IMG/VR virus record: IMGVR_UViG_3300021389_000005 | Span: 62,001 to 126,000 of that record | Source of the DNA: a virus | Length of the DNA: 64,000 bases | Direction: 5' to 3' (one strand) | Part shown: positions 1 to 64,000 of the stretch, in pieces | How the letters are laid out: the number at the start of each line of letters is the position of its first letter | Numbering within the stretch: position 1 is the stretch's first letter | Made by a program: the position numbers and the translations under genes | The notes under the pieces: model-generated | What the model saw: the letters and a program-made list of their open reading frames with translations, nothing else | The model's database searches: none | What the model was told of the DNA's origin: nothing

Positions 1-2
1 TG

Positions 3-749
3 TATTCTTTACACCATGACATGCCAGATATTGGTAACTTAATTAAAACTAGACTTAAAGCCGGTACAGATTTATTTAAAACACTTGAATCTAGAATTGA
101 AGAAGCTACAGAAATCTGTATGGAAATACAAAAGATTGATCATATTGAAAAAACTGAAAAATTATGTTTTGGTGATAGTCACTCTTTTGGAATGTATCAA
201 GCAGGATATATGTGCCAAAGACACGATGGATTAACAATGCACGGTGCACTTAAGCGCGGTTTACAAAGCTATGTTTATCCATGGGTAAATGAACTTACAG
301 TTTATATGGGTAATATCGATGTTCGACATCATCTAATGCGTCAGTCAAATCCAAGCGCTGCGGTTAAAGTACTTATAAAAAGATACGAAGAAGAACTTAT
401 CGGATTAGGCATTAATAACATTGAAATTGTAAATGTTTTACCTATTGAAAACGAAAGTAGACCTTTACCAAAAACAGGGTACTATAAAGGAACACCTTTT
501 GCTGGGACTTGGAATGAACGTACAGAATTAGTTAAAGAAATTAATACTGGAATAGAAGACATGGCACAAAGAAACAACTGGAAGGTTTATAAACACCCAG
601 AAGTTTATTTTAACGCCAAAGGTGAATTAACTTTTGATGTAATGGAAAAACCTAAATCTGTACATATATCCAGAGAATATTATAGATGGAACATGGAAAA
701 AAACGAAGCAAATAAAAATTTAATTAAACAAACACTATCTTTATTTTAA
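3..749 (+). CDS. SGNH-hydrolase-like protein, 5'-partial
   Basis: The frame is open to the first base of the window, so the true start probably lies upstream. An internal ATG at 21 would give 242 residues. The motifs resemble SGNH/GDSL esterases: GDSHSFG near residue 49 (counted from the internal ATG), GNIDVRHH near residue 97 as a block III-like motif, and SVHIS near the C-terminus, which could carry the catalytic His. The usual Asp of a DxxH pair is not obvious. It heads a tightly packed run of genes that looks like a DNA or nucleotide modification cassette; the next ORF overlaps its stop by one base. The C-terminus ends in LSLF, resembling the clamp-binding tails of T4-type proteins. The substrate is unknown. 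The fold assignment rests on short motifs only. Confidence 0.5.
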   Translation, partial: YSLHHDMPDIGNLIKTRLKAGTDLFKTLESRIEEATEICMEIQKIDHIEKTEKLCFGDSHSFGMYQAGYMCQRHDGLTMHGALKRGLQSYVYPWVNELTVYMGNIDVRHHLMRQSNPSAAVKVLIKRYEEELIGLGINNIEIVNVLPIENESRPLPKTGYYKGTPFAGTWNERTELVKEINTGIEDMAQRNNWKVYKHPEVYFNAKGELTFDVMEKPKSVHISREYYRWNMEKNEANKNLIKQTLSLF

Positions 750-898
750 TGAAAGCAGACGAAAAATTCAACATAGAAATTACCTACAACGGATCAGGTA
801 AAACCGAAACAATAGTAATAGAAACTAAAGACATCGAGTGGTCAATGACACAATTTCAAAGAAATAGACCATCGTTTAATTGGAAAATTATAGATTAA
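749..898 (+). CDS. small hypothetical protein (49 aa)
   Basis: The ATG at 749 overlaps the last base of the upstream stop codon, and the ORF ends two bases before the next start at 900, so the three genes are probably translationally coupled. The protein has alternating hydrophobic and charged residues that could form a small beta-sheet, followed by a short aromatic C-terminal strand. No family is recognised. It is called because it exactly fills the space between two coding genes. Confidence 0.55.
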   Translation: MKADEKFNIEITYNGSGKTETIVIETKDIEWSMTQFQRNRPSFNWKIID

Positions 899-899
899 A

Positions 900-1697
900 A
901 TGCAAATATCTCCAAATGAAATAGCTAGAATAGCACAAATAGCATTTGTTCTAGAACCTATAGCTAATAAACCTGGATTAACAACTAGATATGCCGATAG
1001 GAATAGAAACTTAAAGCTAGAAAACTTCCTAGTAGCTGGTATTAATACAGGAGATTCATTTAGAGAATTAGCAAAACGAGTTTACGAATCTAAAGATTTA
1101 CCAATAACGTATGATATTGCACTACAAGCTCAAAAAGATTCATTTAAAAATAGACAAGGTAGTAGACTTATATATGGCGGTATAATTAGTTTATTTCCAT
1201 TGATCATAACACAAACACATATCCGGTCAACTGATCCATATGCAATTCTAAGCAATGTAGAAGATGTATTAAAACAAACACACAGAGAAGATGCAGTACA
1301 TCTTCAAGAGTTAGAAAACTATGCTTATAGTTTTGGTATTAATCATAAACAATATATGTTTGAAGTAAAGGATGAATATGAAAATGTCTGGGATTATTTA
1401 GAAAAAGATTTGATATCAATAGGAGAAATAACACAAACACATTGGAAGGACAGAGCTAAAACAGGATCATCGAATAAAGAAATATTGAATGGATATCCTA
1501 TTGTAAAGGCCATGTTAGATATTTATTACAGTACTATAAAAAATAAAGAATGGCGAGGAATAAGTCAAACAACAGAAGAAATAGATTTCTTAATAAGAAG
1601 AGAATTTCCAAATGCACACATTCAGTGGTTAGCAGATCTACATGTATGTTTGATGTATTTGATCTTATGTCATGAAAATAAAGAATTTTTTGTATAA
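900..1697 (+). CDS. CitG/MdcB-family (triphosphoribosyl-dephospho-CoA synthase-like) protein
   Basis: The first 100 residues match the family pattern I know from CitG/MdcB and its archaeal relatives: an N-terminal helix ending in LEPIANKPGL followed by TTRY (the ..E..A.KPG...R signature), then LENFLVAGINTG (like FEDFL.SA), then a glycine-rich helix YGGIISLFPLI in place of the NT.LG...L.PL segment. Known family members remove adenine from ATP to make a 2'-linked triphosphoribosyl donor for citrate or malonate decarboxylase. No decarboxylase is present here. The gene lies directly before two amino acid:DNA-transferase-like genes and a PLP-fold gene, so a role in making a modified base or its donor is possible. 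That role is inference; the family match is by eye. Confidence 0.5.
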   Translation: MQISPNEIARIAQIAFVLEPIANKPGLTTRYADRNRNLKLENFLVAGINTGDSFRELAKRVYESKDLPITYDIALQAQKDSFKNRQGSRLIYGGIISLFPLIITQTHIRSTDPYAILSNVEDVLKQTHREDAVHLQELENYAYSFGINHKQYMFEVKDEYENVWDYLEKDLISIGEITQTHWKDRAKTGSSNKEILNGYPIVKAMLDIYYSTIKNKEWRGISQTTEEIDFLIRREFPNAHIQWLADLHVCLMYLILCHENKEFFV

Positions 1698-1709
1698 AAT
1701 AAAAAAGCA

Positions 1710-2918
1710 ATGAACATAACAACAACCAAATATTACGATGAATTCTTAAGATATTTTGAGCTAGCCAAAAAACAGCAAGATCTAAGTAATCTTGGTCATG
1801 TTCCACATGCAGAATCAAAACTAGATGACGAACTAATGCATCACATAGAATTATATGATGTAGTAGAACGTAAATATGCTGGATTTTCCCAAATAATCAA
1901 TGACTGTTTTTATGGTTGGAATTCAGATCATCCATATTGGTCAAGAATGGAAGCAGGATTATACACACCACAGCGAATGGAAGTGGCCACTAATTGGAAT
2001 TCTAAGAGAGACGAATTTGGCTTAGAAGAATGGCTTTACATCTTTATACTTCACAGAGTATGTGGATCTGCCATTAATTATGCTACTAAGCCTTCAGGAT
2101 ATCACAACACTATTTTATTTAATTTACACGAATGTGAAACTATAGAAGAAATGTGTGAAGTGATCAAACATCATCCTACACCCTTTTATACTTCAGTTGG
2201 TTATCAATTTCCAGCATTTCCAAAACCACCAAAACCAGAAGTTAATGAAGATTCATTCGTTGGCATGTCAGGTTTTACAAAACCAGAATATGTGTATAAA
2301 AGAGGTGGAGATTATTTCTTATGTGAATTTGCACCAAGAATGGCCAGAGACATGGCAAACTTCTTAAGAGAAGGTGGTAAAAAAGACTTAAGAGAATTGG
2401 GTGAATGGATGTTTAAGTGGAATGCAGATAATGGCTTAAGAGCTTATAGATTTCAATATGCTGCAGTTATTGCAGATGTTTGTGATTGGTACCCTGAATT
2501 TATGAATAGAGAATCAATGTTCTATTATGGTACTAACGCAGTGGAATGCATTGGCTATCTTGCAGATCCTGTAGAAAAGAAAGGTAAGAAGTCTGAAGAG
2601 TTTTTAGATGCAGTAATGACAAAGATTTATGAAGATACAGGCTCACTTCCGTATAATGCAGAAGATGTAGCATGTGACTTTATCAGATGGATAGAAAACT
2701 ATTTGAGACCTGGAAAAGATTATGCACATATAAACATGGACACTTTGTGGAATTCTTCTTCGATTATAGATCATCCATATGGTAGGCAAAAAGCTATGTT
2801 AGATTTAGGTTTAGTAGAAACATTCAATGACATGACTCAATTTCCATCAGACGACAAAGTATTACAAGGGGCAGGAGTCTCGGTTGAAGAGTATAAAAAA
2901 ATGGTAGCAAAAATATGA
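1710..2918 (+). CDS. putative amino acid:DNA transferase / thymine pyrophosphorylase-like helical protein
   Basis: A 402-residue, mostly helical, aromatic-rich protein. It contains WLYIFILHRVCGSAI near residues 107-121, LREGGKKDLRELGEWMFKW near 210-230, and a C-terminal CDFIRWIENYLRPG segment. The organisation resembles the alpha-glutamyl/putrescinyl-thymine pyrophosphorylase (ADDT) superfamily, which couples amino acids or amines to activated 5-hydroxymethyl-dU in phage DNA. It overlaps the next, similarly built gene by four bases (ATGA), and a PLP-fold gene follows. In known phage thymidine-hypermodification loci such transferases sit beside PLP enzymes. The call depends on both the sequence impression and the neighbours, and a purely hypothetical protein remains possible. 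Confidence 0.42.
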   Translation: MNITTTKYYDEFLRYFELAKKQQDLSNLGHVPHAESKLDDELMHHIELYDVVERKYAGFSQIINDCFYGWNSDHPYWSRMEAGLYTPQRMEVATNWNSKRDEFGLEEWLYIFILHRVCGSAINYATKPSGYHNTILFNLHECETIEEMCEVIKHHPTPFYTSVGYQFPAFPKPPKPEVNEDSFVGMSGFTKPEYVYKRGGDYFLCEFAPRMARDMANFLREGGKKDLRELGEWMFKWNADNGLRAYRFQYAAVIADVCDWYPEFMNRESMFYYGTNAVECIGYLADPVEKKGKKSEEFLDAVMTKIYEDTGSLPYNAEDVACDFIRWIENYLRPGKDYAHINMDTLWNSSSIIDHPYGRQKAMLDLGLVETFNDMTQFPSDDKVLQGAGVSVEEYKKMVAKI

Positions 2919-4021
2919 GTGAAGAAGTAAAAGAAATCAAAAAAGAAATTAAGCAAGCACCCGATCAAGGTGTTTTGTTTACATTTGATGATGATATCAC
3001 ACAAGAGTACAGTAACATCACTTATGACGGAACTAATACAAATATAAAATTTAAGAAGAAGAAACCTGCAGAAAGTTGGATGAAAGACTGGTCAGAAGAA
3101 TTGAGATTAGCTAAATTCTTTGAATTCTGTCATGAGTTTGATAAGCGAGAAGATAGATTACTATTAGAAGATTATCAAATATTTTCCCATAGATTACACT
3201 GGCATGAACATCCTTATTGTTATATGATGCAACATGAGACAGATCTAGAAAAATTACTTTATTATACTATTGTGTTTTCATTCTCTAACGAACATTGGGG
3301 AACCATTACTAAATTAATTAATCAAGGTGAAGAAAAGACTAGAGCACATTTTGTAGAAAATAGACATGCTAGGAATGATTTATTTCAGATCTATTATCCT
3401 AAAGGTACAATAGTTAAAGATTGGTTAATTGAAGGACCTAAAAAAGCAGCTAAAGACATGGCTCATATTCTAGAAGATTTAGAAAGACCATACACAATGA
3501 TGGAGTTTGCTAAATTATTAGAAGCTTATTTTAAAGAACATCAAAACTTTAGATCACCTTTATATCCATGCAAAAACACAGCAAGATATGTAGCTATGAG
3601 TAGACCAGATCTTGTTGATCCTGAATCTATTTTATTCGGAGGTACTGGACATTTTGATGGTATGCAACAAATATTCGGTGGAGTTAATCTTAATGGTAAA
3701 GTAAAATATTCTATTGACTCAGATGGACAATTTATTGCAGAGAATAAACATGCTGAAGAATGGCTAAGACAAATGGATGTACTTGTAAATCATCCAAATA
3801 ATCCAATGGAAAGTCAAAAGTATTTAAACGTAGAAGATAAAACATGTTTCTTCTATAAACACATTGCAATTAGTCATGGCATAAAATCACCAACAAAAAG
3901 AATTCCATATACATGGATATTTGATGGTAAATTTAATTTAGCTAAGAATCCAGATAAAGAAATTAATGTTAACGCAGATACTACTCGACATTTATGGGGT
4001 AGAGATTATCCAAACGAATAA
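2915..4021 (+). CDS. second putative amino acid:DNA transferase-like protein
   Basis: A 368-residue protein with an acidic/basic N-terminal tail of about 60 residues and a helical core. Conserved-looking blocks are YYTIVFSFSNEHWG near residue 110, CKNTARYVAMSRPDLVDPES near 222-241, and GGTGHFDGMQQIFGG near 245. The helical region and the Asn/Arg/Asp-rich central block recall the clade-3 alpha-glutamyl/putrescinyl-thymine pyrophosphorylase-like family, although I cannot align it without a search. Its start codon overlaps the previous stop (ATGA), so the two products are probably made in equal amounts and may form a complex or act in sequence. Confidence 0.42.
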   Translation: MSEEVKEIKKEIKQAPDQGVLFTFDDDITQEYSNITYDGTNTNIKFKKKKPAESWMKDWSEELRLAKFFEFCHEFDKREDRLLLEDYQIFSHRLHWHEHPYCYMMQHETDLEKLLYYTIVFSFSNEHWGTITKLINQGEEKTRAHFVENRHARNDLFQIYYPKGTIVKDWLIEGPKKAAKDMAHILEDLERPYTMMEFAKLLEAYFKEHQNFRSPLYPCKNTARYVAMSRPDLVDPESILFGGTGHFDGMQQIFGGVNLNGKVKYSIDSDGQFIAENKHAEEWLRQMDVLVNHPNNPMESQKYLNVEDKTCFFYKHIAISHGIKSPTKRIPYTWIFDGKFNLAKNPDKEINVNADTTRHLWGRDYPNE

Positions 4022-4024
4022 AAT

Positions 4025-4921
4025 ATGGCACACGATAAACACACAACAAGTTCAATGAATCAAGATTTAAATCTTATGATGCCTAATAGACAGGCATGGT
4101 TAGATTTAGCAGGAGATTGGCAAGATCCACTAGATGATCCAATTATTGTGAATCATGAAGGATTTAATGTAGTAAGAGATGATATGATGGGCTTTGGATC
4201 TAAATGTAGATTTGGAGATATCTTAGTACAGAAAGCACCGACCGATACATTAGTATATGTACAACCTAGATTTGGATTCGCAGGAATTTCTCTTGCATAC
4301 TTAGCAAAAAAATATAATAAGAAATTAGTATTATTTATGCCATCTGGTAAAGTAATATCAGATCATCAAGCCATATGTATTGAAAGAGGTGCTATTGCTA
4401 AATTTAGAAGAATCGCAGCAATGCCTAATTTAAATAGAATTGCAAAACAATGGGCAGAAGATAACAACGCTACATTTATTCCACTAGGACTTAAACATGA
4501 ATTGGTAACTGCAGCTGCGGTAAAAGTTGCATATGATGTAGCAGAAAAACACGGATATCCGGAAGAAGTATGGTCAGCAATATCAACTGGAGTTTTACAA
4601 CGCTCTTTACAAATTGCATGGCCAGATGCTGAATTTAATGCAGTTGCAGTTTCTAGAAATATTCAGAACGGTGAATTGGGTAGAGCTAAAGTTTGGTCTC
4701 ATCCAAAGGCATTTGCATCAGATGTAAAACCAGAATTTGCCCCTCCGTTTCCATCAGCAATGAACTACGATGCAAAAGCTTGGGAATTTATGGTTAAGCA
4801 TGGAAATCAAGGAGCTTGGTTTTGGAATGTAGGTGGACAACCTTACCCAGAATCAGAAGAAACTAAAGAAAAAACAAATTCAAAAAGAGAATGGGGAGAA
4901 GTTTTAGAAATAGACAAATAA
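4025..4921 (+). CDS. PLP-dependent-fold enzyme (tryptophan synthase beta / ACC deaminase-like)
   Basis: The 298-residue sequence follows a fold-type II PLP enzyme. LVYVQPRFGFAGISLAYLAKKY corresponds to the Asn/Gly-rich loop and helix that hold the substrate carboxylate, then KKLVLFMPSGKV, a GAIAKFRRI strand, IPLGLKHELVTAAAV, and a glycine turn STGVLQRSLQIAWP where the phosphate-binding loop would be. The C-terminal PPFPSAMNYDAKAW and GAWFWNVGG blocks are typical of a phage subfamily I recall. The Schiff-base lysine may be the Lys in the LVQKAP segment. It lies 4 bp after the transferase-like gene. In phage thymidine hypermodification a PLP enzyme processes the amino-acid-substituted base; that role is inferred here. 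Confidence 0.6.
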   Translation: MAHDKHTTSSMNQDLNLMMPNRQAWLDLAGDWQDPLDDPIIVNHEGFNVVRDDMMGFGSKCRFGDILVQKAPTDTLVYVQPRFGFAGISLAYLAKKYNKKLVLFMPSGKVISDHQAICIERGAIAKFRRIAAMPNLNRIAKQWAEDNNATFIPLGLKHELVTAAAVKVAYDVAEKHGYPEEVWSAISTGVLQRSLQIAWPDAEFNAVAVSRNIQNGELGRAKVWSHPKAFASDVKPEFAPPFPSAMNYDAKAWEFMVKHGNQGAWFWNVGGQPYPESEETKEKTNSKREWGEVLEIDK

Positions 4922-4972
4922 AAACTGAAACTATCTCAAATAAGATCATAGGAATAATATACAAAAAAGAAC

Positions 4973-5437
4973 ATGGCGAACATAGACAACAAATGCGCAG
5001 ATCTTGATATTCAAGATTATCACAAAGATACCAAAGACACTTTTGGTTTACTCTTTGACAAACAAAAAGAATTACAAGCTAGATTAGGTTTTGACTTTAA
5101 AGGTTGGAGCATTAAAGAGATTGCAGATTTCTGGATGGTGAATAAACATGCAATGAGCGACGAGCTTAATGAAATGTTTGATGCACTTGGAGGAATTAAC
5201 GACGGAATCGGCAATGCAGGTTGGAAATATTGGAAAAAGGATAATGCTAAGACTCCTGAAATGAAAATTGAAGATCTTAGTGAAGAAGACAAATTAGAGT
5301 TATTTTATGAGTGGATTGACGGTCTTCATTTTTATATGAACTTTGCAATTTCAATTGGCATGACAAGTAAAGACATTGTTAACTTGTACATGGCAAAGAA
5401 CGCAGAGAATCACGACAGACAAGAACGAGGATATTAA
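4973..5437 (+). CDS. dimeric all-alpha dUTPase (dUTPase_2 / MazG-like superfamily)
   Basis: Hydrolyses dUTP to dUMP and pyrophosphate. The 154-residue protein shows the family layout: a DKQKELQARLGFDF helix, SDELNEMFDALGG with acidic metal ligands, WKYWKKDN, a second acidic helix LFYEWIDGLHFYMNFA, and the C-terminal signature YMAKNAENHDRQERGY. This matches the dimeric dUTPases of phages and kinetoplastids rather than the trimeric beta fold. It follows the PLP-fold gene after a 51 bp gap. Besides keeping uracil out of DNA, it would supply dUMP for a modified pyrimidine pathway, though no thymidylate synthase or hydroxymethylase lies in this window. Confidence 0.8.
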   Translation: MANIDNKCADLDIQDYHKDTKDTFGLLFDKQKELQARLGFDFKGWSIKEIADFWMVNKHAMSDELNEMFDALGGINDGIGNAGWKYWKKDNAKTPEMKIEDLSEEDKLELFYEWIDGLHFYMNFAISIGMTSKDIVNLYMAKNAENHDRQERGY

Positions 5438-5458
5438 TCAACCAACACACTCAATCAT

Positions 5459-6862
5459 ATGCTATTAGATATAGAGCAAAAAGAAAACGAAGTCATAATC
5501 AGTTATTACGATAAAGAAGGCAAAGTATCATTTAAAAGATATTCTGTTAACAAATTTGAAAATTGGGTAGTTACTGAAGAAAAGGATCGTTGGAAAGATA
5601 TTAAATTTAGAAACTGGGATAATCGCCCAATTAAGAGATCTATCTCAAGAAGTTTTAATAAATTTAGTTTGCTCTATTTTATGGATTCTCTACCACAAAA
5701 GGATCAAGATGAAATCTTCGAATTTAATATGCCACGCACATACTTTGTGGATATTGAAACTGAAATTGTAGATGGTTTCCCAAAAGCAGAAGAAGCTAAA
5801 ACCAGAATTCTATCATTCTCTATCATTACACCTGAACGTAAAGCAATTGTTTTAGGTTTAGAAGATATGAGTTCAGATCAAATCAAAAAGATTGAAGATG
5901 ATACCAATGCTCATTTTAAAGATTATGATCAGGATTGGGAATTCAGTTATTACAAGTTTGATGACGAGTATAACATGGTATATACATTCTTACATAAGTT
6001 TTTACCTAAGTTCCCAATGATGACTGGTTGGAATTTCATCAACTATGACTGGCAGTATATAGTTAATAGGTGTAAAAGATTACAAATAGACCTGACTGAC
6101 GTGGCAATCACTGGATCTTTAGATAGAAACGATAGTAGACCATTACACATGGGAATATTAGATTATATGCAGCTATATGATAAATATGATAGATCAGTTG
6201 CTGTAAAAGAATCTAATTCATTAGACTTTGTATCTAGCGCAGTATTAGATGTTGCAAAGATTAAATACACTGGTGGTTTACAAGAACTATACGAAAATAA
6301 CTTCCAAAAATATATTTACTATAACGTGGTCGATTCATGTTTAGTATATTATATAGATAAACAACTTAGATCAATGGAAGTACTATTGACATTAGCAACT
6401 ATAACTAGAATGCCACTTTACAAAGCAGCATCTCCAGTGGCAGTAACAGAAGCGCTTATAGCTAGAAAGCTAATCGGTCAAAATAAAAAAATTGGAATGG
6501 AATGGAATAAAGAAGATGCAAAGAAAGACGGTAAATTTGAAGGAGCATTCGTTAAACAACCAATTGTAGGTTATTACTCTGGAGTTTCAGCGTTTGATTT
6601 TGCATCTCTATATCCATCAATTATGCGTCAATTTAATATATCTCCGGATGCATTTGTTGAACAAGTAAATGAAATGGATATTCCAGAAAGAAGAAAAGAT
6701 AAAGACGTAATCGTCTGTGAAAACGGAGTTGTTTATAAGAAAGAAGATAGTATTCTTAAAAAAATATTGGCAGATTTATATGGCCAACGTAAAGAATATA
6801 AAAAGACTTCTTATGAATATTATGAAAAAGCCCACGAACTAGAAAAAAAATTAAAGTCATAA
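5459..6862 (+). CDS. 43A: DNA polymerase family B, N-terminal half (exonuclease domain and palm motif A)
   Basis: A 467-residue fragment of T4 gp43-type polymerase. The 3'-5' exonuclease motif DIETE is near residue 97, further exonuclease motifs follow (GWNFINYDW, then YYNVVDS), and palm motif A reads DFASLYPSIMRQFNISP near residue 380. The protein stops in the fingers just after the YGQRKEYKK helix and lacks motifs B and C. Those are in a separate gene at 11475-12683, about 4.6 kb downstream. Together the two pieces total 869 residues, against 898 for T4 gp43. No intein motifs are visible at the break. The two chains presumably associate to form the active enzyme. Confidence 0.9.
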   Translation: MLLDIEQKENEVIISYYDKEGKVSFKRYSVNKFENWVVTEEKDRWKDIKFRNWDNRPIKRSISRSFNKFSLLYFMDSLPQKDQDEIFEFNMPRTYFVDIETEIVDGFPKAEEAKTRILSFSIITPERKAIVLGLEDMSSDQIKKIEDDTNAHFKDYDQDWEFSYYKFDDEYNMVYTFLHKFLPKFPMMTGWNFINYDWQYIVNRCKRLQIDLTDVAITGSLDRNDSRPLHMGILDYMQLYDKYDRSVAVKESNSLDFVSSAVLDVAKIKYTGGLQELYENNFQKYIYYNVVDSCLVYYIDKQLRSMEVLLTLATITRMPLYKAASPVAVTEALIARKLIGQNKKIGMEWNKEDAKKDGKFEGAFVKQPIVGYYSGVSAFDFASLYPSIMRQFNISPDAFVEQVNEMDIPERRKDKDVIVCENGVVYKKEDSILKKILADLYGQRKEYKKTSYEYYEKAHELEKKLKS

Positions 6863-6888
6863 ATTTAGAATCTCATGAATAATAAGCC

Positions 6889-6898
6889 GATATATAAT
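6889..6898 (+). promoter_or_regulatory. late-type promoter motif (class A) before nrdB
   Basis: GATATATAAT matches the motif found before the virion genes. It lies 125 nt upstream of nrdB, in the 160 bp gap after the polymerase fragment. The gap otherwise holds only a 20-codon ORF that I do not call. Confidence 0.4.
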
Positions 6899-7022
6899 AA
6901 CACTAGCAGCGCTGCTATTATTCTTACATACATCTAAATTATAGATTAGACTGGGTCTTAACTAAAGGCCCATTGTAGTCTCAACTGGATTCTGTAAAAA
7001 AACTAAACAAAATAATAGCAAT

Positions 7023-8033
7023 ATGTCAAATCTCTTTAAAGAACGTCTAGAATATAAACCGTTCGAATACCCTGAATATTACACCGAAGGTTGGCTTAAA
7101 CAAGCACAGGCTTTCTGGCTACACACTGAAATCTCAATGCAAGGTGATGTAAAAGACTGGAATGAAAACCTAATGCCACATGAAAAGAACTTAGTAGGCA
7201 ATATTCTTTTGGGTTTCGCCCAAACCGAATGCGCGGTATCTGATTACTGGACAAACATGGTTACCAGTTGGTTTCCTAAACATGAAATTAGACAAATGGC
7301 TATGATGTTCGGTTCACAAGAAACTATACACGCTGTTGCATATTCATATCTTAATGAAACTTTGGGTTTGGAGGATTTCGCAGCATTTCTTCATGAGCCT
7401 GCAACTGCCGAAAAATTTGAATTTTTAACTTCAACAACAGCTGATTACACACATGAAGATTTACAAACAAATCCTGTAGCAAGAAGGGAAGTAGCAAGAT
7501 CATTGGCTATTTTCAGTGCATTTGCAGAAGGTGTTTCTTTATATTCATCGTTTGCAGTACTTTACTCGTTTCAAATGAGAAACTTATTAAAAGGTATTGG
7601 ACAACAAATGAAGTGGTCTGTAAGAGATGAATCATTACATAGTAAAATGGGATGTCAGTTGTTTAGAGAGATGTGTAATGAATATCCTGAACTATTTGAA
7701 GAGATTCATGCAGATGTACTTAAAGCAGCCGAATACATGGTTGAAATGGAACACAAGTTTATTGATAAAATGTTTGAGCAAGGGGATCTTGCAAATATGG
7801 AAGCAGAAAATCTAAAACATTTTATTGTTAAAAGAGCTAACGAAAAAATCGCTGAATTAGGATATAAAGAAGGTCCATTTATGGAATTAGATAGTGAAAA
7901 GGCTAGTCATTTAGATTGGTTCTATCATTTAACAGGTGGACATACACACACAGACTTTTTTGCTATCAGACCTACTGATTATGCAAAAGCAGGAGAAGAC
8001 GAGAATTGGGACGAGGACGACTTATTCGATTAA
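7023..8033 (+). CDS. nrdB: ribonucleotide reductase class I, beta subunit
   Basis: Carries the metal cofactor and tyrosyl radical used by NrdA to reduce ribonucleotides. All ligands are visible in order: Glu69 in FAQTE, the ETIHAVAY block with Glu100, His103 and radical Tyr107, Glu169 in FAEG, and the DESLH block with Glu203 and His206. The length of 336 residues is normal for a compact NrdB. The C-terminus is acidic and ends DEDDLFD, as expected for a tail that docks on NrdA. nrdA follows after 14 bp. The pair sits between the two halves of the polymerase gene, which is not the T4 order. Confidence 0.92.
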   Translation: MSNLFKERLEYKPFEYPEYYTEGWLKQAQAFWLHTEISMQGDVKDWNENLMPHEKNLVGNILLGFAQTECAVSDYWTNMVTSWFPKHEIRQMAMMFGSQETIHAVAYSYLNETLGLEDFAAFLHEPATAEKFEFLTSTTADYTHEDLQTNPVARREVARSLAIFSAFAEGVSLYSSFAVLYSFQMRNLLKGIGQQMKWSVRDESLHSKMGCQLFREMCNEYPELFEEIHADVLKAAEYMVEMEHKFIDKMFEQGDLANMEAENLKHFIVKRANEKIAELGYKEGPFMELDSEKASHLDWFYHLTGGHTHTDFFAIRPTDYAKAGEDENWDEDDLFD

Positions 8034-8047
8034 TATAAATAATAAAA

Positions 8048-9880
8048 ATGAACAAAGAAGATAAAGTAAATTACGGAGCGTCCTTAGGTTGGGAGCTAGG
8101 TGTAGATTTCCCAACATGGGGAAACACAGAGATATATGTTAAAACAATAAGCAAAGGATATTGTTACCAAGATGAAACACCTAAAGATGCATACTGGAGA
8201 GTTGCAACTACGATTGCTAAAAGATTAGGCAAACCTGAACTTGCATCGAAATTCTTTGATTATATATGGAAGGGTTGGTTAAATCTAGCCTCACCTGTGC
8301 TTTCAAATACTGGATTAGAAAGAGGTTTACCTATTTCATGTTTTGGTATTGATGTTGCGGATTCAATTCACGATATCGGTGCTAAAAACCTAGAGATGAT
8401 GCTACTTGCCAAACATGGCGGTGGTGTAGGTACAGGAATTAATCAAATTAGACCAGCGGGTGCAAAAATTACAGGAAACGGTACATCAGATGGAGTTGTA
8501 CCTTTTTGCAAAATATTTGACTCTACGATACTTGCCACTAATCAGGGTTCTGTTCGTAGAGGAGCAGCAAGTGTTAACATTGATATTGAACATCCTGATT
8601 TCTGGGAATGGTTAGAAATTAGAGAACCTAAGGGTGATGTCAACAGACAATCATTAAATTTACACCAATGTGCAGTAATACCAGATGGTTTTATGCAAAA
8701 AGTTGAAGCTGGTGATAAAGAGTCTCGCAAAAAGTGGGCTGCGCTCTTAAGGAAGCGTAGATCTACAGGAGAGCCATATATCATGTACAAAGGAAATGTC
8801 AATAGAGCAAATCCAGAGGCATACTCTAAGAATGGATTAAAAGTTTATATGACTAACATTTGTTCAGAAATAACATTACATACTGACGAGAATCACTCAT
8901 TTGTTTGTTGCCTTTCTTCTGTAAATTTAGCAAAGTATAATGAATGGAAAGATACTGATCTGATTTACACTGCAACTTGGTTTTTAGATGGCGTTATGGA
9001 AGAGTTTATCCAAAAGGCTAAATTTATGAGAGGCTTTGAAAACTCAATTAGATCTGCAGAAAAAGGTAGAGCTTTAGGGCTTGGTGTATTAGGATGGCAT
9101 ACATATTTACAAGAAAAGAACATTCCGTTTGATTCTTTATCAGCTCAATTCGAAACACGTAAAATCTTTTCACAATTAAAGATAGAATCTGAAAGAGCAT
9201 CAAGAGATCTAGCTACAGAATATGGCGAACCATTATGGTGTGTAGGAACTGGAATGAGAAATACTCACTTAAGAGCTATTGCTCCAACAGTAACTAATTC
9301 TAAACTTAGTGGAAATGTTTCTCCAGGTATTGAGCCATGGGCAGCAAATCTATTAACAGAACAAACAGCTAAAGGTACTTTCATTAGAAAGAATCCAACA
9401 TTAGAACAAGTTTTAGATACAATAGGTAAGAATACTAAATCAACATGGGATAAAATACTAGAAGATGGTGGATCAGTATTAGGATTACCATGGATTGAAG
9501 ATTACTTTGTCTCATCATTTTCAGATAACGAAGGAACTTCAGGTATTCAAAAGCCACTAACTAAAAAGCAATTAGAAAAACTACCAACATTAGAACAAGC
9601 TGATTATATTCCAATGTCTGATGTATTTAGAACCTTCAAAGAAATTAATCAATTAGATTTAGTAAGACAAGCAGGTATTAGACAACAATATGTTGATCAA
9701 GCTGCAAGTTTAAATCTAGCGTTTCCAAAAGAGGCAGAACCTAAATTTATTAATCAAGTACATTTAGAAGCATATAGAAAGGGTGTAAAAACACTTTACT
9801 ACATGAGAACAGAATCAGTACTTAGAGGAGATATCGCTGCGGCAGCTACAGATCCAGATTGTGCTGCATGTGATGGATAA
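8048..9880 (+). CDS. nrdA: ribonucleotide reductase class I, alpha subunit
   Basis: The catalytic subunit, 610 residues, shorter than E. coli NrdA (about 760). It appears to lack an N-terminal ATP-cone, so activity-site regulation by dATP is probably absent. Visible catalytic features are the redox Cys in LPISCFG, the NICSEI block with the active-site Asn, Cys and Glu, the partner Cys in FVCCLSS, the Tyr-Tyr radical relay in TLYYMRT, and a C-terminal CAAC pair for re-reduction. It is co-directional with nrdB. A long structured 3' region ending in a strong terminator follows. Confidence 0.93.
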   Translation: MNKEDKVNYGASLGWELGVDFPTWGNTEIYVKTISKGYCYQDETPKDAYWRVATTIAKRLGKPELASKFFDYIWKGWLNLASPVLSNTGLERGLPISCFGIDVADSIHDIGAKNLEMMLLAKHGGGVGTGINQIRPAGAKITGNGTSDGVVPFCKIFDSTILATNQGSVRRGAASVNIDIEHPDFWEWLEIREPKGDVNRQSLNLHQCAVIPDGFMQKVEAGDKESRKKWAALLRKRRSTGEPYIMYKGNVNRANPEAYSKNGLKVYMTNICSEITLHTDENHSFVCCLSSVNLAKYNEWKDTDLIYTATWFLDGVMEEFIQKAKFMRGFENSIRSAEKGRALGLGVLGWHTYLQEKNIPFDSLSAQFETRKIFSQLKIESERASRDLATEYGEPLWCVGTGMRNTHLRAIAPTVTNSKLSGNVSPGIEPWAANLLTEQTAKGTFIRKNPTLEQVLDTIGKNTKSTWDKILEDGGSVLGLPWIEDYFVSSFSDNEGTSGIQKPLTKKQLEKLPTLEQADYIPMSDVFRTFKEINQLDLVRQAGIRQQYVDQAASLNLAFPKEAEPKFINQVHLEAYRKGVKTLYYMRTESVLRGDIAAAATDPDCAACDG

Positions 9881-9885
9881 AAAAT

Positions 9886-9973
9886 AAAGGTGTGGTTAAA
9901 TCCACGCTTTAGGACCGGGATAGTTCTCGGAACGAGGCCAGACGTATCGCTACTGTCTGGCCTCACTTTTTTA
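9886..9973 (+). terminator. structured nrdA 3' region with strong terminator
   Basis: Three consecutive hairpins follow nrdA. The first is GTGTGG/CCACGC around 9892-9908, the second CCGGGA/TCTCGG around 9915-9930, and the third a perfect 10-bp stem GAGGCCAGAC (9934-9943) with GTCTGGCCTC (9955-9964), followed by a T6 run. The last is a clear intrinsic terminator. The first two could form a stable RNA element. Confidence 0.85.
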
Positions 9974-10022
9974 GCACCAATTATCATATTAACAATTTAA
10001 GGTTAATAAAATTAGATAAAAT

Positions 10023-10052
10023 GTGAAACCTTTTTTATTTAATGGGTATAAT
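10023..10052 (+). promoter_or_regulatory. class B promoter (GAAAC - 22 - TATAAT)
   Basis: GAAACC at 10025 and TATAAT at 10047, with a 22-nt start-to-start distance shared with four other sites in the window (23 at a fifth). It would drive the small ORF at 10073 and the barrel protein gene at 10196. The 315 bp between nrdA and 10196 hold the terminator, this promoter and the 30-codon ORF. Confidence 0.65.
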
Positions 10053-10072
10053 AGTCCAATTAACAAAGAAAA

Positions 10073-10165
10073 ATGAACACAATTTCATTATACTTATTAA
10101 CAAAGTCTGCTAAAAATTACAGCAGCACGTCTATTTTTACTCCTAGAACTGTTATCACAGACTAA
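10073..10165 (+). CDS. possible small peptide (30 aa)
   Basis: ATG at 10073 lies 21 bp after a class B TATAAT and is preceded by an A-rich tract like the starts of neighbouring genes. The peptide MNTISLYLLT... is Ser/Thr-rich, with no recognisable domain. It ends 30 bp before the barrel protein gene. It could be a leader peptide or a chance ORF. Confidence 0.3.
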   Translation: MNTISLYLLTKSAKNYSSTSIFTPRTVITD

Positions 10166-10195
10166 TAGACTTATTTTAACCAAAACAATTTTAAT

Positions 10196-10612
10196 ATGAA
10201 AAATTTTATTTTAACATTAGCCCTTGCGGCTTTAACGACATTCGGTGCTAATGCACAGAATACAAAAGGTGACTGGTACGTAGGTACTGGCGATATTGCT
10301 AACACGGCTTGGACTGAACTATCAATCCAACCAACAATCGGATATGCATTCTCTGACAACTATATGGTTGGAATGAGTGTTGCACAGGCTGATTCAACTG
10401 AAGACATGGTCTTAGGTCTAGAAGGAAGATATTTCCACAAAGGATTCTTTGGATATGTAGCACTAAACGATTTTGATTTTGATCAACTTCAATTAGGTGT
10501 AGGTAAAATGTTCGCGTTCCATAAAGGATCTATGTTTGTAGATCCAAAGATCGTTTACGATTTAGGAATGGAAACAACGAACCTTCAAATCGGATTTGGT
10601 TTAAAGTTCTAA
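10196..10612 (+). CDS. exported outer-membrane beta-barrel-like protein (138 aa)
   Basis: A signal peptide (MKNFILTLALAALTTFGANAQ) with a signal-peptidase I site after ANA is followed by about 118 residues of alternating strands. These include WYVGTGDI, IQPTIGYAFSDNYMVGMS, LGLEGRYF, GYVALNDF and LQLGVGKMF, and the protein ends in aromatic KF. This is the look of a small Bacteroidota outer-membrane barrel. It is flanked by its own class B promoter and a strong terminator, so it is a self-contained transcription unit (moron-like) inserted between nrdA and the clamp gene. A role in altering the host surface, such as superinfection exclusion, is speculative. Confidence 0.65.
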   Translation: MKNFILTLALAALTTFGANAQNTKGDWYVGTGDIANTAWTELSIQPTIGYAFSDNYMVGMSVAQADSTEDMVLGLEGRYFHKGFFGYVALNDFDFDQLQLGVGKMFAFHKGSMFVDPKIVYDLGMETTNLQIGFGLKF

Positions 10613-10637
10613 ACTAAAACTGATTTGGTTAAAAGTT

Positions 10638-10670
10638 AAGCCCAAGTTTCTAGGATCTTGGGCTTTTTTT
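10638..10670 (+). terminator. intrinsic terminator
   Basis: Stem AAGCCCAAG (10638-10646) with CTTGGGCTT (10657-10665) and a T run to 10670. It ends the barrel-protein unit immediately before the gp45 promoter. Confidence 0.9.
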
Positions 10671-10700
10671 ATGAAACCTTTCGAAGCAATTCTATATAAT
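10671..10700 (+). promoter_or_regulatory. class B promoter for gp45
   Basis: GAAACC at 10673 and TATAAT at 10695, 22 nt start to start, directly after a terminator and 35 nt before the clamp start codon. Confidence 0.7.
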
Positions 10701-10729
10701 AATAAATCATTATCAAAAAACAAATAATT

Positions 10730-11473
10730 ATGAAACTTAAATTAGATCGTATTGACCAGCATGCTTTAACAGCATTCATCAACCGAGTAAAGCCAATTGA
10801 TTCTTTCATCTATATGAAAATTGCAGATGGAACAATTAATTCAACAGTTTATCTTCCACAAAGAGATGCAGTAAAACATCATTCTGTAGAAGCTAGCACC
10901 ATTTTTCAAGTAGAAGCATGGCCAGAAACTGACAAAGAAATGAAAATTGCATTCTTTGAGGGAAACAAAGTTATTGAAGCTATTAAGCACTTCGATGCAG
11001 ACGCAATTAAAGGTGAAATTGAATTCATCGAAAACGACAACGAATTAGTAGCAGCTTCGCTACGTATTTTTAATGACGAACTAGAAATTACTCTAGCTTG
11101 TTCAGAACCATCACTTGGCTTTAAAGATCTTACTCAAGAGCAAATTGATGTAATCTTTGCAAAAGAAGATAGTAAGTTTGACTTTAGCTTTGACACTCAC
11201 ATGATTGGTAAAGTTAAAAACTTATTTTCACTTGACAAAGACGAAACATTTAGTATTAAATCTGATGTTTCAGGTGTAAGTGTAAGTGGTAAATCATTTA
11301 GTGTTGTTATCAATCCAGATACAAGCGGAAATGGTGAAGTTACAGTATACAAAAAATACTTAAGCTTGCTTGACAAAGATGAACAAACAGTATATGTTTC
11401 AGGGTCAAAAGTTGTATTCAACTCAAATGACACAAACACATTACTAACAGTTTCAACTTGTCAAACAGCATAG
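10730..11473 (+). CDS. 45: sliding clamp, DNA polymerase accessory protein gp45-like
   Basis: A 247-residue protein, close to T4 gp45 (228). Its composition fits a clamp: acidic overall, with repeated beta-alpha-beta units and FSIKSDVSGVSVSGKSFSVVI strands in the second domain. The N-terminal domain (about 1-120) and C-terminal domain (about 125-247) look pseudo-duplicated. It lies one base upstream of the second polymerase fragment, echoing T4's clustering of clamp and polymerase. The clamp should tether the polymerase and, in late transcription, interact with gp55-type sigma. The call combines size, context and sequence impression; no catalytic motif can prove it. Confidence 0.7.
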   Translation: MKLKLDRIDQHALTAFINRVKPIDSFIYMKIADGTINSTVYLPQRDAVKHHSVEASTIFQVEAWPETDKEMKIAFFEGNKVIEAIKHFDADAIKGEIEFIENDNELVAASLRIFNDELEITLACSEPSLGFKDLTQEQIDVIFAKEDSKFDFSFDTHMIGKVKNLFSLDKDETFSIKSDVSGVSVSGKSFSVVINPDTSGNGEVTVYKKYLSLLDKDEQTVYVSGSKVVFNSNDTNTLLTVSTCQTA

Positions 11474-11474
11474 T

Positions 11475-12683
11475 ATGAATATCGAAGAGCTAGAAAATAA
11501 ATCTATCGAGGAATTAAATGATAATGAGGCGAAGCTGCTTGTAGATCACTACAAGCAGCTTTCAGCCAAATACACTGCATATGAACAAGCAGTTAAGTTA
11601 ACACTAAACTCGATCTACGGAGCCTTCGGTAATAAGTGGTTCCACTTTTTTAATATTGACATTGCCGAGTCAATTACAAAACAAGGTAAAAACGCAATTC
11701 TTTATTCAGAAACTATTCTCAACAAATATGTTAATGAGTTTTGGCACAAAGATGCTGCAGTACATTCTCACTTTGGAATTAAAGTAAAAGGTAAAATAGA
11801 AAAGCCAGCAGTAATTTATATTGATACAGATTCATGTTATGTACAGTTTCAAGATTTATATGAATCTATAATTTGGCCAGAAGAAACAGAGAAAATGGAA
11901 ATCGATGTGTTTATTTTAGCACTTTATGGTTTCAGACTTAGAGATTACATTACTAAGTGTATGGAGAAATATGCAGATAAAAGAAACTCAGATAATTATT
12001 TGATGTTTGAATTAGAAGCGCTTGCATATAATGGTATTTGGATGTCTAAGAAAAAGTATATTCAGAACATTGCATGGGATGATAAATTAGAAACCACAGA
12101 CAGGCATACTTCATTAAAGAAAATTAAAACAATTGGTTTTGATACTATTCAATCATCTACGCCTAAATTTGCAAGAGAGAAACTAGTTGAAGCTCTTAAA
12201 ATTATATTTAAAAGTAGAGTAACTCCAACAGCAGAAGATCTTCAAACATTAGTTGTTTTCATGAAAGAAACAAAAAAGCAATTTAAACTTGCAGATATTG
12301 ACGAGATTTCTTTTAATAGAAGGACTAACAATATTGACAAATATATTGTTGATGATCAGAAAGAATTTCAAATAGGTCTAAAATGTCCAGCAAACGTTAA
12401 AGCAGCCGGATATTACAATTACTTATTGAATAACAATAAAAAATATAAAAACAAATATAAGGTTATCGGTAACGGTGAAAAACTAAAGATCTACAATTGT
12501 AAATCACCAATATCTGAAGTATATGCATATATGCCAGGAGATCATCCTTATGAAATTGCACCAGAAATTGATTACGATACTCAATTTGAAAAAGCAATGA
12601 TCGATCCTCTTAATAGAGTATTAACAGCGATTGGTCTACAAACACTAGATACTAACCTAATTTACGCATCGTCGTTATTTTAA
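11475..12683 (+). CDS. 43B: DNA polymerase family B, C-terminal half (fingers, palm motifs B and C, thumb)
   Basis: A 402-residue fragment. Motif B KLTLNSIYGAFGN is near residues 40-52, and motif C YIDTDS, with the two catalytic Asp, is near 115. A thumb region follows, and the C-terminus SSLF resembles the clamp-binding tail of T4 gp43. The first about 30 residues form a charged helix that would rebuild the fingers with the C-terminal helix of the fragment at 5459-6862. It starts one base after the clamp gene stop. Motif A and the exonuclease are absent, so this product cannot work alone. Confidence 0.9.
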   Translation: MNIEELENKSIEELNDNEAKLLVDHYKQLSAKYTAYEQAVKLTLNSIYGAFGNKWFHFFNIDIAESITKQGKNAILYSETILNKYVNEFWHKDAAVHSHFGIKVKGKIEKPAVIYIDTDSCYVQFQDLYESIIWPEETEKMEIDVFILALYGFRLRDYITKCMEKYADKRNSDNYLMFELEALAYNGIWMSKKKYIQNIAWDDKLETTDRHTSLKKIKTIGFDTIQSSTPKFAREKLVEALKIIFKSRVTPTAEDLQTLVVFMKETKKQFKLADIDEISFNRRTNNIDKYIVDDQKEFQIGLKCPANVKAAGYYNYLLNNNKKYKNKYKVIGNGEKLKIYNCKSPISEVYAYMPGDHPYEIAPEIDYDTQFEKAMIDPLNRVLTAIGLQTLDTNLIYASSLF

Positions 12684-12694
12684 AAAGAATTATT

Positions 12695-12853
12695 ATGACA
12701 CCAACATTTTACGAAACTATTTTGAGTTTAACAAAGCAAACACCAAATGACATGGAACTGGGTAATGCTCTTAGAAGATTAATTTGGAAGATAGAAACAG
12801 CAGAAGCTGCAGATCCAAACCAATTAACAATAAAATTTCCACAAGACAAATAA
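12695..12853 (+). CDS. small hypothetical protein (52 aa)
   Basis: An ATG in an A/T-rich start context 11 bp after the polymerase fragment opens an ORF that ends one base before the next start at 12855. The protein is helical with a hydrophobic face (LGNALRRLIWKIE). No family is recognised. It is called because of its tight packing in the replication operon. Confidence 0.55.
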   Translation: MTPTFYETILSLTKQTPNDMELGNALRRLIWKIETAEAADPNQLTIKFPQDK

Positions 12854-12854
12854 C

Positions 12855-13064
12855 ATGCACGTAGAATTAACAGATAGGCAAAAAGAATACGTCGAACAAT
12901 ATCAATTTATTCTTAATAGACTTGGCCAAATACAAGAGGATCTTGCTGAATTGGGAAAAGAATCATCTAGTCTTATAACAAGATTGCAAGAAATAAGAGA
13001 CGCTGAATCTGTAGAATTTCCAAACTCAAATTTAATAGAAACTCTTAAAGAAGCCGACGAATAA
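12855..13064 (+). CDS. small coiled-coil protein (69 aa)
   Basis: Highly charged helical sequence; residues 5-50 show heptad-like spacing (QYQFILNRLGQIQEDLAELG). It follows the previous small ORF by one base, and its last codons form part of the terminator stem. No function is recognised. Confidence 0.6.
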   Translation: MHVELTDRQKEYVEQYQFILNRLGQIQEDLAELGKESSSLITRLQEIRDAESVEFPNSNLIETLKEADE

Positions 13065-13077
13065 GTCGGTTTTTTTA
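13052..13077 (+). terminator. intrinsic terminator overlapping a stop codon
   Basis: Stem AGCCGAC (13052-13058) with GTCGGTT (13065-13071), including one G-T pair, followed by a T8 run. It ends the polymerase-B operon. Confidence 0.8.
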
Positions 13078-13079
13078 TT

Positions 13080-13109
13080 TAGAAACAAAATAGGTTATTG
13101 TGATATAAC
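13080..13109 (+). promoter_or_regulatory. class B promoter for uvsX
   Basis: GAAACA at 13082 and TATAAC at 13104, again 22 nt start to start, 28 nt before the uvsX start and directly after a terminator. Confidence 0.6.
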
Positions 13110-13131
13110 CTTAAACAAAAAGTATAATTAC

Positions 13132-14241
13132 ATGGCAAAGAAAGATTTTAGTTTTGAAGACATAAACTCAGAGTTAAAGACATTAAATCCAATGGGATCA
13201 ATTATGGCTGACTCTACATTTAGTGAAGTTACAGAATGGATAGACACTGGTAACTATCACTTAAACGCATGTGTTAGTGGTTCACTATTCGGTGGATGGC
13301 CTAACAGTAGAACATGTTCAATAGCAGGACCATCAGGAACAGGTAAAACATTCTTAGTGTTGAATTCTGTTAGAAAGGCAATCGAAATGGGGTATAATGT
13401 AATATACTTTGATTCTGAAGCAGCTGTTGATAAAGATCAGATGGAAAAGTTTGGAATTGACGTAACAAAAGTTAATTACCAGCCAATTAACACTGTTCAA
13501 GAATTTAGAACATCAGTTACTACACTTACTAGCAAAATGCAAGAAGTAAAACGTAATGGTGGAAAAACACCAAAGATCATGATGATTCTTGATTCTGCAG
13601 GTAACTTGGCAACACAAAAAGAAATTGACGATGCAAGATCAGGATCTGAGAAAGCAGATATGACCAGATCTAAGGTTTTAAAATCTATTTTTAGAATCAT
13701 CATGACACCATTGGCAGATCTTAAGATACCTTTTATTTTTACTAATCACACATATCAGACTCAAGACTTTATCTCAAGACAAGTCGCTGGTGGTGGAACT
13801 GGACCAGAATATGCAGCATCTATTGTTTTATATCTAGGAAAGGCACAGCTTAAAGAATCTAGTGGTGAAAAAGCAGGTATTATAGTAACAGCAAAACCTA
13901 ACAAAAACAGATTCGCAAAGCCACACAATATTAAATTCCATTTACATTTTACTGAAGGTATGAATGCATATGTCGGACTAGAACAATATATTGATTGGGA
14001 AGATATAGGTATTACTAAAGGTGTAATTGAAAAGGGTGAGAAGATCCCTAAGGCAACTTCAAGAAATTGGATCTGTAAGCATTTGGACAAAACAGTGCCT
14101 AACAAAGAATTCTTTTCAGAAAAAGTATTTACTCAAGAAGTCTTAGAGAAAATTGAAGAAAAGATTAAACACGTATTTAATTACAACACTGAAGAAAGAG
14201 AAATAGATTTAGATTCAATATTAGAAGAAGATGCAAATTAA
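13132..14241 (+). CDS. uvsX: UvsX, RecA-like recombinase
   Basis: A strand-exchange protein for recombination-dependent replication. Walker A GPSGTGKT is near residues 65-72, Walker B IMMILDSAGN near 149, and FIFTNHTYQTQ and GGGTGPEYAASIV correspond to the L2/C-terminal core blocks of RecA/UvsX. The length of 369 residues compares with 391 for T4. The acidic C-terminus ends LDSILEEDAN. It is the first gene of an operon with its own promoter; the following ORF starts 11 bp before its stop codon. Confidence 0.92.
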   Translation: MAKKDFSFEDINSELKTLNPMGSIMADSTFSEVTEWIDTGNYHLNACVSGSLFGGWPNSRTCSIAGPSGTGKTFLVLNSVRKAIEMGYNVIYFDSEAAVDKDQMEKFGIDVTKVNYQPINTVQEFRTSVTTLTSKMQEVKRNGGKTPKIMMILDSAGNLATQKEIDDARSGSEKADMTRSKVLKSIFRIIMTPLADLKIPFIFTNHTYQTQDFISRQVAGGGTGPEYAASIVLYLGKAQLKESSGEKAGIIVTAKPNKNRFAKPHNIKFHLHFTEGMNAYVGLEQYIDWEDIGITKGVIEKGEKIPKATSRNWICKHLDKTVPNKEFFSEKVFTQEVLEKIEEKIKHVFNYNTEEREIDLDSILEEDAN

Positions 14242-14530
14242 CCAGGATAATCTACCCATAAAATACATTATGGGCATTGAAAAAGATTTACCTGAATATC
14301 CAACCGGCTTCGATATACTTTACAAAGAGATTCAATTGTGTGTTAGAATGCCAGATAGACATAAAGGCAACTTTACACTACATGCTCTAAAAACCTATAG
14401 GTTCCAAGAAACAGAAGAGTCTAAATTATTAGATTCTATAAATGATCTAATAAACTTAGGTATAGTAGAAACAGTAAACACTGAGAAAGGTAAACTTTCT
14501 TGGAAAATAATTCAAAATCCATTCCAATGA
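14231..14530 (+). CDS. hypothetical protein (99 aa) between uvsX and the oxygenase
   Basis: Overlaps the end of uvsX by 11 bp and the next gene by 4 bp (ATGA), so it is translationally coupled on both sides. The C-terminal half (ESKLLDSINDLINLGIVETV...KLSWKII) looks like a small winged-helix unit. T4 uvsX neighbours do not include an obvious homologue. Function unknown; a DNA-binding accessory role is only a suggestion. Confidence 0.6.
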   Translation: MQINQDNLPIKYIMGIEKDLPEYPTGFDILYKEIQLCVRMPDRHKGNFTLHALKTYRFQETEESKLLDSINDLINLGIVETVNTEKGKLSWKIIQNPFQ

Positions 14531-15111
14531 TAGCAGTATTTGATAATTTTATAAAAGATGAATCTCTTTTAGCAGAGATAAGATCCAACATACCATATTT
14601 ATTTAATGATCCAGGTGTATACAAGTGGTATGACGGATGGTTTAATAATTCTCCTGCAAATAATACTGCAAAGAAAATAATTAAACAGATATGGGCCGAT
14701 AATTGTCCAATAACTGAAACATTCAATATTTCAGGTTTTGAATATTGGACCGGAATTCAAGAAGCTAAAGGAATGAGCGATGAATGGGAAGATAATTTAG
14801 AAATGCATTTTGATAAAGATGAAGCTTGGTTTGAAAAAACAGGAGAAGTAAAAGCACCCATAATAGGTTCTATTTATTATCCAGACCAAGAAGAATTTGA
14901 AGGAGGCATGCTAGAAATTTATACTAATGGTGAAGAGAATCCGCCTGAAATTGTTTACGCAAAACCAAATAGATTAATAATATTCAACGCAGGAAAAGAT
15001 GTACATAGGGTTACAGTTGTTACAAAAGGCCAAAGGCTGGCAATTGCCATAAATTTATGGGAAGAAATACCTTATAGTAAACAAATCGGTAGGTTTAACA
15101 TAGAAGGATAA
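14527..15111 (+). CDS. 2-oxoglutarate/Fe(II)-dependent oxygenase (prolyl-4-hydroxylase-like)
   Basis: A double-stranded beta-helix oxygenase by motif. HFDKDE near residue 93 (the HxD iron ligands) is followed by GSIYYPDQEEFEGGMLEIY, then the distal His in DVHRV near 157, with Arg in KGQRLAIAINLW as the 2-oxoglutarate ligand. All three iron ligands are present. I prefer the ATG at 14527, which overlaps the upstream stop as ATGA, to the ATG at 14500. It sits in the recombination operon between uvsX and the helicase. The substrate could be a protein side chain or a nucleobase; the P4H-like spacing favours protein, and the modification-like cassette at 0.9-5.4 kb keeps DNA possible. Confidence 0.75.
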   Translation: MIAVFDNFIKDESLLAEIRSNIPYLFNDPGVYKWYDGWFNNSPANNTAKKIIKQIWADNCPITETFNISGFEYWTGIQEAKGMSDEWEDNLEMHFDKDEAWFEKTGEVKAPIIGSIYYPDQEEFEGGMLEIYTNGEENPPEIVYAKPNRLIIFNAGKDVHRVTVVTKGQRLAIAINLWEEIPYSKQIGRFNIEG

Positions 15112-15121
15112 ACAATAATAT

Positions 15122-16438
15122 ATGCAATTCGGTCAAGATTTTGAAAAAATATTCTTTAGGTTATCTTTAGTAAAGCCTAAATACTTACAAGCTATTAATA
15201 AAGGCTTTTATACATCTGAAGAGATAGATCTATTAAGTTATTTGTCTAATAAGTTTTATGATAAATTTCATGAGACTCCAAGTAAAGATCAATTATGGCT
15301 ATTAATAGGCAGACATCCAAGAGCTAAAGAAAAAATTAATGAAGATTTACTAGATTTAGTTTTTAAAACAGATCTTGATCAATACGATGAAGAATGGTTA
15401 ACTACTACAGCTGAATCTTGGATCAAATGGCGCACATTTGACACTACACTAATAGATACTATAGAATTTATTAAGACTACTAAGGTAACACCTGAGAACG
15501 CAGATACTGTGATCCAAAAGGTTAAAAGTCTTATTAATGATAGAAACAATATATCATTCAACTCTGATCTTGGTCTAGATTTCTTTGATGTTGATGCACA
15601 TGATCAAAAAGAAACAGAAAAGGTAAGCTCAGGATATAACTTTATAGATAGAATGCTAGGAGGTGGATATGATAAGGGAGGTAATCTTATTGTATATGCA
15701 GGTGAACAAAACATCGGTAAGTCAATATACTTGGCAAACGATGCAGCTAACTTTGTAAAAATGGGAACCAATACTGTAGTAATTACCGCAGAAATGGCTG
15801 CACATAAATTTGTAAAAAGAATTGGATCAAATTTACTTAGTGTTAATATCAGTGAATATCCAGAAAAAGCAAAGAATAAAGATCACATTAAAAGAAGATT
15901 AGAAACCGTTGGTGATGGATTTACACCACCTGGACAATTATTCATTAAGCAAATGCCAACATCTCAGGCTACAGTATTAGATATTGAAGCATATGTTAGT
16001 CAAATTGAAGAAGAGCGTCAAATAAAAGTTGGTGCAGTAGTAATTGATTATATCAATATTCTTGCCAATTATAGAAATCTAAATACTGAAAATACTTATA
16101 TGAAGATCAAGCAGATTGCAGAAGATCTTAGAGCTATGGGTATTAGAAATGATTGGTTAATAGTTACTGCAACGCAGATAAACAGAAATGGCTATAACTC
16201 ATCAGATATTACAATGACAGATATTGCAGAATCAGCTGGACTTTCTCATACAGCAGATATAATGTTTGGTATTATTCAAGATGATTTAATGAGAGCAAAT
16301 TCAGAGTATTGGCTAAAGGTCTTAAAGATCAGAGATGGTGAAGGTAAGGGTACCAAATGTAAATTGAATATTAATTGGAATTACATGAGGCTTATTGAGA
16401 CAGATGACATTACTAATTCAAATTTACACGGAATATAA
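15122..16438 (+). CDS. 41: replicative DNA helicase, gp41/DnaB-like
   Basis: A 438-residue RecA-fold hexameric helicase. An N-terminal helical domain of about 165 residues precedes the ATPase core. Walker A GEQNIGKS is near residues 194-201, the H1a-like ITAEMA follows, Walker B reads AVVIDYINIL near 305, and motif H3 ATQINRNGY with SAGLSHTADIM comes after. The length is close to T4 gp41 (475). It lies between the oxygenase and a small gene in the same operon as uvsX and gp46/47. No gp61-type primase gene is visible in this window. Confidence 0.9.
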   Translation: MQFGQDFEKIFFRLSLVKPKYLQAINKGFYTSEEIDLLSYLSNKFYDKFHETPSKDQLWLLIGRHPRAKEKINEDLLDLVFKTDLDQYDEEWLTTTAESWIKWRTFDTTLIDTIEFIKTTKVTPENADTVIQKVKSLINDRNNISFNSDLGLDFFDVDAHDQKETEKVSSGYNFIDRMLGGGYDKGGNLIVYAGEQNIGKSIYLANDAANFVKMGTNTVVITAEMAAHKFVKRIGSNLLSVNISEYPEKAKNKDHIKRRLETVGDGFTPPGQLFIKQMPTSQATVLDIEAYVSQIEEERQIKVGAVVIDYINILANYRNLNTENTYMKIKQIAEDLRAMGIRNDWLIVTATQINRNGYNSSDITMTDIAESAGLSHTADIMFGIIQDDLMRANSEYWLKVLKIRDGEGKGTKCKLNINWNYMRLIETDDITNSNLHGI

Positions 16439-16447
16439 AAAACAACT

Positions 16448-16885
16448 ATGGCAGCAAACGACAAAATATTTAATAATTCATTCGACTCACCCGACTTCGA
16501 ATTAACAGACATAACTTTTGATTTAGATCCATCTTTTAAAGATAATCGAGATGAAGAAATAAAAATTCATTTCGAAATGATATCTACTAAGATTCATGAA
16601 CTAATTGAAACATCTAGATTTAAAAGCTTTAATAAAGTAGATGATTTGGGAAGATGTAATAAACTAAAGAAATCTGATATCAACGATGTATACGGATATA
16701 TCTCAGACGAGATGGCTGCTAAATTTAGCCGTATAGATTTATTCAGTGAACTTTGTGTTTATTTCGATATTAACCCAACCAAATTTTATAGCTCGCTCTC
16801 TAACGTATATAAAGAAGATCTTATACAAGAATTAGATAAGAAAACAGGAATTTTAGGAAAAAAGAACATTAATAAATTATTTTAA
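16448..16885 (+). CDS. hypothetical replication-operon protein (145 aa)
   Basis: An acidic N-terminus of about 40 residues is followed by a helical region (IKIHFEMISTKIHELIETSR, then ELCVYFDINPTKFYSSL). The last codon overlaps the gp47 start by one base. The C-terminus NINKLF resembles the clamp-binding tails seen on the polymerase and RNase H in this window. Its position between helicase and gp47 would suit a helicase loader or transcription/replication accessory factor, but I see no family signature. Confidence 0.6.
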   Translation: MAANDKIFNNSFDSPDFELTDITFDLDPSFKDNRDEEIKIHFEMISTKIHELIETSRFKSFNKVDDLGRCNKLKKSDINDVYGYISDEMAAKFSRIDLFSELCVYFDINPTKFYSSLSNVYKEDLIQELDKKTGILGKKNINKLF

Positions 16886-18000
16886 TGATTGATCAAAAGA
16901 CGTTAGGTCAAGAGGTCAATAGAGTTTGGGTTCTTGGCGATTTACATTTTGGTGTAAGAGCCAATTCAATGGAGTGGTTAGATATTCAAAAAGATTTCTT
17001 TGAGAATTTATTTATACCTACATTAAAGGAACACGTAAAGCCTGGAGATGTTCTAGTACAAGTAGGCGATACATTTGATAATAGACAATCAATCAATATC
17101 AAAGTATTAAATTATGCAGTTAATCTATTTGAAAGACTAGGTGAAATATTGCCAGTCCATATTATATGTGGTAATCACGATATATGGGCTAAAAAATCGA
17201 ATGAGATAACATCAATCGATAGTTTAAAATGGATTCCTAATGTTCAAATCTATAAAGAACCTGAATTATTAAATTGGAATAATAGAAAGATATTAATGAT
17301 GCCATGGAGAAGAGACGCAGAGCATGAAACTCAAACTCTAGCAGATTTCCCACAAACAGATATTGTATTTTGTCATTCTGAGGTTAAGGGCATTTATCTT
17401 AACGCTAAAGTTAAGAACGAACATGGTACAGATTCTAATGTATATGATAAATACACACGAGTATACTCAGGACACATCCACTTTAGACAAGAACGTGGTA
17501 AGTTATTAATGGTTGGAACACCATATCAGTTGACCAGATCTGACGCAAATAACTCTAAGGGCTTTGATCTTGTAGATTTATCAAATATGGAAGAATCATT
17601 TTTTGAGAATCATATTTCCCCCAAATTTCTTAAGTACAATGTAACACAATTATTTGACATTACTTTAGGAACGTTCAAATCACAAATTAAAAATAATTTT
17701 GTTGATTTATTTGTACCCAGCCAGATAGCTACGACAAATGCACTTAGTCAATTGATTAATAAAATACAACACATTAGTCGTAAATTAGAGCCAAATATTT
17801 ATCAAGAAGAAAATTACATTGATAAAGACTTTCATGACATAGAAGAAATAGAAGAGATGTATAAAAATTACAATATCTTAAATCTATGTGATATGTATGT
17901 TGATAGCATTGGCGATGATGAAGAGATGAAACAAAAGCTTAAAGCAAAGTTAAAACAATTGTACACTCAATGTGCATACAACTACGATACTGAAGCATGA
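16885..18000 (+). CDS. 47: recombination endonuclease gp47 (SbcD/Mre11-like)
   Basis: A metallophosphoesterase nuclease subunit. All motifs are intact: GDLHFG near residue 14, GDTFDNR near 58, CGNHDIW near 95, CHSEVKG near 167 and SGHIHFR near 197. The length of 371 residues compares with 339 in T4. It overlaps gp46 by four bases (ATGA). The gp46/47 complex resects ends for recombination-dependent replication and, in T4, helps degrade host DNA. Confidence 0.93.
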   Translation: MIDQKTLGQEVNRVWVLGDLHFGVRANSMEWLDIQKDFFENLFIPTLKEHVKPGDVLVQVGDTFDNRQSINIKVLNYAVNLFERLGEILPVHIICGNHDIWAKKSNEITSIDSLKWIPNVQIYKEPELLNWNNRKILMMPWRRDAEHETQTLADFPQTDIVFCHSEVKGIYLNAKVKNEHGTDSNVYDKYTRVYSGHIHFRQERGKLLMVGTPYQLTRSDANNSKGFDLVDLSNMEESFFENHISPKFLKYNVTQLFDITLGTFKSQIKNNFVDLFVPSQIATTNALSQLINKIQHISRKLEPNIYQEENYIDKDFHDIEEIEEMYKNYNILNLCDMYVDSIGDDEEMKQKLKAKLKQLYTQCAYNYDTEA

Positions 18001-19667
18001 GAATAGATTTTATAGAATTTAAGAACTTTGCAAGTTATGGAAACCAATTACAGAGAATAGATTTTGAAAAAACAAATTCAGAATTATTCTTAACACTTGG
18101 TAAAAACGGTGATGGTAAAACTACTATTGCTAACGCCATGATATATGCTCTTTATGGTAAAGTAGAAGGTGTTAAATTATCAGATTTACCAAACAGAATT
18201 AACAAAGAACTTTACGTACGTATAGGTTTAAAATGCGGTGCGCTTCACATAGAAATAGAAAGAGGTTTAATGCCAAATAAATTTAGTGTTAAATTAAATG
18301 GAGTTGAATTCGATAAGGCAGGTAAAAAATCTGTACAGGACTATTTAGAAGAAGAGGTATTTGGTATTCCATATCATGTATTTAAAAACATAATTATTTT
18401 ATCAGTAAATGATTTTAAATCATTTTTAACGATGTCTAATCAAGATAAAAAACAAATTATCGATAAGATGTTTGGTTTTTCTATTCTTAATGATATGCAG
18501 CGTCAAATAAAGGACGAGCGTAGACAAGTTAAGATGGATATTGATTCATATGAAAGTGAACTTAATGAAATAATGAATTCTATTGGCTCTGTTAGAGGCA
18601 GACTTAACACACTTCTAGAAGAATCAAACACTGCTAATAAATCAAAAATAGAAGAATTAAAAACAAGTTTATTATCACTGAAATCTAGCGTAGAAACACT
18701 AGACACAGAGCGAACTAGTGCTGAAGGTGAAATGAATAAATTCAACACACAATATAACGATAAACATTCTGACGCTAAAGATATTAAAAGAGAAATAGAT
18801 TATCTAAATAAAAAACTCAAACTGTATGAAAGCGGTCATTGTCCAACATGTGAAACCAAATTAGATTCAGAATGGCACACAAACCAAAAGTGTGAATTTG
18901 AAGAAAATATCAAAACTAACATGGACAGTATCAAATCTCTTAAAACAGAGATGGATGTTTTATCAGAAAAGGTAACAGATGCAAGATACGCTAAACTAGA
19001 TTTAGAAGGACAAATATCAGATCACAAGGTCACAATGCGTGGACTTAAAGAAGAACTAATGAAATTAAAGAATACTTCAGGTGGTAAAGACTTTGATCAT
19101 TTAAGAAATCTTATTACTGAGTTCGAAGAAAAAGAAGCTACTAAATCCAAAAGCAAAGACACTTTAAATGGTGATTATAGTTTTATGGAAGTAGTAGAAC
19201 AAATATTAGGAGAGGACGGAGTTAAAAACTTAGCTGTTAAGACTATTTTACCAGGACTTAATACCAATATCGCTGCGATGGCACAAACAATGCACTTACC
19301 GTTTCATATTAGATTTGATGAGAAGTTCAATTGTATTATTAATCATTTAGGCGAGGACATTAATCCAATGACTTTATCTACAGGTGAGAGAAAGAAAGCA
19401 GATTTTATTATTATCATTGCGATCATCAAAATACTTAAATTAAGATTTCCGCAATTAAATATGTTATTCTTAGATGAATTATTATCATCAGTTGATCATG
19501 ACGGTGTTTACAATATACTTAAGATATTAAATCAGGTAATTAAAGAAAATAAGATCAATACGTTTGTGATCAATCACACAGTATTGCCACATGAAATCTT
19601 TGATAAAAAGATTCAGATATACAGAGAAAATGGCTTTTCAAAATTATCTATAGAAAGCATAGAATAA
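17997..19667 (+). CDS. 46: recombination endonuclease gp46 (SbcC/Rad50-like ATPase)
   Basis: An SMC-type ATPase. Walker A GKNGDGKTT is near residue 36. A long coiled coil is interrupted by the zinc-hook CPTC near residue 281. The ABC signature LSTGERKKAD is near 460 and Walker B MLFLDE near 487. The length of 556 residues matches T4 gp46 (560). It partners with the upstream gp47. Confidence 0.94.
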   Translation: MRIDFIEFKNFASYGNQLQRIDFEKTNSELFLTLGKNGDGKTTIANAMIYALYGKVEGVKLSDLPNRINKELYVRIGLKCGALHIEIERGLMPNKFSVKLNGVEFDKAGKKSVQDYLEEEVFGIPYHVFKNIIILSVNDFKSFLTMSNQDKKQIIDKMFGFSILNDMQRQIKDERRQVKMDIDSYESELNEIMNSIGSVRGRLNTLLEESNTANKSKIEELKTSLLSLKSSVETLDTERTSAEGEMNKFNTQYNDKHSDAKDIKREIDYLNKKLKLYESGHCPTCETKLDSEWHTNQKCEFEENIKTNMDSIKSLKTEMDVLSEKVTDARYAKLDLEGQISDHKVTMRGLKEELMKLKNTSGGKDFDHLRNLITEFEEKEATKSKSKDTLNGDYSFMEVVEQILGEDGVKNLAVKTILPGLNTNIAAMAQTMHLPFHIRFDEKFNCIINHLGEDINPMTLSTGERKKADFIIIIAIIKILKLRFPQLNMLFLDELLSSVDHDGVYNILKILNQVIKENKINTFVINHTVLPHEIFDKKIQIYRENGFSKLSIESIE

Positions 19668-19673
19668 TATTAT

Positions 19674-19683
19674 GATATATAGA
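19674..19683 (+). promoter_or_regulatory. late promoter motif (class A)
   Basis: GATATATAGA, 38 nt before the GTG start of the tail-stabiliser gene, at the switch from replication to virion genes. Confidence 0.6.
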
Positions 19684-19711
19684 ATAACTATTAAATATAC
19701 AATTTAACTAA

Positions 19712-20767
19712 GTGGCTACGTATAATCTCAAATACAACAAAGACGATAGTGTTATCAGGCATATTATTATAGGTCTATTAGCAGATCTTAATAGTAAATT
19801 AAGTTTTAAAAGACAATTAAGCAATGATAATAGAGTTATCATTGACGTGCCGTTTTTTTATTCGGTAAGCGGTGATGAGAACTTTTTAAAAGATGCTTTT
19901 TTATTTTCTAATGCTAACGGAATTGGGTGTGATCCAGATGGAGAATATGCAGATGGAAATTATGATAAAGTACCAAGAGGTATTGTAAACTTAACTTCAT
20001 TTGCTGTAGATCCTTCTAAATTAGTTAATAAAAGAAATTTAGGTAACTACAATAGGATCAATGATGAAGGATTTATGGAAGGATTTGTTGCAGAATTTCA
20101 AATGATTCCAGTTGTCGTAGGTGTCGACATTGAAATTTTAGTTTCTAGTCAGTTAGATTTATTTAAAGTAACTGAAGCATTAATTAAAAAAATGTATAAG
20201 GCTAATTTCTATCATGTAGATGCTGGTCATATTGAAGACGGAACTTATAGAATAAGCTCTCAATATATGATGCCAGATGATTACACACAAGAAAGACCAG
20301 TTGAATATGGTTTTGACGATAAGGGTAATCATAAAGTAACATTCTCACTAGAGATAAACTCATTTCTCCCTGACTTTAATTTTGAAGAAGATCAAATTAG
20401 AAAATACACTACAGATTACTTTGCACTTGGTGCAATTGGTGATTATGTAGATCCTAATGGATTTATTTCAGGCGTATCAGTTGGTCACATATATTGTGAT
20501 AATGGAACAGGTGCAAAATGGGAATATAATGGAACAGCTTGGATTCAAATAGGTATATGTGGAGATGACGAGAATCAAAACCTTGGTGAGAAACTAGAAA
20601 CAAAAGAAGAGGTTGTTAATGTAACCAGAAGAAGAAAACAAAGTAACAGAATGTTTACACTTGGTAACTCTTCAATAAACTTAGAAGATAAGCTAACAGA
20701 TCAAGAAAGAACAATGTTAGGCGATAATTATAAGGTCACAGGACGTGACTTACCATTCAAAGAATAA
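19712..20767 (+). CDS. 15: tail sheath stabiliser / tail completion protein, gp15-like
   Basis: A 351-residue protein with a GTG start. The order of blocks matches the T4/cyanophage gp15 family as I know it: RHIIIGLLADLNSKL at the N-terminus, then IDVPFFYSVSGDENF, GIVNLTSFAVDPSKLVNKR, and IPVVVGVDIEILVSSQLDLFKVTEALIKKM. In T4, gp15 caps the sheath and joins it to the neck. This version carries an extra segment of about 60 residues (GHIYCDNGTGAKWEYNGTAW) and a basic, disordered-looking C-terminus, longer than T4's 272 residues. A late promoter precedes it. Confidence 0.65.
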   Translation: MATYNLKYNKDDSVIRHIIIGLLADLNSKLSFKRQLSNDNRVIIDVPFFYSVSGDENFLKDAFLFSNANGIGCDPDGEYADGNYDKVPRGIVNLTSFAVDPSKLVNKRNLGNYNRINDEGFMEGFVAEFQMIPVVVGVDIEILVSSQLDLFKVTEALIKKMYKANFYHVDAGHIEDGTYRISSQYMMPDDYTQERPVEYGFDDKGNHKVTFSLEINSFLPDFNFEEDQIRKYTTDYFALGAIGDYVDPNGFISGVSVGHIYCDNGTGAKWEYNGTAWIQIGICGDDENQNLGEKLETKEEVVNVTRRRKQSNRMFTLGNSSINLEDKLTDQERTMLGDNYKVTGRDLPFKE

Positions 20768-20773
20768 TAGAAT

Positions 20774-20783
20774 GATATATAAA
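20774..20783 (+). promoter_or_regulatory. late promoter motif (class A)
   Basis: GATATATAAA, 33 nt before the start of the 395-residue gene at 20807. Confidence 0.65.
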
Positions 20784-20806
20784 GTAAATAAAAAATCTTA
20801 AACAAG

Positions 20807-21994
20807 ATGGCAAAATTAAATAAAAACATTATTTCACCAGTATTAGAGCATACAAACGGGTATGTTTTCAACGTTGCTGGCCAAAATTTCAAAGTAGTTG
20901 GGAGCCACATAGGTATGTTCAACGAATCAAATTCGGCTTTTGCAGATTTACTTTCTGGTCAGAAAATGTTTAACATCAGTGAAAACACTGTTGATTTCAT
21001 ATATGACTATAATAGAAAAAGCATAGTTTCTTCAATAGACGAAAATGCATTCGATAACTTTAATAAAACACTCGAGGCTCAAGAAAAATTAGCGTTTCTA
21101 AAAGAAAGTACTAAAACCGTAAAACTAGGAGGAGGATCTAGCGCAGATGCTTTAAACGAAGCAAAGAATGAAGTGGCTCTTTTAGAAGCATTTCTTTCTA
21201 CAATGAATAAATCTCCTAGAGGAATAAAGTTTACATACAACGTTAACGAAAATAGATATTTTGCAAATAACGTTGAGTTATTAAATCACAGTAATTCTAT
21301 AGTAGAAACAATCGTAGCTTCAGGTTATATCAAATACCAAGACAAATCATTATTTAGTTTATTTGAAAATACTTGTAAAAACCACGGATCTTACAAAAGA
21401 TTAGATTTTTTAGTAGAATCAAGAAATAACAACATATCTGTTACTACTATGAAGGCAGGTCACAACGTGTATGTTTGGAGAATGAATGAAACTACGACTC
21501 TTGGTAAATTTAGTAAATTTTTACCTGACACTGCAATAGAATACGTATCAGAACAAACAGGAGCTGATGTAACATATTTAGTTGAAGATTTATTAGAATC
21601 TTTTTCAGAAAGAAGAGAAGCTAAAAGAAATAAGATTTCGCTAATGCATGAAATGATTGCTTTCTTAAAGGATCAAAAGGGTAGAATTGCAGAAGCAGAC
21701 AGAAATCTTCCAGATATTAAAGCAGCTGATCAGTTGATCAATACAGAAATCACTAGATTAAGTGAAGAACTTACAGACGCACAAAACGAAGAATTACTTG
21801 GACTTTCTGATGGTTATTTAGATGCTACAGTTTCTAGAGAAGCAGAAGGTTTAAAAGAAGGTGATCCAATTAAAGTAGATGCAGTAGAATATGCTTCAGC
21901 TGGAAAAGATGACACATTAACTGTTTTTGCAAACGACGAGCCTCTTAGAATTGAGAAATTCAAAGTTGCCTTAGAAGCAGGTGCAGGAGTTTAA
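20807..21994 (+). CDS. hypothetical virion-associated protein (395 aa)
   Basis: Own late promoter upstream and strong terminator downstream. The N-terminal region looks globular, residues about 90-130 and 270-320 are charged helices or coiled coil, and the C-terminal 50 residues (EGDPIKVDAVEYASAGKDDTLTVF) look like a small beta domain. I recognise no family. Its location between tail-completion and head genes and its late promoter suggest a structural or assembly role. Confidence 0.7.
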   Translation: MAKLNKNIISPVLEHTNGYVFNVAGQNFKVVGSHIGMFNESNSAFADLLSGQKMFNISENTVDFIYDYNRKSIVSSIDENAFDNFNKTLEAQEKLAFLKESTKTVKLGGGSSADALNEAKNEVALLEAFLSTMNKSPRGIKFTYNVNENRYFANNVELLNHSNSIVETIVASGYIKYQDKSLFSLFENTCKNHGSYKRLDFLVESRNNNISVTTMKAGHNVYVWRMNETTTLGKFSKFLPDTAIEYVSEQTGADVTYLVEDLLESFSERREAKRNKISLMHEMIAFLKDQKGRIAEADRNLPDIKAADQLINTEITRLSEELTDAQNEELLGLSDGYLDATVSREAEGLKEGDPIKVDAVEYASAGKDDTLTVFANDEPLRIEKFKVALEAGAGV

Positions 21995-22018
21995 TACTCA
22001 TATATAAATTATTAATTA

Positions 22019-22048
22019 AAGCCCGTTTGGAAACAAATGGGCTTTTTT
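22019..22048 (+). terminator. intrinsic terminator
   Basis: An 11-bp stem AAGCCCGTTTG / CAAATGGGCTT (one G-T pair) with a GAAA tetraloop and a T6 run. Confidence 0.92.
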
Positions 22049-22077
22049 GTGTATAAACTTAAACTAAAAGGAATTAA

Positions 22078-22455
22078 ATGCCTAGAAAAAAGAATTACCT
22101 CAATAACAAAGATCTTTATAACGCAATAGTAGAATCTAAAGATCAAGATAAGTTAACACCTACAGCAGAGAAGATGTTAATATTACTTGCAGAAAGAGCA
22201 ATAAATAAATTAACATACGTAAATAGCGACGATAGAGATGATTGCTTACAATTTGCCATGTTAGATTTACTAAAATACTGGCGTAATTTCAATCCCAAGT
22301 ATACTAATGCATTTGCATATTTTACAGAGATAGCAAAAAGAGGATATGCTAAAGGTTGGAATAAAATACACCCACAAAAATATAAAAACACACTTTCTAT
22401 GGATAAGATTTCTTCAAAGGATTCTAGTGGAGACGGTGGAATGTTCAATATCTAA
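22078..22455 (+). CDS. 55: late transcription sigma factor, gp55-like
   Basis: A 125-residue protein. The layout follows T4 gp55: KNYLNNKDLYNAIVESK at the N-terminus, then MLILLAERAINKL, a region-2-like segment DDCLQFAMLDLLKYWRNFNPKYTNAFAYFTEIAKRGY, and IHPQKYKN. T4 gp55 has 185 residues and ends in a clamp-binding peptide; here the C-terminus is shortened and ends GGMFNI. It should direct host RNA polymerase to late promoters, most likely the GATATATAA motifs found before virion genes. It overlaps gp4 by one base. Confidence 0.82.
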   Translation: MPRKKNYLNNKDLYNAIVESKDQDKLTPTAEKMLILLAERAINKLTYVNSDDRDDCLQFAMLDLLKYWRNFNPKYTNAFAYFTEIAKRGYAKGWNKIHPQKYKNTLSMDKISSKDSSGDGGMFNI

Positions 22456-22928
22456 TGTCAATAAAAAATGTCAAGCCAACTAATAATTCAGGATTTGTAC
22501 AAGGATATTTTATTCCAACAAACCCAGAAAAATATATTGGCCCGACACCCATTATATACAGATCATCTTGGGAAAGAAAGTTCATGATAATGTGTGATAC
22601 TAAAGATAATGTCGTTAAGTGGGCAAGCGAGCCTGTTGAGATTAAGTATATATGGTCTTTTGATAAAAGAGAACATAAGTATTATCCTGACTTCTATATG
22701 AAAACAAAAACAGAAGAAGGTTTTGAAGAGTTTCTAGTTGAAATAAAACCCGAAGCTCAGATAAAAAAACCCCAGCCTCCTAAAAAAAGAAGCAAGGGTG
22801 CCATTAAATCATATAAGTTTTTAGCAGAACAGTATGTTAAGAATATGGATAAATATAAGTACGCCAGAGCTTGGTCAGAAAACCGAGGATGGAGATTTAT
22901 CGTACTTACAGAAAAGTCACTTAAATAA
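22455..22928 (+). CDS. 4: head completion nuclease-like protein, gp4-like
   Basis: A 157-residue protein with a TnsA/PD-(D/E)XK-type arrangement: YRSSWERKFMIMCD near residue 34, then WASEPVEIKY, YYPDFYM near 75 and VEIKPEAQ near 97, giving the Glu...Asp...Glu-x-Lys set. This is the conserved head-completion protein (gp4/50/65) of T4 and cyanophages, needed before tails join. It overlaps both neighbours by one base, in the compact gp55-gp4-22928 group. Confidence 0.8.
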   Translation: MSIKNVKPTNNSGFVQGYFIPTNPEKYIGPTPIIYRSSWERKFMIMCDTKDNVVKWASEPVEIKYIWSFDKREHKYYPDFYMKTKTEEGFEEFLVEIKPEAQIKKPQPPKKRSKGAIKSYKFLAEQYVKNMDKYKYARAWSENRGWRFIVLTEKSLK

Positions 22929-23521
22929 TGGGTCAAATTAAAAAGGACATAAAACAATTATCTAAAAATGCCGGTAGCATGAATAAAGCTATTAATGAGG
23001 CTAAAAAATGGTTTGATAAAGGCAAGACAAAAAGTATCGCAGATACTCGTAGGCCATTTGAACCGGGTAAGATATATGTCTTTGAATATAAAAAACCTAA
23101 ACACATTGACAGGATCGCATGGTTTGATGCTAATCCTGTTGTTCTAGCATTAGATCCAACAGATTTTGGAAACGATTGTGGCATTAACTTAAACCTTTTA
23201 CCCCCTAAAATTAAAGAAGATTTATTGGATTTTGTATATGAACAAATGAAAGGACAAATAGAGAATCAAAAAAAGGGAGGTACTGCAGATAACGCAAAAA
23301 AACAAAGTGAACTTAAGTTTACATATGAAGGTGCAAAGAGATTTTTAAAAGATTATGGTTTTGATTTTGCAATAAGACAGTATATTCCAAACCTTAAGTC
23401 AAATCAAAAAGTTGTTTCCTATGAAAGTTGGGCGAAGATAGCGATTTTAGACTTTGCAGACATAAATGGTAGCGACTTGAATAAGATCCAGGAAGCATTT
23501 AGAAACCACTTAAAGAAATGA
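22928..23521 (+). CDS. hypothetical virion or assembly protein (197 aa)
   Basis: A basic N-terminal helix of about 40 residues precedes a conserved-looking domain: PGKIYVFEYKKPKHIDRIAWFDANPVVLALD, then GINLNLLPPKIKEDLLDFVYEQM. I recall this pattern from phage proteins near head and baseplate genes but cannot assign a T4 number with confidence. It lies between gp4 and the portal, where T4 carries DNA-end protection and baseplate wedge genes. Confidence 0.6.
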   Translation: MGQIKKDIKQLSKNAGSMNKAINEAKKWFDKGKTKSIADTRRPFEPGKIYVFEYKKPKHIDRIAWFDANPVVLALDPTDFGNDCGINLNLLPPKIKEDLLDFVYEQMKGQIENQKKGGTADNAKKQSELKFTYEGAKRFLKDYGFDFAIRQYIPNLKSNQKVVSYESWAKIAILDFADINGSDLNKIQEAFRNHLKK

Positions 23522-23531
23522 GATATATAAA
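23522..23531 (+). promoter_or_regulatory. late promoter motif (class A) for the portal gene
   Basis: GATATATAAA, 30 nt before the portal start codon, abutting the preceding stop codon. Confidence 0.7.
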
Positions 23532-23551
23532 ACATAACATAAATTAAAAGT

Positions 23552-25150
23552 ATGGCAGGATTTACAGAAAAAAGAAACGGGCCATTGAGCGTCAATACAA
23601 AACCGTTTAGCCTCTCAAGCGCACTTAAAACCTTGAGTAGCTTCGGTATGCGCTATGATGATTTAGTACTTAGACAGTCACAAGCCATTGGTCCAATGGA
23701 GGACCAGATCGGTTATGGGGAAATGAACCCATTCGGTTTCGACAACGATGATATTTACGGAGCATTTGCAGCAATGTCAATGACCGATATTAATCTTAAG
23801 AAGAATATACCATTCTTTGATAAAGATTACATAAGTAAGAGAGATGAATTGAGAAGATTCTCAACCAACGATGAGATCGAAGATATTTTAGATATTCTTT
23901 GTGATGAGACTATAGTATACGATGAGAAGAATTTCTTCGCTCAACCTGAAGTTTTAGGACTTGATATATCTGATAAAGTAAATAAAGACCTTAACAGATA
24001 TTTCAGACAGATCTATCACTACTTTGGTTTTACAGAAGATCAATCAGCATGGTACTATTATAGAAAATTCTTAATAGACGGTTACTTATCATTTGAGATA
24101 ATTTATTCCCCAGACCAAAAAGAGATTATAGGTTTTAAAGAACTTGATCCTGTTACGTTAATCCCTGGATATAATAACGACGATGGTAAAAAAGTTTGGG
24201 TACAATATAAAGATGATCCAGTAAAAGAAAGAAAGCTTTATGATTCACAGATCATATACATATCTTATTCTTCTATTACAACAGCATCGAGAGTCTCTTA
24301 CTTAGAAAGATTAGTAAGAGCATTTAACCTACTTAGAATTATGGAACACACTAGAGTGATCTGGTCTGTTACCAATGCTTCATTTAGAATGAAGTTTATT
24401 ATCCCAGTTGGTGGTAAATCTAAAACAAGAGCAAAGCAATCACTTTCTCAGTTAATGAATTCTTATAAAGAACAGGTTGATTTTGATTGGGACTCAGCTT
24501 CTCTCTCAACTGATGGTAAACCTATGCTCCAGTTTAGTAAAGAATATTGGTTACCTTCTAAAGACGGTGATTCACCAGAAATCGAAACACTTGGTGGTGA
24601 AGGTCCAGAATTAAATGATACAGAAGCACTTAAATATTTCTCAGATAAATTAAAACATGTATCTAAGATTCCGTTTAATAGATTCTTGTATGAAGATGGT
24701 GGTGGGGAATTTAACCTTGCAGCCGACGGTATGATTAGAGATGAGATCAAGTTTGGTAAATTTATTAAGCGTTTAAGATCTACATTCCAAGAAATATTAG
24801 TTAAGCCATTGTATTTACAAATCTGTTTAAAATATCCAGAATTTGTAGATGATCCACAATTTAAAACTCAAGTAGCTCTAAGATTCAACGAAGAAAATAT
24901 GTTTGCAGAAATGAAGCATATGGAAATCATGGAAAAAAGACTTGAATTTATTGGTAACATGAGAGATAGTTTAATGACAACTAATCAAGAAACTATGGAA
25001 GAAGAGTATTACTTCGACCAAGAATACCTAGTCAAAAAGTACTTAAAGCTATCTGACGACGAAATAAGATCTAACGAAGCAGCCAAAGCTGCAAAAGCTA
25101 GAGAAGAAGCAGAAGAACCAGAGGAAGAAGACGATGGAATGGGCATCTAA
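23552..25150 (+). CDS. 20: portal vertex protein, gp20-like
   Basis: A 532-residue protein (T4: 524). Typical gp20 blocks are FSTNDEIEDILDILCDETIV near residues 108-127, a helical stem after WSVTNASFRMKF, WLPSKDGDSPEIETLGG followed by YFSDKLKHVSKIPFNRF, and the C-terminal FNEENMFAEMKHMEIMEKRLE helix. An acidic tail ends the protein. It forms the dodecameric ring through which gp17 packages DNA. The small acidic gene and the protease-scaffold follow, as in T4 (20-67-68-21-22-23). Confidence 0.92.
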   Translation: MAGFTEKRNGPLSVNTKPFSLSSALKTLSSFGMRYDDLVLRQSQAIGPMEDQIGYGEMNPFGFDNDDIYGAFAAMSMTDINLKKNIPFFDKDYISKRDELRRFSTNDEIEDILDILCDETIVYDEKNFFAQPEVLGLDISDKVNKDLNRYFRQIYHYFGFTEDQSAWYYYRKFLIDGYLSFEIIYSPDQKEIIGFKELDPVTLIPGYNNDDGKKVWVQYKDDPVKERKLYDSQIIYISYSSITTASRVSYLERLVRAFNLLRIMEHTRVIWSVTNASFRMKFIIPVGGKSKTRAKQSLSQLMNSYKEQVDFDWDSASLSTDGKPMLQFSKEYWLPSKDGDSPEIETLGGEGPELNDTEALKYFSDKLKHVSKIPFNRFLYEDGGGEFNLAADGMIRDEIKFGKFIKRLRSTFQEILVKPLYLQICLKYPEFVDDPQFKTQVALRFNEENMFAEMKHMEIMEKRLEFIGNMRDSLMTTNQETMEEEYYFDQEYLVKKYLKLSDDEIRSNEAAKAAKAREEAEEPEEEDDGMGI

Positions 25151-25158
25151 AATAAATT

Positions 25159-25170
25159 GAATATATAAAT
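25159..25170 (+). promoter_or_regulatory. weak late promoter-like motif
   Basis: GAATATATAAAT, a one-base insertion variant of the late motif, 16 nt before the start of the small acidic gene. Confidence 0.35.
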
Positions 25171-25174
25171 TATT

Positions 25175-25543
25175 ATGAAAGTAATTAAAACAATCGAATC
25201 ATTTGCAAAAGAATCTCGCTACAATAGAGTTATTGAAGCGGCAGTAAAGGCAGGTGAAGAATCTAAAGTCTATGTCGACGATATCGATACAGACTCTGGT
25301 AAAACAGTAAAAGCTGTTGAAATCATCGGAGCTATTGCAGCTTATCCTACAGAGAAAGAATTTAAAAAGTATTTCTATGATCAATACGGAGAAAATGCAT
25401 TTGGTGAAGGTGAAATTGAAGTGATTATTAAATATTACAATGACGTCAAAGCCGAACAAGCTGAAGCTGAAAAAGAAGCTGAAAAAGAAGAAGGCGGAGA
25501 AGGTGAAGAAGGTGGTGAAGATGATCCACTGGCAGACATCTAA
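25175..25543 (+). CDS. small acidic prohead core protein, gp67/68 analogue
   Basis: 122 residues: a mixed N-terminal domain of about 90 residues and a very acidic Glu/Gly tail (EKEEGGEGEEGGEDDPLADI). T4 gp67 and gp68 lie at this position and are small charged core proteins cut by the prohead protease. The assignment is by position and composition, not homology. Confidence 0.55.
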   Translation: MKVIKTIESFAKESRYNRVIEAAVKAGEESKVYVDDIDTDSGKTVKAVEIIGAIAAYPTEKEFKKYFYDQYGENAFGEGEIEVIIKYYNDVKAEQAEAEKEAEKEEGGEGEEGGEDDPLADI

Positions 25544-25574
25544 AGGTAATAAGATAATTACATAATAACTAAAG

Positions 25575-25584
25575 GATATATATT
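25575..25584 (+). promoter_or_regulatory. late promoter motif (class A)
   Basis: GATATATATT, 31 nt before the protease-scaffold start codon. Confidence 0.55.
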
Positions 25585-25605
25585 AAAAATAGAAAATCCA
25601 TAAAT

Positions 25606-27921
25606 ATGAAAAAAGCAAAGGATTTGCTAATCGTTGAAATGTCGTCAAAGGCTCTGAATGTAACATCATCAGAGGAGAAAGATTATGTTCTCGAAGGAGT
25701 ATTTGGTCAAATTGATCAAAAAAATAGAAACAATAGAATCTACACTGAAGATGAGTATGTTCCTCAAATTGAGGCTCTTCAGCAGAAAATTGAATCTTCT
25801 AAATTGTTAGGTGAATTAGATCATCCACAGCAATTTGATACTTCATTGAAAAACGTATCACACATCGTTGAAGAACTTTTTTATGATAAAGAAAGCAAAG
25901 AAGTAAGAGGTAAAATCAGATTATTAGATACTGATGCAGGTAGACAAGCTAAAGCATTAGTTGATGCTGGTGTACCATTACAAATCTCATCAAGAGCAGC
26001 AGGAGCTGTCGAATCAAACGGTAAAGTAAAAATCAAGCAATTATTCACTTATGATCTAGTAGCTGACCCAGGTTTTGAAAATGCAGAACTTAAGAGAGTT
26101 AATGAATCTTATGGATATACAACAGATAATGGTTTGTACATTTATGAAATGGGCGAAGCAAATGTTACCGAAAATATTGAAACTCAAAACACAAACATAG
26201 AAATAAAAGAAAATAAAAACATGGAGGAATTCGTAAAAGCCGAAGACTTTAATAGATATTCTGAATATCTAGCAAAAGAAATTAAAGGCATAAAAGAGTC
26301 AATGGACGCTAAAGCTGCCGATGCTAGTGAAGACATGACTGTAGAAAACATTAAATCTCACAATGATCATATCGCTGATAACGTTAATACATTATCAGAG
26401 TATGTTACTTATTTAGCTGAGAAATTAGACCAATCTATTCAATATTCTGAGCATGTTGCTGAGAAAGCAGATCAAGGTATATCATATACTGAGAACATTG
26501 CTGAGAAAGTAGATCAAGGCATTCAATATTCTGAGCATTTAGCTGAGTCTATTACTAAAGTAAAAGATTTCGCTAACTATTTAGCAGAATCTCATAACGA
26601 AGGTGCTGATTCATCAGCTAATCTTTTAGGTTATGTAGAATATTTAAGAGAAAACTTACAATCTATTTCAGAATACGCAGAATACATTGCAGAATCAATC
26701 AACGAAAACTTAGTAGTTGAAGATGGTGCAGGTGTAGATGCAGAAGATATGGAAGACGAAACTGTTGATGAAACGCCAGACGTTGTTGATGGTGACGGAG
26801 AAGAGTACGCAAAAGCTGACGATAGAGCAGAAGATAATTCAGACGAATTAGAAGATGAAATCGAAGCAGGTGAAGAAGGTGCTAAAGAAGTTACTGAAGA
26901 CGAAGGTGAAGAAGCTGGTAAAGAAGTTGAAGAAATCGAAGATGATGCAGCTGAAGAGCTTGAAGAAGACAAAGCTGAAGAAATTGAAGACGACATTAAC
27001 GATAAAGGTGAAGTTGAAGATCTAGACGACAAAGTAGAAGATACTGAAGAAGAAGTTGAAAATGCAGAAGATCACGTAGACGAAGAAGACGAAGCTGCTG
27101 AAGAAGAATCTGAAGAATCTGAAGAAGCTGAAGGCGAAGAAGCAACTGAAGAAGTTGAAGAGTCTGAAGAAGGTGCAAAAGATTTAGAAGAAATTGAAGG
27201 TGAAGAAGTTGAAGCTGGTGATAATTCAGAAGAAGGCGACGTTGATGCACATGAAGCTGGAGAAGAAGCTGAAGATTTAGAATCTGATTTAGATAACAGT
27301 GATCAAGAAATTCCACCAACAGGTAATACTGACGAAGTAGAATCTGGTGAAGGTGAAGAAGAAGCAGAAGGTGAAGATGGAGCACAAGATCCATTAGAAG
27401 CTTATAAAAGTGAAATCTCTGCAAAACTAAACAATTTGATTGAAACTGCTCAAATTAAAGAAAATGAAAATCCATCTTTCTTTAGAGTTGTATCATCATC
27501 TACAATAGAAAAGTACAATGCTCTTAACGAGGACGCTAAAACAGAAGTTAGATCAGCAGTATCTAAAAGAGGTTTTATGACTGAAAGAGAAATTACATCT
27601 ATTATTGAATCATCTCAATTAATCGTTGAGAATAAAAACGCTGAACCATTTTTCTTAGCGGCTATGCCACTAGAATATAAAGAAACATGGACAAACTTAA
27701 GCGAAGCTAAGCAAAATCAAGTTGCTGCACAATCAAAGTATCATACTTTAAATACTGAGTATCAAGTAAGAAACTTCTGGCAAACTAGAGATCTTAGAGA
27801 AACTAAAGTTGATTTAGATAAAGTAGCAATGGTTACAGAATCCAAAAAAGAAGACAAGCCAACGCTTGGATATGACGCTGGAATCTACGCTGATGCTATG
27901 AAGAAAAGATTCAAGAAATAA
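25606..27921 (+). CDS. 21: prohead protease fused to scaffold protein (gp21-gp22-like)
   Basis: 771 residues, where T4 has separate gp21 (212 residues) and gp22 (269). Residues 1-185 are the serine protease: EGVFGQIDQKNRNNRIY, then GELDHP near residue 67 with the catalytic His, and ISSRAAG near 126 with the catalytic Ser. Residues about 206-370 form helical repeats with the recurring YSEHVAEKADQGI pattern. About 375-595 are an extremely Glu/Asp-rich linker, and 600-771 a globular C-terminal domain. An internal in-frame ATG at 26221 is preceded by an A-rich stretch like true starts here and could yield the scaffold alone. Confidence 0.85.
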   Translation: MKKAKDLLIVEMSSKALNVTSSEEKDYVLEGVFGQIDQKNRNNRIYTEDEYVPQIEALQQKIESSKLLGELDHPQQFDTSLKNVSHIVEELFYDKESKEVRGKIRLLDTDAGRQAKALVDAGVPLQISSRAAGAVESNGKVKIKQLFTYDLVADPGFENAELKRVNESYGYTTDNGLYIYEMGEANVTENIETQNTNIEIKENKNMEEFVKAEDFNRYSEYLAKEIKGIKESMDAKAADASEDMTVENIKSHNDHIADNVNTLSEYVTYLAEKLDQSIQYSEHVAEKADQGISYTENIAEKVDQGIQYSEHLAESITKVKDFANYLAESHNEGADSSANLLGYVEYLRENLQSISEYAEYIAESINENLVVEDGAGVDAEDMEDETVDETPDVVDGDGEEYAKADDRAEDNSDELEDEIEAGEEGAKEVTEDEGEEAGKEVEEIEDDAAEELEEDKAEEIEDDINDKGEVEDLDDKVEDTEEEVENAEDHVDEEDEAAEEESEESEEAEGEEATEEVEESEEGAKDLEEIEGEEVEAGDNSEEGDVDAHEAGEEAEDLESDLDNSDQEIPPTGNTDEVESGEGEEEAEGEDGAQDPLEAYKSEISAKLNNLIETAQIKENENPSFFRVVSSSTIEKYNALNEDAKTEVRSAVSKRGFMTEREITSIIESSQLIVENKNAEPFFLAAMPLEYKETWTNLSEAKQNQVAAQSKYHTLNTEYQVRNFWQTRDLRETKVDLDKVAMVTESKKEDKPTLGYDAGIYADAMKKRFKK
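26221..27921 (+). CDS. possible nested scaffold protein from an internal start
   Basis: In-frame ATG at residue 206 of the protease-scaffold gene. The preceding 40 nt are almost free of G/C and rich in A, matching the initiation context of phage genes here. The product of 566 residues would be pure scaffold (helical repeats, acidic linker, C-terminal domain) without protease, comparable in logic to lambda Nu3 within gene C. This is inference from sequence context and domain boundaries. Confidence 0.4.
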   Translation: MEEFVKAEDFNRYSEYLAKEIKGIKESMDAKAADASEDMTVENIKSHNDHIADNVNTLSEYVTYLAEKLDQSIQYSEHVAEKADQGISYTENIAEKVDQGIQYSEHLAESITKVKDFANYLAESHNEGADSSANLLGYVEYLRENLQSISEYAEYIAESINENLVVEDGAGVDAEDMEDETVDETPDVVDGDGEEYAKADDRAEDNSDELEDEIEAGEEGAKEVTEDEGEEAGKEVEEIEDDAAEELEEDKAEEIEDDINDKGEVEDLDDKVEDTEEEVENAEDHVDEEDEAAEEESEESEEAEGEEATEEVEESEEGAKDLEEIEGEEVEAGDNSEEGDVDAHEAGEEAEDLESDLDNSDQEIPPTGNTDEVESGEGEEEAEGEDGAQDPLEAYKSEISAKLNNLIETAQIKENENPSFFRVVSSSTIEKYNALNEDAKTEVRSAVSKRGFMTEREITSIIESSQLIVENKNAEPFFLAAMPLEYKETWTNLSEAKQNQVAAQSKYHTLNTEYQVRNFWQTRDLRETKVDLDKVAMVTESKKEDKPTLGYDAGIYADAMKKRFKK

Positions 27922-27924
27922 AAA

Positions 27925-27934
27925 GATATATAAT
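27925..27934 (+). promoter_or_regulatory. late promoter motif (class A) for the capsid gene
   Basis: GATATATAAT, 100 nt before gp23. The intervening leader can pair CGAC with GTCG and GGGT with ACCC into a stem-loop around 27942-27981, unusual among the otherwise short leaders. Confidence 0.65.
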
Positions 27935-28024
27935 AATATAATCGACGAAACGGGTGACAGAAGCAGAAAACCCAAGCATGTCGAGTTTAACTATAAACAC
28001 AAACAAAAAAAGAACATTTACAAA

Positions 28025-29446
28025 ATGGCAAATTTAATTAATGAATCTGAAATCAGAGGTACTTGGGCTCCTATTATTGAGGAAGCAACAGGGATCAATG
28101 AATCAGAAAAGCTAGCTTGGATGTCGACTTACTGTCACAATCACAAGCTTTATGAAGACGCTCAAATGATGGCGTTAAACCCAAATAGCCCAGGATCTAT
28201 GAATATAGGTGGTATGGGTAGTGTATCTTTTCCTTCACAAGTTGGAAACGGTGCCGATGTAGGAACTAACGGTTCTGGTGACAAGTCTCCAACGTTATTA
28301 CCTTTAGCAATGCAAGTTGCTGCACAAACTATCGCACTAGACTTAGTACCAGTTGTACCAATGGCTGGACCAATGGGTCTTTTATCTTACCTAGACTTCG
28401 TATACGAAGGAGGTAGATTAGATGGTGGTGTTGCTCCAACTTACATTAAGTCAGAAAGTACTGACGGTGCAGCTGAAGCAGACGGTTACAAATTCACTAA
28501 ATTAGACAAAGCATCAAGAATTGATGGTTTTGCTATCTATGAAGTTGAAGAGACAGGTGTACACGCTGGTACTTTACTAGCTGCATTCGAAGCAGGTACT
28601 GCTGCAGATAAAGGTATCGAATTAGTAAAAGCGTTAGAAGATCACATTCCAGGATTCTCAGGTGCAACAGGTGATACTGTTAAGCCAATGTCAAGAGAAG
28701 TTGGTGAAAGAACTCCGGACAAATTAATGGGTCTATCTTTATTCTCTAAAAGTGTTGCTGCTGAAACTTTCCAAGTTGCTGCTGCAGTTACTAGAGAGCA
28801 AGTACAAGATCTTAAACAATTCGGTGTTGACGCTGTTGCTCAAGTAGAAGCAGTTTTAACTAACGAATTGACTCAGTCTATTAACCAACACATCTTAGCA
28901 GAAATGAGAAGATTAGGTGGTGTATCTCCAGCTTCTGCTGAAATGACTGCTGTAACATTGGATTATGATATGGTTGGTGGAAACACTTTCGGTGATCATA
29001 ACAGAAGAATCTTAACATACATCTTAGCTCACGCTAACTTTATTGCTAATAAAGGTAGAAGAGGTGCTGGTAACTTCGCAGTTGTTTCTGCAAAGGTTGC
29101 TTCAGTATTACAAGGTGTTGCAGGTTTCGTACCTAACCCAATGGCTAATACAATTAACCAAGTTGCAGGTGCAATCTATCCATTAGGTTCAGTTGCAGGT
29201 ATCAACATTTACACTGATCCAACGCAAGCGTTTGAATCAGGTGAAATTTTAGTTGGTAGAAAAGGTGACGGTAATTCTCCTGGACTAGTATTCATGCCAT
29301 ATTTAATGGCTGAATCAGTTCAAACTATCGCAGAAGGTACTATGGCTCCGAAAGTAGCTGTAAAATCTAGATATGCTTTAGTTGAGGCTGGATTCCATCC
29401 TGAAACTCAATATTCTTCATTCGAAGTGACTGGTGTACAACTATAA
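28025..29446 (+). CDS. 23: major capsid protein, gp23-like
   Basis: 473 residues (T4 precursor: 521). The N-terminus WAPIIEEATGINESEKLAWMSTYCHNH is the usual gp23 start, and the ESEKLAW region is a likely part of the cleaved propeptide. Further gp23 blocks are PLAMQVAAQTIALDLVPVVPM, the insertion-domain region 130-230, GLSLFSKSVAAETFQVAAAVTREQVQDLK, and the C-terminal GEILVGRKGD and KSRYALVEAGFHPETQYSS. GC-richer, optimised-looking codon use fits high expression. A late promoter lies upstream and a terminator downstream. Confidence 0.95.
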   Translation: MANLINESEIRGTWAPIIEEATGINESEKLAWMSTYCHNHKLYEDAQMMALNPNSPGSMNIGGMGSVSFPSQVGNGADVGTNGSGDKSPTLLPLAMQVAAQTIALDLVPVVPMAGPMGLLSYLDFVYEGGRLDGGVAPTYIKSESTDGAAEADGYKFTKLDKASRIDGFAIYEVEETGVHAGTLLAAFEAGTAADKGIELVKALEDHIPGFSGATGDTVKPMSREVGERTPDKLMGLSLFSKSVAAETFQVAAAVTREQVQDLKQFGVDAVAQVEAVLTNELTQSINQHILAEMRRLGGVSPASAEMTAVTLDYDMVGGNTFGDHNRRILTYILAHANFIANKGRRGAGNFAVVSAKVASVLQGVAGFVPNPMANTINQVAGAIYPLGSVAGINIYTDPTQAFESGEILVGRKGDGNSPGLVFMPYLMAESVQTIAEGTMAPKVAVKSRYALVEAGFHPETQYSSFEVTGVQL

Positions 29447-29474
29447 TCTTTGAATAGCAATATTTAATATTAAA

Positions 29475-29502
29475 AGGCCCTCTTTTTGAGGGTCTTTTTT
29501 TT
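29475..29502 (+). terminator. intrinsic terminator after capsid gene
   Basis: Stem AGGCCCTC (29475-29482) with GAGGGTCT (29488-29495), a T5 loop and a T8 run. Confidence 0.92.
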
Positions 29503-29529
29503 GCTTTAAACTTTAGGCTTATTTAAGAA

Positions 29530-29539
29530 GATATATAAA
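29530..29539 (+). promoter_or_regulatory. late promoter motif (class A)
   Basis: GATATATAAA, 38 nt before the start of the 709-residue gene. Confidence 0.65.
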
Positions 29540-29567
29540 CCATAGACATTTTAAAAAATACACATAA

Positions 29568-31697
29568 ATGATGAAACTTAATAAAAAAATCATGCTGCTT
29601 GAAGATTTCGCAGGAACTGCAATGGACTCTTCAAATAATACAGCGCCAGCTTCTAAAACCGTAACAGGTTCAGTTGCCGTTGATAAGACTAATGTTAAAT
29701 CAGACGATGCTGTTAAAAAAGCAGAAGGTGAAAAAGTAAGAGCCGACGTTATTAAAGACGTAGATGCAATCCTAAATAATTTATCTAAATTATCAAACCA
29801 GATCAAAGAACATTATATGATCAATGAAGAGGTTTCTGTGGAAAGCGTTTTAACTTCTCTTAAATCTTCTTATGCTATCGCTAAATGTGAAACTAAACTA
29901 GGAAAGTATAAAAAGATTGCATTGATGGCAAATAGCAATCAACAAGCTGCAGACAATATGCAGGCTGAATTTAAAACAATGACTAAGTTTGATAAGAAAA
30001 TAGAAGCAGCAGAAGGTGAAAAAAAGGTAAAACTTAAAGAAGCTAGAGCCAATGCTAAAACAGAATTAGACCATTCTAAAGATGTTAACGCTGAAAAATT
30101 AAAAAATGCTCTTAGCGAATTCGAAACTGAATTAGGAGAATCTGAAGCAAACATAGCTAAAGACAGTCCTTTGGGAAAGGTATATTTTAAAAGAAAACAA
30201 GTTTTAAAGAATATGGTCGCAGAAGAAGGTTTAGAGAATAAGGCGAAGGTACTTAAAGCTATGGGTAAAAAAGATGCTGCACTAGCTGCCGCAGGAGAAT
30301 TAAAACAAGTTCAACAAAAAGGAAAAGATTTAGCTAAAGCAATTGCAGATGGTGAAAAAGAAGCATCTGACGATCTTAAAGATTTAGAAGGTGTTAAAGC
30401 ATTCCTTCCTGAAATTGAAGCTATTCAAAAAACTTCGGTTGCTATAAAGAAAATTGGAGATCAAGCAGACGCACATATAAATAAATTAAAACCTAAGAAG
30501 GAGGAAGAAAAGGAAGAAACACCAGAAGAAAAAACAGCTAGAGAAGAAAAAGAAGCAGCGGCTAAAACAGATGATGTTAAAACAGATGATGGTAAAACAG
30601 ACGATGGTAAAACAGGTGAAACAGATGATGCAGCGGCTAAAGAAGCTGCTGAAGCAGAGGTTACTAAAGCTAAAGCTGATTATGATAATGTAAAAGACGG
30701 CGAAGATGAAAAGGCCAAATTACAAGCAGAGATTAAATTTAAACAAGCACAGCAGAAAAAAGCTAAGCTAGAAGGCGACGATGAATTATATCAAGGTTTA
30801 GGAGATGACATCGGAGAGATAATGAAAAAGATAGAAGACGCTGGTAAAGTAAAAGAAGAATCATTAGACATAGACAATGTTGTAGAAAATGCTAAAGTAG
30901 AAGATCTTTATTCTGCGGCAAAAGGTGCTAATGATGAAGGAGCTTTAAACAAAGCTAAAGAATTAGCATCATCTTTAAAGGCAGCTGCAGCTGAAGAACT
31001 TGCTGCAAAAACTGAATTAGCAAACAAAATTTCAGGAAAAGAAGTTCCTAAAACTATTATAATTCTAGCAGGTGGAGATGATGAGTCTGCAAAAGAAGGT
31101 GAGGATGGCTACACATTAGGTAATTTTATTGACAAATATGGAGGTGGATCTTCCATAGTCGGTAAAGAAGATTATTCACCCATTAAAATAGCAGATGAAA
31201 TTTTAGCTAGCGTAGATGACGCAATTGCAAGTGCTACCGGTAAATCAGAAGACGACACTACCACCGATGATGACACTAAAGGTGACAATAAGAAAAATCT
31301 AGGTGCTGATGGTGAAAAACTAGGCGATGAAGATAACGATGATAAAAGAAAAGCGTTTGATGATCAAATAGAAGCGCTTACTGCAAAAATTAAAAGTGCA
31401 GAAGATAAATTAGCAACTGGAAAAGATGGAGATAAAGAAATTCCAGAAAAAGCTAAAGAAGGTATTAAAAAGAATATTGAATCATTAAAGGCTAAAATAG
31501 AAGATTTTAAAACTAAAAAATCTGAAGTAGGAGAAGCATATGATACTGTAATGTTAGATATGAAATCTCTTGAAGAAGAGATCGATACTTTGATAGATGA
31601 AATGTTTACAGTTGTAAATGAATCAGAAGAACTACCTAAGAAAGTTAAGCTTTATGTGGGTATGTCAATTGCTGATAGATTTAAAGCATTAATGTAA
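29568..31697 (+). CDS. Lys/Glu/Ala-rich coiled-coil virion protein (709 aa)
   Basis: Almost entirely low-complexity charged helix. Long coiled-coil segments lie around 90-300, 350-430 and 590-690. A short tandem KTDDGKTDDGKT repeat occurs near residue 340, and there is one small globular-looking stretch around 495-560 (TIIILAGGDDES...IVGKEDYSPIKIADEILA). Own late promoter and terminator. No homology is recognised. A packaged internal-head or ejected protein, or a second core protein, would fit its location just after gp23 and its composition. Confidence 0.75.
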   Translation: MMKLNKKIMLLEDFAGTAMDSSNNTAPASKTVTGSVAVDKTNVKSDDAVKKAEGEKVRADVIKDVDAILNNLSKLSNQIKEHYMINEEVSVESVLTSLKSSYAIAKCETKLGKYKKIALMANSNQQAADNMQAEFKTMTKFDKKIEAAEGEKKVKLKEARANAKTELDHSKDVNAEKLKNALSEFETELGESEANIAKDSPLGKVYFKRKQVLKNMVAEEGLENKAKVLKAMGKKDAALAAAGELKQVQQKGKDLAKAIADGEKEASDDLKDLEGVKAFLPEIEAIQKTSVAIKKIGDQADAHINKLKPKKEEEKEETPEEKTAREEKEAAAKTDDVKTDDGKTDDGKTGETDDAAAKEAAEAEVTKAKADYDNVKDGEDEKAKLQAEIKFKQAQQKKAKLEGDDELYQGLGDDIGEIMKKIEDAGKVKEESLDIDNVVENAKVEDLYSAAKGANDEGALNKAKELASSLKAAAAEELAAKTELANKISGKEVPKTIIILAGGDDESAKEGEDGYTLGNFIDKYGGGSSIVGKEDYSPIKIADEILASVDDAIASATGKSEDDTTTDDDTKGDNKKNLGADGEKLGDEDNDDKRKAFDDQIEALTAKIKSAEDKLATGKDGDKEIPEKAKEGIKKNIESLKAKIEDFKTKKSEVGEAYDTVMLDMKSLEEEIDTLIDEMFTVVNESEELPKKVKLYVGMSIADRFKALM

Positions 31698-31699
31698 GA

Positions 31700-32200
31700 T
31701 TAAAGAGAGCGCTTAGCGTTCTTTTTAGCCAACTTAAGAAACTCCTCTCGTTCTGCGAGCAGGAGTTTTTTACATTCTTTACGAAACTCAATTGAAGATT
31801 TAAGTATACGACTATCAACCATCGGCGCATCGAGTGCTTCGTAATATTCTGGATGAACAAAGTTTTCTAAATCAAAGTTCATAAATTTAGACTTAATTGG
31901 TTTTAGACTTATCGCACAGATCCAGTCCACTGTATTATAAGATCGATGCAATGTCTCAATATCGACGACCTCGTTGGTGCTATGATCCCAATATAATTTT
32001 AAACTACTAGCAGATCTATTGGTAGTTTTTTCCATTCTTAAAATACATCCTATAAATTGATCATCTTTAGACCATTTCTTAATGTGTCTATGTTCTATTA
32101 AGAATTTGCGATGATGTTTCTTAAGACAACCCAATATAATCCCATATCTGTTTCTAGGGTTTGGTCCATTGGTTCTTACTATTTTAGGTGGTGTTGCCAT
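31700..32200 (-). CDS. hypothetical protein on the minus strand (166 aa)
   Basis: The only gene I accept on the minus strand. It is basic, with a probable beta-rich N-terminal domain (RYGIILGCLKKHHRKFLIEHRHIKKW...IGCILRMEKT) and a helical charged C-terminus. It converges on the 709-residue gene with a 2-bp gap and diverges from gp44 across a 63-bp intergenic region. Codon use and composition match phage genes, and no plus-strand ORF competes. Function unknown. Confidence 0.65.
   Translation of the reverse strand: MATPPKIVRTNGPNPRNRYGIILGCLKKHHRKFLIEHRHIKKWSKDDQFIGCILRMEKTTNRSASSLKLYWDHSTNEVVDIETLHRSYNTVDWICAISLKPIKSKFMNFDLENFVHPEYYEALDAPMVDSRILKSSIEFRKECKKLLLAEREEFLKLAKKNAKRSL
31707..31726. 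terminator. probable terminator at a convergent gene junction
   Basis: Stem GAGCGC (31707-31712) with GCGTTC (31716-31721), a TTA loop and T5 after one C on the plus strand. It lies inside the 3' end of the minus-strand ORF. Confidence 0.5.
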
Positions 32201-32215
32201 ATATTATATTTATCT

Positions 32216-32246
32216 TTGAAACTTTAACGCGGTTAAGGTGTATAAT
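32216..32246 (+). promoter_or_regulatory. class B promoter for gp44
   Basis: TTGAAACTTT with GAAAC at 32218 and TATAAT at 32241 (23 nt start to start), 23 nt before the gp44 start codon. Confidence 0.65.
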
Positions 32247-32263
32247 TACCAAAACATACATAT

Positions 32264-33220
32264 ATGCAATCAATAAATCAACTCTTTACAGAGAAGTATC
32301 GTCCAAAAAACTTAGATGATTTGATCTTACCAGATCGAGTAATGGCAAAATTCAAAGATGGATTAGTCCAAAACATGTTATTGTCAGGTTCTCCTGGAAC
32401 TGGTAAAACTTCATGTGCAAAGGCAATTGTAAATCAATTTGAATTACCGTACCTTTATATAAATGCATCTACAGATACTTCAGTTGATGTTATTCGTACC
32501 AGAATTACAGATTTTTGTTCAACTGTTTCTATTATGGATAAGCCTGGAATGTTTAAGGTAGTAATACTTGATGAGGTTGATGGTGTATCAGATCAATTCT
32601 TTAAAGCATTACGTGCTACAATGGAAACATTTGCATCTAATTCTAGATTTATTGCAACGTGTAATTACATTAATAAATTACCAGATCCTATTTTATCTAG
32701 GTTTGAAGTTATTAACTTTGACTTTGATAAAGAAGAAGAATCTGAATTAACTAAGAAATATATTAAAAGAGTTTATCAGATATGTGGAAATGAAGATATG
32801 ACAATTGAAAAGCCAGCATTGGTAGAATTTGTCAGACGTAATTTTCCAGATTTAAGAACTACACTTAATAAATTACAAGGATATAAAACTCAAGGTACTT
32901 CTAATATTACAGTAGAAGATGTTAAGAAGTTTAATTCTGTTTATAAAGATGTATTCGAGCTTATATTTAATGAGACTGATCCTGCTAAAAATTACCAGTT
33001 ACTTGTTAGTAATTATGGAAATAAAGTAGATGATGTTTTACAAACATTAGGCGAAGAATTTGTTGAATATATACAACAAGAGAAATTACAACATGTTAAA
33101 CACATTCCTCAAATTATCATTACCGTTGCTAAACATCAAGCACAAAGAGTACATGTTATTGATCCAGTGATTACAATGTTAAGTTGTGTATATGAAATAC
33201 AATCTATTGTTAACTCTTAA
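32264..33220 (+). CDS. 44: clamp loader large subunit, gp44-like AAA+ ATPase
   Basis: 318 residues (T4: 319). TEKYRPKNLDDLILP at the N-terminus, Walker A GSPGTGKT near residues 42-49, Walker B VVILDEVDG near 99, sensor 1 ATCNYINKLPDPI, and the arginine-finger motif LSRF near 143. It loads the gp45 clamp together with the small subunit, probably the gene at 34757. Confidence 0.93.
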   Translation: MQSINQLFTEKYRPKNLDDLILPDRVMAKFKDGLVQNMLLSGSPGTGKTSCAKAIVNQFELPYLYINASTDTSVDVIRTRITDFCSTVSIMDKPGMFKVVILDEVDGVSDQFFKALRATMETFASNSRFIATCNYINKLPDPILSRFEVINFDFDKEEESELTKKYIKRVYQICGNEDMTIEKPALVEFVRRNFPDLRTTLNKLQGYKTQGTSNITVEDVKKFNSVYKDVFELIFNETDPAKNYQLLVSNYGNKVDDVLQTLGEEFVEYIQQEKLQHVKHIPQIIITVAKHQAQRVHVIDPVITMLSCVYEIQSIVNS

Positions 33221-33237
33221 AAATAAGTTAGTATAAA

Positions 33238-33268
33238 TTTTTTATTGTCATTTATTTTTAGTATATTG
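33238..33268 (+). promoter_or_regulatory. class C promoter for RNase H
   Basis: TTTTTTATTGTC at 33238 and TATATTGG at 33262. The T block lies 24 nt upstream of the TATATT, as at four other sites. It falls inside the longer reading frame that starts at 33245, arguing for the start at 33293. Confidence 0.6.
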
Positions 33269-33292
33269 GCAGTAGATAAAAGAAATAAAGAT

Positions 33293-34564
33293 ATGAAAGT
33301 GGGAAAACACACATTATTGATTGACGGTAACTATTTTGTATTTAGTAGATTATTTGTCCTACCTAAACCAAAGAATGGCGAATTGCTATTAGGTGATGAT
33401 AAGCAAAAATCTCAATTTATGCGAAAATTGGCCATTGACTTTGCATCAGAGATGCGTAAGTTAAAAATGTTCGTAGATGACGTTGTATTAACGGTTGATT
33501 CTAAATCGTGGCGTAAGGATCTATATCCTGAGGCAGATTACAAAGGCACTAGAAAACAAAGTTCATCTGTAGATTGGACTGCAGTTTACAGTGTATATGA
33601 AGAATTCCAAAAAATTGTTGCCAAAAAAGGTGTTACTGTACATCAAATACAAGGCGCAGAAGCAGATGATGTTATCTTCGGATGGTCTACGATGCTTAAT
33701 GCACGTGGTAAATCATGTATTGTGTGGTCTGGTGATAAAGATCTTATTCAGTTAGTTAACTACTCTAACACTAATGACGCACATACATTATGGTACTACA
33801 ATACTAGAAAACAGTTGTATGCATACAAAGGATTCGAACAAGATATGGCAACCTCAGCCGCTGCAGATTTATCTACCGATGATATGTTATTTAACATGGG
33901 CGGACAAACAATGCTTAGAGACAATTATCAAGGAGATATTGTCGGTTGGATTAATGCTAATAAAATTTCTATAGAAGAGATTGACTGTGACGAGTTTATT
34001 CTTAAGAAGATTTTAACTGGAGATAAGTCAGATAATATTCCAGCATGTGTTACGTGGCAGAAAGAAATGAAAACAGGTAAGATGCGTAATTATTCATTAA
34101 CTATGAAACACGCAGATACTATATATGAGCAGTTTCTTAAAGAATACGATAACTTTATCATAGATCACCTGTTCTCTTCTGAATACAAAGATAAGTTATC
34201 TGATATAATTTATCGTGTAGTAGGACATAGCTCACCCACACTCATCAAAGTAGCTCTGTCAACTAACATTGCTTTAATGCTTTTGCATAATAAAACTATT
34301 CCAGATGCAATTCAACGTGCTATTTACGATTCTATCGAAAAGGATTGGGAAGGTGCTATAGATAATAAAGATTCTATCATGGAAATGGATAAAATATTAG
34401 AAGGTACACATTGGTTAGATAAGTCAGGTGGATTTGGGCCAGATGCGTTTGCAGGTATAGATATACCTAAAGAAAATACACCTACAAAGAAAAAGCCTAT
34501 GAAATTAGTAGGTAAAAAAACTAAAAAGACAATATCAAAGGATCCAACCAAAAAGTTATTCTAA
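33293..34564 (+). CDS. rnh: RNase H / 5'-3' exonuclease (FEN-1 family), T4 Rnh-like
   Basis: Removes RNA primers from lagging-strand fragments. Motifs: LLIDGNY near residue 10, GAEADDVIFGW near 121 and WSGDKDLIQL near 146 with the clustered metal-binding Asp/Glu, and the helix-hairpin GDKSDNIP near 243. At 423 residues it is much longer than T4 RNase H (305). The extra length is mainly C-terminal, Lys-rich, and ends KKLF, a possible clamp-binding tail. The start at 33293 is preferred because the longer frame from 33245 runs through the promoter-like motif. Confidence 0.87.
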   Translation: MKVGKHTLLIDGNYFVFSRLFVLPKPKNGELLLGDDKQKSQFMRKLAIDFASEMRKLKMFVDDVVLTVDSKSWRKDLYPEADYKGTRKQSSSVDWTAVYSVYEEFQKIVAKKGVTVHQIQGAEADDVIFGWSTMLNARGKSCIVWSGDKDLIQLVNYSNTNDAHTLWYYNTRKQLYAYKGFEQDMATSAAADLSTDDMLFNMGGQTMLRDNYQGDIVGWINANKISIEEIDCDEFILKKILTGDKSDNIPACVTWQKEMKTGKMRNYSLTMKHADTIYEQFLKEYDNFIIDHLFSSEYKDKLSDIIYRVVGHSSPTLIKVALSTNIALMLLHNKTIPDAIQRAIYDSIEKDWEGAIDNKDSIMEMDKILEGTHWLDKSGGFGPDAFAGIDIPKENTPTKKKPMKLVGKKTKKTISKDPTKKLF

Positions 34565-34565
34565 T

Positions 34566-34727
34566 ATGACGCTGACGGATTATATTCAAATAGAAGAAAT
34601 ATTAGCAGAAGCCAATGCACATGGCATGAAGCTAGAGGTTATGGACTTGGCTAATAAAATAGAGGCGTTACATGATATGTCAAAAGTAGATGCACATCAA
34701 CATGCATTTAACACTCTTATAGGGTAA
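34566..34727 (+). CDS. small hypothetical protein (53 aa)
   Basis: Starts one base after the RNase H stop. Entirely helical by composition, with two amphipathic helices (LTDYIQIEEILAEANAHG, then MDLANKIEALHDM). No family is recognised. Confidence 0.55.
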   Translation: MTLTDYIQIEEILAEANAHGMKLEVMDLANKIEALHDMSKVDAHQHAFNTLIG

Positions 34728-34756
34728 ACTTTCTTACCTAACAACATATAACAAAT

Positions 34757-35188
34757 ATGCTAGACGAAACTAAATTATTCGACTTCGTGAAAATAATGTT
34801 TACGAAGAAGAATCAATACGAAAAAATAAAGAATCACAACAAGAAGCGCCATCATTTTATGATCAATAGATTTATGGCCATTAAATATCCAGCTAACGCT
34901 CAGATGTTTAATATTAATGGTATTAGCGGCGCAAGTGTTGTAGAATCATGGGCAATGGTAGCTCAACGATTTAAATCAGTACCTGGGTGGTTTTACACCA
35001 AAACAAAGAAATCTGCTGCAAAAAATAAAGCAGATAAATATATTCCAACAGAGCAAGCTGTTCAAATCTATCTCACTAAGAATGAAATAGGTATGCGAGA
35101 GTTTAATGATCTTAAATTATTCGCAAAAGAAGATCTTTATTCTGATTTGAAAAAAATAGAAACCCAGGTCGATGTCTACAGGAAATAG
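34757..35188 (+). CDS. 62: clamp loader small subunit, gp62-like (probable)
   Basis: 143 residues, helical. HHFMINRFMAIKYPANAQMFNINGI corresponds to the .PFMVNR.LS......ANEMN pattern of cyanophage gp62, and the C-terminus VQIYLTKNEIGMREFNDLKLF matches the tail pattern of that family. It lies two genes after gp44 in the same direction. It is shorter than T4 gp62 (187). The match is remembered from family patterns, not aligned. Confidence 0.58.
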   Translation: MLDETKLFDFVKIMFTKKNQYEKIKNHNKKRHHFMINRFMAIKYPANAQMFNINGISGASVVESWAMVAQRFKSVPGWFYTKTKKSAAKNKADKYIPTEQAVQIYLTKNEIGMREFNDLKLFAKEDLYSDLKKIETQVDVYRK

Positions 35189-35822
35189 AGATACATTTTC
35201 AGAAGTTATAGATATTACTTTACATAAGTATAATTCTATTGATTTAAGGTTGTGGGGAATAATTACTAGATTTTCTACCACAAAAACCCTAAATGAATCA
35301 GAAGTACTTATTGATGTTAATGATCTTAAGAGAATCGTGTATTCTTCTTTTAAATCTGAAATTTCAAGATTTAAAGCTATCAGTGATGTTGCGATACATA
35401 AAGAAGCCACATCAATATACTTTATAAATCAAATTTTTGACACCATGAGCAATTTAAGATGGGTCAAATTTACTCTTAATAAAAACGCGAGCTATAGTAG
35501 AATTATTAATGTAGATCAAATTAAAACTATCAAATATAGTACTAAGACACTGAGAGGTAGCATCAGATTATTTGATATATTTAATGAACATGAAACTGAA
35601 GTAGCTAGTATGCTTTTAAGAAGGGCTAAACTAATGGGAGAAGAAGAACACTTTACTGTTATTAGAATTAGAAAGTTTTTATCAGTACTAGATATATTCT
35701 TATCTGAAAATAATACAACTGAGGTTTTTAATATAATTAATGCAATTATTCAAAGGGTAGAGGTATATGAATCTGATAATCCAGAGATGCTTTTAATCAC
35801 TGATAAAAAATCAGATATATAA
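35172..35822 (+). CDS. hypothetical protein (216 aa)
   Basis: Overlaps the gp62-like gene by 17 bp. Mixed alpha/beta, with a C-terminal helical segment IRIRKFLSVLDIFLSENNTTEVFNIINAIIQRVEVY. A late promoter for the next gene is embedded in its stop codon region. I recognise no family. As the last gene before the virion block it could be a neck or assembly factor, but nothing proves it. Confidence 0.65.
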   Translation: MSTGNRDTFSEVIDITLHKYNSIDLRLWGIITRFSTTKTLNESEVLIDVNDLKRIVYSSFKSEISRFKAISDVAIHKEATSIYFINQIFDTMSNLRWVKFTLNKNASYSRIINVDQIKTIKYSTKTLRGSIRLFDIFNEHETEVASMLLRRAKLMGEEEHFTVIRIRKFLSVLDIFLSENNTTEVFNIINAIIQRVEVYESDNPEMLLITDKKSDI

Positions 35823-35823
35823 A
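35814..35823 (+). promoter_or_regulatory. late promoter motif (class A)
   Basis: GATATATAAA overlapping the stop codon of the preceding gene, 39 nt before the start at 35853. Confidence 0.65.
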
Positions 35824-35852
35824 TAAAAATAAGTCGTAGACTCTAACCGTTA

Positions 35853-37814
35853 ATGGTAACTAATTTTACAGCAAATCAAATAGGTGATTATATGTTCGCC
35901 AAGCTCGTAGATCCTTACGAGAGTATTACAAATGTCACTGGATGGAACGTAACCGCTGGTGTTACAACTCCAAATACAACTGGGTTACTTGCTATGAATT
36001 TAGGTGAAAATACTATTACAGGTATTAATACAAACTTAGATTTAGTAGTTGGAGAAAAGATTCTTATTTCTAATTACACAGTAACCGTTGATGCATTACT
36101 TAGCCCAACACAATTTACTATATTAGAAGGAGCACCTATATCATCAACAGGTATTAGATTTTATAAAAAACCAGATGCTAATAATCACTTTGACTATTCA
36201 TATAGATGGTCTCAGAATGGATCTAGCACAGATGGTGGCCAAATGTCCCCAGCTAGACCACTTAACATGGCAACTGGACCTAATGATCTACTAGGTCAAA
36301 CTTTTGATGCTTCTAAACCTCTTTGGTTAGATGTTAAAGCCGAGGTTAATAGATTAGGAGATTACAATACAATAACCCTATTAAGTGTTACTTTTGAATT
36401 ACTTTCTGAAAATGGAGTAATTGAAAGTTGTCCACAATTTTGTGGAGATTGTACTGATCCTTGGTCTATGAGCGGATGTGCTAACATAGTTATAGATTGT
36501 GAAGGCGATCTATATGATCCTTATAATTTACAGAGACCTGTAGATACTTATAGAGATTTAAGTGAATTGTCTTCAGAGATGTGGGGACACCCTGTAAAAT
36601 ATTTTAGAGTAGAACCAGATAAAAGATCAAGTGATGTTGTATTAATGGAATATTCATTATATAATGTAACAGATTCTTCGGATTTAAAGATAATGGTACC
36701 TGATAATGCAATGCCAACACAAGAATTTCAATATGATATTTTTGGAATGGGATTTGAAGATTTTGAAGTACACCTTACACAAGGTCAATTTAAAACAGCA
36801 TTTGGTTTAGGTCCTAGTCCAAGATCTAGAGATTACTTATATTTCCCTTTAATGAATAGAATGTACGAAGTACGATCAGTTTCATTTGCAGATGAATTCA
36901 ATATGGATATGACATATTGGAGATTAATGTTAACTAAATACGAAGAAAGAACAAGTAACATACATACCGATACTGCAATTGAACAGCAAGTTGATGATCT
37001 AGTTACAGGAATTGAAGAAGTATTTGGAGAAGAAATACAAGCAGAGCAAGATAAAGTAACAAAACCTCAGCAATATAAAACAATATTTAGCGAAGTTAAC
37101 GACGGTACTAGATATAAGATTCACAATGATTTAAAAATCAAAGACACTGAAATTAGAAATCAATGGACTATGGTTTCTAAAAACTGTTATGATATGTCAA
37201 GCATTAAAGATATTGGCGTTGAAGCATTACAGTATGTGAGAAAATCTGAATTATCTTCAACTAAGAATATGGCAATGACCCTTTGGTTTAGACCTACTGC
37301 AAACGCATTTAGTCCAAATAAACCTAAACTAAATTTAGTTAAAGGTAGAACGGGCTCTAAAGGTTTAAATATTGAAACTAGCAAATCTGCAATTACATTA
37401 AATATAAATGACGATACACATACGTTTAACTATGCATCGGATTTAGAAATCGGAACATGGTACGGTGTAGTGATTAATCTAAGCAATACATATAGCACAC
37501 TAAGTGCAGACGTTTATAGATTAGATCCAATGAGTAATTACCAGAACGGTCAAACAGTGCAACAAACTTTAGCGTCTGTATTATCTGAGAAAGTAAATAA
37601 CATTACACCATATGGTTGGACAACTACAGATAAATGGGCATTAATGCCAGGTAAACATGAAATAACAAATATTAGATTGTTTAATAAAGTTATTGGAGAT
37701 GAGCAACATATTAATCTTTTACAACAGTATGTGGTTAGAGATAATCAATATGCACATATCATCGATAACGCAATACCTTCTATCCAACTAAGACGCTACA
37801 ATCAAGCTAGATAA
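35853..37814 (+). CDS. structural protein with C-terminal LamG/concanavalin-like domain (653 aa)
   Basis: Residues 1-200 are Thr/Asn-rich beta (NTTGLLAMNLGENTITGINTN). A Cys-rich stretch CPQFCGDCTDPWSMSGCANIVIDC lies near 198-221. A middle domain of 230-370 ends in MYEVRSVSFADEFNMDMTYWRLML. The C-terminal about 200 residues look like a LamG/laminin sandwich (MAMTLWFRP...LEIGTWYGVVINLS...ITNIRLFNKVI). The domain could bind glycans or proteins on the virion. It lies just before the terminase genes, where T4 has neck genes 13-15. The exact location in the particle is unknown. Confidence 0.65.
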   Translation: MVTNFTANQIGDYMFAKLVDPYESITNVTGWNVTAGVTTPNTTGLLAMNLGENTITGINTNLDLVVGEKILISNYTVTVDALLSPTQFTILEGAPISSTGIRFYKKPDANNHFDYSYRWSQNGSSTDGGQMSPARPLNMATGPNDLLGQTFDASKPLWLDVKAEVNRLGDYNTITLLSVTFELLSENGVIESCPQFCGDCTDPWSMSGCANIVIDCEGDLYDPYNLQRPVDTYRDLSELSSEMWGHPVKYFRVEPDKRSSDVVLMEYSLYNVTDSSDLKIMVPDNAMPTQEFQYDIFGMGFEDFEVHLTQGQFKTAFGLGPSPRSRDYLYFPLMNRMYEVRSVSFADEFNMDMTYWRLMLTKYEERTSNIHTDTAIEQQVDDLVTGIEEVFGEEIQAEQDKVTKPQQYKTIFSEVNDGTRYKIHNDLKIKDTEIRNQWTMVSKNCYDMSSIKDIGVEALQYVRKSELSSTKNMAMTLWFRPTANAFSPNKPKLNLVKGRTGSKGLNIETSKSAITLNINDDTHTFNYASDLEIGTWYGVVINLSNTYSTLSADVYRLDPMSNYQNGQTVQQTLASVLSEKVNNITPYGWTTTDKWALMPGKHEITNIRLFNKVIGDEQHINLLQQYVVRDNQYAHIIDNAIPSIQLRRYNQAR

Positions 37815-37849
37815 TCTATTGTCGCATTAATTTGTAACACGATTTCCTA

Positions 37850-37859
37850 GATATATAGA
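37850..37859 (+). promoter_or_regulatory. late promoter motif (class A)
   Basis: GATATATAGA, 25 nt before the small terminase start. Confidence 0.6.
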
Positions 37860-37874
37860 TTATAATATAATAAT

Positions 37875-38540
37875 ATGAGTGAAGATAAAAAGAAGAGTAT
37901 TTCAGATCAAGCTGACGAAATCAGAAAAGAACTAGATGCTTTAATAGGTGAAAATCAAATGGATGTAGAGACAGATCCAACCGATTTACCAATGATACAG
38001 AGAGAAACTAGCTTGGCTCCTGTAAATTATACAGAATTAAAATCCTCATCTGCAAAAAAAGCTAAGAAGACTATAGAAAGTCTTATGAAGTTTTATCTAG
38101 ATGCAGATATTATAGAAAAAGATGATTACATCAAAGCTAAGAAAGCTATGGATGAAATGACAATGTCATCTTTAATATATCAATTACAAGCGGGTGAAAG
38201 AGCACTTACTACTCTATTAGAAACAATAGAAGGTGGAGAATTAGCTCCTAGAATGTTTGAAGTTTTAGCTACTTTACAAAAATCAATGTTAGATATTATT
38301 AAGTCACAGACAATGTATTTAATGGCAGCAGAAGAATCTACAAAAAGAATAGCTAGAGATATTGAGATATACAGAAAAAGAGATGATGTTACAGAAATTG
38401 AATCTTCTGGTGGTGATGTATCAGATAGAAATGTACAAAGAGGTACTAAAGATTTAATGGCGGCAATTCAAGCAGGTATAAATAATCAAGATAATCAAGA
38501 AGATATAGAAGACGTCGATATAGAAGAATCTTCAGAATAA
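37875..38540 (+). CDS. 16: terminase small subunit, gp16-like
   Basis: 221 residues (T4: 164). The central helices contain GELAPRMFEVLATLQKSMLDIIKSQTMYL, matching the [23 protein letters not shown] region of T4 gp16 that forms the oligomeric coiled coil. The N- and C-termini are acidic and disordered. It is immediately upstream of gp17 (7 bp gap), the T4 order. It regulates packaging initiation by the large subunit. Confidence 0.8.
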   Translation: MSEDKKKSISDQADEIRKELDALIGENQMDVETDPTDLPMIQRETSLAPVNYTELKSSSAKKAKKTIESLMKFYLDADIIEKDDYIKAKKAMDEMTMSSLIYQLQAGERALTTLLETIEGGELAPRMFEVLATLQKSMLDIIKSQTMYLMAAEESTKRIARDIEIYRKRDDVTEIESSGGDVSDRNVQRGTKDLMAAIQAGINNQDNQEDIEDVDIEESSE

Positions 38541-38547
38541 CTAATAT

Positions 38548-40380
38548 ATGAGTGACTACGTAGGAGATAATAAATGGATCCCAAAGGAAGATACAGCGCA
38601 AGCTGCTTCCGAAAGAATTGTTTGGTCTACCAAACAAGTAGATGATCTTATGCTTGCGCTTGATCAAGGTTATAGACCAAAGGTTGCAATGCCTTTTTAT
38701 GAAGGTAAACAATTTTTACGTAAAGGTAATATTGTATTTGAATATACTGACGAAGAAATAGGAGAATTGGCCAGATGTGCTCAAGACATTGTCTATTTTG
38801 CAGAAAAGTATGCGGTAGTAATGACAGATGAAGGTATTCAACAAGTTAAGCTTAGAGAATATCAAAAGAAAATGCTTAGAAATTTTCAAGACGAAAGATT
38901 TAATATTGTTCTTGCTGCCCGACAAATGGGTAAAACAGTAACCGCAAGTATTTTTAATGCATGGTATGTTACCTTTAATACAGATAAGAACACACTACTT
39001 CTTGCTAATAAATCAGATTCAACTAAAGAAATTATCGATAAGGCTAAAATTGTAGTTGAAAACCTACCTTTCTTTATGAAACCAGGTATTATTAAATATG
39101 ACGTGATGAATGTTAGATGTGATAATGGTTGTCGTCTTATAGGTCAATCAACTACCGCAAAATCAGGTATTGGATTTACAATTCATAATTTATATCTTGA
39201 TGAGTTTGCACACATTCACCCCTCTATCGCAGATGCATTTTACGAGAACGTATATCCTACGTTATCCTCGTCTAAAGTTTCAAGAATTACTATTACTTCT
39301 ACACCAAACGGGTTTAATAAATTTTATAATATTTACGCTGCTGCTGAAAGAGGAGATAATGAATATAATGCAATGCGTGTCGATTGGTGGGAACACCCAG
39401 ACAGAGACGATGCATGGTATGAAAGAGAATTGGCAAACCTTGGTACAATTGAAGCATTTAATAAACAATATGGAAATGAGTTTGTCTCGTCTTCAAATCT
39501 TTTATTAGATCCTGTAGATATGAAGAAAATGAGAAAGCGTATGAAAAAATACGTTTCTCATGAAATAGATCAATTTGATTATATTAGCATAGATGTAAAA
39601 GACACTTTATTCTGGGACCCAGATTTTGACGTAGAGACATGTAAAGATACTGAAAACTTTTGGTTATTCTCAGTAGATATTGCGGAAGGTAATGGCGGTG
39701 ATTACTCTGTAATTAATATTTTTAAATTAGATCACATGAATCCTCAAGAAATTGAGAACGTAATAAATCCAGGTGCAATGTATGATTTCTTTAAATTTAA
39801 TCAAGTTGCAGTTTTTAGATCAAATGAACATGTCATAGAAGATTTTGCAAAGGTTTTATATACACTATCAGTTGATGTGTTTAATGCAGAGAATGTTAAA
39901 ATGGTAGTAGAGTATAATACATATGGTACTATTCTATTTCAATACTTAGGAACTGTATTCCCACAAAGAAACGATTTTGATGAAGAAATGATAGTTAGAT
40001 TTAAACATAGACATGATAGTAAAACACTAAAACCAGGAATAAAATTAAAAACAGATAATAAAGCAGTATTCTGCCAGAATTTTGCAAAATTATACAAGAT
40101 AAATAGATTAGATTTGACAGATGAATCAACAATAGTAGAAGCCAGTTTATTTGGTACATTAAGAAACGGAAGTTACGGAGCTCAAATGGGAAATGATGAT
40201 ACAATCATGACAGCTATTACCGCTACTGAATTTTTTAACACAACAGACTATGCAGATTACGTTGAAGAGTTATTAGATGTCATCGACCCAGATGTCCACG
40301 ACGCAATGGAAAGGATCTTATTCAAAGATACCACAGAGCAAGGGGATTTACAGTTTGACATTTATGATCTGCTTAAATAA
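38548..40380 (+). CDS. 17: terminase large subunit, gp17-like
   Basis: 610 residues, the same length as T4 gp17. ATPase domain: Walker A ARQMGKT near residue 125, Walker B LYLDEFAH near 215, and coupling motif ITSTPNG near 250. Nuclease domain: FSVDIAEGNGGDYS near 375 with the first catalytic Asp, then VVEYNTYG near 452 and MGNDDTIMTAI near the C-terminus with the last acidic residues. It packages DNA through the portal and cuts headful lengths. Confidence 0.96.
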   Translation: MSDYVGDNKWIPKEDTAQAASERIVWSTKQVDDLMLALDQGYRPKVAMPFYEGKQFLRKGNIVFEYTDEEIGELARCAQDIVYFAEKYAVVMTDEGIQQVKLREYQKKMLRNFQDERFNIVLAARQMGKTVTASIFNAWYVTFNTDKNTLLLANKSDSTKEIIDKAKIVVENLPFFMKPGIIKYDVMNVRCDNGCRLIGQSTTAKSGIGFTIHNLYLDEFAHIHPSIADAFYENVYPTLSSSKVSRITITSTPNGFNKFYNIYAAAERGDNEYNAMRVDWWEHPDRDDAWYERELANLGTIEAFNKQYGNEFVSSSNLLLDPVDMKKMRKRMKKYVSHEIDQFDYISIDVKDTLFWDPDFDVETCKDTENFWLFSVDIAEGNGGDYSVINIFKLDHMNPQEIENVINPGAMYDFFKFNQVAVFRSNEHVIEDFAKVLYTLSVDVFNAENVKMVVEYNTYGTILFQYLGTVFPQRNDFDEEMIVRFKHRHDSKTLKPGIKLKTDNKAVFCQNFAKLYKINRLDLTDESTIVEASLFGTLRNGSYGAQMGNDDTIMTAITATEFFNTTDYADYVEELLDVIDPDVHDAMERILFKDTTEQGDLQFDIYDLLK

Positions 40381-40398
40381 ATTTACTAAACGGAAACG

Positions 40399-40408
40399 GA
40401 TATATAAT
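40399..40408 (+). promoter_or_regulatory. late promoter motif (class A) for tail sheath
   Basis: GATATATAAT, 40 nt before the gp18 start. Confidence 0.7.
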
Positions 40409-40438
40409 AAAAGAACAAAAAAATAAACTAGAAAAATT

Positions 40439-43291
40439 ATGGCATTAAGTCCTCAATTACAACAGTTCAAAAGCTCAGGCGTATATCGCTTAGAGTTTGA
40501 CAAATCACAAACTGTTAACATCCCAGCTGAAACTATTAGATTAGTTGTAGGAAGATCAAAAAAAGGTCCTTACAACACTCCAGTATTCATTGAAGATGTT
40601 GAACAGTTTACAGCAGTTTTTGGCGGTGTAGATAAATCTTTAGAAAAGAAAGGAATGTTTTTCCACAGATCTGCAATCGAAACTCTATCTAGAGGCCCAA
40701 TCTTAGCATTAAATTTAACTGAAGCTGATAACGCTGATCTCGTATCAATCGTATCACCTTCTACTAATTCAGGTCAAGAAGGCGGAACGCACATTAACTT
40801 ATCAAAACAATATAGTACAGTTTTCGACACAGATAAATTCTGGACGCCAGCTGACTACAAATTGTTATCAGCTGCAAATAACGAAGCAGATACTTCTGAC
40901 AACGCAATATCATTTGTAAACATCAAGCAAGATCCTATTACTATTATTGTTAGACAAGCGGCTAACACTGACGGTTTTAATTTAACTGCTAGAGAATGGT
41001 ACGGAGAAGCTAACATTCCAGAAGGAATCGAAGAATTAGAATACGTATCAGATTACATGGTAGACGTAATGATCTTCAAAGGTAAATTCGATGCAGCTAC
41101 ATTAAACAACGACCCAACATATGGTGAAATGTTTGATACTCCAGGTCTTAAAAGATCTGAGCTTGCAAAGTTTGCTGCTTTAAGAGAAGTTAGTTTACTA
41201 GCACAATACACTGGATCATTAATTCCTGATTTTATGGATAATGAAGGTCGTCAATTATACATTGAGACTTTAATTAACTTAGAAGCAAGAAGAACAGGTT
41301 TATTCTGTGCAATTAACGAAGAAGCATTAGAAAGAATCGATTTAGTAGGTGAAAACTTTAATATCTACCAAGATTATCAAGTACTTTCACATAGAGTTGA
41401 TCAAACTGTAACCTCTACTGCTACAGCTATAAGCGCTGTAATGAAAGTAGATGGAAATGGTAACTTATTTGTTGAAGGTCTAGACGCAACTGATTTAGCA
41501 GATATCTTTATTGAAGATGGTAAATTCTTAAATTCATCAGTAAGTGGAGAATGGTTAAGAATATCAGATGTAGTAAATGATGGATCAGGTAACTGTACAA
41601 TAGAAACTGAAGATGCAGGATCTTTCGACAAAGAATCACATGAAGCATATGACGGTGATCCACTAAACGTTGCACCAGCAACATGGACATCAGCAGCTAC
41701 TATGACAGTTGATAGTGACGGTTCAATAATCATTGACTCTAACGCATGGACACAAGGAGCTGTATTAGCAGGTGCTTTCTTAGACAGCGCTTCTAATGGA
41801 GAATATGTAAAAATATCAGGTGTAGATGTAAGTTACGGTGTAGACGGAGATAAGATTAGACTTGCTCCTGAAGGTGGAGAAGCTTTTTCACAAAACTACC
41901 ACAATCTTTCAATAACATCTTTACAGCCTTTTGTTAGAATGGCAACTGCTTCTATTGATGTATCAGTAATTAATCCTAATAATAGAGCAGTTCTTTTACC
42001 AGATGCAACTACAGGTTGGACATTTGACGACGCAGGAGCAGGTAACATTATCTACTCTAGAACAAGTTTAGTTGCAGATGCTTTCGATTGGTCAGACGTT
42101 AAAGTTGGAATGTATATGCCAACTGCAGCTGGAAAATTAGCTAAGATTACAAGAAAGGTTAAAGAAGTAGATGGATCAACAACTAAGTATAAATTAACAG
42201 TACACAGAGACGTTGGTAACATAAGACCTGGTCACGTACTTAGAAGATACGAAGAGTCTACAGAACATTACACTATGTTCCCATTAAGTGGAGCAACTCA
42301 TACGCCTAAGAAAATTGCAGAATTAATGTCAGCAATCAAGCCAGGTACAGGTTTAGGTAATGCTTTAGTCGATAAAGATAATATCACATTCAGATATGTA
42401 GTTGATACATTTGGATCATTAGAAGATGGTACTATCTTAAATAAAGAAGAATTAACACTTCTTTGTAAAGAAAGACAAAACGCGTCAGCTATATTAAACG
42501 CTCCGATGGTTAAAGAATTGAAGAAATCAACAAATCCTTCTTTCATGAACACGCTATCTAACGCATTTGATGTTAACACAGTAGCAACTGGTGGTAATTT
42601 AGATTTAAATCCATCATTATTGTATACGCTTCCTTCAATCAATGAAGGTGCTAACTACGGATTCTATTATGGTCCTGGTTTAAATGTACTTGAGAACGGT
42701 AAAACGTTGGTAATTCCACCAGCAGCTTACGTATCTAACAATTACATCGATAAGTATACAAGCGCATTACCATGGTCAATCATCGCAGGTCCAAGAAGAG
42801 GAGTTGTAGGAGGTACAGGTGTACAAGGTTTAGAATTTGCATTCGATAAGAATGACAGAGACGTACTTGAGCCATTTGGTTATAACCCAATCGTATTCGA
42901 AAGAGGCGTTGGTTTAACGATTAAAGGTAACAAAACTGCACAGCAAGGAATTCAATCAGCATTATCTTCTGCACACGTTAGAGAAGCAATGATCTACATC
43001 GAAGATGGTTTAGCTGAGATATTAAAGAACTACTTGTTCGAGTTTAATACTGCTCAAACTAGATTAGAGATTAAAACTTTAGCAGACAACTTTATGGAGT
43101 CAGTTAAGAAAGATCAAGGTGTTTACGATTACAGAAACATCATGGACGGAACTAACAACACTAACGAAGTTATTGACAACAACATGGGTATTTTAGATAC
43201 TTACGTTGAGCCAGTTAAAGGTCTTGAAATCTTAGTATCGAGAGTAACAATCTTGAATACAGGAGAAATCGCAACCGGCAACTTTGCATAA
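40439..43291 (+). CDS. 18: tail sheath protein, gp18-like, enlarged
   Basis: 950 residues, far longer than T4 gp18 (659). The N-terminal core (RLVVGRSKKGPYNTPVFIEDVEQF) and the C-terminal contraction-domain core (SALSSAHVREAMIYIEDGLAEILKNYLFEFNT...VEPVKGLEILVSRV) are typical. Residues about 320-600 hold extra material with three related units: KFLNSSVSGEWLRISDV, AFLDSASNGEYVKISGV and MYMPTAAGKLAKITRKV, each followed by a D/G-rich turn and a strand. These probably form surface-exposed beta domains on the sheath. Confidence 0.93.
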   Translation: MALSPQLQQFKSSGVYRLEFDKSQTVNIPAETIRLVVGRSKKGPYNTPVFIEDVEQFTAVFGGVDKSLEKKGMFFHRSAIETLSRGPILALNLTEADNADLVSIVSPSTNSGQEGGTHINLSKQYSTVFDTDKFWTPADYKLLSAANNEADTSDNAISFVNIKQDPITIIVRQAANTDGFNLTAREWYGEANIPEGIEELEYVSDYMVDVMIFKGKFDAATLNNDPTYGEMFDTPGLKRSELAKFAALREVSLLAQYTGSLIPDFMDNEGRQLYIETLINLEARRTGLFCAINEEALERIDLVGENFNIYQDYQVLSHRVDQTVTSTATAISAVMKVDGNGNLFVEGLDATDLADIFIEDGKFLNSSVSGEWLRISDVVNDGSGNCTIETEDAGSFDKESHEAYDGDPLNVAPATWTSAATMTVDSDGSIIIDSNAWTQGAVLAGAFLDSASNGEYVKISGVDVSYGVDGDKIRLAPEGGEAFSQNYHNLSITSLQPFVRMATASIDVSVINPNNRAVLLPDATTGWTFDDAGAGNIIYSRTSLVADAFDWSDVKVGMYMPTAAGKLAKITRKVKEVDGSTTKYKLTVHRDVGNIRPGHVLRRYEESTEHYTMFPLSGATHTPKKIAELMSAIKPGTGLGNALVDKDNITFRYVVDTFGSLEDGTILNKEELTLLCKERQNASAILNAPMVKELKKSTNPSFMNTLSNAFDVNTVATGGNLDLNPSLLYTLPSINEGANYGFYYGPGLNVLENGKTLVIPPAAYVSNNYIDKYTSALPWSIIAGPRRGVVGGTGVQGLEFAFDKNDRDVLEPFGYNPIVFERGVGLTIKGNKTAQQGIQSALSSAHVREAMIYIEDGLAEILKNYLFEFNTAQTRLEIKTLADNFMESVKKDQGVYDYRNIMDGTNNTNEVIDNNMGILDTYVEPVKGLEILVSRVTILNTGEIATGNFA

Positions 43292-43298
43292 GAAACTA

Positions 43299-43308
43299 GA
43301 TATATAAA
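43299..43308 (+). promoter_or_regulatory. late promoter motif (class A) for tail tube
   Basis: GATATATAAA, 29 nt before the gp19 start. Confidence 0.7.
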
Positions 43309-43327
43309 ATAAACAAAGATAAAAATT

Positions 43328-43885
43328 ATGGCTTTACCACATTATTCAGAGGATCAAACTCAAAAGAAAGGTAGAAATTTTGAAGCTGTACAGGCTAACC
43401 TGTTCGAAGTAACAATCCTGCCACCAGATGGTGTAACAGGACAAGGAATGTTATTACAGCACATTAACTCTATCTCAGGGCTAGATACTCTACACAGGGA
43501 AGTAGCTGCAGTTGAACAAAAGTACAAGTTTGCTACCAGATCATTTGCTGGTATGCCTGACGGAACTGCGATCGACGTGACAGTTAACTTTACATTAAAC
43601 TTAAACGATTCTAACCAAGCGTATTTATATAAAACTATAAGACAATGGTACAGATCTCAATACAATCCAGAAACTGGTGAATTAGGTCTTAAAAAGAATT
43701 ACGTAGGTACAATTGTAATAGTACAATTCAACAGAGAAGGAGACATTTACAGAAAGGTAACACTTGATGATTGTTTCATTACTTCTGGAGTTGGTTTCAC
43801 AGGAGAATTAAACTATGAAACTGCGGATCCACAAACGTTAGAGATCACTTGGAGAGCTGATGTTTGGGCTGAAGAACTAAACTAA
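43328..43885 (+). CDS. 19: tail tube protein, gp19-like
   Basis: 185 residues (T4: 163). FEAVQANLFEVTILPP, LLQHINSISGLDTLHREVAAVEQKYKFATRSFAG, and the C-terminal DCFITSGVGFTGELNYETADPQTLEITWRADVW are the tube-fold strands of the gp19 family. It follows the sheath gene and has a terminator behind it. Confidence 0.93.
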   Translation: MALPHYSEDQTQKKGRNFEAVQANLFEVTILPPDGVTGQGMLLQHINSISGLDTLHREVAAVEQKYKFATRSFAGMPDGTAIDVTVNFTLNLNDSNQAYLYKTIRQWYRSQYNPETGELGLKKNYVGTIVIVQFNREGDIYRKVTLDDCFITSGVGFTGELNYETADPQTLEITWRADVWAEELN

Positions 43886-43894
43886 GATAAATTT

Positions 43895-43930
43895 AAAGGA
43901 GAGGATGCTTCTGTATCTTCTCCTTTTATT
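43895..43930 (+). terminator. intrinsic terminator
   Basis: Stem AAAGGAGA (43895-43902) with TCTCCTTT (43919-43926), a 16-nt loop and a TTTTATTTT run. Confidence 0.75.
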
Positions 43931-43972
43931 TTGCACAGAAAATATATTATATTATTAACATATCAAAATATT

Positions 43973-44194
43973 ATGAATAACAATAAATTAACCAAAAAGC
44001 TCCAAGTGCTTCTAACAGAGGCAGAAGTAAGAGAGGTTAATCGGGTTATTTTAAATGAAGCTTTAGAAACAGAAACTCGACCAGTGTCAGTAAGTGCATG
44101 GATAAGAGATCTAATTCAAAAAGAATTATCACGCAAAACACCCGATCAAAAATCAATATTAAAACAAACACTGAAAAACCTAAAAGACAAATAA
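43973..44194 (+). CDS. ribbon-helix-helix-like DNA-binding protein (73 aa)
   Basis: KKLQVLLTEAEVREVNRVILNEALETETRPVSVSAWIRDLIQKELSR has the strand, helix 1, turn and helix 2 layout of CopG/Arc or MobC-type RHH proteins, with Ser-Ala-Trp-Ile before the second helix. A basic tail follows. The start at 43973 (ATG in an A/T-rich context) is preferred to a TTG at 43931, which lies in the terminator tail. Placed one base before the baseplate gene, it could be a small transcriptional regulator of the tail cluster. Confidence 0.6.
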   Translation: MNNNKLTKKLQVLLTEAEVREVNRVILNEALETETRPVSVSAWIRDLIQKELSRKTPDQKSILKQTLKNLKDK

Positions 44195-44195
44195 C

Positions 44196-45191
44196 ATGAG
44201 TGAAGAAAATAACAAAAGAGAAGAAGCGGCTAAAAGGGCTTTAGAGTCAAAAGACGCTATCAACAGACCATCTATTCCAGAATCAAAAGAAGAAGTTTCT
44301 AGTATGGAAGCGGTTATCGATGAGAACGGTTTAGGTAAGGTTAGTATGGGATCATTTACTCCCCCAAAAGCAGCACCATCTGATGATTTATTAGGATGGC
44401 ACGTTGAAAATCTAGATAATTTACCATCAAAAGGTAAATTCTATCCAGCTGACACTATCATTAAGATCAGATCTGCAAAGGCAGCTGAGATTAGACATTT
44501 TTCTACCATGGATGATAATAATTACATCGACATGGAAGATAAGTTAAACGCTATCGTAGAATCATGTGCAAGAATTATGTCAGGGGACAGAAGATTATCT
44601 TATAAAGATATTTTAGAAGAAGATAGAATTGTACTTCTTTTAAGTATTAGAGATTTAACTTTTCCAGAACCAGAAAATAAGTTGATACTTAAGGGTAGAA
44701 CTAAGAAGGGTAAAAAGTCAGTTGATATCGAATTAGCAACTAAAAATTTGGTACCTACTATAATTGAACCAGAAATTGAAAAATATTACAATTCAGGTGA
44801 AAGAATCTATACTATCCAAACTAGATCAGCTGGTGAAATCAGAATGAAACCACCTACAATTGGTGTTATGGAAGAAGTAACTGCGTATTTACAAGACAGA
44901 CAAGAAAAAGAAGTCGAACTAGATAAAGCATTTATTCAAGTATTACCATATATTGTATCTGATTGGAGAGGATTATCTCTTGCCAAAATATTTCAACTAG
45001 AAGTTGATTATAAAGGATGGGACGATAGAAAATATATGATAGTTTATAGATTAGCAGAAAAAATGAGAATTGGTGTACAAACAACACTTGAAATGGAAAT
45101 CGATGGGGAGATCGCAACGGCCCCTCTTGACTTCCCAGGTGGCATCAAAAGTCTTTTCATTATTTCAGATCTCTCTGCAGAACTACTTTAA
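44196..45191 (+). CDS. 26: baseplate hub / tail assembly protein, gp26-like
   Basis: 331 residues (T4 gp26: 208). A disordered N-terminus of 60 residues is followed by NLPSKGKFYPADTIIKIRSAKAAEIRHFS and AIVESCARIM, then ILEEDRIVLLLSIRDLTF, the pattern of the gp26/51 baseplate hub family (a strand-turn opening, then ILNQII...C, then YLFLNIR). The reading frame ends CTA CTT TAA. The overlapping +1 frame continues with convincing protein sequence, so a longer fusion is likely (see frameshift entry). It lies upstream of the tape measure, where tail-assembly chaperones normally lie. Confidence 0.65.
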   Translation: MSEENNKREEAAKRALESKDAINRPSIPESKEEVSSMEAVIDENGLGKVSMGSFTPPKAAPSDDLLGWHVENLDNLPSKGKFYPADTIIKIRSAKAAEIRHFSTMDDNNYIDMEDKLNAIVESCARIMSGDRRLSYKDILEEDRIVLLLSIRDLTFPEPENKLILKGRTKKGKKSVDIELATKNLVPTIIEPEIEKYYNSGERIYTIQTRSAGEIRMKPPTIGVMEEVTAYLQDRQEKEVELDKAFIQVLPYIVSDWRGLSLAKIFQLEVDYKGWDDRKYMIVYRLAEKMRIGVQTTLEMEIDGEIATAPLDFPGGIKSLFIISDLSAELL

Positions 45192-45192
45192 G
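45186..45192 (+). other. probable programmed +1 frameshift site (CTT TAA G)
   Basis: The last sense codon CTT and stop TAA form CTT-TAA-G, the same slip logic as the CTT-TGA-C site of bacterial prfB: Leu-tRNA moves from CUU to UUU when release is slow. After the slip the ribosome reads AAG ACT AAG TTC TAC CTG, giving KTKFYLGIHLRM and then the ORF that ends at 45435. Confidence 0.5.
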
Positions 45193-45222
45193 ACTAAGTT
45201 CTACCTGGGTATACATCTTAGA

Positions 45223-45435
45223 ATGCAACCCTCGGAGATTGAAGAAATGTACTACTATGAATATTGGTATTATGTTCAAAATCTTCAAGAGTACATTAAG
45301 GCTAAGAATAAACAAACATCGGAACAATCAGAACAACAGGAGAAACAATCGGCTGCTATGAGATCGCAGTCCTCTCCTAAGATGCCCAAAGTTCCTTCAA
45401 TGAAAGCACCTACATTTAAGATGCCGAAATTGTAA
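45223..45435 (+). CDS. tail assembly ORF reached by frameshift or internal start
   Basis: From the first ATG in this frame (45223) the product is 70 residues: MQPSEIEEMYYYEYWYYVQNLQEYI, then a Gln/Ser/Pro-rich basic tail. The frame is open upstream to before the gp26-like stop, and the KTKFYLGIHLR residues between the CTT-TAA and this ATG look coding. I therefore think the main product is a frameshift extension of the gp26-like protein (about 412 residues), comparable to gpG-GT chaperones of other tailed phages. Independent translation from 45223 is the alternative. Confidence 0.5.
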   Translation: MQPSEIEEMYYYEYWYYVQNLQEYIKAKNKQTSEQSEQQEKQSAAMRSQSSPKMPKVPSMKAPTFKMPKL

Positions 45436-45436
45436 A

Positions 45437-45446
45437 GATATATAGT
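45437..45446 (+). promoter_or_regulatory. late promoter motif (class A) for the tape measure gene
   Basis: GATATATAGT, 90 nt before the tape measure start, with a stable hairpin in between. Confidence 0.5.
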
Positions 45447-45455
45447 ATGAGAGAC

Positions 45456-45483
45456 GGTGTGCTGGTTTAGCGATCAGCACACC
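45456..45483 (+). other. leader hairpin before the tape measure gene
   Basis: Perfect 9-bp stem GGTGTGCTG (45456-45464) with CAGCACACC (45475-45483), a 10-nt loop and no T run. It lies downstream of the late promoter motif and 43 nt before the start codon, so it would be in the 5' leader of the mRNA. Confidence 0.6.
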
Positions 45484-45526
45484 ACATACTTAAAAAATAT
45501 TTCTCGAAGACTTGAACTTAAATTTT

Positions 45527-48500
45527 ATGAAAAGCGCCTTTGATAGGATGGGTGCTCAAAGCAAAGCGATAGAAGAACTCAATGAGTCTGCTAAAGTAAC
45601 CGCAGCATCGGTTACTGTTGGTGGAGATTTGTATTCGAGAATAGACGCACTTGTTACTGTACTGGAAGATATGGCCACTGGTAAATCCGGAGGTGGAGGT
45701 AATAAGACAAGTATTAAAGAAGCTATGGCCATGGCAATCATGGCACCCACACTAAAGCCAATAGGTACAGGTTTGGGCTATATAGTAGAAGCACTTAACA
45801 AATTAGGACCTGACGGAGAGAAAAAAGCTAAGGCAATGGAAGGCATTGCTGGCGCTTTATCAAAACTCGGGGCAGTCGGTAAGTCTATATTCGCATTCGC
45901 AGGGTATATGGCACTTTCAATTCCACTTTTAATAATAACAGCAATGGCATCGCCCTTAATAGCGATAGCTCTTTTTGCGACAATTGGTGCAGTGATGTTA
46001 GTGGCCAAAATACTAGATAAAAAGAAATTAAAGGCATTAGCACAACTTAAAAAAGTAGGTTTAGCCCTTTTGGTTTTTGCTGGATCATTAGCTTTAATAT
46101 CTTTATTTATAGGACCTGCAATTAAAGGAGCTATAGGAGTTGCTATTATGTTAGGTATAATAGGTATAACCCTGAAACTACTTGATATGTTAGGCATTTT
46201 AGATGGTAAGAGGTTAAAAGAATTCGGAACAGGAATGATGTTATTAGGACTTGGTATATTAGCCATGGCTATTTCATTCGCATTAGTTCAATTAATAATG
46301 CCACAAGCAATGAAAGGTGCCTTATGGGCATTGGGTATTATATTAGTAATGGGATTAATGTTCTGGATGCTAGACAAAATGGGAGTCGATAAGAGCATGC
46401 GAGAAGGTATTATGGCAATTGCCATGGCCGGTATTGCTATTGTCGGTTTAGGTCTTGCATTTGCGATATTTAAGTATTTGATTCCAGATATGGAAACAAT
46501 TTGGGCAGCTATTAAAATGTTAGCAATTATCGGTGGAACATTTATGGTAATAGGATTAATGCAAAAACCAATTATGACAGGTGCTAAAGCTCTATTATGG
46601 GCTTCATTAGCGATAGTAGTTGTAGCTCTTTCATTTATAATCTTAAATGCATTAATTCCACCTGGAGAAATGACACTTGAATCGTTTATGCCTCTTTTAG
46701 TAGTAGCTGGAATAGCAGCGGCTTTTGTGATCATAGGTTTAGGTGCTAGTTTAATTCAACAAGGTGCTATCGCAATGATATTAGCAGGTGTTTCTGTTAT
46801 ACTAATAGCTCTTGCAGTAAGAATGATTGCCAAACCTTTACAAAAAGGAGGATGGGAACTTATTGGCCAAATAGGAGCTTTAATAGCAATGTTAGGTATA
46901 GAATTTGGTTTATTCGGTTTAGCAGCTCCGTTTATTTTAGCGGGTGCAGCAGCGATGTTAGTCGCTGGTGTAGCGATGATAGCAATAGCTGGAGGTACCG
47001 CAGCGATGGGTGCAGTATTAAACAAAAGTAAAAAATTATTAGAACCTGCTCCTTCTGGTGAAGGATCAAACTTGTCTGTTTTACTAAATACAATTGGCGA
47101 CGCATTTAGTATGTGGCCATGGAGAGCAGCAGGTATATTAGTTGGTGCAGCTGCAATGTTAACTGCAGGTCTTGCATTAATATCAATCGGAGCCGGTATT
47201 AGTAAATTCCAGGTAATTTCTGAGAAAGCTGATTTACCTAAATTGGCTGAGAATATAGCATTTATGGTCGGTTCATTAGCCGTTCCTTTTAATTTAATAG
47301 GTGGAGGTGGAACACTTTCAGTTAAGGATCCAATGACTGGGAAGATGGTAGACATTAAATTCACTGGCGGTGGAGGTGGTTTCTTCGGCTTAGGTGGTAG
47401 TAATCCAGTAGCTATGGGTATTTCTTCTGTACATGGTATGGGAGCTGCATTAACTGGAATTGCTAAAGGTGTTCAGAACATGGCTAATCTTAAATTTCCA
47501 ACAGGATTTGATAAAGACGGTAATGCAACTGGATATGAAACACTATCAGGAGACATTTGGAAAACAGTTATCGAAAACACCGTAACTATGGTCGGTTCAT
47601 TAGCAGTTCCATTTGCTATGATAGGTAACGGCCTTACAATAACAGATCCAGAAACTGGTCAACAAATTAAATTACCAGGTGGGGGTAAAAAAGGACTTTT
47701 AGCTTCTATATTCGGTGGAGGTGAATCTAACCCGGTAGCAGATGGTATTTCTTCTGTACAAGGTATGGGTGAAGCTTTAACTGGTATAGCTATGGGTGTA
47801 CAAGCCATGGCGATGCTTAAAATGCCAACAGGTTTTGATCCAGAAACTGGCGAGCCAACAGGTTTTGAGCCCTTTAATTTAGAGCACGCTAAAACAGTAA
47901 CCGCAAACACTAAGACATTAATAACAGCACTATCTGGTACTTTTGCACAAGTAGGTAATTCACCCGATGCTAAAACTAGTTGGTGGGGAGGAAAGTCTAC
48001 AATACAAAAAGGTATTGATCTCGTACAGGGTATGGGAACACCTCTTAAAAATTTAGCAACAGGTGTTCAAGATATGGCCAATTTAAAATTCGCCAAAGGA
48101 TATGATGCTGAAGGTAAAGCCACAGGGTATTACACTATTTCAGATCTAGATAAAATTGTACCTAAAATTGAAAGTAATTCACAGATGTTAATTAAAGCAC
48201 TTACAAATGTATTTACTACTATAGGTGGTAGTGACGCTGCTAAGGGCAGAGGATGGACATTCTGGAAACCTACCAAATTTGAAAAAGGTATTAAATTAGT
48301 TGAAAAAATTGCAGATCCATTTAAAAAATTAGCGGGAGCTGCTAAGAATGCTGCAAATATAGTTAAAGACATTTCGAACGCACAAGAGGTTCAAGAAAAG
48401 GTTAAAGCTATGATTCAAGCTATTACTGAGGCAGGTGGAGAAAGATCAGAATCAGAAATAGAAACTTCAATTAGAATGGTAAATGCACTAGGGCACAACT

Positions 48501-49396
48501 ACGATATATTTAGTTATGCTATACCTAAAATAGTATCAGCCGTGAATAGCTTCCAAGCTAAACAAGGTAGAGCATTTATGAGCATTTTTGGTGGCGAATC
48601 AACACCCAAAACTCTTGTTCCAAAGCTAATGATGTTAAAGGGACTTAGCACAGCATATGGTAAAATGTCTTGGGCAATTCCAAAAATGACAGCAGCTATT
48701 AATGGTTTAGTACCAGAAGCTATGACTTCATTTGTTAAAATAATAGGTGGTTCCACATTCTTCCCAGGACAAGCTGAAGCAAAAACAAAAATGTTCATTG
48801 TTATAGGTAAAACTTTCTCACGCATGGGCGATGCTGTTCCTAAGATTTCATCAGCTGTTAATCAACTAGATCCATTTAAGGCAACTATTATGAAAAATAT
48901 GTTTATGGGTCCAGTTAGTAAAATAAGACCGATAGCAGGTTACACTGCTCAAGCATTATTATGGAGATCTATTGGTAGAAATATGGAAGCTAATGCTAAA
49001 TCTTTTCCTGAAGTTGCTAGTGCTATTAATTCAATGGATCTTACCAAACTAAAAGAATCTCGTCAAATGTTCGAGGCACTTGCAGTTCTTTCTAGTGCAG
49101 ATAGTCCAGATGATATATTAGAGGCAATGGGTGAATCTCTTGAAAAGGCTTTAGAGAATTTGGCAGAGATGATTGAGAAATTTAAAACTTCCGTAAGTGA
49201 AGGTAACGCTGAAAATGCCGGCATATTGGAAAAAGCAGCAGGTGGACTAGGAAGAACAATAGGTGCATTTGCTTCTGGAGTTACTGGAGGTGGAAGTGGA
49301 GGAGATTCAGCACAGGTTGTTGCAGCTATTAACAAAATGCATAGATCATTATCCGGTTCTGGTATTAGAATCAAAAATGTAGATGAACTAGGATAA
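45527..49396 (+). CDS. tail tape measure protein with membrane segments and internal repeats
   Basis: 1289 residues from the ATG at 45527, preferred to a TTG five codons earlier. After a charged N-terminus of about 100 residues, residues 120-580 are a chain of long hydrophobic Gly/Ala/Met/Ile segments (for example FAGYMALSIPLLIITAMASP), typical of tape measures that form a membrane channel. From about 625 there are at least three copies of an 80-120-residue repeat centred on GISSVHGMGAALTGIAKGV, GISSVQGMGEALTGIAMGV and GIDLVQGMGTPLKNLATGV. The C-terminal part is soluble and helical. T4's tape measure gp29 has 590 residues, so a much longer tail is expected. Confidence 0.85.
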   Translation: MKSAFDRMGAQSKAIEELNESAKVTAASVTVGGDLYSRIDALVTVLEDMATGKSGGGGNKTSIKEAMAMAIMAPTLKPIGTGLGYIVEALNKLGPDGEKKAKAMEGIAGALSKLGAVGKSIFAFAGYMALSIPLLIITAMASPLIAIALFATIGAVMLVAKILDKKKLKALAQLKKVGLALLVFAGSLALISLFIGPAIKGAIGVAIMLGIIGITLKLLDMLGILDGKRLKEFGTGMMLLGLGILAMAISFALVQLIMPQAMKGALWALGIILVMGLMFWMLDKMGVDKSMREGIMAIAMAGIAIVGLGLAFAIFKYLIPDMETIWAAIKMLAIIGGTFMVIGLMQKPIMTGAKALLWASLAIVVVALSFIILNALIPPGEMTLESFMPLLVVAGIAAAFVIIGLGASLIQQGAIAMILAGVSVILIALAVRMIAKPLQKGGWELIGQIGALIAMLGIEFGLFGLAAPFILAGAAAMLVAGVAMIAIAGGTAAMGAVLNKSKKLLEPAPSGEGSNLSVLLNTIGDAFSMWPWRAAGILVGAAAMLTAGLALISIGAGISKFQVISEKADLPKLAENIAFMVGSLAVPFNLIGGGGTLSVKDPMTGKMVDIKFTGGGGGFFGLGGSNPVAMGISSVHGMGAALTGIAKGVQNMANLKFPTGFDKDGNATGYETLSGDIWKTVIENTVTMVGSLAVPFAMIGNGLTITDPETGQQIKLPGGGKKGLLASIFGGGESNPVADGISSVQGMGEALTGIAMGVQAMAMLKMPTGFDPETGEPTGFEPFNLEHAKTVTANTKTLITALSGTFAQVGNSPDAKTSWWGGKSTIQKGIDLVQGMGTPLKNLATGVQDMANLKFAKGYDAEGKATGYYTISDLDKIVPKIESNSQMLIKALTNVFTTIGGSDAAKGRGWTFWKPTKFEKGIKLVEKIADPFKKLAGAAKNAANIVKDISNAQEVQEKVKAMIQAITEAGGERSESEIETSIRMVNALGHNYDIFSYAIPKIVSAVNSFQAKQGRAFMSIFGGESTPKTLVPKLMMLKGLSTAYGKMSWAIPKMTAAINGLVPEAMTSFVKIIGGSTFFPGQAEAKTKMFIVIGKTFSRMGDAVPKISSAVNQLDPFKATIMKNMFMGPVSKIRPIAGYTAQALLWRSIGRNMEANAKSFPEVASAINSMDLTKLKESRQMFEALAVLSSADSPDDILEAMGESLEKALENLAEMIEKFKTSVSEGNAENAGILEKAAGGLGRTIGAFASGVTGGGSGGDSAQVVAAINKMHRSLSGSGIRIKNVDELG

Positions 49397-49400
49397 TCTT

Positions 49401-49430
49401 ATGAAACCTTTATTTTTTGTAAAGTATAAC
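49401..49430 (+). promoter_or_regulatory. class B promoter for the KTSC gene
   Basis: GAAACC at 49403 and TATAAC at 49425, 22 nt start to start, 21 nt before TTGATAA-free leader ends at the ATG 49446. It marks the change from late tail genes to the accessory cluster. Confidence 0.6.
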
Positions 49431-49445
49431 TACTAAACAAGATAA

Positions 49446-49724
49446 ATGATTACAAGTACAACATCACATTACAAGAGCTCAACTATCGATGCAGCATCGT
49501 ATAACTTTGCAGATAAGACCTTAACTGTGGTTTTTAAATGGGCAACTTATGTTTATGAAGCAGTTGATGTAGCAACATGGGTTAACTTCAATTCAGCAGA
49601 ATCTCAAGGTAAAGCACTCAATGAGTATATTAAGGGTGAATTTGAATATACTAAACACGAAGACAACCCTCCGGGTAGTCTTTTAGATGAACTACCACCA
49701 GCCGATTATCAATTAGATAATTAA
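49446..49724 (+). CDS. KTSC-domain protein (92 aa)
   Basis: STTSHYKSSTIDAASYNFADKTLTVVFKWATYVYEAVDVATWVNFNSAESQGKALNEYIKG follows the KTSC domain: S..I....Y......L.V.F..G..Y.Y..V....W......S.GK..N..I. KTSC occurs at the C-terminus of lysyl-tRNA synthetases and as stand-alone phage proteins; its function is not well defined. A proline-rich C-terminal tail follows. Confidence 0.7.
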   Translation: MITSTTSHYKSSTIDAASYNFADKTLTVVFKWATYVYEAVDVATWVNFNSAESQGKALNEYIKGEFEYTKHEDNPPGSLLDELPPADYQLDN

Positions 49725-49735
49725 TATATTAAATC

Positions 49736-49930
49736 ATGACAAAAGCAAGCATCGTACAGAGATTGTTAGACAAAGGTACAATCACAGCGGAAGAAGCAGT
49801 AATTCTATTAAAAACAGAAACTATAAATATTCCAATGTATACACCTAATCCTTATTATTCTAGTCCAGATTGGACTGGAACTCCACCGGTTTGGTGCGAA
49901 GACAATACTACAACAAGCAACATCGATTAA
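49736..49930 (+). CDS. small hypothetical protein (64 aa)
   Basis: An N-terminal helical module ASIVQRLLDKGTITAEEAVILLK, similar in pattern to SHOCT-like oligomerisation modules, is followed by a Pro/Tyr/Thr-rich tail. It starts 11 bp after the KTSC gene. Confidence 0.55.
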   Translation: MTKASIVQRLLDKGTITAEEAVILLKTETINIPMYTPNPYYSSPDWTGTPPVWCEDNTTTSNID

Positions 49931-49941
49931 ATAACTTTCTA

Positions 49942-50097
49942 ATGAAAAAGCGTAATCAATCACGTGAGGATATTAATCCCGAAGATCGTAAGCGAAAGCT
50001 TAATTTTAAAAAGAAACGACAGCGTAATCAAGAACCAACATTTGATCATCGCCGCGTTAGAAATCTAAAAGACTTAGAAGACTATGAAGAAATCTAA
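49942..50097 (+). CDS. small very basic protein (51 aa)
   Basis: Lys/Arg-rich throughout (DRKRKLNFKKKRQRNQ), ending with an acidic helix LKDLEDYEEI. ATG at 49942 is preferred to a GTG/TTG-type start farther upstream that would run through the previous gene. Nucleic-acid binding is likely from the charge alone. Confidence 0.55.
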   Translation: MKKRNQSREDINPEDRKRKLNFKKKRQRNQEPTFDHRRVRNLKDLEDYEEI

Positions 50098-50188
50098 AAT
50101 AAATTGGACACTTATTATTACATGGTCTGCTGTTATCACGGTAGCATATTTAATTTGGTCAAATGTCTATAAAATTGTTATAACATGA
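50084..50188 (+). CDS. single-span membrane microprotein (34 aa)
   Basis: MKKSKINW is followed by a hydrophobic segment TLIITWSAVITVAYLIW and a short tail. It overlaps the preceding gene by 14 bp and the next by 4 bp (ATGA). Both overlaps and the charge pattern support it as a real inner-membrane peptide. Confidence 0.5.
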   Translation: MKKSKINWTLIITWSAVITVAYLIWSNVYKIVIT

Positions 50189-50400
50189 ATGGATTACCCG
50201 GATATTACATAAGCGACGAGTTCAGAACTAATTCAAAAAGTCTTGTTCCAGGAGGATGGGATGTTGAAGTAGAATTTGATAGTTTCGAAAAAAGAATTTA
50301 TTCTAACATTAAAAACACAGAAGCATACGCTAAACATATATTGGCAAATGATAAAAGTGTGAAATCAGTGACAGTAATCGGAGAAAGTAAAACACAATGA
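50185..50400 (+). CDS. small hypothetical protein (71 aa)
   Basis: ATGA overlaps on both sides. The sequence has an N-terminal GLPGYYISDEFRTN and a beta-alpha-beta-like remainder (WDVEVEFDSFEKRIYSN, then SVKSVTVIGES). No family is recognised. Confidence 0.6.
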   Translation: MNGLPGYYISDEFRTNSKSLVPGGWDVEVEFDSFEKRIYSNIKNTEAYAKHILANDKSVKSVTVIGESKTQ

Positions 50401-50606
50401 AAGAAGAAGATTTTATACACAGACACATTGAGAGCATATTAGATGTTCCTGGTGATCTTAGTTCTGGGATCAACGGTTGTATACTCGCAAGCGTATTCGA
50501 TAGAGCATGTGACATCCTAGAATCAAATGGATCTAAGAAACCAAACATTGTAGATGTAATCGATGATCCAGAATGCGAATTAACATATTTAGTAGAAAAT
50601 GGATGA
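50397..50606 (+). CDS. small hypothetical protein (69 aa)
   Basis: Acidic helical protein, ATGA-coupled to the previous gene. INGCILASVFDRACDILESNG forms the central helix. No family is recognised. Confidence 0.6.
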   Translation: MKEEDFIHRHIESILDVPGDLSSGINGCILASVFDRACDILESNGSKKPNIVDVIDDPECELTYLVENG

Positions 50607-50727
50607 TGATATGATATTTTGGGATGATATGTGGAACATGTCAAGTAAGAAACTAAAAAAAGCAACTAAAAATGAAGATACTACAAAAGATAGCGTGGAA
50701 GACACGCAAGTGGAACCTGAAGATTAA
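50599..50727 (+). CDS. possible small acidic protein (42 aa)
   Basis: Overlaps the previous gene by 8 bp and the next by 56 bp. Met/Asp/Trp-rich N-terminus (MDDDMIFWDDMWNM) and Lys/Glu-rich remainder. The long overlap with the following gene lowers confidence. Confidence 0.4.
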   Translation: MDDDMIFWDDMWNMSSKKLKKATKNEDTTKDSVEDTQVEPED

Positions 50728-51004
50728 TTTATTCGATCTATTTTTACATGACGGCGACGGATGCTGGGGATTTACTTTATTAGAAATAGTTCATAACTTC
50801 GAAACAAGATCTTTACTTGCATTTGAATTTAGACTACCAAATGGAGGTAATATTAAAAAATTTAGCATTGACAATTGGGATTTCTTATTTCTTAGAGGTT
50901 ATATGTATAAGCAGTGGGAAAAGTTAGATGATAGAAAAATGTGGTCAGGTCCTCTTTCTAGATGGGACGAGATGAAATTAAAGATACTTGGAAAAATACT
51001 TTAA
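50672..51004 (+). CDS. hypothetical protein (110 aa)
   Basis: Compact alpha/beta protein: LFDLFLHDGDGCWGFTLLEIVHNFETRSLLAFEFRLP resembles a cystatin-like or small beta-sheet phage protein. A Trp-rich C-terminus follows. It precedes a strong terminator by 18 bp. No function is recognised. Confidence 0.65.
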   Translation: MKILQKIAWKTRKWNLKINLFDLFLHDGDGCWGFTLLEIVHNFETRSLLAFEFRLPNGGNIKKFSIDNWDFLFLRGYMYKQWEKLDDRKMWSGPLSRWDEMKLKILGKIL

Positions 51005-51022
51005 ACTTTTTTGAAAATAATC

Positions 51023-51053
51023 AGCCAAATATTTTTTTATTTGGCTTTTTTTT
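51023..51053 (+). terminator. intrinsic terminator merged with a class C promoter
   Basis: Perfect 8-bp stem AGCCAAAT (51023-51030) with ATTTGGCT (51039-51046), then T8. The T-rich loop and tail also supply the T block of the class C promoter that follows directly. Confidence 0.9.
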
Positions 51054-51063
51054 GGTATATTAG
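51032..51063 (+). promoter_or_regulatory. class C promoter
   Basis: T7 block at 51032 and TATATTAG at 51056 (24 nt), 42 nt before the start at 51098. It overlaps the preceding terminator. Confidence 0.6.
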
Positions 51064-51097
51064 TAGAGTAATTAAATTATTAACTAAAACAAAAATT

Positions 51098-51535
51098 ATG
51101 CCTTACATTACAAAAGAACAAGTTAAAGCAAAGAGAAAAGCTCTTAAAGAAGCTCTTCCTGAGTACAAATTATCTATTACTACTGAACACTATAGTGGTA
51201 TTAAAGTAGCTATCATGAGAGGTCCGAGTATGCTCCATGGATCTACATACGAGCAATTGAATCCTTATATGGATTATAGAGAAGAGAGATGGGACAGAGA
51301 TCTTGAAGATCATGTTTCTTATCCTGAGATTGCTGACCTAATGGAGGTTATTATGCCTATACTGAATGAAGGTATTGGTGAAGGCTTTCAAGACTCTGAC
51401 TATGGTCATGTACCTGATTATTATACTTGGGTCCATATTGGTAAATGGGACAAACCTTATGTCTGTACTAAAATTGCAGGTGTAGATTTTTCTGAATCTC
51501 TTAATCAATTGGATAACTTATCAATCCTTTCATAA
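51098..51535 (+). CDS. hypothetical protein (145 aa)
   Basis: Start at 51098 is chosen because the longer frame from 51011 passes through the terminator and promoter. The product starts MPYITKEQVKAKRKALKEALPEYKLS and then has strand-like segments (GIKVAIMRGPSM...) and an acidic helix DLEDHVSYPEIADLMEVI. The N-terminal pattern resembles phage proteins of the LPD29-like type, seen with other small accessory ORFs. Function not established. Confidence 0.65.
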   Translation: MPYITKEQVKAKRKALKEALPEYKLSITTEHYSGIKVAIMRGPSMLHGSTYEQLNPYMDYREERWDRDLEDHVSYPEIADLMEVIMPILNEGIGEGFQDSDYGHVPDYYTWVHIGKWDKPYVCTKIAGVDFSESLNQLDNLSILS

Positions 51536-51537
51536 AA

Positions 51538-51708
51538 ATGACATTTGAAGAAAGGTCTTTAGAAGCTGTAGACATTTTTGGAAAAGATGTGGTTGACGAG
51601 GTTATTGCCATCGTCAGCCTTTCTGATCCTGATGCAGCGTATGTTCAATTTGAAGACGAAGGTTTAAGCAACCACGTCTCATGTGTAGAATTTATTTACT
51701 TTAATTAA
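51538..51708 (+). CDS. small acidic hypothetical protein (56 aa)
   Basis: Starts two bases after the previous stop. Acidic alpha/beta sequence (FEERSLEAVDIFGKDVVDEVIAIV... CVEFIYFN). No family is recognised. Confidence 0.55.
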   Translation: MTFEERSLEAVDIFGKDVVDEVIAIVSLSDPDAAYVQFEDEGLSNHVSCVEFIYFN

Positions 51709-51714
51709 AATATT

Positions 51715-51828
51715 ATGAATAAAATTAAAAATATCATTAGAAGTATTGAAAGCGTAGACATCGTTCTTATAACAGCATTTTGTTTATACTTAACATTGCT
51801 AATTTCTAATGTTGCAAAAATGTTTTAA
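51715..51828 (+). CDS. single-span membrane microprotein (37 aa)
   Basis: Basic N-terminus MNKIKNIIRS then a hydrophobic span IVLITAFCLYLTLLIS. The stop is immediately followed by the start codon of the exported repeat protein, indicating coupling. Confidence 0.5.
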   Translation: MNKIKNIIRSIESVDIVLITAFCLYLTLLISNVAKMF

Positions 51829-52245
51829 ATGAGATCACTTATTTTTATAACGCTTGCATTATTTACATGTGTTTTAGTAAATGCCCAATCGGTAAAAACT
51901 AAAAGTGCATATGGTGATGCCATCGTATATGTTGATGGTAATACACTAAAATCTAAAAACATGTATGGTGAAGCATTATTATACAATGACCATGGTACTA
52001 TTAAAACTAAAAACTCTTATGGTAATGCAATCTATTATTTAGATGGTAATACTGTAAAACATAAAAATAATTACGGTGCTCATGTTTTTTATTTTGACAA
52101 CAACACAATTAGAAGTAAAAACAAGTACGGTGAAGCACTTTATTATTTAGATGGAAATACGTTAAGATATAAGAACAAATACGGTAGAGCTATTTATTAT
52201 TTTGAAGGTATTCCAAAACGATGGGTGATAATTTGTTTGATATAA
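51829..52245 (+). CDS. exported 18-residue-repeat protein (138 aa)
   Basis: Signal peptide MRSLIFITLALFTCVLVNAQ, then about six consecutive 18-residue repeats of the form (S/T)KNxYGEALYYLDGNTLK. Each has a conserved Tyr-Gly, a hydrophobic strand and a DGNT turn. The regular strand-turn alternation suggests a beta-solenoid or WG/MORN-like sheet. The C-terminus switches to a short hydrophobic tail IPKRWVIICLI. The export signal is of Bacteroidota type. A cell-surface or periplasmic function during infection is inferred; no family name is certain. Confidence 0.7.
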   Translation: MRSLIFITLALFTCVLVNAQSVKTKSAYGDAIVYVDGNTLKSKNMYGEALLYNDHGTIKTKNSYGNAIYYLDGNTVKHKNNYGAHVFYFDNNTIRSKNKYGEALYYLDGNTLRYKNKYGRAIYYFEGIPKRWVIICLI

Positions 52246-52281
52246 ATGTAAATTTACCATAAAGTGTGTAATTATACTTAT

Positions 52282-52467
52282 ATGGAAAACAAAATTAAAA
52301 CACCGATCACCGAATTGATAGAACAATTCGAGTCCGAGCTACATCACGATAACGTGAATTCAGGTTTACGATATGCTATCGCGATTTCAAAGAGAATGCT
52401 CAAGAAAGAACAAAAAATAATGTGCTGGTTTGCTAGAGAATGGCACGCAATTAAAAAAGAATACTAA
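52282..52467 (+). CDS. small hypothetical protein (61 aa)
   Basis: Helical and charged: TPITELIEQFESELHHD...GLRYAIAISKRMLKKEQ. ATG at 52282 is preferred to an upstream GTG. It overlaps the next start by one base. Its pattern is common in phage accessory regions; function unknown. Confidence 0.6.
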   Translation: MENKIKTPITELIEQFESELHHDNVNSGLRYAIAISKRMLKKEQKIMCWFAREWHAIKKEY

Positions 52468-52895
52468 TGAAAGAACTATTTAAAGAAAGAGTTAATTATA
52501 ACAAACTTGGAGGAAAAGAACAAGAAGTATATAATTTTGCTAAAACTGCAGCAGTTCTCGTAGAATACGGCTTTGCATGCTCTCAGATCACAGCAGATAA
52601 GCATGGTGCAGACATGATAGCATATCATATAGATACAGCTACACCATATTCAATTCAGTTAAAAGGATCAAGGGCAACTCTAGATCGTAAGTACTCTGGT
52701 AAGAATATTTGGATAGCATATACTGATCGTAAAACAAATGAACTCTGTTTGTATAATCATGATCAAGCAGTTGAGATATTTGAAAAAACTAAATCAGGCC
52801 AATGCGATACTTGGAAAAATAAAGGATGGTATAGCGGAATGAGCATGCATAAACATTTTGAAGAAATAATAACAAGACTAAAATTAAATGAATAA
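52467..52895 (+). CDS. restriction-endonuclease-fold (PD-(D/E)XK-like) protein (142 aa)
   Basis: GKEQEVYNFAKTAAVLVEYGF is the first helix, KHGADMIAY supplies an Asp, and YSIQLKGSR supplies the Gln/Lys pair (QxK variant of ExK) on the next strand. This is the nuclease-like core found in predicted group I endonucleases and Holliday-junction-type enzymes. The rest (IWIAYTDRKTNELCLYNHDQAVEIF) continues the sheet. It could be a DNase or repair nuclease; the QxK variation makes activity uncertain. Confidence 0.55.
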   Translation: MKELFKERVNYNKLGGKEQEVYNFAKTAAVLVEYGFACSQITADKHGADMIAYHIDTATPYSIQLKGSRATLDRKYSGKNIWIAYTDRKTNELCLYNHDQAVEIFEKTKSGQCDTWKNKGWYSGMSMHKHFEEIITRLKLNE

Positions 52896-53052
52896 ACTAA
52901 GAAGAAGTACATCGAACAAATATATCGGCGGAGTTTGTGGAGGATTAGCTGAATGGACAGATACATCACCATTAGCATGGCGAATTATATTCTTATTAAT
53001 ACCCAGTGGTCTAATAATATATATTGTAGCATGGATGTTAATTAAAAAATAG
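52888..53052 (+). CDS. PspC-domain membrane protein (54 aa)
   Basis: LRRSTSNKYIGGVCGGLAEWTDTSPLAWRIIF matches the PspC domain (R......I.GVCGGLAEY...D....R..F), followed by one membrane span IFLLIPSGLIIYIVAWML. Cellular PspC helps sense membrane stress. A phage copy could stabilise or monitor the host membrane during infection. It overlaps the preceding gene by 8 bp. Confidence 0.8.
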   Translation: MNKLRRSTSNKYIGGVCGGLAEWTDTSPLAWRIIFLLIPSGLIIYIVAWMLIKK

Positions 53053-53055
53053 ATC

Positions 53056-53163
53056 ATGAAGGATAAATTCGACATAGACAGAAAGCTATCAATACTTATA
53101 GGACTTTGGATATTAGATAAGCTTATTATTTTAGCAATGTTTTATTGGTTTGATTACAAATGA
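53056..53163 (+). CDS. single-span membrane microprotein (35 aa)
   Basis: A charged N-terminus MKDKFDIDRK is followed by a hydrophobic span LSILIGLWILDKLIILAMFYW. ATGA overlap with the GIY-YIG gene and a 3-bp gap from PspC support it. Confidence 0.5.
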   Translation: MKDKFDIDRKLSILIGLWILDKLIILAMFYWFDYK

Positions 53164-53414
53164 AGGAATGGTATGTTTATATCGTACAGTGTTCTGATGG
53201 TTCCTTATATACTGGCATCACAGTTGATCTAGATCGTAGATTAAATGAACACAATACTTCTAATAAAGGAGCCAAGTACACGAGATCAAGGCGCCCTGTC
53301 CAGATGATGTATTCAGAAACCCATGAAACCAGATCTCTAGCATCTAAGAGAGAATACGCCATAAAACAGTTAACCAGAAAAGAAAAGTTAAATTTATTGA
53401 AAATAAACGCGTAA
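53160..53414 (+). CDS. GIY-YIG nuclease-domain protein (UPF0213/YhbQ-like)
   Basis: 84 residues. WYVYIVQCSDGSLYTGITVDLDRRLNEHN contains the GIY (VYI) and YIG-like (YTG) motifs with the catalytic Arg. The downstream YTRSRRP and the Glu in ASKREYAIK complete the minimal domain. This length matches stand-alone UPF0213 proteins rather than homing endonucleases, which carry extra DNA-binding modules. Confidence 0.8.
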   Translation: MKEWYVYIVQCSDGSLYTGITVDLDRRLNEHNTSNKGAKYTRSRRPVQMMYSETHETRSLASKREYAIKQLTRKEKLNLLKINA

Positions 53415-53417
53415 AAG

Positions 53418-53449
53418 TTTTTTATTGTCGATTATTTGTGGTATATTAG
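53418..53449 (+). promoter_or_regulatory. class C promoter
   Basis: TTTTTTATTGTC at 53418 and TATATTAG at 53442 (24 nt), 55 nt before the start at 53497. Confidence 0.65.
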
Positions 53450-53496
53450 TAGTATACTAATGGAGGTTACTACCTCTTTCACTAAAAAACAAAATT

Positions 53497-53715
53497 ATGA
53501 CAGTAGAACAAAGATTATCAAATTTAGAAGTATCATACATTAAGTGGTCAGAAAAAGAAAACGGTTTTGAAGATGCTGGTTATATTTGGTGGGAGAGAGA
53601 AAAAGATTGCCAAGAATGGTGTAACAAAGAAAAGACGTATGTGCCTATGAGTACTACTAAAACACTTGTTACTATGAGAGCTTGGGTAAAAAGACAAAAA
53701 TCATTTTGTTCGTAA
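53497..53715 (+). CDS. small Trp-rich hypothetical protein (72 aa)
   Basis: LSNLEVSYIKWSEKENGFEDAGYIWWEREKDCQEWC is acidic and aromatic, followed by a Lys/Arg-rich C-terminal helix. Own class C promoter. No family is recognised. Confidence 0.6.
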   Translation: MTVEQRLSNLEVSYIKWSEKENGFEDAGYIWWEREKDCQEWCNKEKTYVPMSTTKTLVTMRAWVKRQKSFCS

Positions 53716-53739
53716 CTTTTAAAAATAAACAGTAAAAAG

Positions 53740-53771
53740 CTTTCCCCTTTAAAATAAAAGTGGTATATTAG
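53740..53771 (+). promoter_or_regulatory. class C promoter for DNA ligase (weaker upstream block)
   Basis: TGGTATATTAGTACTGTA at 53761-53778 is identical to the site before 60659. The T block is replaced by CTTTCCCC. It lies 37 nt before the ligase start. Confidence 0.5.
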
Positions 53772-53800
53772 TACTGTAATTAAAAACTAAAAAAAAATAT

Positions 53801-55096
53801 ATGTACACAGATTTTCAACTCATATCAGATTTCGTTGAAGCATCAAATGCTTCTAATTCTAACACAGCTAAATTAGAAGTGCTAAAAACATACACTCAAT
53901 ACGAGACAGTATGTAAAGCACTTAATTATACCTATGACACATATAAACAATATGGTGTTACTTCTAAAAATTGTAAAAAGAATTCTGATTTAACTGGGCA
54001 TCCTAACACATACGGAGATTTCTTTCTTTTACTTGATGATCTGAATGACAGAGTGGTCACAGGGCACAACGCAATTGCAAACGTTAATCAATACGTTAAA
54101 GAAAACCCGCTGTTTGAGGACTTAATCTGGAACATTCTGGATCGTAATCTTAAGACTAGATCTACTGCATCTATGATTAATAAAGTAAAACCCGGCCTAA
54201 TTCCTACATTCGATGTTGCACTCGCTCAAGCATATGACGAGAAGACTAAGAAAAAAGTAAATTGGAATGATGGTTGGTATGTAAGTCGTAAACTTGATGG
54301 AGTTAGATGTCTTGGTATTATAGATGATCGCGGTGCAGTTAAATTTTACTCTAGACAAGGTAAAGAATTCTTAACATTAGATTCTCTTAAGCCTTCTATT
54401 GAAGCTCTCGGTCTTTCGAATATGGTATTTGATGGCGAAGTTTGTATGGTAGATGAAAATGGCAACGAAGATTTCCAAGGTATTATTAAAGAGATCAAAA
54501 GAAAAGATCACACTATTGCAAATCCATTCTATCACATTTTTGATTTATTGACAATTAAAGAATTTAACGATAAAGAATCTATTACTACATTCAGTGAAAG
54601 ATACACTAACATTAGATCTTATATTCTAGACGGTGATGAATTCATTAGTTGTCTTGATCAAGTCTTAGGAGATGACATGGTTATGGAAAGAATGATGGAA
54701 TTATCTAAAGAAGGTGGATGGGAAGGACTAATGCTTCGTAAGAATACAACATATAAAGGTAAGCGTTCTAACGATGTTCTTAAAGTTAAGAAATTCTATG
54801 ACGAAGAATACACAGTTGTTGATCTTGAAAATGATACACACCGAGTTATTGTTGATGGTACAGAAGTAGAAGAAGAGATGCTAAAGAACGTTATCATTGA
54901 ACATAAAGGAAATCGAGTTCAAGTTGGTAGTGGCTTTAATCATGAACAACGTAGACATTATTTTCAAAATCCTAATCAGATTTTAGGAAAACAAATCACA
55001 GTTCAATACTTTGAAGAAACAACAAATATGAATGGAACTCACTCACTAAGATTTCCAGTAATTAAAGCGGTGTATGAAACACCAAGAGATATTTAA
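53801..55096 (+). CDS. 30: ATP-dependent DNA ligase
   Basis: 431 residues (T4 gp30: 487). An N-terminal helical region of about 140 residues precedes the nucleotidyltransferase core. Motif I RKLDGVRC near residue 163 has the adenylated Lys. Motif III reads MVFDGEVCM, motif IV GWEGLMLRK, and motif V VLKVKKF near the start of the OB domain. It seals Okazaki fragments and recombination nicks. It is the first gene after a class C promoter, apart from the replication clusters at 5-20 and 32-35 kb. Confidence 0.92.
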   Translation: MYTDFQLISDFVEASNASNSNTAKLEVLKTYTQYETVCKALNYTYDTYKQYGVTSKNCKKNSDLTGHPNTYGDFFLLLDDLNDRVVTGHNAIANVNQYVKENPLFEDLIWNILDRNLKTRSTASMINKVKPGLIPTFDVALAQAYDEKTKKKVNWNDGWYVSRKLDGVRCLGIIDDRGAVKFYSRQGKEFLTLDSLKPSIEALGLSNMVFDGEVCMVDENGNEDFQGIIKEIKRKDHTIANPFYHIFDLLTIKEFNDKESITTFSERYTNIRSYILDGDEFISCLDQVLGDDMVMERMMELSKEGGWEGLMLRKNTTYKGKRSNDVLKVKKFYDEEYTVVDLENDTHRVIVDGTEVEEEMLKNVIIEHKGNRVQVGSGFNHEQRRHYFQNPNQILGKQITVQYFEETTNMNGTHSLRFPVIKAVYETPRDI

Positions 55097-55107
55097 ATAT
55101 AAATAAC

Positions 55108-55332
55108 ATGAGATATACAGTAACTTACGAAGTTTACATTGAAGGCGACAATGACAAACATGCTCTTTCTAAAGCAGAACTAATAGCCAAAAATCAAAAC
55201 GCATTACACCCAAGTCAAAGATGGGATGTACATAAATTACATATCACCCCATTTGCATCATTAGATATAAAAGAAGTTGATATAGAAGCGATCAGAACAG
55301 AAAAATTATTAAAAGAAGATTTACCATTTTAA
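55108..55332 (+). CDS. small hypothetical protein (74 aa)
   Basis: RYTVTYEVYIEGDNDKHALSKAELIAKNQN has the beta-alpha pattern of a small ferredoxin-like unit. It sits between ligase and the glycosylase with short gaps (11 and 2 bp). Function unknown. Confidence 0.6.
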   Translation: MRYTVTYEVYIEGDNDKHALSKAELIAKNQNALHPSQRWDVHKLHITPFASLDIKEVDIEAIRTEKLLKEDLPF

Positions 55333-55334
55333 TT

Positions 55335-56186
55335 ATGCCAGAATTAGCCGAACTTAAATTAACATCAGATTACGTAAACACATGTTCAGAAGGGGCAACA
55401 TATACACGTGTAGAAAAGAATCCTCAACATAAAGGGGCAGAACTAGATATTCCGTTTAAATACTTTAGTATTAAATCAGAAAGTAAAGGTAAAGAAATTG
55501 TACTAACCATCAAAGATGAAGATAGTAAAGCCTTTATTCCTATTCGCATTACTATGGGAATGTCAGGGCATTTTCAATTAACAAATACTGGCCAGGAACC
55601 TAAACATGCACATCTCAAGTTTCATCGTAAAGATGGCACTACACTGTCATTTGTAGATGTACGCAGATTTGGTAAATGGACACAAGGTGTAGCATGGAAT
55701 GAGGGTAGAGGACCAGATCCAACATCAGATTTTGATGCTTTCTTTTTAAACATTATGACCAACCTTACAAAAAGAACATTTCGCAAACCACTTTATGAAG
55801 TTCTTATGGATCAAAAATGGTTTAATGGTATTGGCAATTATTTAAGAGCTGAAATTATATTCAGAGCAGAGAACGTTGATCCATTTCTTCCAGCTTCTCA
55901 ACAAATTGCAAAATACCCAAAGATCTTGGAATTGTGTAGAGATATTCCAATGTTGGCATATGCCAAAGGTGGTGGAAGCATTAGAGATTGGGACAATCCA
56001 TTTGGATCTGATGCAATTCAAGAAAAATTTATGCTCTGTTATGGAAACAAAACCATGGAAACTCGTATAGATTCTAAGAAGCGTAGATTTTGGTATGATT
56101 CTAAATGGAACGCACCTATGCATAGAGACGATTTAAAGGATTGGGATTACTATAGCGGCTTACCAAGCCCAGCAGCATATAAATAA
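55335..56186 (+). CDS. Fpg/Nei-family DNA glycosylase-like protein without zinc finger
   Basis: 283 residues. The N-terminus PELAELKL retains Pro2-Glu3, the nucleophile and acid of formamidopyrimidine/endonuclease VIII glycosylases. MGMSGHFQL and LSFVDVRRFGKW are Fpg core strands, and the helix-two-turn-helix appears as WFNGIGNYLRAEIIFRAENVDPF. The C-terminal finger (MLCYGNKTMETRIDSKKRRFWY) has one Cys and no CxxC pairs, so it would be zincless as in NEIL1. It could repair oxidised bases or act on a phage-specific base. It lies downstream of ligase. Confidence 0.82.
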   Translation: MPELAELKLTSDYVNTCSEGATYTRVEKNPQHKGAELDIPFKYFSIKSESKGKEIVLTIKDEDSKAFIPIRITMGMSGHFQLTNTGQEPKHAHLKFHRKDGTTLSFVDVRRFGKWTQGVAWNEGRGPDPTSDFDAFFLNIMTNLTKRTFRKPLYEVLMDQKWFNGIGNYLRAEIIFRAENVDPFLPASQQIAKYPKILELCRDIPMLAYAKGGGSIRDWDNPFGSDAIQEKFMLCYGNKTMETRIDSKKRRFWYDSKWNAPMHRDDLKDWDYYSGLPSPAAYK

Positions 56187-56193
56187 AACAAAT

Positions 56194-56310
56194 ATGAGTA
56201 ACGAAGAAATTAGTACAGTAGCAGAAAAAATAGTAGCAGCAATAAATAAGACTACTAATGATTACGATGCTAGAGAAAAAGTTTCAGAAATATTATCAAA
56301 ACAAAGATGA
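56194..56310 (+). CDS. small hypothetical protein (38 aa)
   Basis: Helical charged peptide (ISTVAEKIVAAINKTTNDYDAREKVSEIL) with an ATGA overlap with the next gene. A-rich start context. Confidence 0.5.
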   Translation: MSNEEISTVAEKIVAAINKTTNDYDAREKVSEILSKQR

Positions 56311-56543
56311 AAAAGTATTTAATTAAGTTAAAGTCTTTATTTACAAAGACACCTGAAAGAGAATTCACATGGACAGTAGAAGATTTTGAAGCTGCTAAAA
56401 AATGGGCTAAATCTCAACCAGATCCTGAAGATCCAAGCAGAACATTATGGGAAAGGGCATATGTTTCTAATTGGAATGAATCAGCGTACATATTATCAGA
56501 AATTAATAAACAAATTCAAATTCAACATGAGAAACACAGTTAA
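56307..56543 (+). CDS. small hypothetical protein (78 aa)
   Basis: A basic amphipathic N-terminus MKKYLIKLKSLF is followed by FTWTVEDFEAAKKWAKSQPDPEDPSRTLWERAYVSNW and a helical tail. Overlaps the next gene by 17 bp. No family is recognised. Confidence 0.55.
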   Translation: MKKYLIKLKSLFTKTPEREFTWTVEDFEAAKKWAKSQPDPEDPSRTLWERAYVSNWNESAYILSEINKQIQIQHEKHS

Positions 56544-56772
56544 ATTACCACAGCCGCAAAAGGATATTATTGTAAAAGCGTTACAGGTTTACCAAACTGC
56601 ATTAAGAACATTAGAAGATAAAACTGATGATCAAGAATATACTGACTTTGATATTACTGCTTTAACTGGAATGTTTAAGGATAGTGACGTTGATGTAAGA
56701 ATTGAATTAGATGAAGACGTACACAACTCATTTGTACATCGACATGGTGTAGATTTTCCAATGTACGTTTAA
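56527..56772 (+). CDS. small hypothetical protein (81 aa)
   Basis: ATG at 56527 is chosen over a far upstream ATG at 56386 that would overlap the previous gene almost completely. MRNTVKLPQPQKDIIVKALQVYQTALRTLED is a helical region, followed by an acidic C-terminus. The stop codon lies within the first copy of a 20-bp repeat. Confidence 0.55.
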   Translation: MRNTVKLPQPQKDIIVKALQVYQTALRTLEDKTDDQEYTDFDITALTGMFKDSDVDVRIELDEDVHNSFVHRHGVDFPMYV

Positions 56773-56998
56773 CACTAAAGAGAAATGAGAAAAGGATTTC
56801 ACATCATAATGAAATAACATTTAACACCAAAGAGAAATGAAAATAACAGTTGAACATTACGATGAAAAGGTTTCTATCGAAAGAAAAAACGATGACCTTG
56901 ACTTCAACGAGTTTATGGGATTAGTGAGAAAGATTGCTCACGGTGTTGGATATGCTGATGGAACAATAAACGAATGGTTTAACACCGAAGAGAGATGA
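56769..56998 (+). repeat. three 20-bp direct repeats at gene junctions
   Basis: TTAACAC(T/C)(A/G)AAGAGA(A/G)ATGA occurs at 56769-56788, 56821-56840 and 56979-56998. Each carries an ATG at its end. Copies two and three start real ORFs; copy one starts a 10-codon remnant. This suggests duplication of a gene-start unit with decay of one copy. Confidence 0.7.
56837..56998 (+). CDS. small hypothetical protein (53 aa)
   Basis: MKITVEHYDEKVSIERKNDDLDFNEFMGLVRKIAHGVGYADGTINEWF resembles small proteins widespread in phages (a two-strand hairpin and helix ending in GY....I.E.F). It lies between two copies of the 20-bp repeat; the ATGA at its end is part of the third copy. Confidence 0.65.
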   Translation: MKITVEHYDEKVSIERKNDDLDFNEFMGLVRKIAHGVGYADGTINEWFNTEER

Positions 56999-57480
56999 AA
57001 TACTGGTTTAAACGAAAATATAGACAAGTTAAGAGAGTCTTAGACTTCCTACCTATCATTTGGAGAGGATTTGATTTTGATTATAGATATGCGATTGATT
57101 TATTTAAACATCAATTAACACGTACTGAGAAATTCATGTCTTCTTCAAATGCGCATACAGTAAATGCCAATATTAGAGCTAGAAGAATTAAAACTGCCAT
57201 TGAACTTCTTGATAAAGTTTACGATGAAGAATATGGTTGTGAATATCAAAAGCAGATGAAATCAATATATGGTGACAATGTGTTAGATTGGAATTTTGAA
57301 GACACCGGAAGAGGGGATGGAACTTCATATCTTAATTATGAATATGAGAAGTGGGAAAATAAAGATGAAGTTAAAGAAACATTTGATAGGCTATTTAAAC
57401 AGTCTAAACAAAAGCAAATTAAAGCTGAAAAATTAGTATGGGAATTTATATCTCATAACATCCGAAGATGGTGGGATTAA
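56995..57480 (+). CDS. hypothetical protein (161 aa)
   Basis: Helical, basic and Trp/Tyr-rich: PIIWRGFDFDYRYAIDLFKHQLTRTEKFM, then RRIKTAIELLDKVYDEEYGCEY. The FDxDYxY...L..KL.R....F pattern is familiar from many phage genomes without known function. ATGA overlap with the preceding small gene. Confidence 0.7.
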   Translation: MKYWFKRKYRQVKRVLDFLPIIWRGFDFDYRYAIDLFKHQLTRTEKFMSSSNAHTVNANIRARRIKTAIELLDKVYDEEYGCEYQKQMKSIYGDNVLDWNFEDTGRGDGTSYLNYEYEKWENKDEVKETFDRLFKQSKQKQIKAEKLVWEFISHNIRRWWD

Positions 57481-57521
57481 AAAAATATTATGAAAGAAGA
57501 AACACAATTTAACCAATATTT

Positions 57522-58139
57522 ATGAAGAAGCTAGAAAGAATGCAGAACTTGATTGTTGTAGGTCACCCAGATCAAGAATCTTTCTGTTACAATGGTATTT
57601 TTAAAACAATTCAGAAAACTCTATTAGATAGCGATTACCTAAATGAGGTAGAAGTTATTGATCTATATAGAGATGATTTCGCTAGACCAAGAACGGATCT
57701 TATTGAAAGATATAAAGAACTAGTAACTTGGGCAGATAGAATTTATTTTGTATCTCCAGTTTGGTGGTTTAGATTAACACCAAGAACTGAAATCTTTTTC
57801 GATGAGGTGTTTACACCAGGATTTGCATATAAATTTGAGCCAATAATGGGACCATATGCATATCCTAAGCCATTTTTAAGTGATAAAAAAGTAAGAACTT
57901 ATATCACACATGGTGCACCTTCATTACCAGTTAAGACTCTTTATTTAAACTCAGTTAAACTAAGATTAGTGATGGGAGTATTTACATTTGTATTTGGGTG
58001 GAAACTATCCAGATGGTTTAAAACAAAACAATTTTGGTCAGTACCATTTGCAAGTGCAGAAAAAAGAGCTAAGTATTTAGAAACAGTTCGCAAAGATGTT
58101 GTAAAAGACTTAAGGAAACACCAAACGCCGGTTAAATAA
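57522..58139 (+). CDS. flavodoxin-fold NAD(P)H oxidoreductase-like protein
   Basis: NLIVVGHPDQESFCYNGIFKTI is the N-terminal flavin phosphate-binding strand-loop-helix (HP...SF.....) of the Flavodoxin_2/NQO1/KefF family. VIDLYRDDFARPR, WADRIYFVSPVWWFRLTPR and a later YITHGAP strand complete the fold. 205 residues. In the cell it would transfer hydride to a quinone or other acceptor. It is uncommon in phage; it directly abuts the GT25 gene (no gap). Confidence 0.72.
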   Translation: MKKLERMQNLIVVGHPDQESFCYNGIFKTIQKTLLDSDYLNEVEVIDLYRDDFARPRTDLIERYKELVTWADRIYFVSPVWWFRLTPRTEIFFDEVFTPGFAYKFEPIMGPYAYPKPFLSDKKVRTYITHGAPSLPVKTLYLNSVKLRLVMGVFTFVFGWKLSRWFKTKQFWSVPFASAEKRAKYLETVRKDVVKDLRKHQTPVK

Positions 58140-58907
58140 ATGAAAATTGATAAAATTTACATATTAGCAATAGATCATACTCCTGAAAAAGTAAAGTCTA
58201 TTGAAAATAAATTAGAGACTATCGGCTTTGATGACAATACGCCATATGAGATTTTATACGGACACAATGGTTGGAAATCAGAACTACCTGATAATTGCAA
58301 TGTTTATAAGAATTGGGCCCAACCAGAAAGTTGGAATGATTTTTGGAAATTAGAACCTCAACCTGGTGAAATAGGATGTGCACTTTCACATAATATGGCT
58401 TGGAAAAAAATCATAGAAGATAATATTTCCAGAGCATTAATCTTAGAAGAAGATTTTGTTTTTAAAAAATCATTTAAAGACTTAGAAGAACCTTCTGAAG
58501 GTTGGCCTTATAAATGGGATTATTTGACACTAGGAAGATATGTATTTAATTATGATAACGATATTAAGTTAAACGATACCTATTGTATTCCTTCTTTACA
58601 TTATAATATGCACGCATATGTGTTAACACACTTAGGAGCTCAAAAGCTTATAAGTTATAAATTAGAAGAAAACATATTTCCATGTGATGAATTCATAACA
58701 GCTACTTACATGAATCACAGGAGATGGGATATTGAAGAAATGTTCCCCGTTAAATTGATCAATGCACTTGCTACAAATGAAAAGTGGATAGGACAAACTT
58801 CAGATGCAGAATCTACAACAGTAAGTGCTCACACCAAAACATTTGAAAATAAAGATAGAAATTCTTTATTAGAAAGATCTCGACTAAAAGAAACAAACAA
58901 AAACTAG
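58140..58907 (+). CDS. glycosyltransferase family 25 (LPS-type)
   Basis: 255 residues. IDKIYILAIDHTPEK at the N-terminus, GEIGCALSHNMAWKKIIEDN near 80-99, RALILEEDFVF with the DxD-like acidic motif near 103-113, and DYLTLGRYV then HAYVLTHLGAQKLI near the C-terminus are the GT25 hallmarks. Family members transfer galactose or glucose to lipo-oligosaccharide; some phages may use glycosyltransferases on DNA or proteins. The acceptor is unknown. Confidence 0.78.
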   Translation: MKIDKIYILAIDHTPEKVKSIENKLETIGFDDNTPYEILYGHNGWKSELPDNCNVYKNWAQPESWNDFWKLEPQPGEIGCALSHNMAWKKIIEDNISRALILEEDFVFKKSFKDLEEPSEGWPYKWDYLTLGRYVFNYDNDIKLNDTYCIPSLHYNMHAYVLTHLGAQKLISYKLEENIFPCDEFITATYMNHRRWDIEEMFPVKLINALATNEKWIGQTSDAESTTVSAHTKTFENKDRNSLLERSRLKETNKN

Positions 58908-58921
58908 CACATATAATACAC

Positions 58922-59395
58922 ATGAAAATAATACTTGTAGGCAAGGCAGCTGCCGGAAAAGACTTTTTAAAAAACAAACTTTCTCGCAAAGGATTTAAAG
59001 CGGGAGTAAGTCACACTACGAGATTGCCTAGAGAAAATGAAAAGAATGGCGAAGATTATTGGTTTATATCTCAAGAAAGATTTAAGACAATGATCGACGA
59101 AGGTAAATTCATTGAACACATGGAATTCAATGGTTGGTTTTATGGCCAAACTGAAGAAGATTTTAATACTTCAGATGTTATGATCATGAGCAAAGACGGT
59201 TTAGATATGTTACCAAAAAAATACAGAAACGAATGTATTGTAATTTATTTAGATCCATCAAGAATAGAAAGATTTAATAGATTAGAATCTAGAAATGATT
59301 TAAACGATACTATTGTAAGACGAATGAACACAGATGATGAACAATTCAAAAGCTTTAGGGATTATGACATCCGAATCTCTAACGCTGATTTTTAA
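58922..59395 (+). CDS. guanylate kinase-like nucleoside monophosphate kinase
   Basis: 157 residues. P-loop LVGKAAAGKDFL at the N-terminus, the GMP-binding block SHTTRLPRENEKNGEDYWFIS near 30-50, then EFNGWFYGQ and the lid region near 120. It is slightly shorter than bacterial Gmk. It would phosphorylate GMP/dGMP, a function that T4 covers with gp1 dNMP kinase. A variant substrate such as a modified dNMP is possible but unproven. Confidence 0.8.
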   Translation: MKIILVGKAAAGKDFLKNKLSRKGFKAGVSHTTRLPRENEKNGEDYWFISQERFKTMIDEGKFIEHMEFNGWFYGQTEEDFNTSDVMIMSKDGLDMLPKKYRNECIVIYLDPSRIERFNRLESRNDLNDTIVRRMNTDDEQFKSFRDYDIRISNADF

Positions 59396-59430
59396 TTAGG
59401 ATAAATAATAAAACACTTAAATATTTTAAA

Positions 59431-59961
59431 ATGAGTAAAGAAAAAACAAACGATCAATTAATTCAAGAACGCGTTGAATTAGAAAAGAAAGCTGAAACAC
59501 TACAAGTTGAGGCAGCTGAACGTAAATTTGAAATTAATTTTTCAGATCAGAGAATGATCAAAACTGTAATGGAACATCTTGACAAGCACTATACTTGGAA
59601 AACAGCAGATGCTGCAGTATTAGTAACTTTATATGAAAACATCAAGAAGCAAAATAAAGAGTATACTACTTCTAACGAAACACCAGAAGTATATGCAATT
59701 GGTCTTAGAGGTCATGAATTAAATGCACTTTATCAAGCATTGTTAAATGTTACTGGAACTGGTGTTGCAAATGCTAAGAAGTTTATCACCATGTTAACAC
59801 ATGTTGGTGAAACTGTTTCAACTGCGATGCAAGATCTTGCTAGTGTTAATACTGAAATCAATGGCGTACACACAAGATTGGCCGAATTAGATGCTGAAAT
59901 TGTAACTGAACAAATTGAAGCAGAGCTAGAAGATAAGGAAACTGCAGAAGCAGGTAACTAA
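59431..59961 (+). CDS. hypothetical coiled-coil protein (176 aa)
   Basis: An N-terminal coiled coil (LIQERVELEKKAETLQVEAAERKFEI) and a C-terminal coiled coil with an acidic tail flank a helical middle (YTWKTADAAVLVTLYENIKKQN). No family is recognised. A hairpin and late promoter follow. Confidence 0.65.
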   Translation: MSKEKTNDQLIQERVELEKKAETLQVEAAERKFEINFSDQRMIKTVMEHLDKHYTWKTADAAVLVTLYENIKKQNKEYTTSNETPEVYAIGLRGHELNALYQALLNVTGTGVANAKKFITMLTHVGETVSTAMQDLASVNTEINGVHTRLAELDAEIVTEQIEAELEDKETAEAGN

Positions 59962-59977
59962 TCACTTATTCTAATAT

Positions 59978-60007
59978 TTTGAGTCCCTTAATTTTTTAAG
60001 GGGCTCA
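59978..60007. terminator. long hairpin, possible terminator or processing site
   Basis: TTTGAGTCCCTTA pairs with TAAGGGGCTCAAA (one mismatch) around a short AT loop. No clear T run follows on the plus strand, so termination is less certain than at the other sites. Confidence 0.5.
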
Positions 60008-60013
60008 AATAAG

Positions 60014-60023
60014 GATATATTTA
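60014..60023 (+). promoter_or_regulatory. late promoter-like motif (class A variant)
   Basis: GATATATTTA, 34 nt before the start of the degenerate phosphoesterase gene. Confidence 0.5.
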
Positions 60024-60047
60024 TTTTAAACAAATTATAGTAACTCA

Positions 60048-60566
60048 ATGGCAATATACGTAACATCTAATTTACAACTTGGAAGACCTGGTGCAATTAA
60101 AAAATACAACAGGGATTACGAGCATGTTGATCAAATGACAGAAGACTTAATTCTAAAATGGAATGAAGTTGTAAAACAAGAAGATACCGTGTATCATTTG
60201 GGTAACTTTGCATGGGACCCTAAAACTGCACAAGATGCTTTGCTAAGACTTAACGGCACAATTTATTTTACACGTGGAGAACACGATGCTGCTTTAGAGG
60301 TTTTAGATAGTAAAGGTATGCTTAGGAACAGAGTTAAAATGATCGATTGTTTAACTACTCTCCCAGAACTTAACCTTAGTATGACTTATTGGCCTCTTAA
60401 GGTGTGGCCTAATAAAAAGGGTAAAAAATCTTATAATATTATAGGTTATCCAGAAAAGAAATTTAAGTCAGATCCCAAAGATAGAATCATTAATGTATCA
60501 ACAGATCTTTGGAAAAACCAACCACAAGACCTACATAAACTACTAGAAATATTTTCAGATTTCTAA
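60048..60566 (+). CDS. calcineurin-like phosphoesterase-fold protein with degenerate active site
   Basis: 172 residues. The layout follows small metallophosphoesterases (TSDLHLGH...R...W...V...D.VYHLGDF...GNHD), but every metal-binding motif is altered. It reads TSNLQLGR at the N-terminus, VYHLGNF near 55 and TRGEHD near 80, and NVSTDLW replaces the distal His segment. The fold-supporting residues are kept, so the protein is probably a non-catalytic derivative used for binding. A late-type promoter suggests a role late in infection. Confidence 0.7.
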   Translation: MAIYVTSNLQLGRPGAIKKYNRDYEHVDQMTEDLILKWNEVVKQEDTVYHLGNFAWDPKTAQDALLRLNGTIYFTRGEHDAALEVLDSKGMLRNRVKMIDCLTTLPELNLSMTYWPLKVWPNKKGKKSYNIIGYPEKKFKSDPKDRIINVSTDLWKNQPQDLHKLLEIFSDF

Positions 60567-60602
60567 TTGTTCGTAACTTTTAGCTAAATAATCGTCATAT
60601 AA

Positions 60603-60634
60603 TTTTTTTATGTCGATTATTTGTGGTATATTAG
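60603..60634 (+). promoter_or_regulatory. class C promoter
   Basis: T7-ATGTC block at 60603 and TATATTAG at 60627 (24 nt), 32 nt before the start at 60659. Confidence 0.65.
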
Positions 60635-60658
60635 TACTGTATTTAAAAAGCTAAAGAT

Positions 60659-60883
60659 ATGATCAGAACAAAACAACCAAAATCAGAAATAATTATCGAT
60701 TTAACAGGACCACAGGGTAATGCATTTAATTTAATAGCATTAGCTAGTAATTTTGGAAAGCAACTTGGAATGAGTAATTCTTATATCAAGGAAATTCAAG
60801 CTAACATGATGAGTGGAGATTACGAAAATCTAATCAAAGTATTTGATAATGAATTCGGATCAGTTGTTATCCTAGAAAGATAA
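60659..60883 (+). CDS. conserved small phage protein (74 aa)
   Basis: IIIDLTGPQGNAFNLIALASNFGKQLGM...IKEIQANMMSGDYENLIKVFDNEFGSVVIL matches a small protein I recall from many T4-like phages (IDL.GP.GNAF....A...A..L...., then SGDYE.L..VF...FG). Function unknown. Own class C promoter. Confidence 0.7.
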   Translation: MIRTKQPKSEIIIDLTGPQGNAFNLIALASNFGKQLGMSNSYIKEIQANMMSGDYENLIKVFDNEFGSVVILER

Positions 60884-60904
60884 TTAAAAATAATTCAGCC
60901 CAGA

Positions 60905-60936
60905 TTTTTTTATGTCAAAAAGATTTGGTATATTTA
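60905..60936 (+). promoter_or_regulatory. class C promoter for the ECF sigma gene
   Basis: T7-ATGTC block at 60905 and TATATTTA at 60929 (24 nt), 38 nt before the start at 60967. It lies inside the frame opened by a TTG at 60925, which argues against that start. Confidence 0.6.
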
Positions 60937-60966
60937 CATCAGTTAATCATTAAAAAAACAAAACAT

Positions 60967-61581
60967 ATGTCTAAAAAAACAAAAGAGCTAAGCTACCGTC
61001 AGTTGTCAGAAAACTTTATTAATTCTAAATCAGAAAAAGATTACAATGCACTTTATCAGCGTGTAAAACCTGGTCTAAGGAATTATATCTATAATGTATG
61101 TAAAGATAATGAAGCTACAGACGATATCTTAACTAATACTCTAACCAAAATGTGGACTAAGATTGATCAATATGATCCTAAGTACCAAATTACAACTTGG
61201 TTATACCGTATTGCATTCAATGAATGTCTAGGTTGGATTCGTCAGCGTAATCGTAAATACAGCATTGACGCAATGAAAGAATATGGTATTGAGATTTCAG
61301 AACATTATTCACATACATCTGCACATGATCTTCTTATTGAGATCGAAAGCAAAACCGAAGCAGATTTTATTGAAGAAGATGAAGCGCTTATGAATTCATA
61401 TGAGTTAGCACTAAAGGCTATTCAAGAACTTAAACCAATGTATCGTGATATTATCGAAGATCGTCTACTTAACAATATGAAGTATGAAGATATTGCAGAC
61501 AAATATAATGTACCTCTTCAGACAGTTAAGAATCGTATTCGTAGAGGTAAGATTCTAATTCAAGAATCAATGGTAAAATAA
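60967..61581 (+). CDS. ECF-like RNA polymerase sigma factor
   Basis: 204 residues with sigma-70 regions 2 and 4 only. Region 2: LYQRVKPGLRNYIYNVCKDNEATDDILTNTLTKMWTKIDQYDPKYQITTWLYRIAFNECLGWIRQRNRK, with the W..R.....RN/D-type helix. Region 4: LKPMYRDIIEDRLLNNMKYEDIADKYNVPLQTVKNRIRRGKILI, a helix-turn-helix. The phage thus carries a second sigma factor besides gp55. The GAAAC-type upstream elements of the class B promoters resemble ECF -35 elements, so it may read them. Confidence 0.88.
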   Translation: MSKKTKELSYRQLSENFINSKSEKDYNALYQRVKPGLRNYIYNVCKDNEATDDILTNTLTKMWTKIDQYDPKYQITTWLYRIAFNECLGWIRQRNRKYSIDAMKEYGIEISEHYSHTSAHDLLIEIESKTEADFIEEDEALMNSYELALKAIQELKPMYRDIIEDRLLNNMKYEDIADKYNVPLQTVKNRIRRGKILIQESMVK

Positions 61582-61594
61582 ACCCAATTACCTA

Positions 61595-61624
61595 TTGAAA
61601 CCTTACAATTGATGTAAGTATAAA
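61595..61624 (+). promoter_or_regulatory. class B promoter for the tRNA array
   Basis: TTGAAACCTT with GAAACC at 61597 and TATAAA at 61619, 22 nt start to start, 64 nt before tRNA-Leu. Confidence 0.6.
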
Positions 61625-61687
61625 GATAGCAATCAGCAACGGCAGATTGAATGAAGAAAGATTGAAATGTAGGAGATAAGTATTAAT

Positions 61688-61772
61688 GCCGTTGTGATGG
61701 AATTGGTAGACATGACAGACTTAAAATCTGTTGGGCTGAAAGCCCGTGGCGGTTCGAGCCCGCCCAGCGGTA
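61688..61772 (+). tRNA. tRNA-Leu (anticodon UAA)
   Basis: Class II tRNA: acceptor GCCGTTG/CAGCGGT, anticodon stem ACAGA/TCTGT with loop CTTAAAA, a long variable arm and a GGTTCGAGCC T arm. CCA is not encoded. Confidence 0.93.
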
Positions 61773-61781
61773 CTTAGATAT

Positions 61782-61855
61782 GGACCAGTAGCACAACTGG
61801 ATAGTGCAGCACCCTTCTAAGGTGCCGGTTATAGGTTCGAATCCTATCTGGTTCA
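61782..61855 (+). tRNA. tRNA-Arg (anticodon UCU)
   Basis: Acceptor GGACCAG/CTGGTTC, anticodon stem GCACC/GGTGC with loop CTTCTAA, and a TAGGTTCGAATCCTA T arm. Reads AGA. CCA is not encoded. Confidence 0.93.
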
Positions 61856-61860
61856 CAAAT

Positions 61861-61936
61861 GGTCTGGTAGTTCAGTTTTGGTTAGAATACTTGCCTGTCA
61901 CGCAAGGGGTCGCGAGTTCGAGTCTCGTCCAGACCG
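61861..61936 (+). tRNA. tRNA-Asp (anticodon GUC)
   Basis: Acceptor GGTCTGG/CCAGACC with discriminator G, anticodon stem CTTGC/GCAAG and loop CTGTCAC. The bases after the discriminator read CCA, so this is the one tRNA here that appears to encode its 3' end. Confidence 0.93.
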
Positions 61937-61946
61937 CCAATAACTT

Positions 61947-62018
61947 GCTCCGTTCGTCTAACGGTTAGGACATCAGGTTTTCATCCTGAAAATAGGAGTT
62001 CGATTCTCCTACGGAGTA
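61947..62018 (+). tRNA. tRNA-Glu (anticodon UUC)
   Basis: Acceptor GCTCCGT/ACGGAGT, anticodon stem TCAGG/CCTGA with loop TTTTCAT, and a TAGGAGTTCGATTCTCCTA T arm. CCA is not encoded. Confidence 0.93.
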
Positions 62019-62027
62019 CTAATTAAA

Positions 62028-62100
62028 TGTGCCTTGGTGTAATTGGCAACACGTCGGTTTTTGGTACCGAAGAGTCGGGGTTCGAGCCCCTGAGGCACAA
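62028..62100 (+). tRNA. tRNA-Gln (anticodon UUG)
   Basis: Acceptor TGTGCCT/AGGCACA, anticodon stem TCGGT/ACCGA with loop TTTTGGT, and a CGGGGTTCGAGCCCC T arm. CCA is not encoded. Confidence 0.92.
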
Positions 62101-62186
62101 CTTTTTAAACGTTATTTGACTTACCGAAAAAAATAGATCATAGATCGAGTCTTGCACCTCTACATAGATTAAGGTGTTTTCAACAT

Positions 62187-62260
62187 GGGGATGTAGCTCA
62201 GTTGGTTAGAGCAGGACTCTTATATAGTCAAGGTCGTGGGTTCGATTCCCGCCATCCCTA
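62187..62260 (+). tRNA. tRNA-Ile (anticodon UAU)
   Basis: Acceptor GGGGATG/CATCCCT, D stem GCTC/GAGC, anticodon stem GGACT/AGTCA (outer pair G-A mismatched) with loop CTTATAT, T stem GTGGG/CCCGC. The UAU anticodon reads AUA, common in this genome. CCA is not encoded (CCCA follows). Confidence 0.88.
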
Positions 62261-62285
62261 CCCAAAGACAACTATGATTTATTAA

Positions 62286-62358
62286 GATCTCTTAGCTCAG
62301 TTGGTAGAGCATCACACTTTTAATGTGAGGGTCCAGGGTTCGAGCCCCTGAGGGATCA
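62286..62358 (+). tRNA. tRNA-Lys (anticodon UUU)
   Basis: Acceptor GATCTCT/AGGGATC, anticodon stem TCACA/TGTGA with loop CTTTTAA, T stem CAGGG/CCCTG. CCA is not encoded. Confidence 0.93.
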
Positions 62359-62369
62359 CAGGTTACGAA

Positions 62370-62379
62370 GATATATAAT
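62370..62379 (+). promoter_or_regulatory. late promoter motif (class A) for the CCA-adding enzyme
   Basis: GATATATAAT, 30 nt before the start codon at 62400 and 12 nt after the last tRNA. Confidence 0.6.
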
Positions 62380-62399
62380 ATGAAAAATAAAGTATAATA

Positions 62400-63545
62400 A
62401 TGCAACTACAAAAATTCAGTAATTTTATGCTTTTGAAAGAAGCTGAAACAAAACTCCAAGTTAATGTACCCTCGGATATATTAGACTTGTACACACTGTT
62501 CAAAAAGAATGGCAAGGAATTGTACATTGTTGGCGGTGCAGTAAGAGATGCGTTATTGGGTAAAAAGCCAAAAGATTTTGATTTGGCTACCGATGCATTT
62601 CCAGCAGAAGTTATTGATATCGTTACTAAAGGAGGTTATTCAACAACAGGTGAAGTTGGACACCAATTTGGTGTAGTTATTGTAAATGTACCTTCAGATC
62701 CAGCTGGTGTTGAAATTGCCACTTTCAGAGAAGACATTGGAAAAGGTAGAAGACCAGATGCAGTTGAGTATTCCACAATAGATAAAGATGTATTAAGACG
62801 TGATTTAACAATTAATGCTTTATTCTATGATATGGGCAGAAATGAAGTTGTCGATTTAGTTGGAGGTCTAGATGATATAAAGAATTCAAAGATTAGAACT
62901 GTCGGTGTTGCTGCTGATAGATTTGCTGAGGATCCACTAAGAAAACTAAGAGCATTAAGATTTGCTGGTAGAACTGGTTCAAATCTGGAAGAAGAGACAG
63001 CAAACGCAATTTTAACAGATAACAGTTTAGAAGGTATCAGCGCAGAGAGAATTAGAGATGAGTTTAAAAAATCTATTGTTTCTGCTAAGTCCGCTAAGAA
63101 GTACTTAGAGATGGTCTCTGAATTTAATCTATGGTCTATTATGTTTCCTACATTAGAGATCAATAAAAAATTCATAGATACTAATACTTGGCTTGTTCAA
63201 TTAGGTACTCTGTTCATGAATAATGAACATAAGAAAGAAATGAATAAGTTAACATTTACTAATGACGAAATAGACGCTTGTATTTTCTTAAACAAGATAA
63301 TGACGTTTGATGTTAATGATGTGTTTGATTTACATAAACAATTTAAGAATGCCAAAATAGATAAAAAAGATGTTTTAGAATTTGCAAAGATTCATAAGTT
63401 AGATGTAAAAACTCTAAAGGCATTCTTTAAATATAAACCATCAACCAATGGCAAAGATGTGATGAAGCAGTTTGGTGTAAAAGGCCCAGAGGTTGCGCTT
63501 AAAATTAAACAAATTGAATCTGATAAATTTCAGAAATTGATTTAA
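62400..63545 (+). CDS. cca: tRNA nucleotidyltransferase / CCA-adding enzyme
   Basis: 381 residues. Class II nucleotidyltransferase head: YIVGGAVRDALLG near residues 42-54, DFDLATDAFP near 60 with the metal-binding DxD, GHQFGVV, and RRDLTINALFYD near 132. The neck RFAEDPLRKLRALRFAGRTG follows, and a variable helical C-terminal body comes after. It lies 42 bp downstream of the tRNA array, six of whose seven members do not encode CCA, so it most likely finishes these tRNAs. A poly(A) polymerase role cannot be excluded from sequence alone. Confidence 0.88.
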   Translation: MQLQKFSNFMLLKEAETKLQVNVPSDILDLYTLFKKNGKELYIVGGAVRDALLGKKPKDFDLATDAFPAEVIDIVTKGGYSTTGEVGHQFGVVIVNVPSDPAGVEIATFREDIGKGRRPDAVEYSTIDKDVLRRDLTINALFYDMGRNEVVDLVGGLDDIKNSKIRTVGVAADRFAEDPLRKLRALRFAGRTGSNLEEETANAILTDNSLEGISAERIRDEFKKSIVSAKSAKKYLEMVSEFNLWSIMFPTLEINKKFIDTNTWLVQLGTLFMNNEHKKEMNKLTFTNDEIDACIFLNKIMTFDVNDVFDLHKQFKNAKIDKKDVLEFAKIHKLDVKTLKAFFKYKPSTNGKDVMKQFGVKGPEVALKIKQIESDKFQKLI

Positions 63546-63599
63546 TATATACTAGTCGTAACTTTTTTGGTTGCGTGCAACTAAGAAACAAATTAAATA

Positions 63600-63743
63600 A
63601 TGGAATCAACACAACAAGCAAACGGTAACACACAGTTAAACAACGATAGAAATGCGTTTAACCAAAGAGTTAGTAGATTAACGATGTTAGGTAGAACTAA
63701 GAAAGTTCAATGGTCTAATAGACGTAGATGGAGAAACGTATAA
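63600..63743 (+). CDS. small basic hypothetical protein (47 aa)
   Basis: Asn/Gln-rich N-terminus, then an Arg-rich tail (SRLTMLGRTKKVQWSNRRRW). A-rich start context; a GTTGC/GCAAC hairpin lies in its leader (63570-63581). Nucleic-acid binding is plausible from charge. Confidence 0.5.
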   Translation: MESTQQANGNTQLNNDRNAFNQRVSRLTMLGRTKKVQWSNRRRWRNV

Positions 63744-63757
63744 ATAACTAAACTTTC

Positions 63758-64000
63758 ATGGAATTCATATTAAATGTATTAACAGTATTTTTGACACTGT
63801 TCGCTGTCATAGATATGCCAGGTAATGTACCTTTGATCATCAAGCTACGTAAAGAGAATGGTGAAATAGAATCTTTAAAATCTACAATAATAGCAACAGT
63901 TATTATGATTTCTATTCTATTTGTGGGACAAACCTTATTTAGGCTCTTAGGAATAGAAACTTTTCATTTTGCATTAGCAGGCGCAATGTTACTTCTGTAT
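63758..64000 (+). CDS. MarC-family integral membrane protein, 3'-partial
   Basis: Eighty-one codons before the window ends. FILNVLTVFLTLFAVIDMPGNVPLIIKL is the first span with the DPxGN..PI-like motif of MarC/UPF0056 (here DMPGNVPL). A second span TIIATVIMISILFVGQTLFRLLGI and the start of a third, FHFALAGAMLLLY, follow. The family is common in bacteria with no settled function; it is unusual in a phage. Confidence 0.7.
   Translation, partial: MEFILNVLTVFLTLFAVIDMPGNVPLIIKLRKENGEIESLKSTIIATVIMISILFVGQTLFRLLGIETFHFALAGAMLLLY

Follow-up and report, generated by a model that had tools for sequence, protein, structure and literature searches.

In Pseudomonas phage M6 and Salmonella phage ViI, the loci for thymidine hypermodification encode a 5-hmdU DNA kinase, an amino acid:DNA transferase (ADDT), a PLP enzyme and a radical SAM protein. 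To our knowledge, ADDT chemistry has been demonstrated only on 5-hydroxymethyluracil, and the known decorations of 5-hydroxymethylcytosine (hmC) are sugars or carbamoyl. T4 and RB69 glycosylate hmC with glucosyl- or arabinosyltransferases. The beta-glucosyltransferase gene of T4 comes next after that of gp42, the dCMP hydroxymethylase. The hmC arabinosylation genes of RB69-type phages sit in the polymerase-to-UvsX region (PMC8056088). The MetaGPA hmC carbamoyltransferase pairs with an Asp177-type TS homologue and a dCMP deaminase in metagenomic phages (PMC8670742). For gene-42 phages without glucosyltransferases the modification is stated as unknown (PMC2993671). The deoxypentose-cytosine system of Shewanella phage Thanatos was set aside, as its genes are different.

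Here we describe a cassette at the start of a 64,000-nucleotide stretch of viral DNA (the window; positions 62,001 to 126,000 of IMG/VR record IMGVR_UViG_3300021389_000005). It appears related to the thymine-decorating cassette of a few known phages, and the companion enzymes of its relatives point, by their residues, to a modified cytosine. Its carriers are a widespread, never-cultured group of marine and freshwater T4-like viruses. We consider it probable that the cassette is an hmC hypermodification module of this lineage, combining ADDT-type transferases with PLP tailoring and working without the known kinase; we read it as such because the companion hydroxymethylases of relatives carry the dCMP signature of T4 gp42. 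The cassette suggests a new way for viruses to disguise their DNA. If this is true, two branches of viral DNA modification that have so far been separate would meet in an ADDT/PLP route on hmC, and abundant aquatic viruses would be predicted to carry new bases, possibly amine-bearing.

Layout and spread of the cassette

The genes named in the preliminary description were recovered nearly as listed (Table 1), but their spacing had been misjudged. The run is tight rather than mostly overlapping, with overlaps only between the SGNH gene and the small ORF and between HEL1 and HEL2. The start of the SGNH gene lies upstream of the window and its end at 749, so it falls outside the span of 749-5437 first given to the cassette, a span that fits the other genes.

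Table 1. Genes of the cassette from ORF calling, with positions in the window
Feature	Positions	Strand	Evidence and remarks
SGNH/GDSL-type protein, 3' part	1..749	+	Full gene at contig 61688-62749 (353 aa), its start lying before position 1
Small 49-aa ORF, putative	749..898	+	Kept in many relatives
CitG-family (ATP:dephospho-CoA triphosphoribosyltransferase-like) protein	900..1697	+	Pfam PF01874 E=8.2e-11; rare insert, not core
HEL1, predicted ADDT-superfamily-like helical transferase, 402 aa	1710..2918	+	AF2 model and Foldseek
HEL2, second predicted ADDT-superfamily-like helical transferase, 368 aa, optional	2915..4021	+	AF2 model and Foldseek
PLP enzyme of fold type II, homologous to the gp52-type enzyme of phage M6	4025..4921	+	PALP; hhalign; invariant catalytic-type Lys60
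dUTPase_2/MazG-type all-alpha dNTP pyrophosphatase, candidate dCTPase/dUTPase	4973..5437	+	PF08761 E=1.1e-8; phrog_173 E=9.5e-23

The conserved core of the cassette is SGNH-HEL1-(HEL2)-PLP, which was found in more than 100 IMG/VR loci. Nearly every cassette has the PLP enzyme. HEL2 is optional, and some relatives (L231, L039) have a LOG-family protein next to it or in its place. Distant relatives carry the cassette between polymerase and UvsX, the region that holds hmC-modification genes in T4 and RB69. Homologues of HEL1 and HEL2 were not found in 50,697 annotated phage records, and hence there is no annotated isolate to cite.

Dozens of IMG/VR contigs repeat the SGNH-HEL1-PLP order, with identities of 30-99%, which argues against a chance grouping. 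One could suppose that no DNA is modified at all and that PLP, SGNH, CitG and LOG metabolism genes came by chance to lie with helical proteins; Pfam support is weak for several members. This seems very unlikely, since distant phages keep the same gene order beside gp42 and dCMP deaminase, HEL1 and HEL2 have ADDT-like predicted folds, and the PLP enzyme has a homologue in a known DNA-hypermodification locus.

Predicted fold and family of HEL1 and HEL2

The two helical proteins had been called ADDT-like, a resemblance that was borne out by predicted fold and not by the Pfam ADDT profile. For the AF2 models (pLDDT 80 for HEL1 and 78 for HEL2), the top Foldseek matches in BFVD both bore the automatic UniProt name 'amino acid:DNA transferase' (A0A6J5L8T5 for HEL1, E 2.5e-38, 56% identity; A0A6J5LCY1 for HEL2, E 7e-31, 52% identity). 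Later matches included the SP10 5-hmdU kinase for HEL1 (prob 0.92) and an alpha-glutamyl/putrescinyl-thymine PPlase (aGPT-PPlase clade 1) for HEL2 (prob 0.97); cross-family fold matches were weak, with TM about 0.4. The best and next named BFVD matches of both proteins lie in the superfamily of ADDT, HMUDK_hel and aGPT-PPlase, and the models support the view that HEL1 and HEL2 look like members of it.

The ADDT profile PF18724, at its curated cut-off, matched none of 29 HEL1 and 20 HEL2 proteins and nothing in 21 cassette-bearing records, while the positive control M6 gave E=2e-48. PF18723 matched neither HEL1 nor HEL2, and neither protein had any Pfam hit. By hhalign, neither protein gave a significant match to M6 ADDT or HMUDK_hel, but the known ADDT and HMUDK_hel themselves reach just P 0.012 against each other, over 26 columns; in the same test the HEL1 and HEL2 profiles did better, aligning with each other over about 123 columns (P 0.005). 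Sequence searches of the PDB with HEL1 and HEL2 gave no significant match, nor did a PDB fold search with HEL2, where a match to endonuclease III (prob 0.06) was disregarded. M6 likewise has two helical proteins, ADDT and HMUDK_hel.

Companion enzymes

The fold-type II PLP enzyme was correctly recognized from the start. It is homologous to the PLP enzyme of the M6 thymidine-hypermodification locus (hhalign prob 95-96%, E 1.8e-8 / 7.7e-10, 213-221 columns) and matches PALP in Pfam (E=1e-4). Together with the predicted ADDT-type fold and a pair of helical proteins, this homology is what the cassette shares with M6 and ViI. PLP homologues also occur in Erythrobacter R6L/ZS04 and Microcystis Mae-JY30, within or beside N6/N4-methylase-like proteins and not in ADDT cassettes.

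The SGNH/GDSL match in Pfam is weak (E=0.011) and Lipase_GDSL falls below cut-off. Despite this, all 15 relatives share Ser164 of the GDS block and the C-terminal His326, and 14 of them have block-III Asn209. With catalytic Ser, Asn and His blocks present, the protein qualifies as an SGNH/GDSL hydrolase, in agreement with its first description as SGNH-like. The dUTPase assignment likewise stands through the dUTPase_2 match, and a gp56-like role may be proposed for this dUTPase_2/MazG-type protein. The CitG-family assignment is sound (PF01874, 42.5 bits against a cut-off of 27, profile positions 1-195 of 284), but the protein is peripheral to the cassette. It was found in 4 of 151 loci and in only two contigs besides that of the window, and was rejected as a core enzyme.

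The probable modified base and a candidate pathway

Seventeen cassette-bearing contigs encode TS-family proteins with Ser94, Tyr96, Asp145, Cys148 and Asp179, the dCMP-hydroxymethylase signature of T4 gp42 (PMC6400193; PMC8670742). Asp179 is present in 17 of 17, whereas the dUMP hydroxymethylases of M6 and SPO1 have Asn179 and a residue other than Ser at position 94. The cassette-associated group shares about 55-60% identity with T4-type gp42. Its gene lies 0-1.8 kb from HEL1 in 12 contigs, usually with dCMP deaminase, although gp42 is common in T4-like phages and co-occurrence alone is therefore weak evidence. Non-sugar hypermodification of hmC alongside a TS homologue and dCMP deaminase, as proposed here, characterizes the MetaGPA system, but its carbamoyltransferase is unrelated and none was seen in the cassette. 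The window's own 126-kb contig holds no hydroxymethylase, probably because it is a fragment; a colinear 212-kb relative has a frame-broken dCMP-type gene in the part that is missing. A hydroxymethylase was likewise missing from the long contigs (150 kb and 165 kb) of two relatives and from many shorter fragments.

The preliminary description compared the cassette with loci that act on 5-hmdU, and noted that the 5-hmdU kinase and dUMP hydroxymethylase were missing from the window. The wider search agreed on the absence and did not support 5-hmdU as the substrate: PF18748, the kinase, was absent from 21 cassette-bearing records (fragments; M6 control positive), and no Asn179 dUMP-type enzyme was present among the 17 hydroxymethylases. 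Thymidine hypermodification as in M6 and ViI, for which the kinase and dUMP hydroxymethylase would have to lie at another locus or have substitutes, would account for ADDT-like folds and an M6-type PLP enzyme, which belong to known 5-hmdU systems. It was rejected because of the missing kinase and the Asp179 signature, and the canonical thymidylate synthase that close relatives also carry adds to making it improbable. Formation of hydroxymethyl-dU by TET/JBP oxidation was rejected too, as PF12851 had no match in the 21 records. A new branch of base modification, as first proposed, survives, the base being most likely hmC, judged from the hydroxymethylase residues, and not a thymidine derivative. 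The cassette differs from M6 and ViI in lacking the P-loop 5-hmdU kinase, radical SAM protein and dUMP hydroxymethylase, and in having an SGNH protein and, in relatives, a dCMP hydroxymethylase.

The gp42-type enzyme of relatives and the dNTP pyrophosphatase are shared with T4 and RB69. Another reading is that the cassette glycosylates hmC, the SGNH, CitG-like and sugar genes doing the chemistry while HEL1 and HEL2 merely flip or recognise the base. UDP-galactopyranose mutase and GT2 genes adjoin the cassette in two relatives (L247, L236), a UDP-galactopyranose mutase lies near the SGNH gene of Aeromonas phage Aes012, a GT25 gene lies at 58140-58907 of the window, and the known reaction of CitG transfers a triphosphoribosyl group. 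Such a role is nevertheless unlikely, given that most cassettes have no sugar gene while the PLP enzyme is nearly always there, and given the rarity of CitG. Unlike T4 and RB69, most cassettes would use ADDT-like, PLP and SGNH proteins in place of glycosyltransferases.

For hmC hypermodification by ADDT-type transferases we propose the following pathway. The dNTP pyrophosphatase and a gp42-type enzyme, seen in relatives and expected in the unassembled part of the window's virus, would supply 5-hydroxymethyl-dCMP, which a gp43-type polymerase would incorporate into DNA as hmC, as in T4. By analogy with M6 and ViI, HEL1 and HEL2 would act on hmC in DNA and link its 5-methylene to an amino acid or a comparable nucleophile. 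The PLP enzyme may then tailor that amino acid, with decarboxylation as one possible step, as suggested by M6. More speculatively, the SGNH protein would probably act on the hydroxymethyl group, activating or trimming it through acyl transfer or hydrolysis and standing in for the absent 5-hmdU kinase. The modification would serve as protection from nucleases.

A wider proposal, which we put forward tentatively, is that the lineage makes amino-acid-derived hypermodified cytosines through kinase-free ADDT action on hmC, SGNH activation and a PLP finish, and that a fused SGNH-helical protein modifies hmC in cultured 44RR-type Aeromonas phages. SGNH homologues were found in Aeromonas T4-like phages and in the gene-42 phages 44RR, 31 and 25, which have no glucosyltransferases; as 44RR is cultivable, their hmC modification, if any, is now testable. 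Phage 44RR2.8t, itself a gene-42 phage, differs from the cassette in that no HEL1 or HEL2 homologue was found in phage records. Its ORF233c has a homologous SGNH domain (about 37% identity), fused in the 44RR-type phages to a weakly HMUDK_hel-like helical domain.

Conservation and genomic setting of the cassette

The parent virus record of 126,361 bases, of which the window spans 62001-126000, is a T4-like genome that encodes a split family B polymerase, an RNR, a UvsX-like recombinase, and a DnaB-like helicase. Signal-peptide-like N-termini, e.g., MKNFILTLALAALTTFGANAQ, hint at a Bacteroidota host. The ORFs listed in the preliminary description are present in the sequence and its SGNH gene is real, but the start of this gene lies upstream of the window. 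Pfam searches of the cassette matched CitG (E=8e-11), PALP (1e-4), and dUTPase_2 (1e-8). For HEL1 and HEL2, the two helical proteins, profile searches gave no Pfam or PHROG family.

The cassette was compared over 151 loci retrieved by a HEL1 or PLP enzyme query. The block SGNH-(small)-HEL1-(HEL2)-PLP-dUTPase-polymerase recurs, and CitG, earlier counted as a member, drops out, being found in 4 of the 151 loci, on 2 contigs. A LOG-family protein replaces HEL2 between HEL1 and PLP in L039 and follows HEL2 in L231. HEL2 relatives make up 415 of 444 pattern matches in IMG/VR, and HEL1 and HEL2 have 0 matches among 50,697 annotated phage records.

Coordinates of helical-protein genes and other features in the window and in related loci (L)
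Feature	Location	Position	Remark
HEL1	window	1710-2918	402 aa
HEL2	window	2915-4021	368 aa
Family B DNA polymerase (gp43-like), two genes	window	5459-6862, 11475-12683	NrdB, NrdA between
Glycosyltransferase family 25 (GT25)	window	58140-58907	E=6e-17; candidate DNA or surface glycosyltransferase
Seven tRNA genes	window	61688-62359	
CCA-adding/polyA polymerase-like gene	window	62400-63545	after the tRNA genes
Glycosyltransferase family 2 (GT2) + UDP-galactopyranose mutase	L247	9875-12155	inserted after PLP
GT2 + UDP-galactopyranose mutase	L236	10646-12893	inserted after PLP
HhH-GPD DNA glycosylase	L256	6018-6818	E=9e-10, MBD4-like in appearance; directly 5' of HEL1-HEL2; no PLP or SGNH
HhH-GPD DNA glycosylase	L267	3666-4478	directly 5' of HEL1-HEL2; no PLP or SGNH
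Tryptophan halogenase-like gene	L080	3120-4598	between DNA polymerase and gp42; cassette-bearing phage
DAHP synthase	L071/L072	5497-6249	E=2.6e-41; adjoins NUDIX-like protein; 5' side of cassette
Cysteine synthase-like PLP enzyme, full-length	L163 (G001)	581-1474	adjoins thymidylate synthase and LOG-family gene in phage

Predicted source of a hydroxymethylated base

The preliminary description likened the cassette to phage loci for thymidine (5-hmdU) hypermodification. In distant relatives (L076, L078, L080, L081, L083-L086, L262, L296, L297) and beside a partial cassette copy (L079), a gp42-type protein is encoded 0-1.8 kb from the cassette, and in most of these relatives a dCMP deaminase lies nearby. 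The L078 protein shares 55% identity with T4 gp42; its identity with related gp42 proteins reaches 60%. Other relatives carry a second thymidylate synthase (TS)-family type, 5-6 kb downstream (L245, L251) or farther off (G001, G005, G011, G015).

Hydroxymethylases are recognized by an Asp three residues N-terminal of the catalytic Cys together with Ser94/Tyr96, and Asp179 (E. coli TS 177) specifies dCMP over dUMP (PMC6400193, PMC8670742). Ser94, Tyr96, Asp145, Cys148, and Asp179 are present in 17/17 cassette-associated TS-family proteins checked. The dUMP hydroxymethylases of phages M6 and SPO1 have Gly or Ala at position 94 and Asn at 179, and the canonical TS encoded by G001 carries Leu145 and Asn179. 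Neither a 5-hmdU kinase nor TET/JBP was found in 21 cassette-bearing records. Thus, judged from sequence, the only 5-hydroxymethylpyrimidine for which a source can be seen is 5-hydroxymethylcytosine (hmC).

The missing hydroxymethylase noted earlier is uninformative, since its counterpart in G001 sits in a portion missing from the window's contig. Between about 56 and 188 kb, this 212 kb relative (HEL1 94% identical) is colinear with that contig. The missing portion holds its TS, at 8.7 kb, and its dCMP-type hydroxymethylase, at 12.9-13.7 kb; the latter gene is frame-broken, as are many genes of that record. A TS-family gene is likewise not seen in two further long relatives, of 150 and 165 kb, or in many shorter fragments.

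The L080 order is DNA polymerase, gp42, dCMP deaminase, HEL1, HEL2, SGNH, PLP, UvsX. In RB69-type phages the same region holds hmC arabinosylation genes (PMC8056088), and in T4 beta-glucosyltransferase directly follows gp42. SGNH homologues in annotated phages come nearly all from Aeromonas T4-like phages. In 44RR2.8t, UP87, and avDM2 roughly 460 extra residues, fused to the SGNH domain, weakly but repeatedly match HMUDK_hel, the second helical family of M6 (E 0.002-0.004, and 4e-4 in a further search). Gene 42 is present and glucosyltransferase absent in phages 44RR, 31, and 25, and for phages of this kind the hmC modification was described as unknown (PMC2993671). The predicted domains thus tie both SGNH and an ADDT-like fold to hmC in the cultured phage 44RR.

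Identity of the helical proteins and the PLP enzyme

The claimed resemblance to amino acid:DNA transferases (ADDT) is supported by predicted folds and not by profile PF18724. AlphaFold2 models were usable (pLDDT 80 for HEL1, 78 for HEL2), and their top BFVD matches are both named amino acid:DNA transferase (A0A6J5L8T5, 56% identity; A0A6J5LCY1, 52%). Lower-ranked matches are the SP10 5-hmdU DNA kinase for HEL1 (prob 0.92) and alpha-glutamyl/putrescinyl thymine pyrophosphorylase for HEL2 (prob 0.97). PF18724 matched nothing in the 21 cassette-bearing records (M6 enzyme control E=2e-48). This silence is weak counter-evidence because hhalign does not convincingly join even the accepted relatives ADDT and HMUDK_hel (P 0.012, 26 columns); HEL1 against HEL2 gave P 0.005 over 123 columns. 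Both proteins are likely members of the ADDT superfamily.

The PLP enzyme is homologous to that of the M6 thymidine-hypermodification locus (hhalign prob 95-96%), whose neighbors are ADDT, radical SAM, 5-hmdU kinase, HMUDK_hel, and dUMP hydroxymethylase. Its Lys60 aligns with the cysteine synthase Lys and is unchanged in 22 relatives. M6 likewise has two helical proteins, so the pair is not unusual in itself.

Possible chemistry

What the sequence itself shows is gene content, gene order, and residue signatures. The ADDT-like enzymes may couple hmC to an amino acid or some other nucleophile, the PLP enzyme would tailor the adduct, and the resulting modification would protect DNA from nucleases. 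More speculatively, SGNH might be an activating acyltransferase standing in for the kinase. Sugar transfer is possible as well, given the GT25 encoded in the window and the GT2 and UDP-galactopyranose mutase genes that flank the cassette in L247 and L236, which suggest an added galactofuranose-type decoration in some relatives. Searches of openly accessible literature turned up no account of ADDT-type enzymes paired with hmC, and novelty is provisional.

The HhH-GPD glycosylase could repair deaminated hmC or be a modification component. PLP homologues of Erythrobacter phages R6L and ZS04 (L158/L159) and Microcystis phage Mae-JY30 (L160) either adjoin or are fused with ParB/sulfiredoxin proteins and proteins resembling N6/N4 DNA methylases, possibly another PLP-dependent DNA modification.

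What the first reader, a model, noticed from the sequence alone, without database searches (positions are those of the whole stretch)
5459..12683. DNA polymerase split in the fingers, with nrdBA, a barrel gene and the clamp gene between the halves
Exonuclease and motif A are in one gene; motifs B and C are in another 4.6 kb away. Split gp43 genes are known in some Aeromonas T4-like phages, where a homing endonuclease lies at the break. Here the interval carries functional replication and nucleotide genes and no homing gene, so the split seems to have been domesticated. The charged helices at the new termini could form the fingers coiled coil in trans.
Basis: partly seen in the sequence, partly recalled or inferred. 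Interest (0 to 1): 0.75.

Follow-up and report, generated by a model that had tools for sequence, protein, structure and literature searches.

The report
Ancient two-gene phage DNA polymerase
This marine T4-like phage makes its replicative DNA polymerase as two separate proteins cut at the tip of the "fingers" domain; the cut is an old, shared trait of a large group of related phages (many of whose cultured members infect Bacteroidetes), so the locus is ordinary for that group, although the group's split polymerase seems little studied.

Summary
The N-half (5459-6862) carries the exonuclease, motif A and fingers helix N; the C-half (11475-12683) carries helix P, motifs B and C and the thumb. 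All catalytic residues are kept. Between them lie nrdB, nrdA, a probable outer-membrane barrel gene and a sliding clamp, confirmed by AlphaFold/Foldseek as PCNA-fold. No intact polymerase was found in the 126-kb record or in three longer relatives.

The split is neither local nor recent. All 158 close IMG/VR loci with a readable N-half stop there; 67 distinct intervals all keep nrdB-nrdA-clamp-polC. The same fingertip break occurs in PAU, MA9V-2, pT24, PTm1, Lak and 460-735-kb megaphages; in several the halves lie far apart or on opposite strands. Aeromonas 44RR and Acinetobacter 133 break at the same place, but one origin for all is rejected (AU p = 2e-8). Some relatives carry a homing endonuclease, a TnpB or motif-C split inteins near the C-half.

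Most likely the halves assemble as a heterodimer through the natural two-helix fingers hairpin. Splicing is unlikely: the clamp stop lies 1-4 nt before the C-half start in 66 of 67 intervals. New variant of a known kind (split gp43).

The parts
5459..6862 (+). N-half of family B DNA polymerase (467 aa): exonuclease (D98, E100, D197, Y288/D292), palm motif A (D380, DFASLYPS), fingers helix N with dNTP-contact R444 (QRK)
   Evidence: (phrog_2062 2.5e-80); residues invariant in 35 relatives
6596..6619 (+). codons of motif A (DFASLYPS, D380 = catalytic aspartate of palm)
   Evidence: alignment to RB69 gp43 DLTSLYPS
6863..7022 (.). 160-nt spacer between the N-half and nrdB; no Rfam match, so no recognisable intron
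7023..8033 (+). nrdB, ribonucleotide reductase small chain
   Evidence: PF00268 2.1e-56
8048..9880 (+). nrdA, ribonucleotide reductase large chain
   Evidence: PF02867 2.3e-88
10196..10612 (+). small secreted, probably outer-membrane beta-barrel protein (138 aa, signal peptide, C-terminal F); optional, present in 19 of 67 intervals
   Evidence: sequence; weak PF13505 0.0045, below cut-off; census
10730..11473 (+). sliding clamp (PCNA fold, 247 aa); present between the halves in all 67 related intervals
   Evidence: AlphaFold pLDDT 85, Foldseek PCNA E 1.3e-10; homologous to the pre-polC ORFs of PAU, pT24, PTm1, MA9V-2
11475..12683 (+). C-half of family B DNA polymerase (402 aa): fingers helix P with motif B (K41, KLTLNSIYG), palm motif C (YIDTDS, D117/D119), thumb; starts 1 nt after the clamp stop codon
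   Evidence: (phrog_1918 2.2e-69)
11811..11837 (+). codons around motif C (V113-C121, VIYIDTDSC); uninterrupted here, but the site of a split intein in PTm1, LR756500 and Lak relatives

Best explanation
A T4-like family B replicative polymerase is encoded as two chains that fold together into one heterodimeric enzyme. The cut is in the loop at the tip of the fingers, so each chain keeps one complete fingers helix (N on the first chain, P on the second), and the two helices pair as they do in intact enzymes. The active site is composite: motif A Asp and the helix-N Arg come from the N-half, motif B Lys and the motif C Asps from the C-half, so neither half should be able to polymerise alone. Shown: the split, its position, retained residues, selection, clade-wide conservation, lack of splicing elements. 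Inferred: heterodimer assembly and activity, by analogy with phage 25 gp43A/43B.
For: Domain and residue mapping. 158 of 158 loci at >=60% identity stop after the N-half. 67 distinct intervals all have both halves on one strand. dN/dS 0.012-0.045 on both halves. Distances of the two halves correlate at r 0.90, Mantel p 0.001. Same fingertip break in PAU, MA9V-2, LR756500, LR756504, LR756501 and LR745206, and separate N and C genes also in pT24, PTm1 and Lak. Halves 282 kb apart on opposite strands in LR756504, and C pieces upstream of N in Lak-B1: they work as separate genes. Clamp stop to C-half start is 1-4 nt in 66 of 67 intervals, leaving no room for a 3' intron half; no Rfam intron. Termini oppositely charged in 44/44, and the signs are swapped together in the LR756504/LR745206 lineage. 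Split gp43A/43B of phage 25 co-purify and are active (PMC2988022).
Against: No complex was modelled, and the C-half alone modelled poorly (pLDDT 53), which fits an orphan half but also a shallow alignment. Charge complementarity seems to exist in intact T4 too, so it does not prove trans pairing, and it is not seen in PAU and MA9V-2. No expression or biochemical data. The window's record (126 kb) may be incomplete, so an intact second polymerase elsewhere in this phage is unlikely but not formally excluded.
Confidence: 0.92

Rival explanations
1. The halves are rejoined by RNA trans-splicing or by protein trans-splicing (split intein) at the fingertip.
For: Introns and split inteins interrupt gene 43/PolB in other phages (PMC2988022, PMC2993671, PMC6892783). 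Split inteins do occur in relatives of this phage, but at motif C.
Against: The N-half ends only 18-27 residues after QRKxYK, too short for a usual N-intein, and the C-half begins with fingers sequence. The C-half start abuts the clamp stop. No Rfam match. Halves can lie 282 kb apart on opposite strands.
Confidence: 0.03
2. The split polymerase is a decaying or non-essential remnant, and replication depends on another polymerase (phage or host).
For: Jumbo phages of 'group 2.2' were reported to carry an extra minimal PolIII alpha (PMC7824862); the window's record may be incomplete.
Against: Strong purifying selection and invariant catalytic residues. No PolIII alpha (PF07733) in G000-G003, PAU or pT24. 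Only one main N and one C match in G001-G003, 170-212 kb; two further weak N-profile hits there cover the exonuclease part only.
Confidence: 0.03
3. The split is an assembly or sequencing artefact.
For: One relative (L018/G001) does show frameshifts in polN, nrdA and clamp, probably read errors.
Against: 4.6 kb of intact, conserved genes lies between the halves; 67 distinct sequences and several isolates agree.
Confidence: 0.005
4. All fingertip-split gp43 genes (Aeromonas, Acinetobacter and this clade) inherit one shared split, with repeated re-fusion in T4, cyanophages and others.
For: Break at the same place, with similar ends.
Against: T4 groups with Acinetobacter 133 (100/99) and 44RR next to them, far from this clade; one clade of all split rows rejected, p 1.9e-8. 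A split ancestor with several re-fusions is not excluded by the tree alone but is less parsimonious.
Confidence: 0.07

Closest known systems
Split gp43 (43A/43B) of Aeromonas phages 44RR/25 and Acinetobacter phage 133
   Same: Same two-chain design with the cut at the same fingertip loop; in phage 25 the chains co-purify and have polymerase activity (PMC2988022).
   Different: Independent origin by the tree. In 44RR the halves are 49 nt apart, in 133 about 2.9 kb of small genes lie between; phage 25 has a seg homing gene. Here the clamp and nrdBA lie between, and the clamp abuts the C-half.
Two-gene polymerases of Sphingomonas phage PAU, Tenacibaculum pT24 and PTm1, Chryseobacterium MA9V-1/2, Prevotella Lak and the LR7565xx megaphages
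   Same: Same clade and same fingertip break; in PAU, pT24, PTm1, MA9V-2 and LR756500 a homologous clamp lies between the halves upstream of the C-half.
   Different: Other genes in the interval differ (dut in PAU, homing endonuclease in PTm1, TnpB in MA9V-2); the C-half is cut again by a split intein at motif C in PTm1, LR756500 and Lak; halves dispersed in Lak and the 634-735-kb phages.
MIJ3 split PolB with intein and HNH endonuclease (PMC6892783)
   Same: PolB coded in two genes in a jumbo phage.
   Different: MIJ3 halves carry intein blocks and are expected to be rejoined; the window's halves carry none.
Split archaeal PolB (Methanothermobacter; Nanoarchaeum equitans), from memory and not tested here
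   Same: Two-chain family B polymerases.
   Different: Cellular archaea; Nanoarchaeum uses a split intein.

Membership tests
T4-type family B DNA polymerase (gp43) | Exonuclease and polymerase motifs A, B, C with catalytic Asp/Glu/Lys | tested here: met
   All present across the two chains and invariant
T4-type family B DNA polymerase (gp43) | Single continuous chain | tested here: not met
   Two ORFs 4.6 kb apart
Fingertip-split gp43 (43A/43B type) | Break between fingers helix N (QRK) and helix P (motif B Lys) | tested here: met
   Window N ends 23 aa after R444, C starts 40 aa before K41; 44RR and Acj133 comparable
Fingertip-split gp43 (43A/43B type) | Common origin with the Aeromonas/Acinetobacter split | tested here: not met
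   AU test p 1.9e-8
Fingertip-split gp43 (43A/43B type) | Chains associate and are active | not testable with these tools
   Known for phage 25 only (PMC2988022)
Split-intein 'fractured gene' | IntN at the end of the first chain and IntC at the start of the second | tested here: not met
   Ends are fingers helices; no intein sequence. Inteins in relatives are at motif C
Gene interrupted by homing endonuclease or group I intron | Endonuclease ORF or intron at the break | tested here: not met
   None in the window's interval nor among the 10 extra ORFs of relatives scanned; present in PTm1 and MA9V-2
Sliding clamp (PCNA/gp45 superfamily) | Two-domain clamp fold | tested here: met
   Foldseek PCNA E 1.3e-10, TM 0.6-0.7; sequence comparison with T4 gp45 found nothing

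The most novel reading that the evidence does not exclude
A second, independent and ancient lineage of fingertip-split replicative polymerase, fixed across a large clade of T4-like, jumbo and mega phages, in which the clamp gene was the ancestral occupant of the break and is translationally coupled to the C-half, so that clamp and C-half are made and perhaps assembled together, with the new termini held by a charge zipper whose polarity flipped as a unit in one megaphage branch.
Probability: 0.3. Interest if true: 0.6.

Novelty: new variant of a known kind. Interest (0 to 1): 0.45.

Why it matters
If the halves assemble, a core replication enzyme has stayed split for a long time in a widespread phage group, with the same cut made at least twice independently at the fingertip. 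That points to the fingertip as a place where a B-family polymerase can be cut at little cost. The set of relatives (two chains; three genes with a motif-C split intein; halves adjacent, interrupted or far apart) is a ready series for testing how split enzymes evolve and why they are not re-fused. It also warns annotators and marker-gene studies that use PolB: each half is often named a whole 'DNA polymerase', and the C-half may be missed.

Tried and rejected
Rfam search of the region for introns: nothing. Search for a PolIII alpha as alternative replicase: none in six records. Placing intact Flavobacterium MaF61: long branch, unsupported position; it may be sister or re-fused (AU p 0.31 for being outside the split rows). 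Looking for close intact relatives in IMG/VR: the 21 intact loci found (L242-L263) are cyanophage/pelagiphage-type; those put on the tree fall with S-PM2 and Melnitz. Sequence comparison of the clamp with T4 gp45: no signal, fold comparison needed. Structure of the C-half alone: low confidence, not used further. Search of GTDB genomes for a host hint: none. PAU-type and MaF61-type searches of IMG/VR found no new relatives. Motif-C surroundings in LR745206, LR756501, LR756504, pT24, MA9V-2: no intein signature seen.

Full report
WHAT IS THERE. Two same-strand ORFs, 5459-6862 and 11475-12683, encode the two parts of one T4-type family B DNA polymerase. Pfam assigns exonuclease and the first part of the polymerase profile (positions 23-137) to the first, and positions 152-237 to the second. 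PHROGs places them in two half-polymerase families, phrog_2062 (502 positions) and phrog_1918 (382), as well as in the full-length phrog_262. Against solved structures the first aligns with RB69 gp43 88-487 and the second with 553-832. The interval holds nrdB and nrdA, a 138-aa secreted barrel-like protein with only a sub-threshold OMP_b-brl match, and a 247-aa protein without database matches, whose AlphaFold model (pLDDT 85) matches PCNA chains at E ~1e-10: the clamp. The rest of the window is a T4-like myovirus with portal, major head protein, terminase, tail sheath, DnaB-type helicase, SbcCD, UvsX and ligase.

WHERE THE CUT IS. The cut lies at the tip of the fingers. The N-half ends 23 residues after R444 of the QRK motif in helix N; the C-half begins 40 residues before K41 of motif B in helix P. 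Compact intact marine polymerases have about 40 residues between these two points, T4 78, and the joined window halves 64, so nothing is missing. Exonuclease D98/E100, motif A D380, R444, K41 and motif C D117/D119 are invariant in the relatives aligned. From established knowledge of RB69 gp43, the dNTP is held by the helix-N Arg and the helix-P Lys, and the metals by the motif A and motif C Asp. Here those residues are on different chains, so the active site is necessarily composite.

NOT LOCAL, NOT RECENT. All 158 IMG/VR loci at >=60% identity with a readable N-half stop after it. In 67 distinct intervals with both halves, spacing is 3,660-5,778 nt (median 4,341); nrdB, nrdA and clamp are always present, the barrel in 19; the clamp stop is 1-4 nt before the C-half start in 66 of 67, with one 1-nt overlap. 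nrdAB is replaced by roughly 29-39%-identical versions in 15 intervals. dN/dS is 0.012-0.045 on both halves, and distances of the halves correlate (Pearson 0.90, Mantel p 0.001).

RELATIVES. Separate N and C polymerase genes occur in PAU (gp105/gp110), MA9V-2 (192/196), pT24 (gp165/gp168), PTm1 (236/239+241), LR756500, LR756504, LR745206, LR756501, Lak-B1 and Lak-C1; where the motifs could be located the break is at the fingertip. In PAU, pT24, PTm1 and MA9V-2 the ORF before the C-half (or before a mobile gene) is homologous to the window clamp (hhalign E 3e-8 to 8e-6; unrelated ORFs gave E > 0.1), and LR756500 has a 35% identical clamp between the halves. So N-half ... clamp - C-half is probably the ancestral order, with the rest of the interval variable: dut in PAU, a homing endonuclease in PTm1 (phrog_3339, 1e-8), a TnpB in MA9V-2. 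In the largest phages the halves are dispersed: 282 kb apart on opposite strands in LR756504, about 100 kb apart in LR745206, and C pieces upstream of N in Lak-B1. PTm1, LR756500 and Lak carry a second cut, at motif C (TD|S), with split intein ends on both pieces; no intein was seen at the fingertip cut.

ORIGIN. On a maximum-likelihood tree of 29 polymerases T4 groups with Acinetobacter 133 (100/99), with 44RR next to them, well away from the 22 split rows of the window's clade. Holding all split rows in one clade is rejected (p 1.9e-8); holding the 22 without intact MaF61 is not (p 0.31). Adding 12 intact marine polymerases does not change this. So the same fingertip loop was most likely cut at least twice. 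Whether MaF61 is the unsplit sister or a re-fusion is unresolved.

HOW IT MOST LIKELY WORKS. The two chains assemble into one enzyme through the palm and the fingers hairpin. Precedent: phage 25 gp43A and gp43B co-purify and are active (PMC2988022). Splicing is unlikely: no Rfam intron, no intein at the ends, no room upstream of the C-half, and dispersal of the halves in relatives. Suggestive of trans pairing: the N-half tail is positive and the C-half head negative in 44 of 44 close relatives, and the signs are swapped together in LR756504 and LR745206. This is weak evidence: T4 appears to show the same complementarity within one chain, the swap is one event and was not tested statistically, and PAU and MA9V-2 do not show opposite charge. 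The clamp/C-half junction suggests translational coupling, which is inferred, not shown.

NOVELTY. A fingertip-split gp43 is known in Aeromonas and Acinetobacter phages. The MA9V-1 genome paper lists two polymerase genes without comment (PMC10537231), PTm1 is annotated as 'intein-containing split DNA polymerase precursor', and split polymerases are mentioned for MIJ3 (PMC6892783) and OM43 phages (PMC10580990). No paper found in the held library describes the clade-wide split, its independent origin or the clamp between the halves; most subscription journals were not searchable. I rate it a new variant of a known kind; for the window alone it is an ordinary member of its clade.

LIMITS. The 67 intervals are distinct sequences, not independent phages. 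The window's record is 126 kb and may be incomplete. Alignment depth was shallow for structure prediction, and no complex could be modelled.

Noticed in passing
7023-8033 and 8048-9880; relatives L033, L043, L048, L159 and others: nrdB-nrdA between the polymerase halves is swapped for roughly 29-39% identical versions at the same position in 15 of 67 related intervals: replacement in place.
   Followed up: partly
between nrdA and clamp in L030/L031, L054, L070, L021, L033: Accessory-gene hot spot: a CCA-adding enzyme (minus strand), a ferritin-like protein, a 2-hydroxyacid dehydrogenase and uncharacterised proteins occupy the place where this window has the barrel gene.
   Followed up: partly
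L007 (PTm1), L008 (LR756500), L190/L221 (Lak-B1), L189/L223 (Lak-C1): Polymerase in three genes: fingertip split plus a split intein exactly at motif C (TD|S); Lak read with TAG as Gln.
   Followed up: partly
10196-10612: Phage-encoded secreted barrel-like protein in the replication region, under purifying selection (dN/dS 0.03-0.11); may alter the host surface.
   Followed up: no
61688-62359 and 62400-63545: Seven tRNA genes followed by a tRNA nucleotidyltransferase (CCA-adding) gene.
   Followed up: no
4025-4921: Threonine-dehydratase-like PLP enzyme gene (phrog_7093, 4.6e-39) upstream of the N-half.
   Followed up: no
14500-15111 and 55335-56186: 2OG-Fe(II) oxygenase and Fpg/MutM-type DNA glycosylase genes.
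   Followed up: no
45512-49396: 1294-aa ORF overlapped by several long minus-strand ORFs (45778-46266, 46288-46734, 46756-47364); coding strand and nature not checked.
   Followed up: no
L018 (G001): polN, nrdA and clamp are broken into several frames in this assembly, probably read errors.
   Followed up: no
starts at 4973, 5459, 7023, 8048, 10196, 10730, 11475, 13132: No clear Shine-Dalgarno sequence before the eight starts examined; A/T-rich leaders, as expected for a Bacteroidetes host; the host itself is not shown.
   Followed up: no
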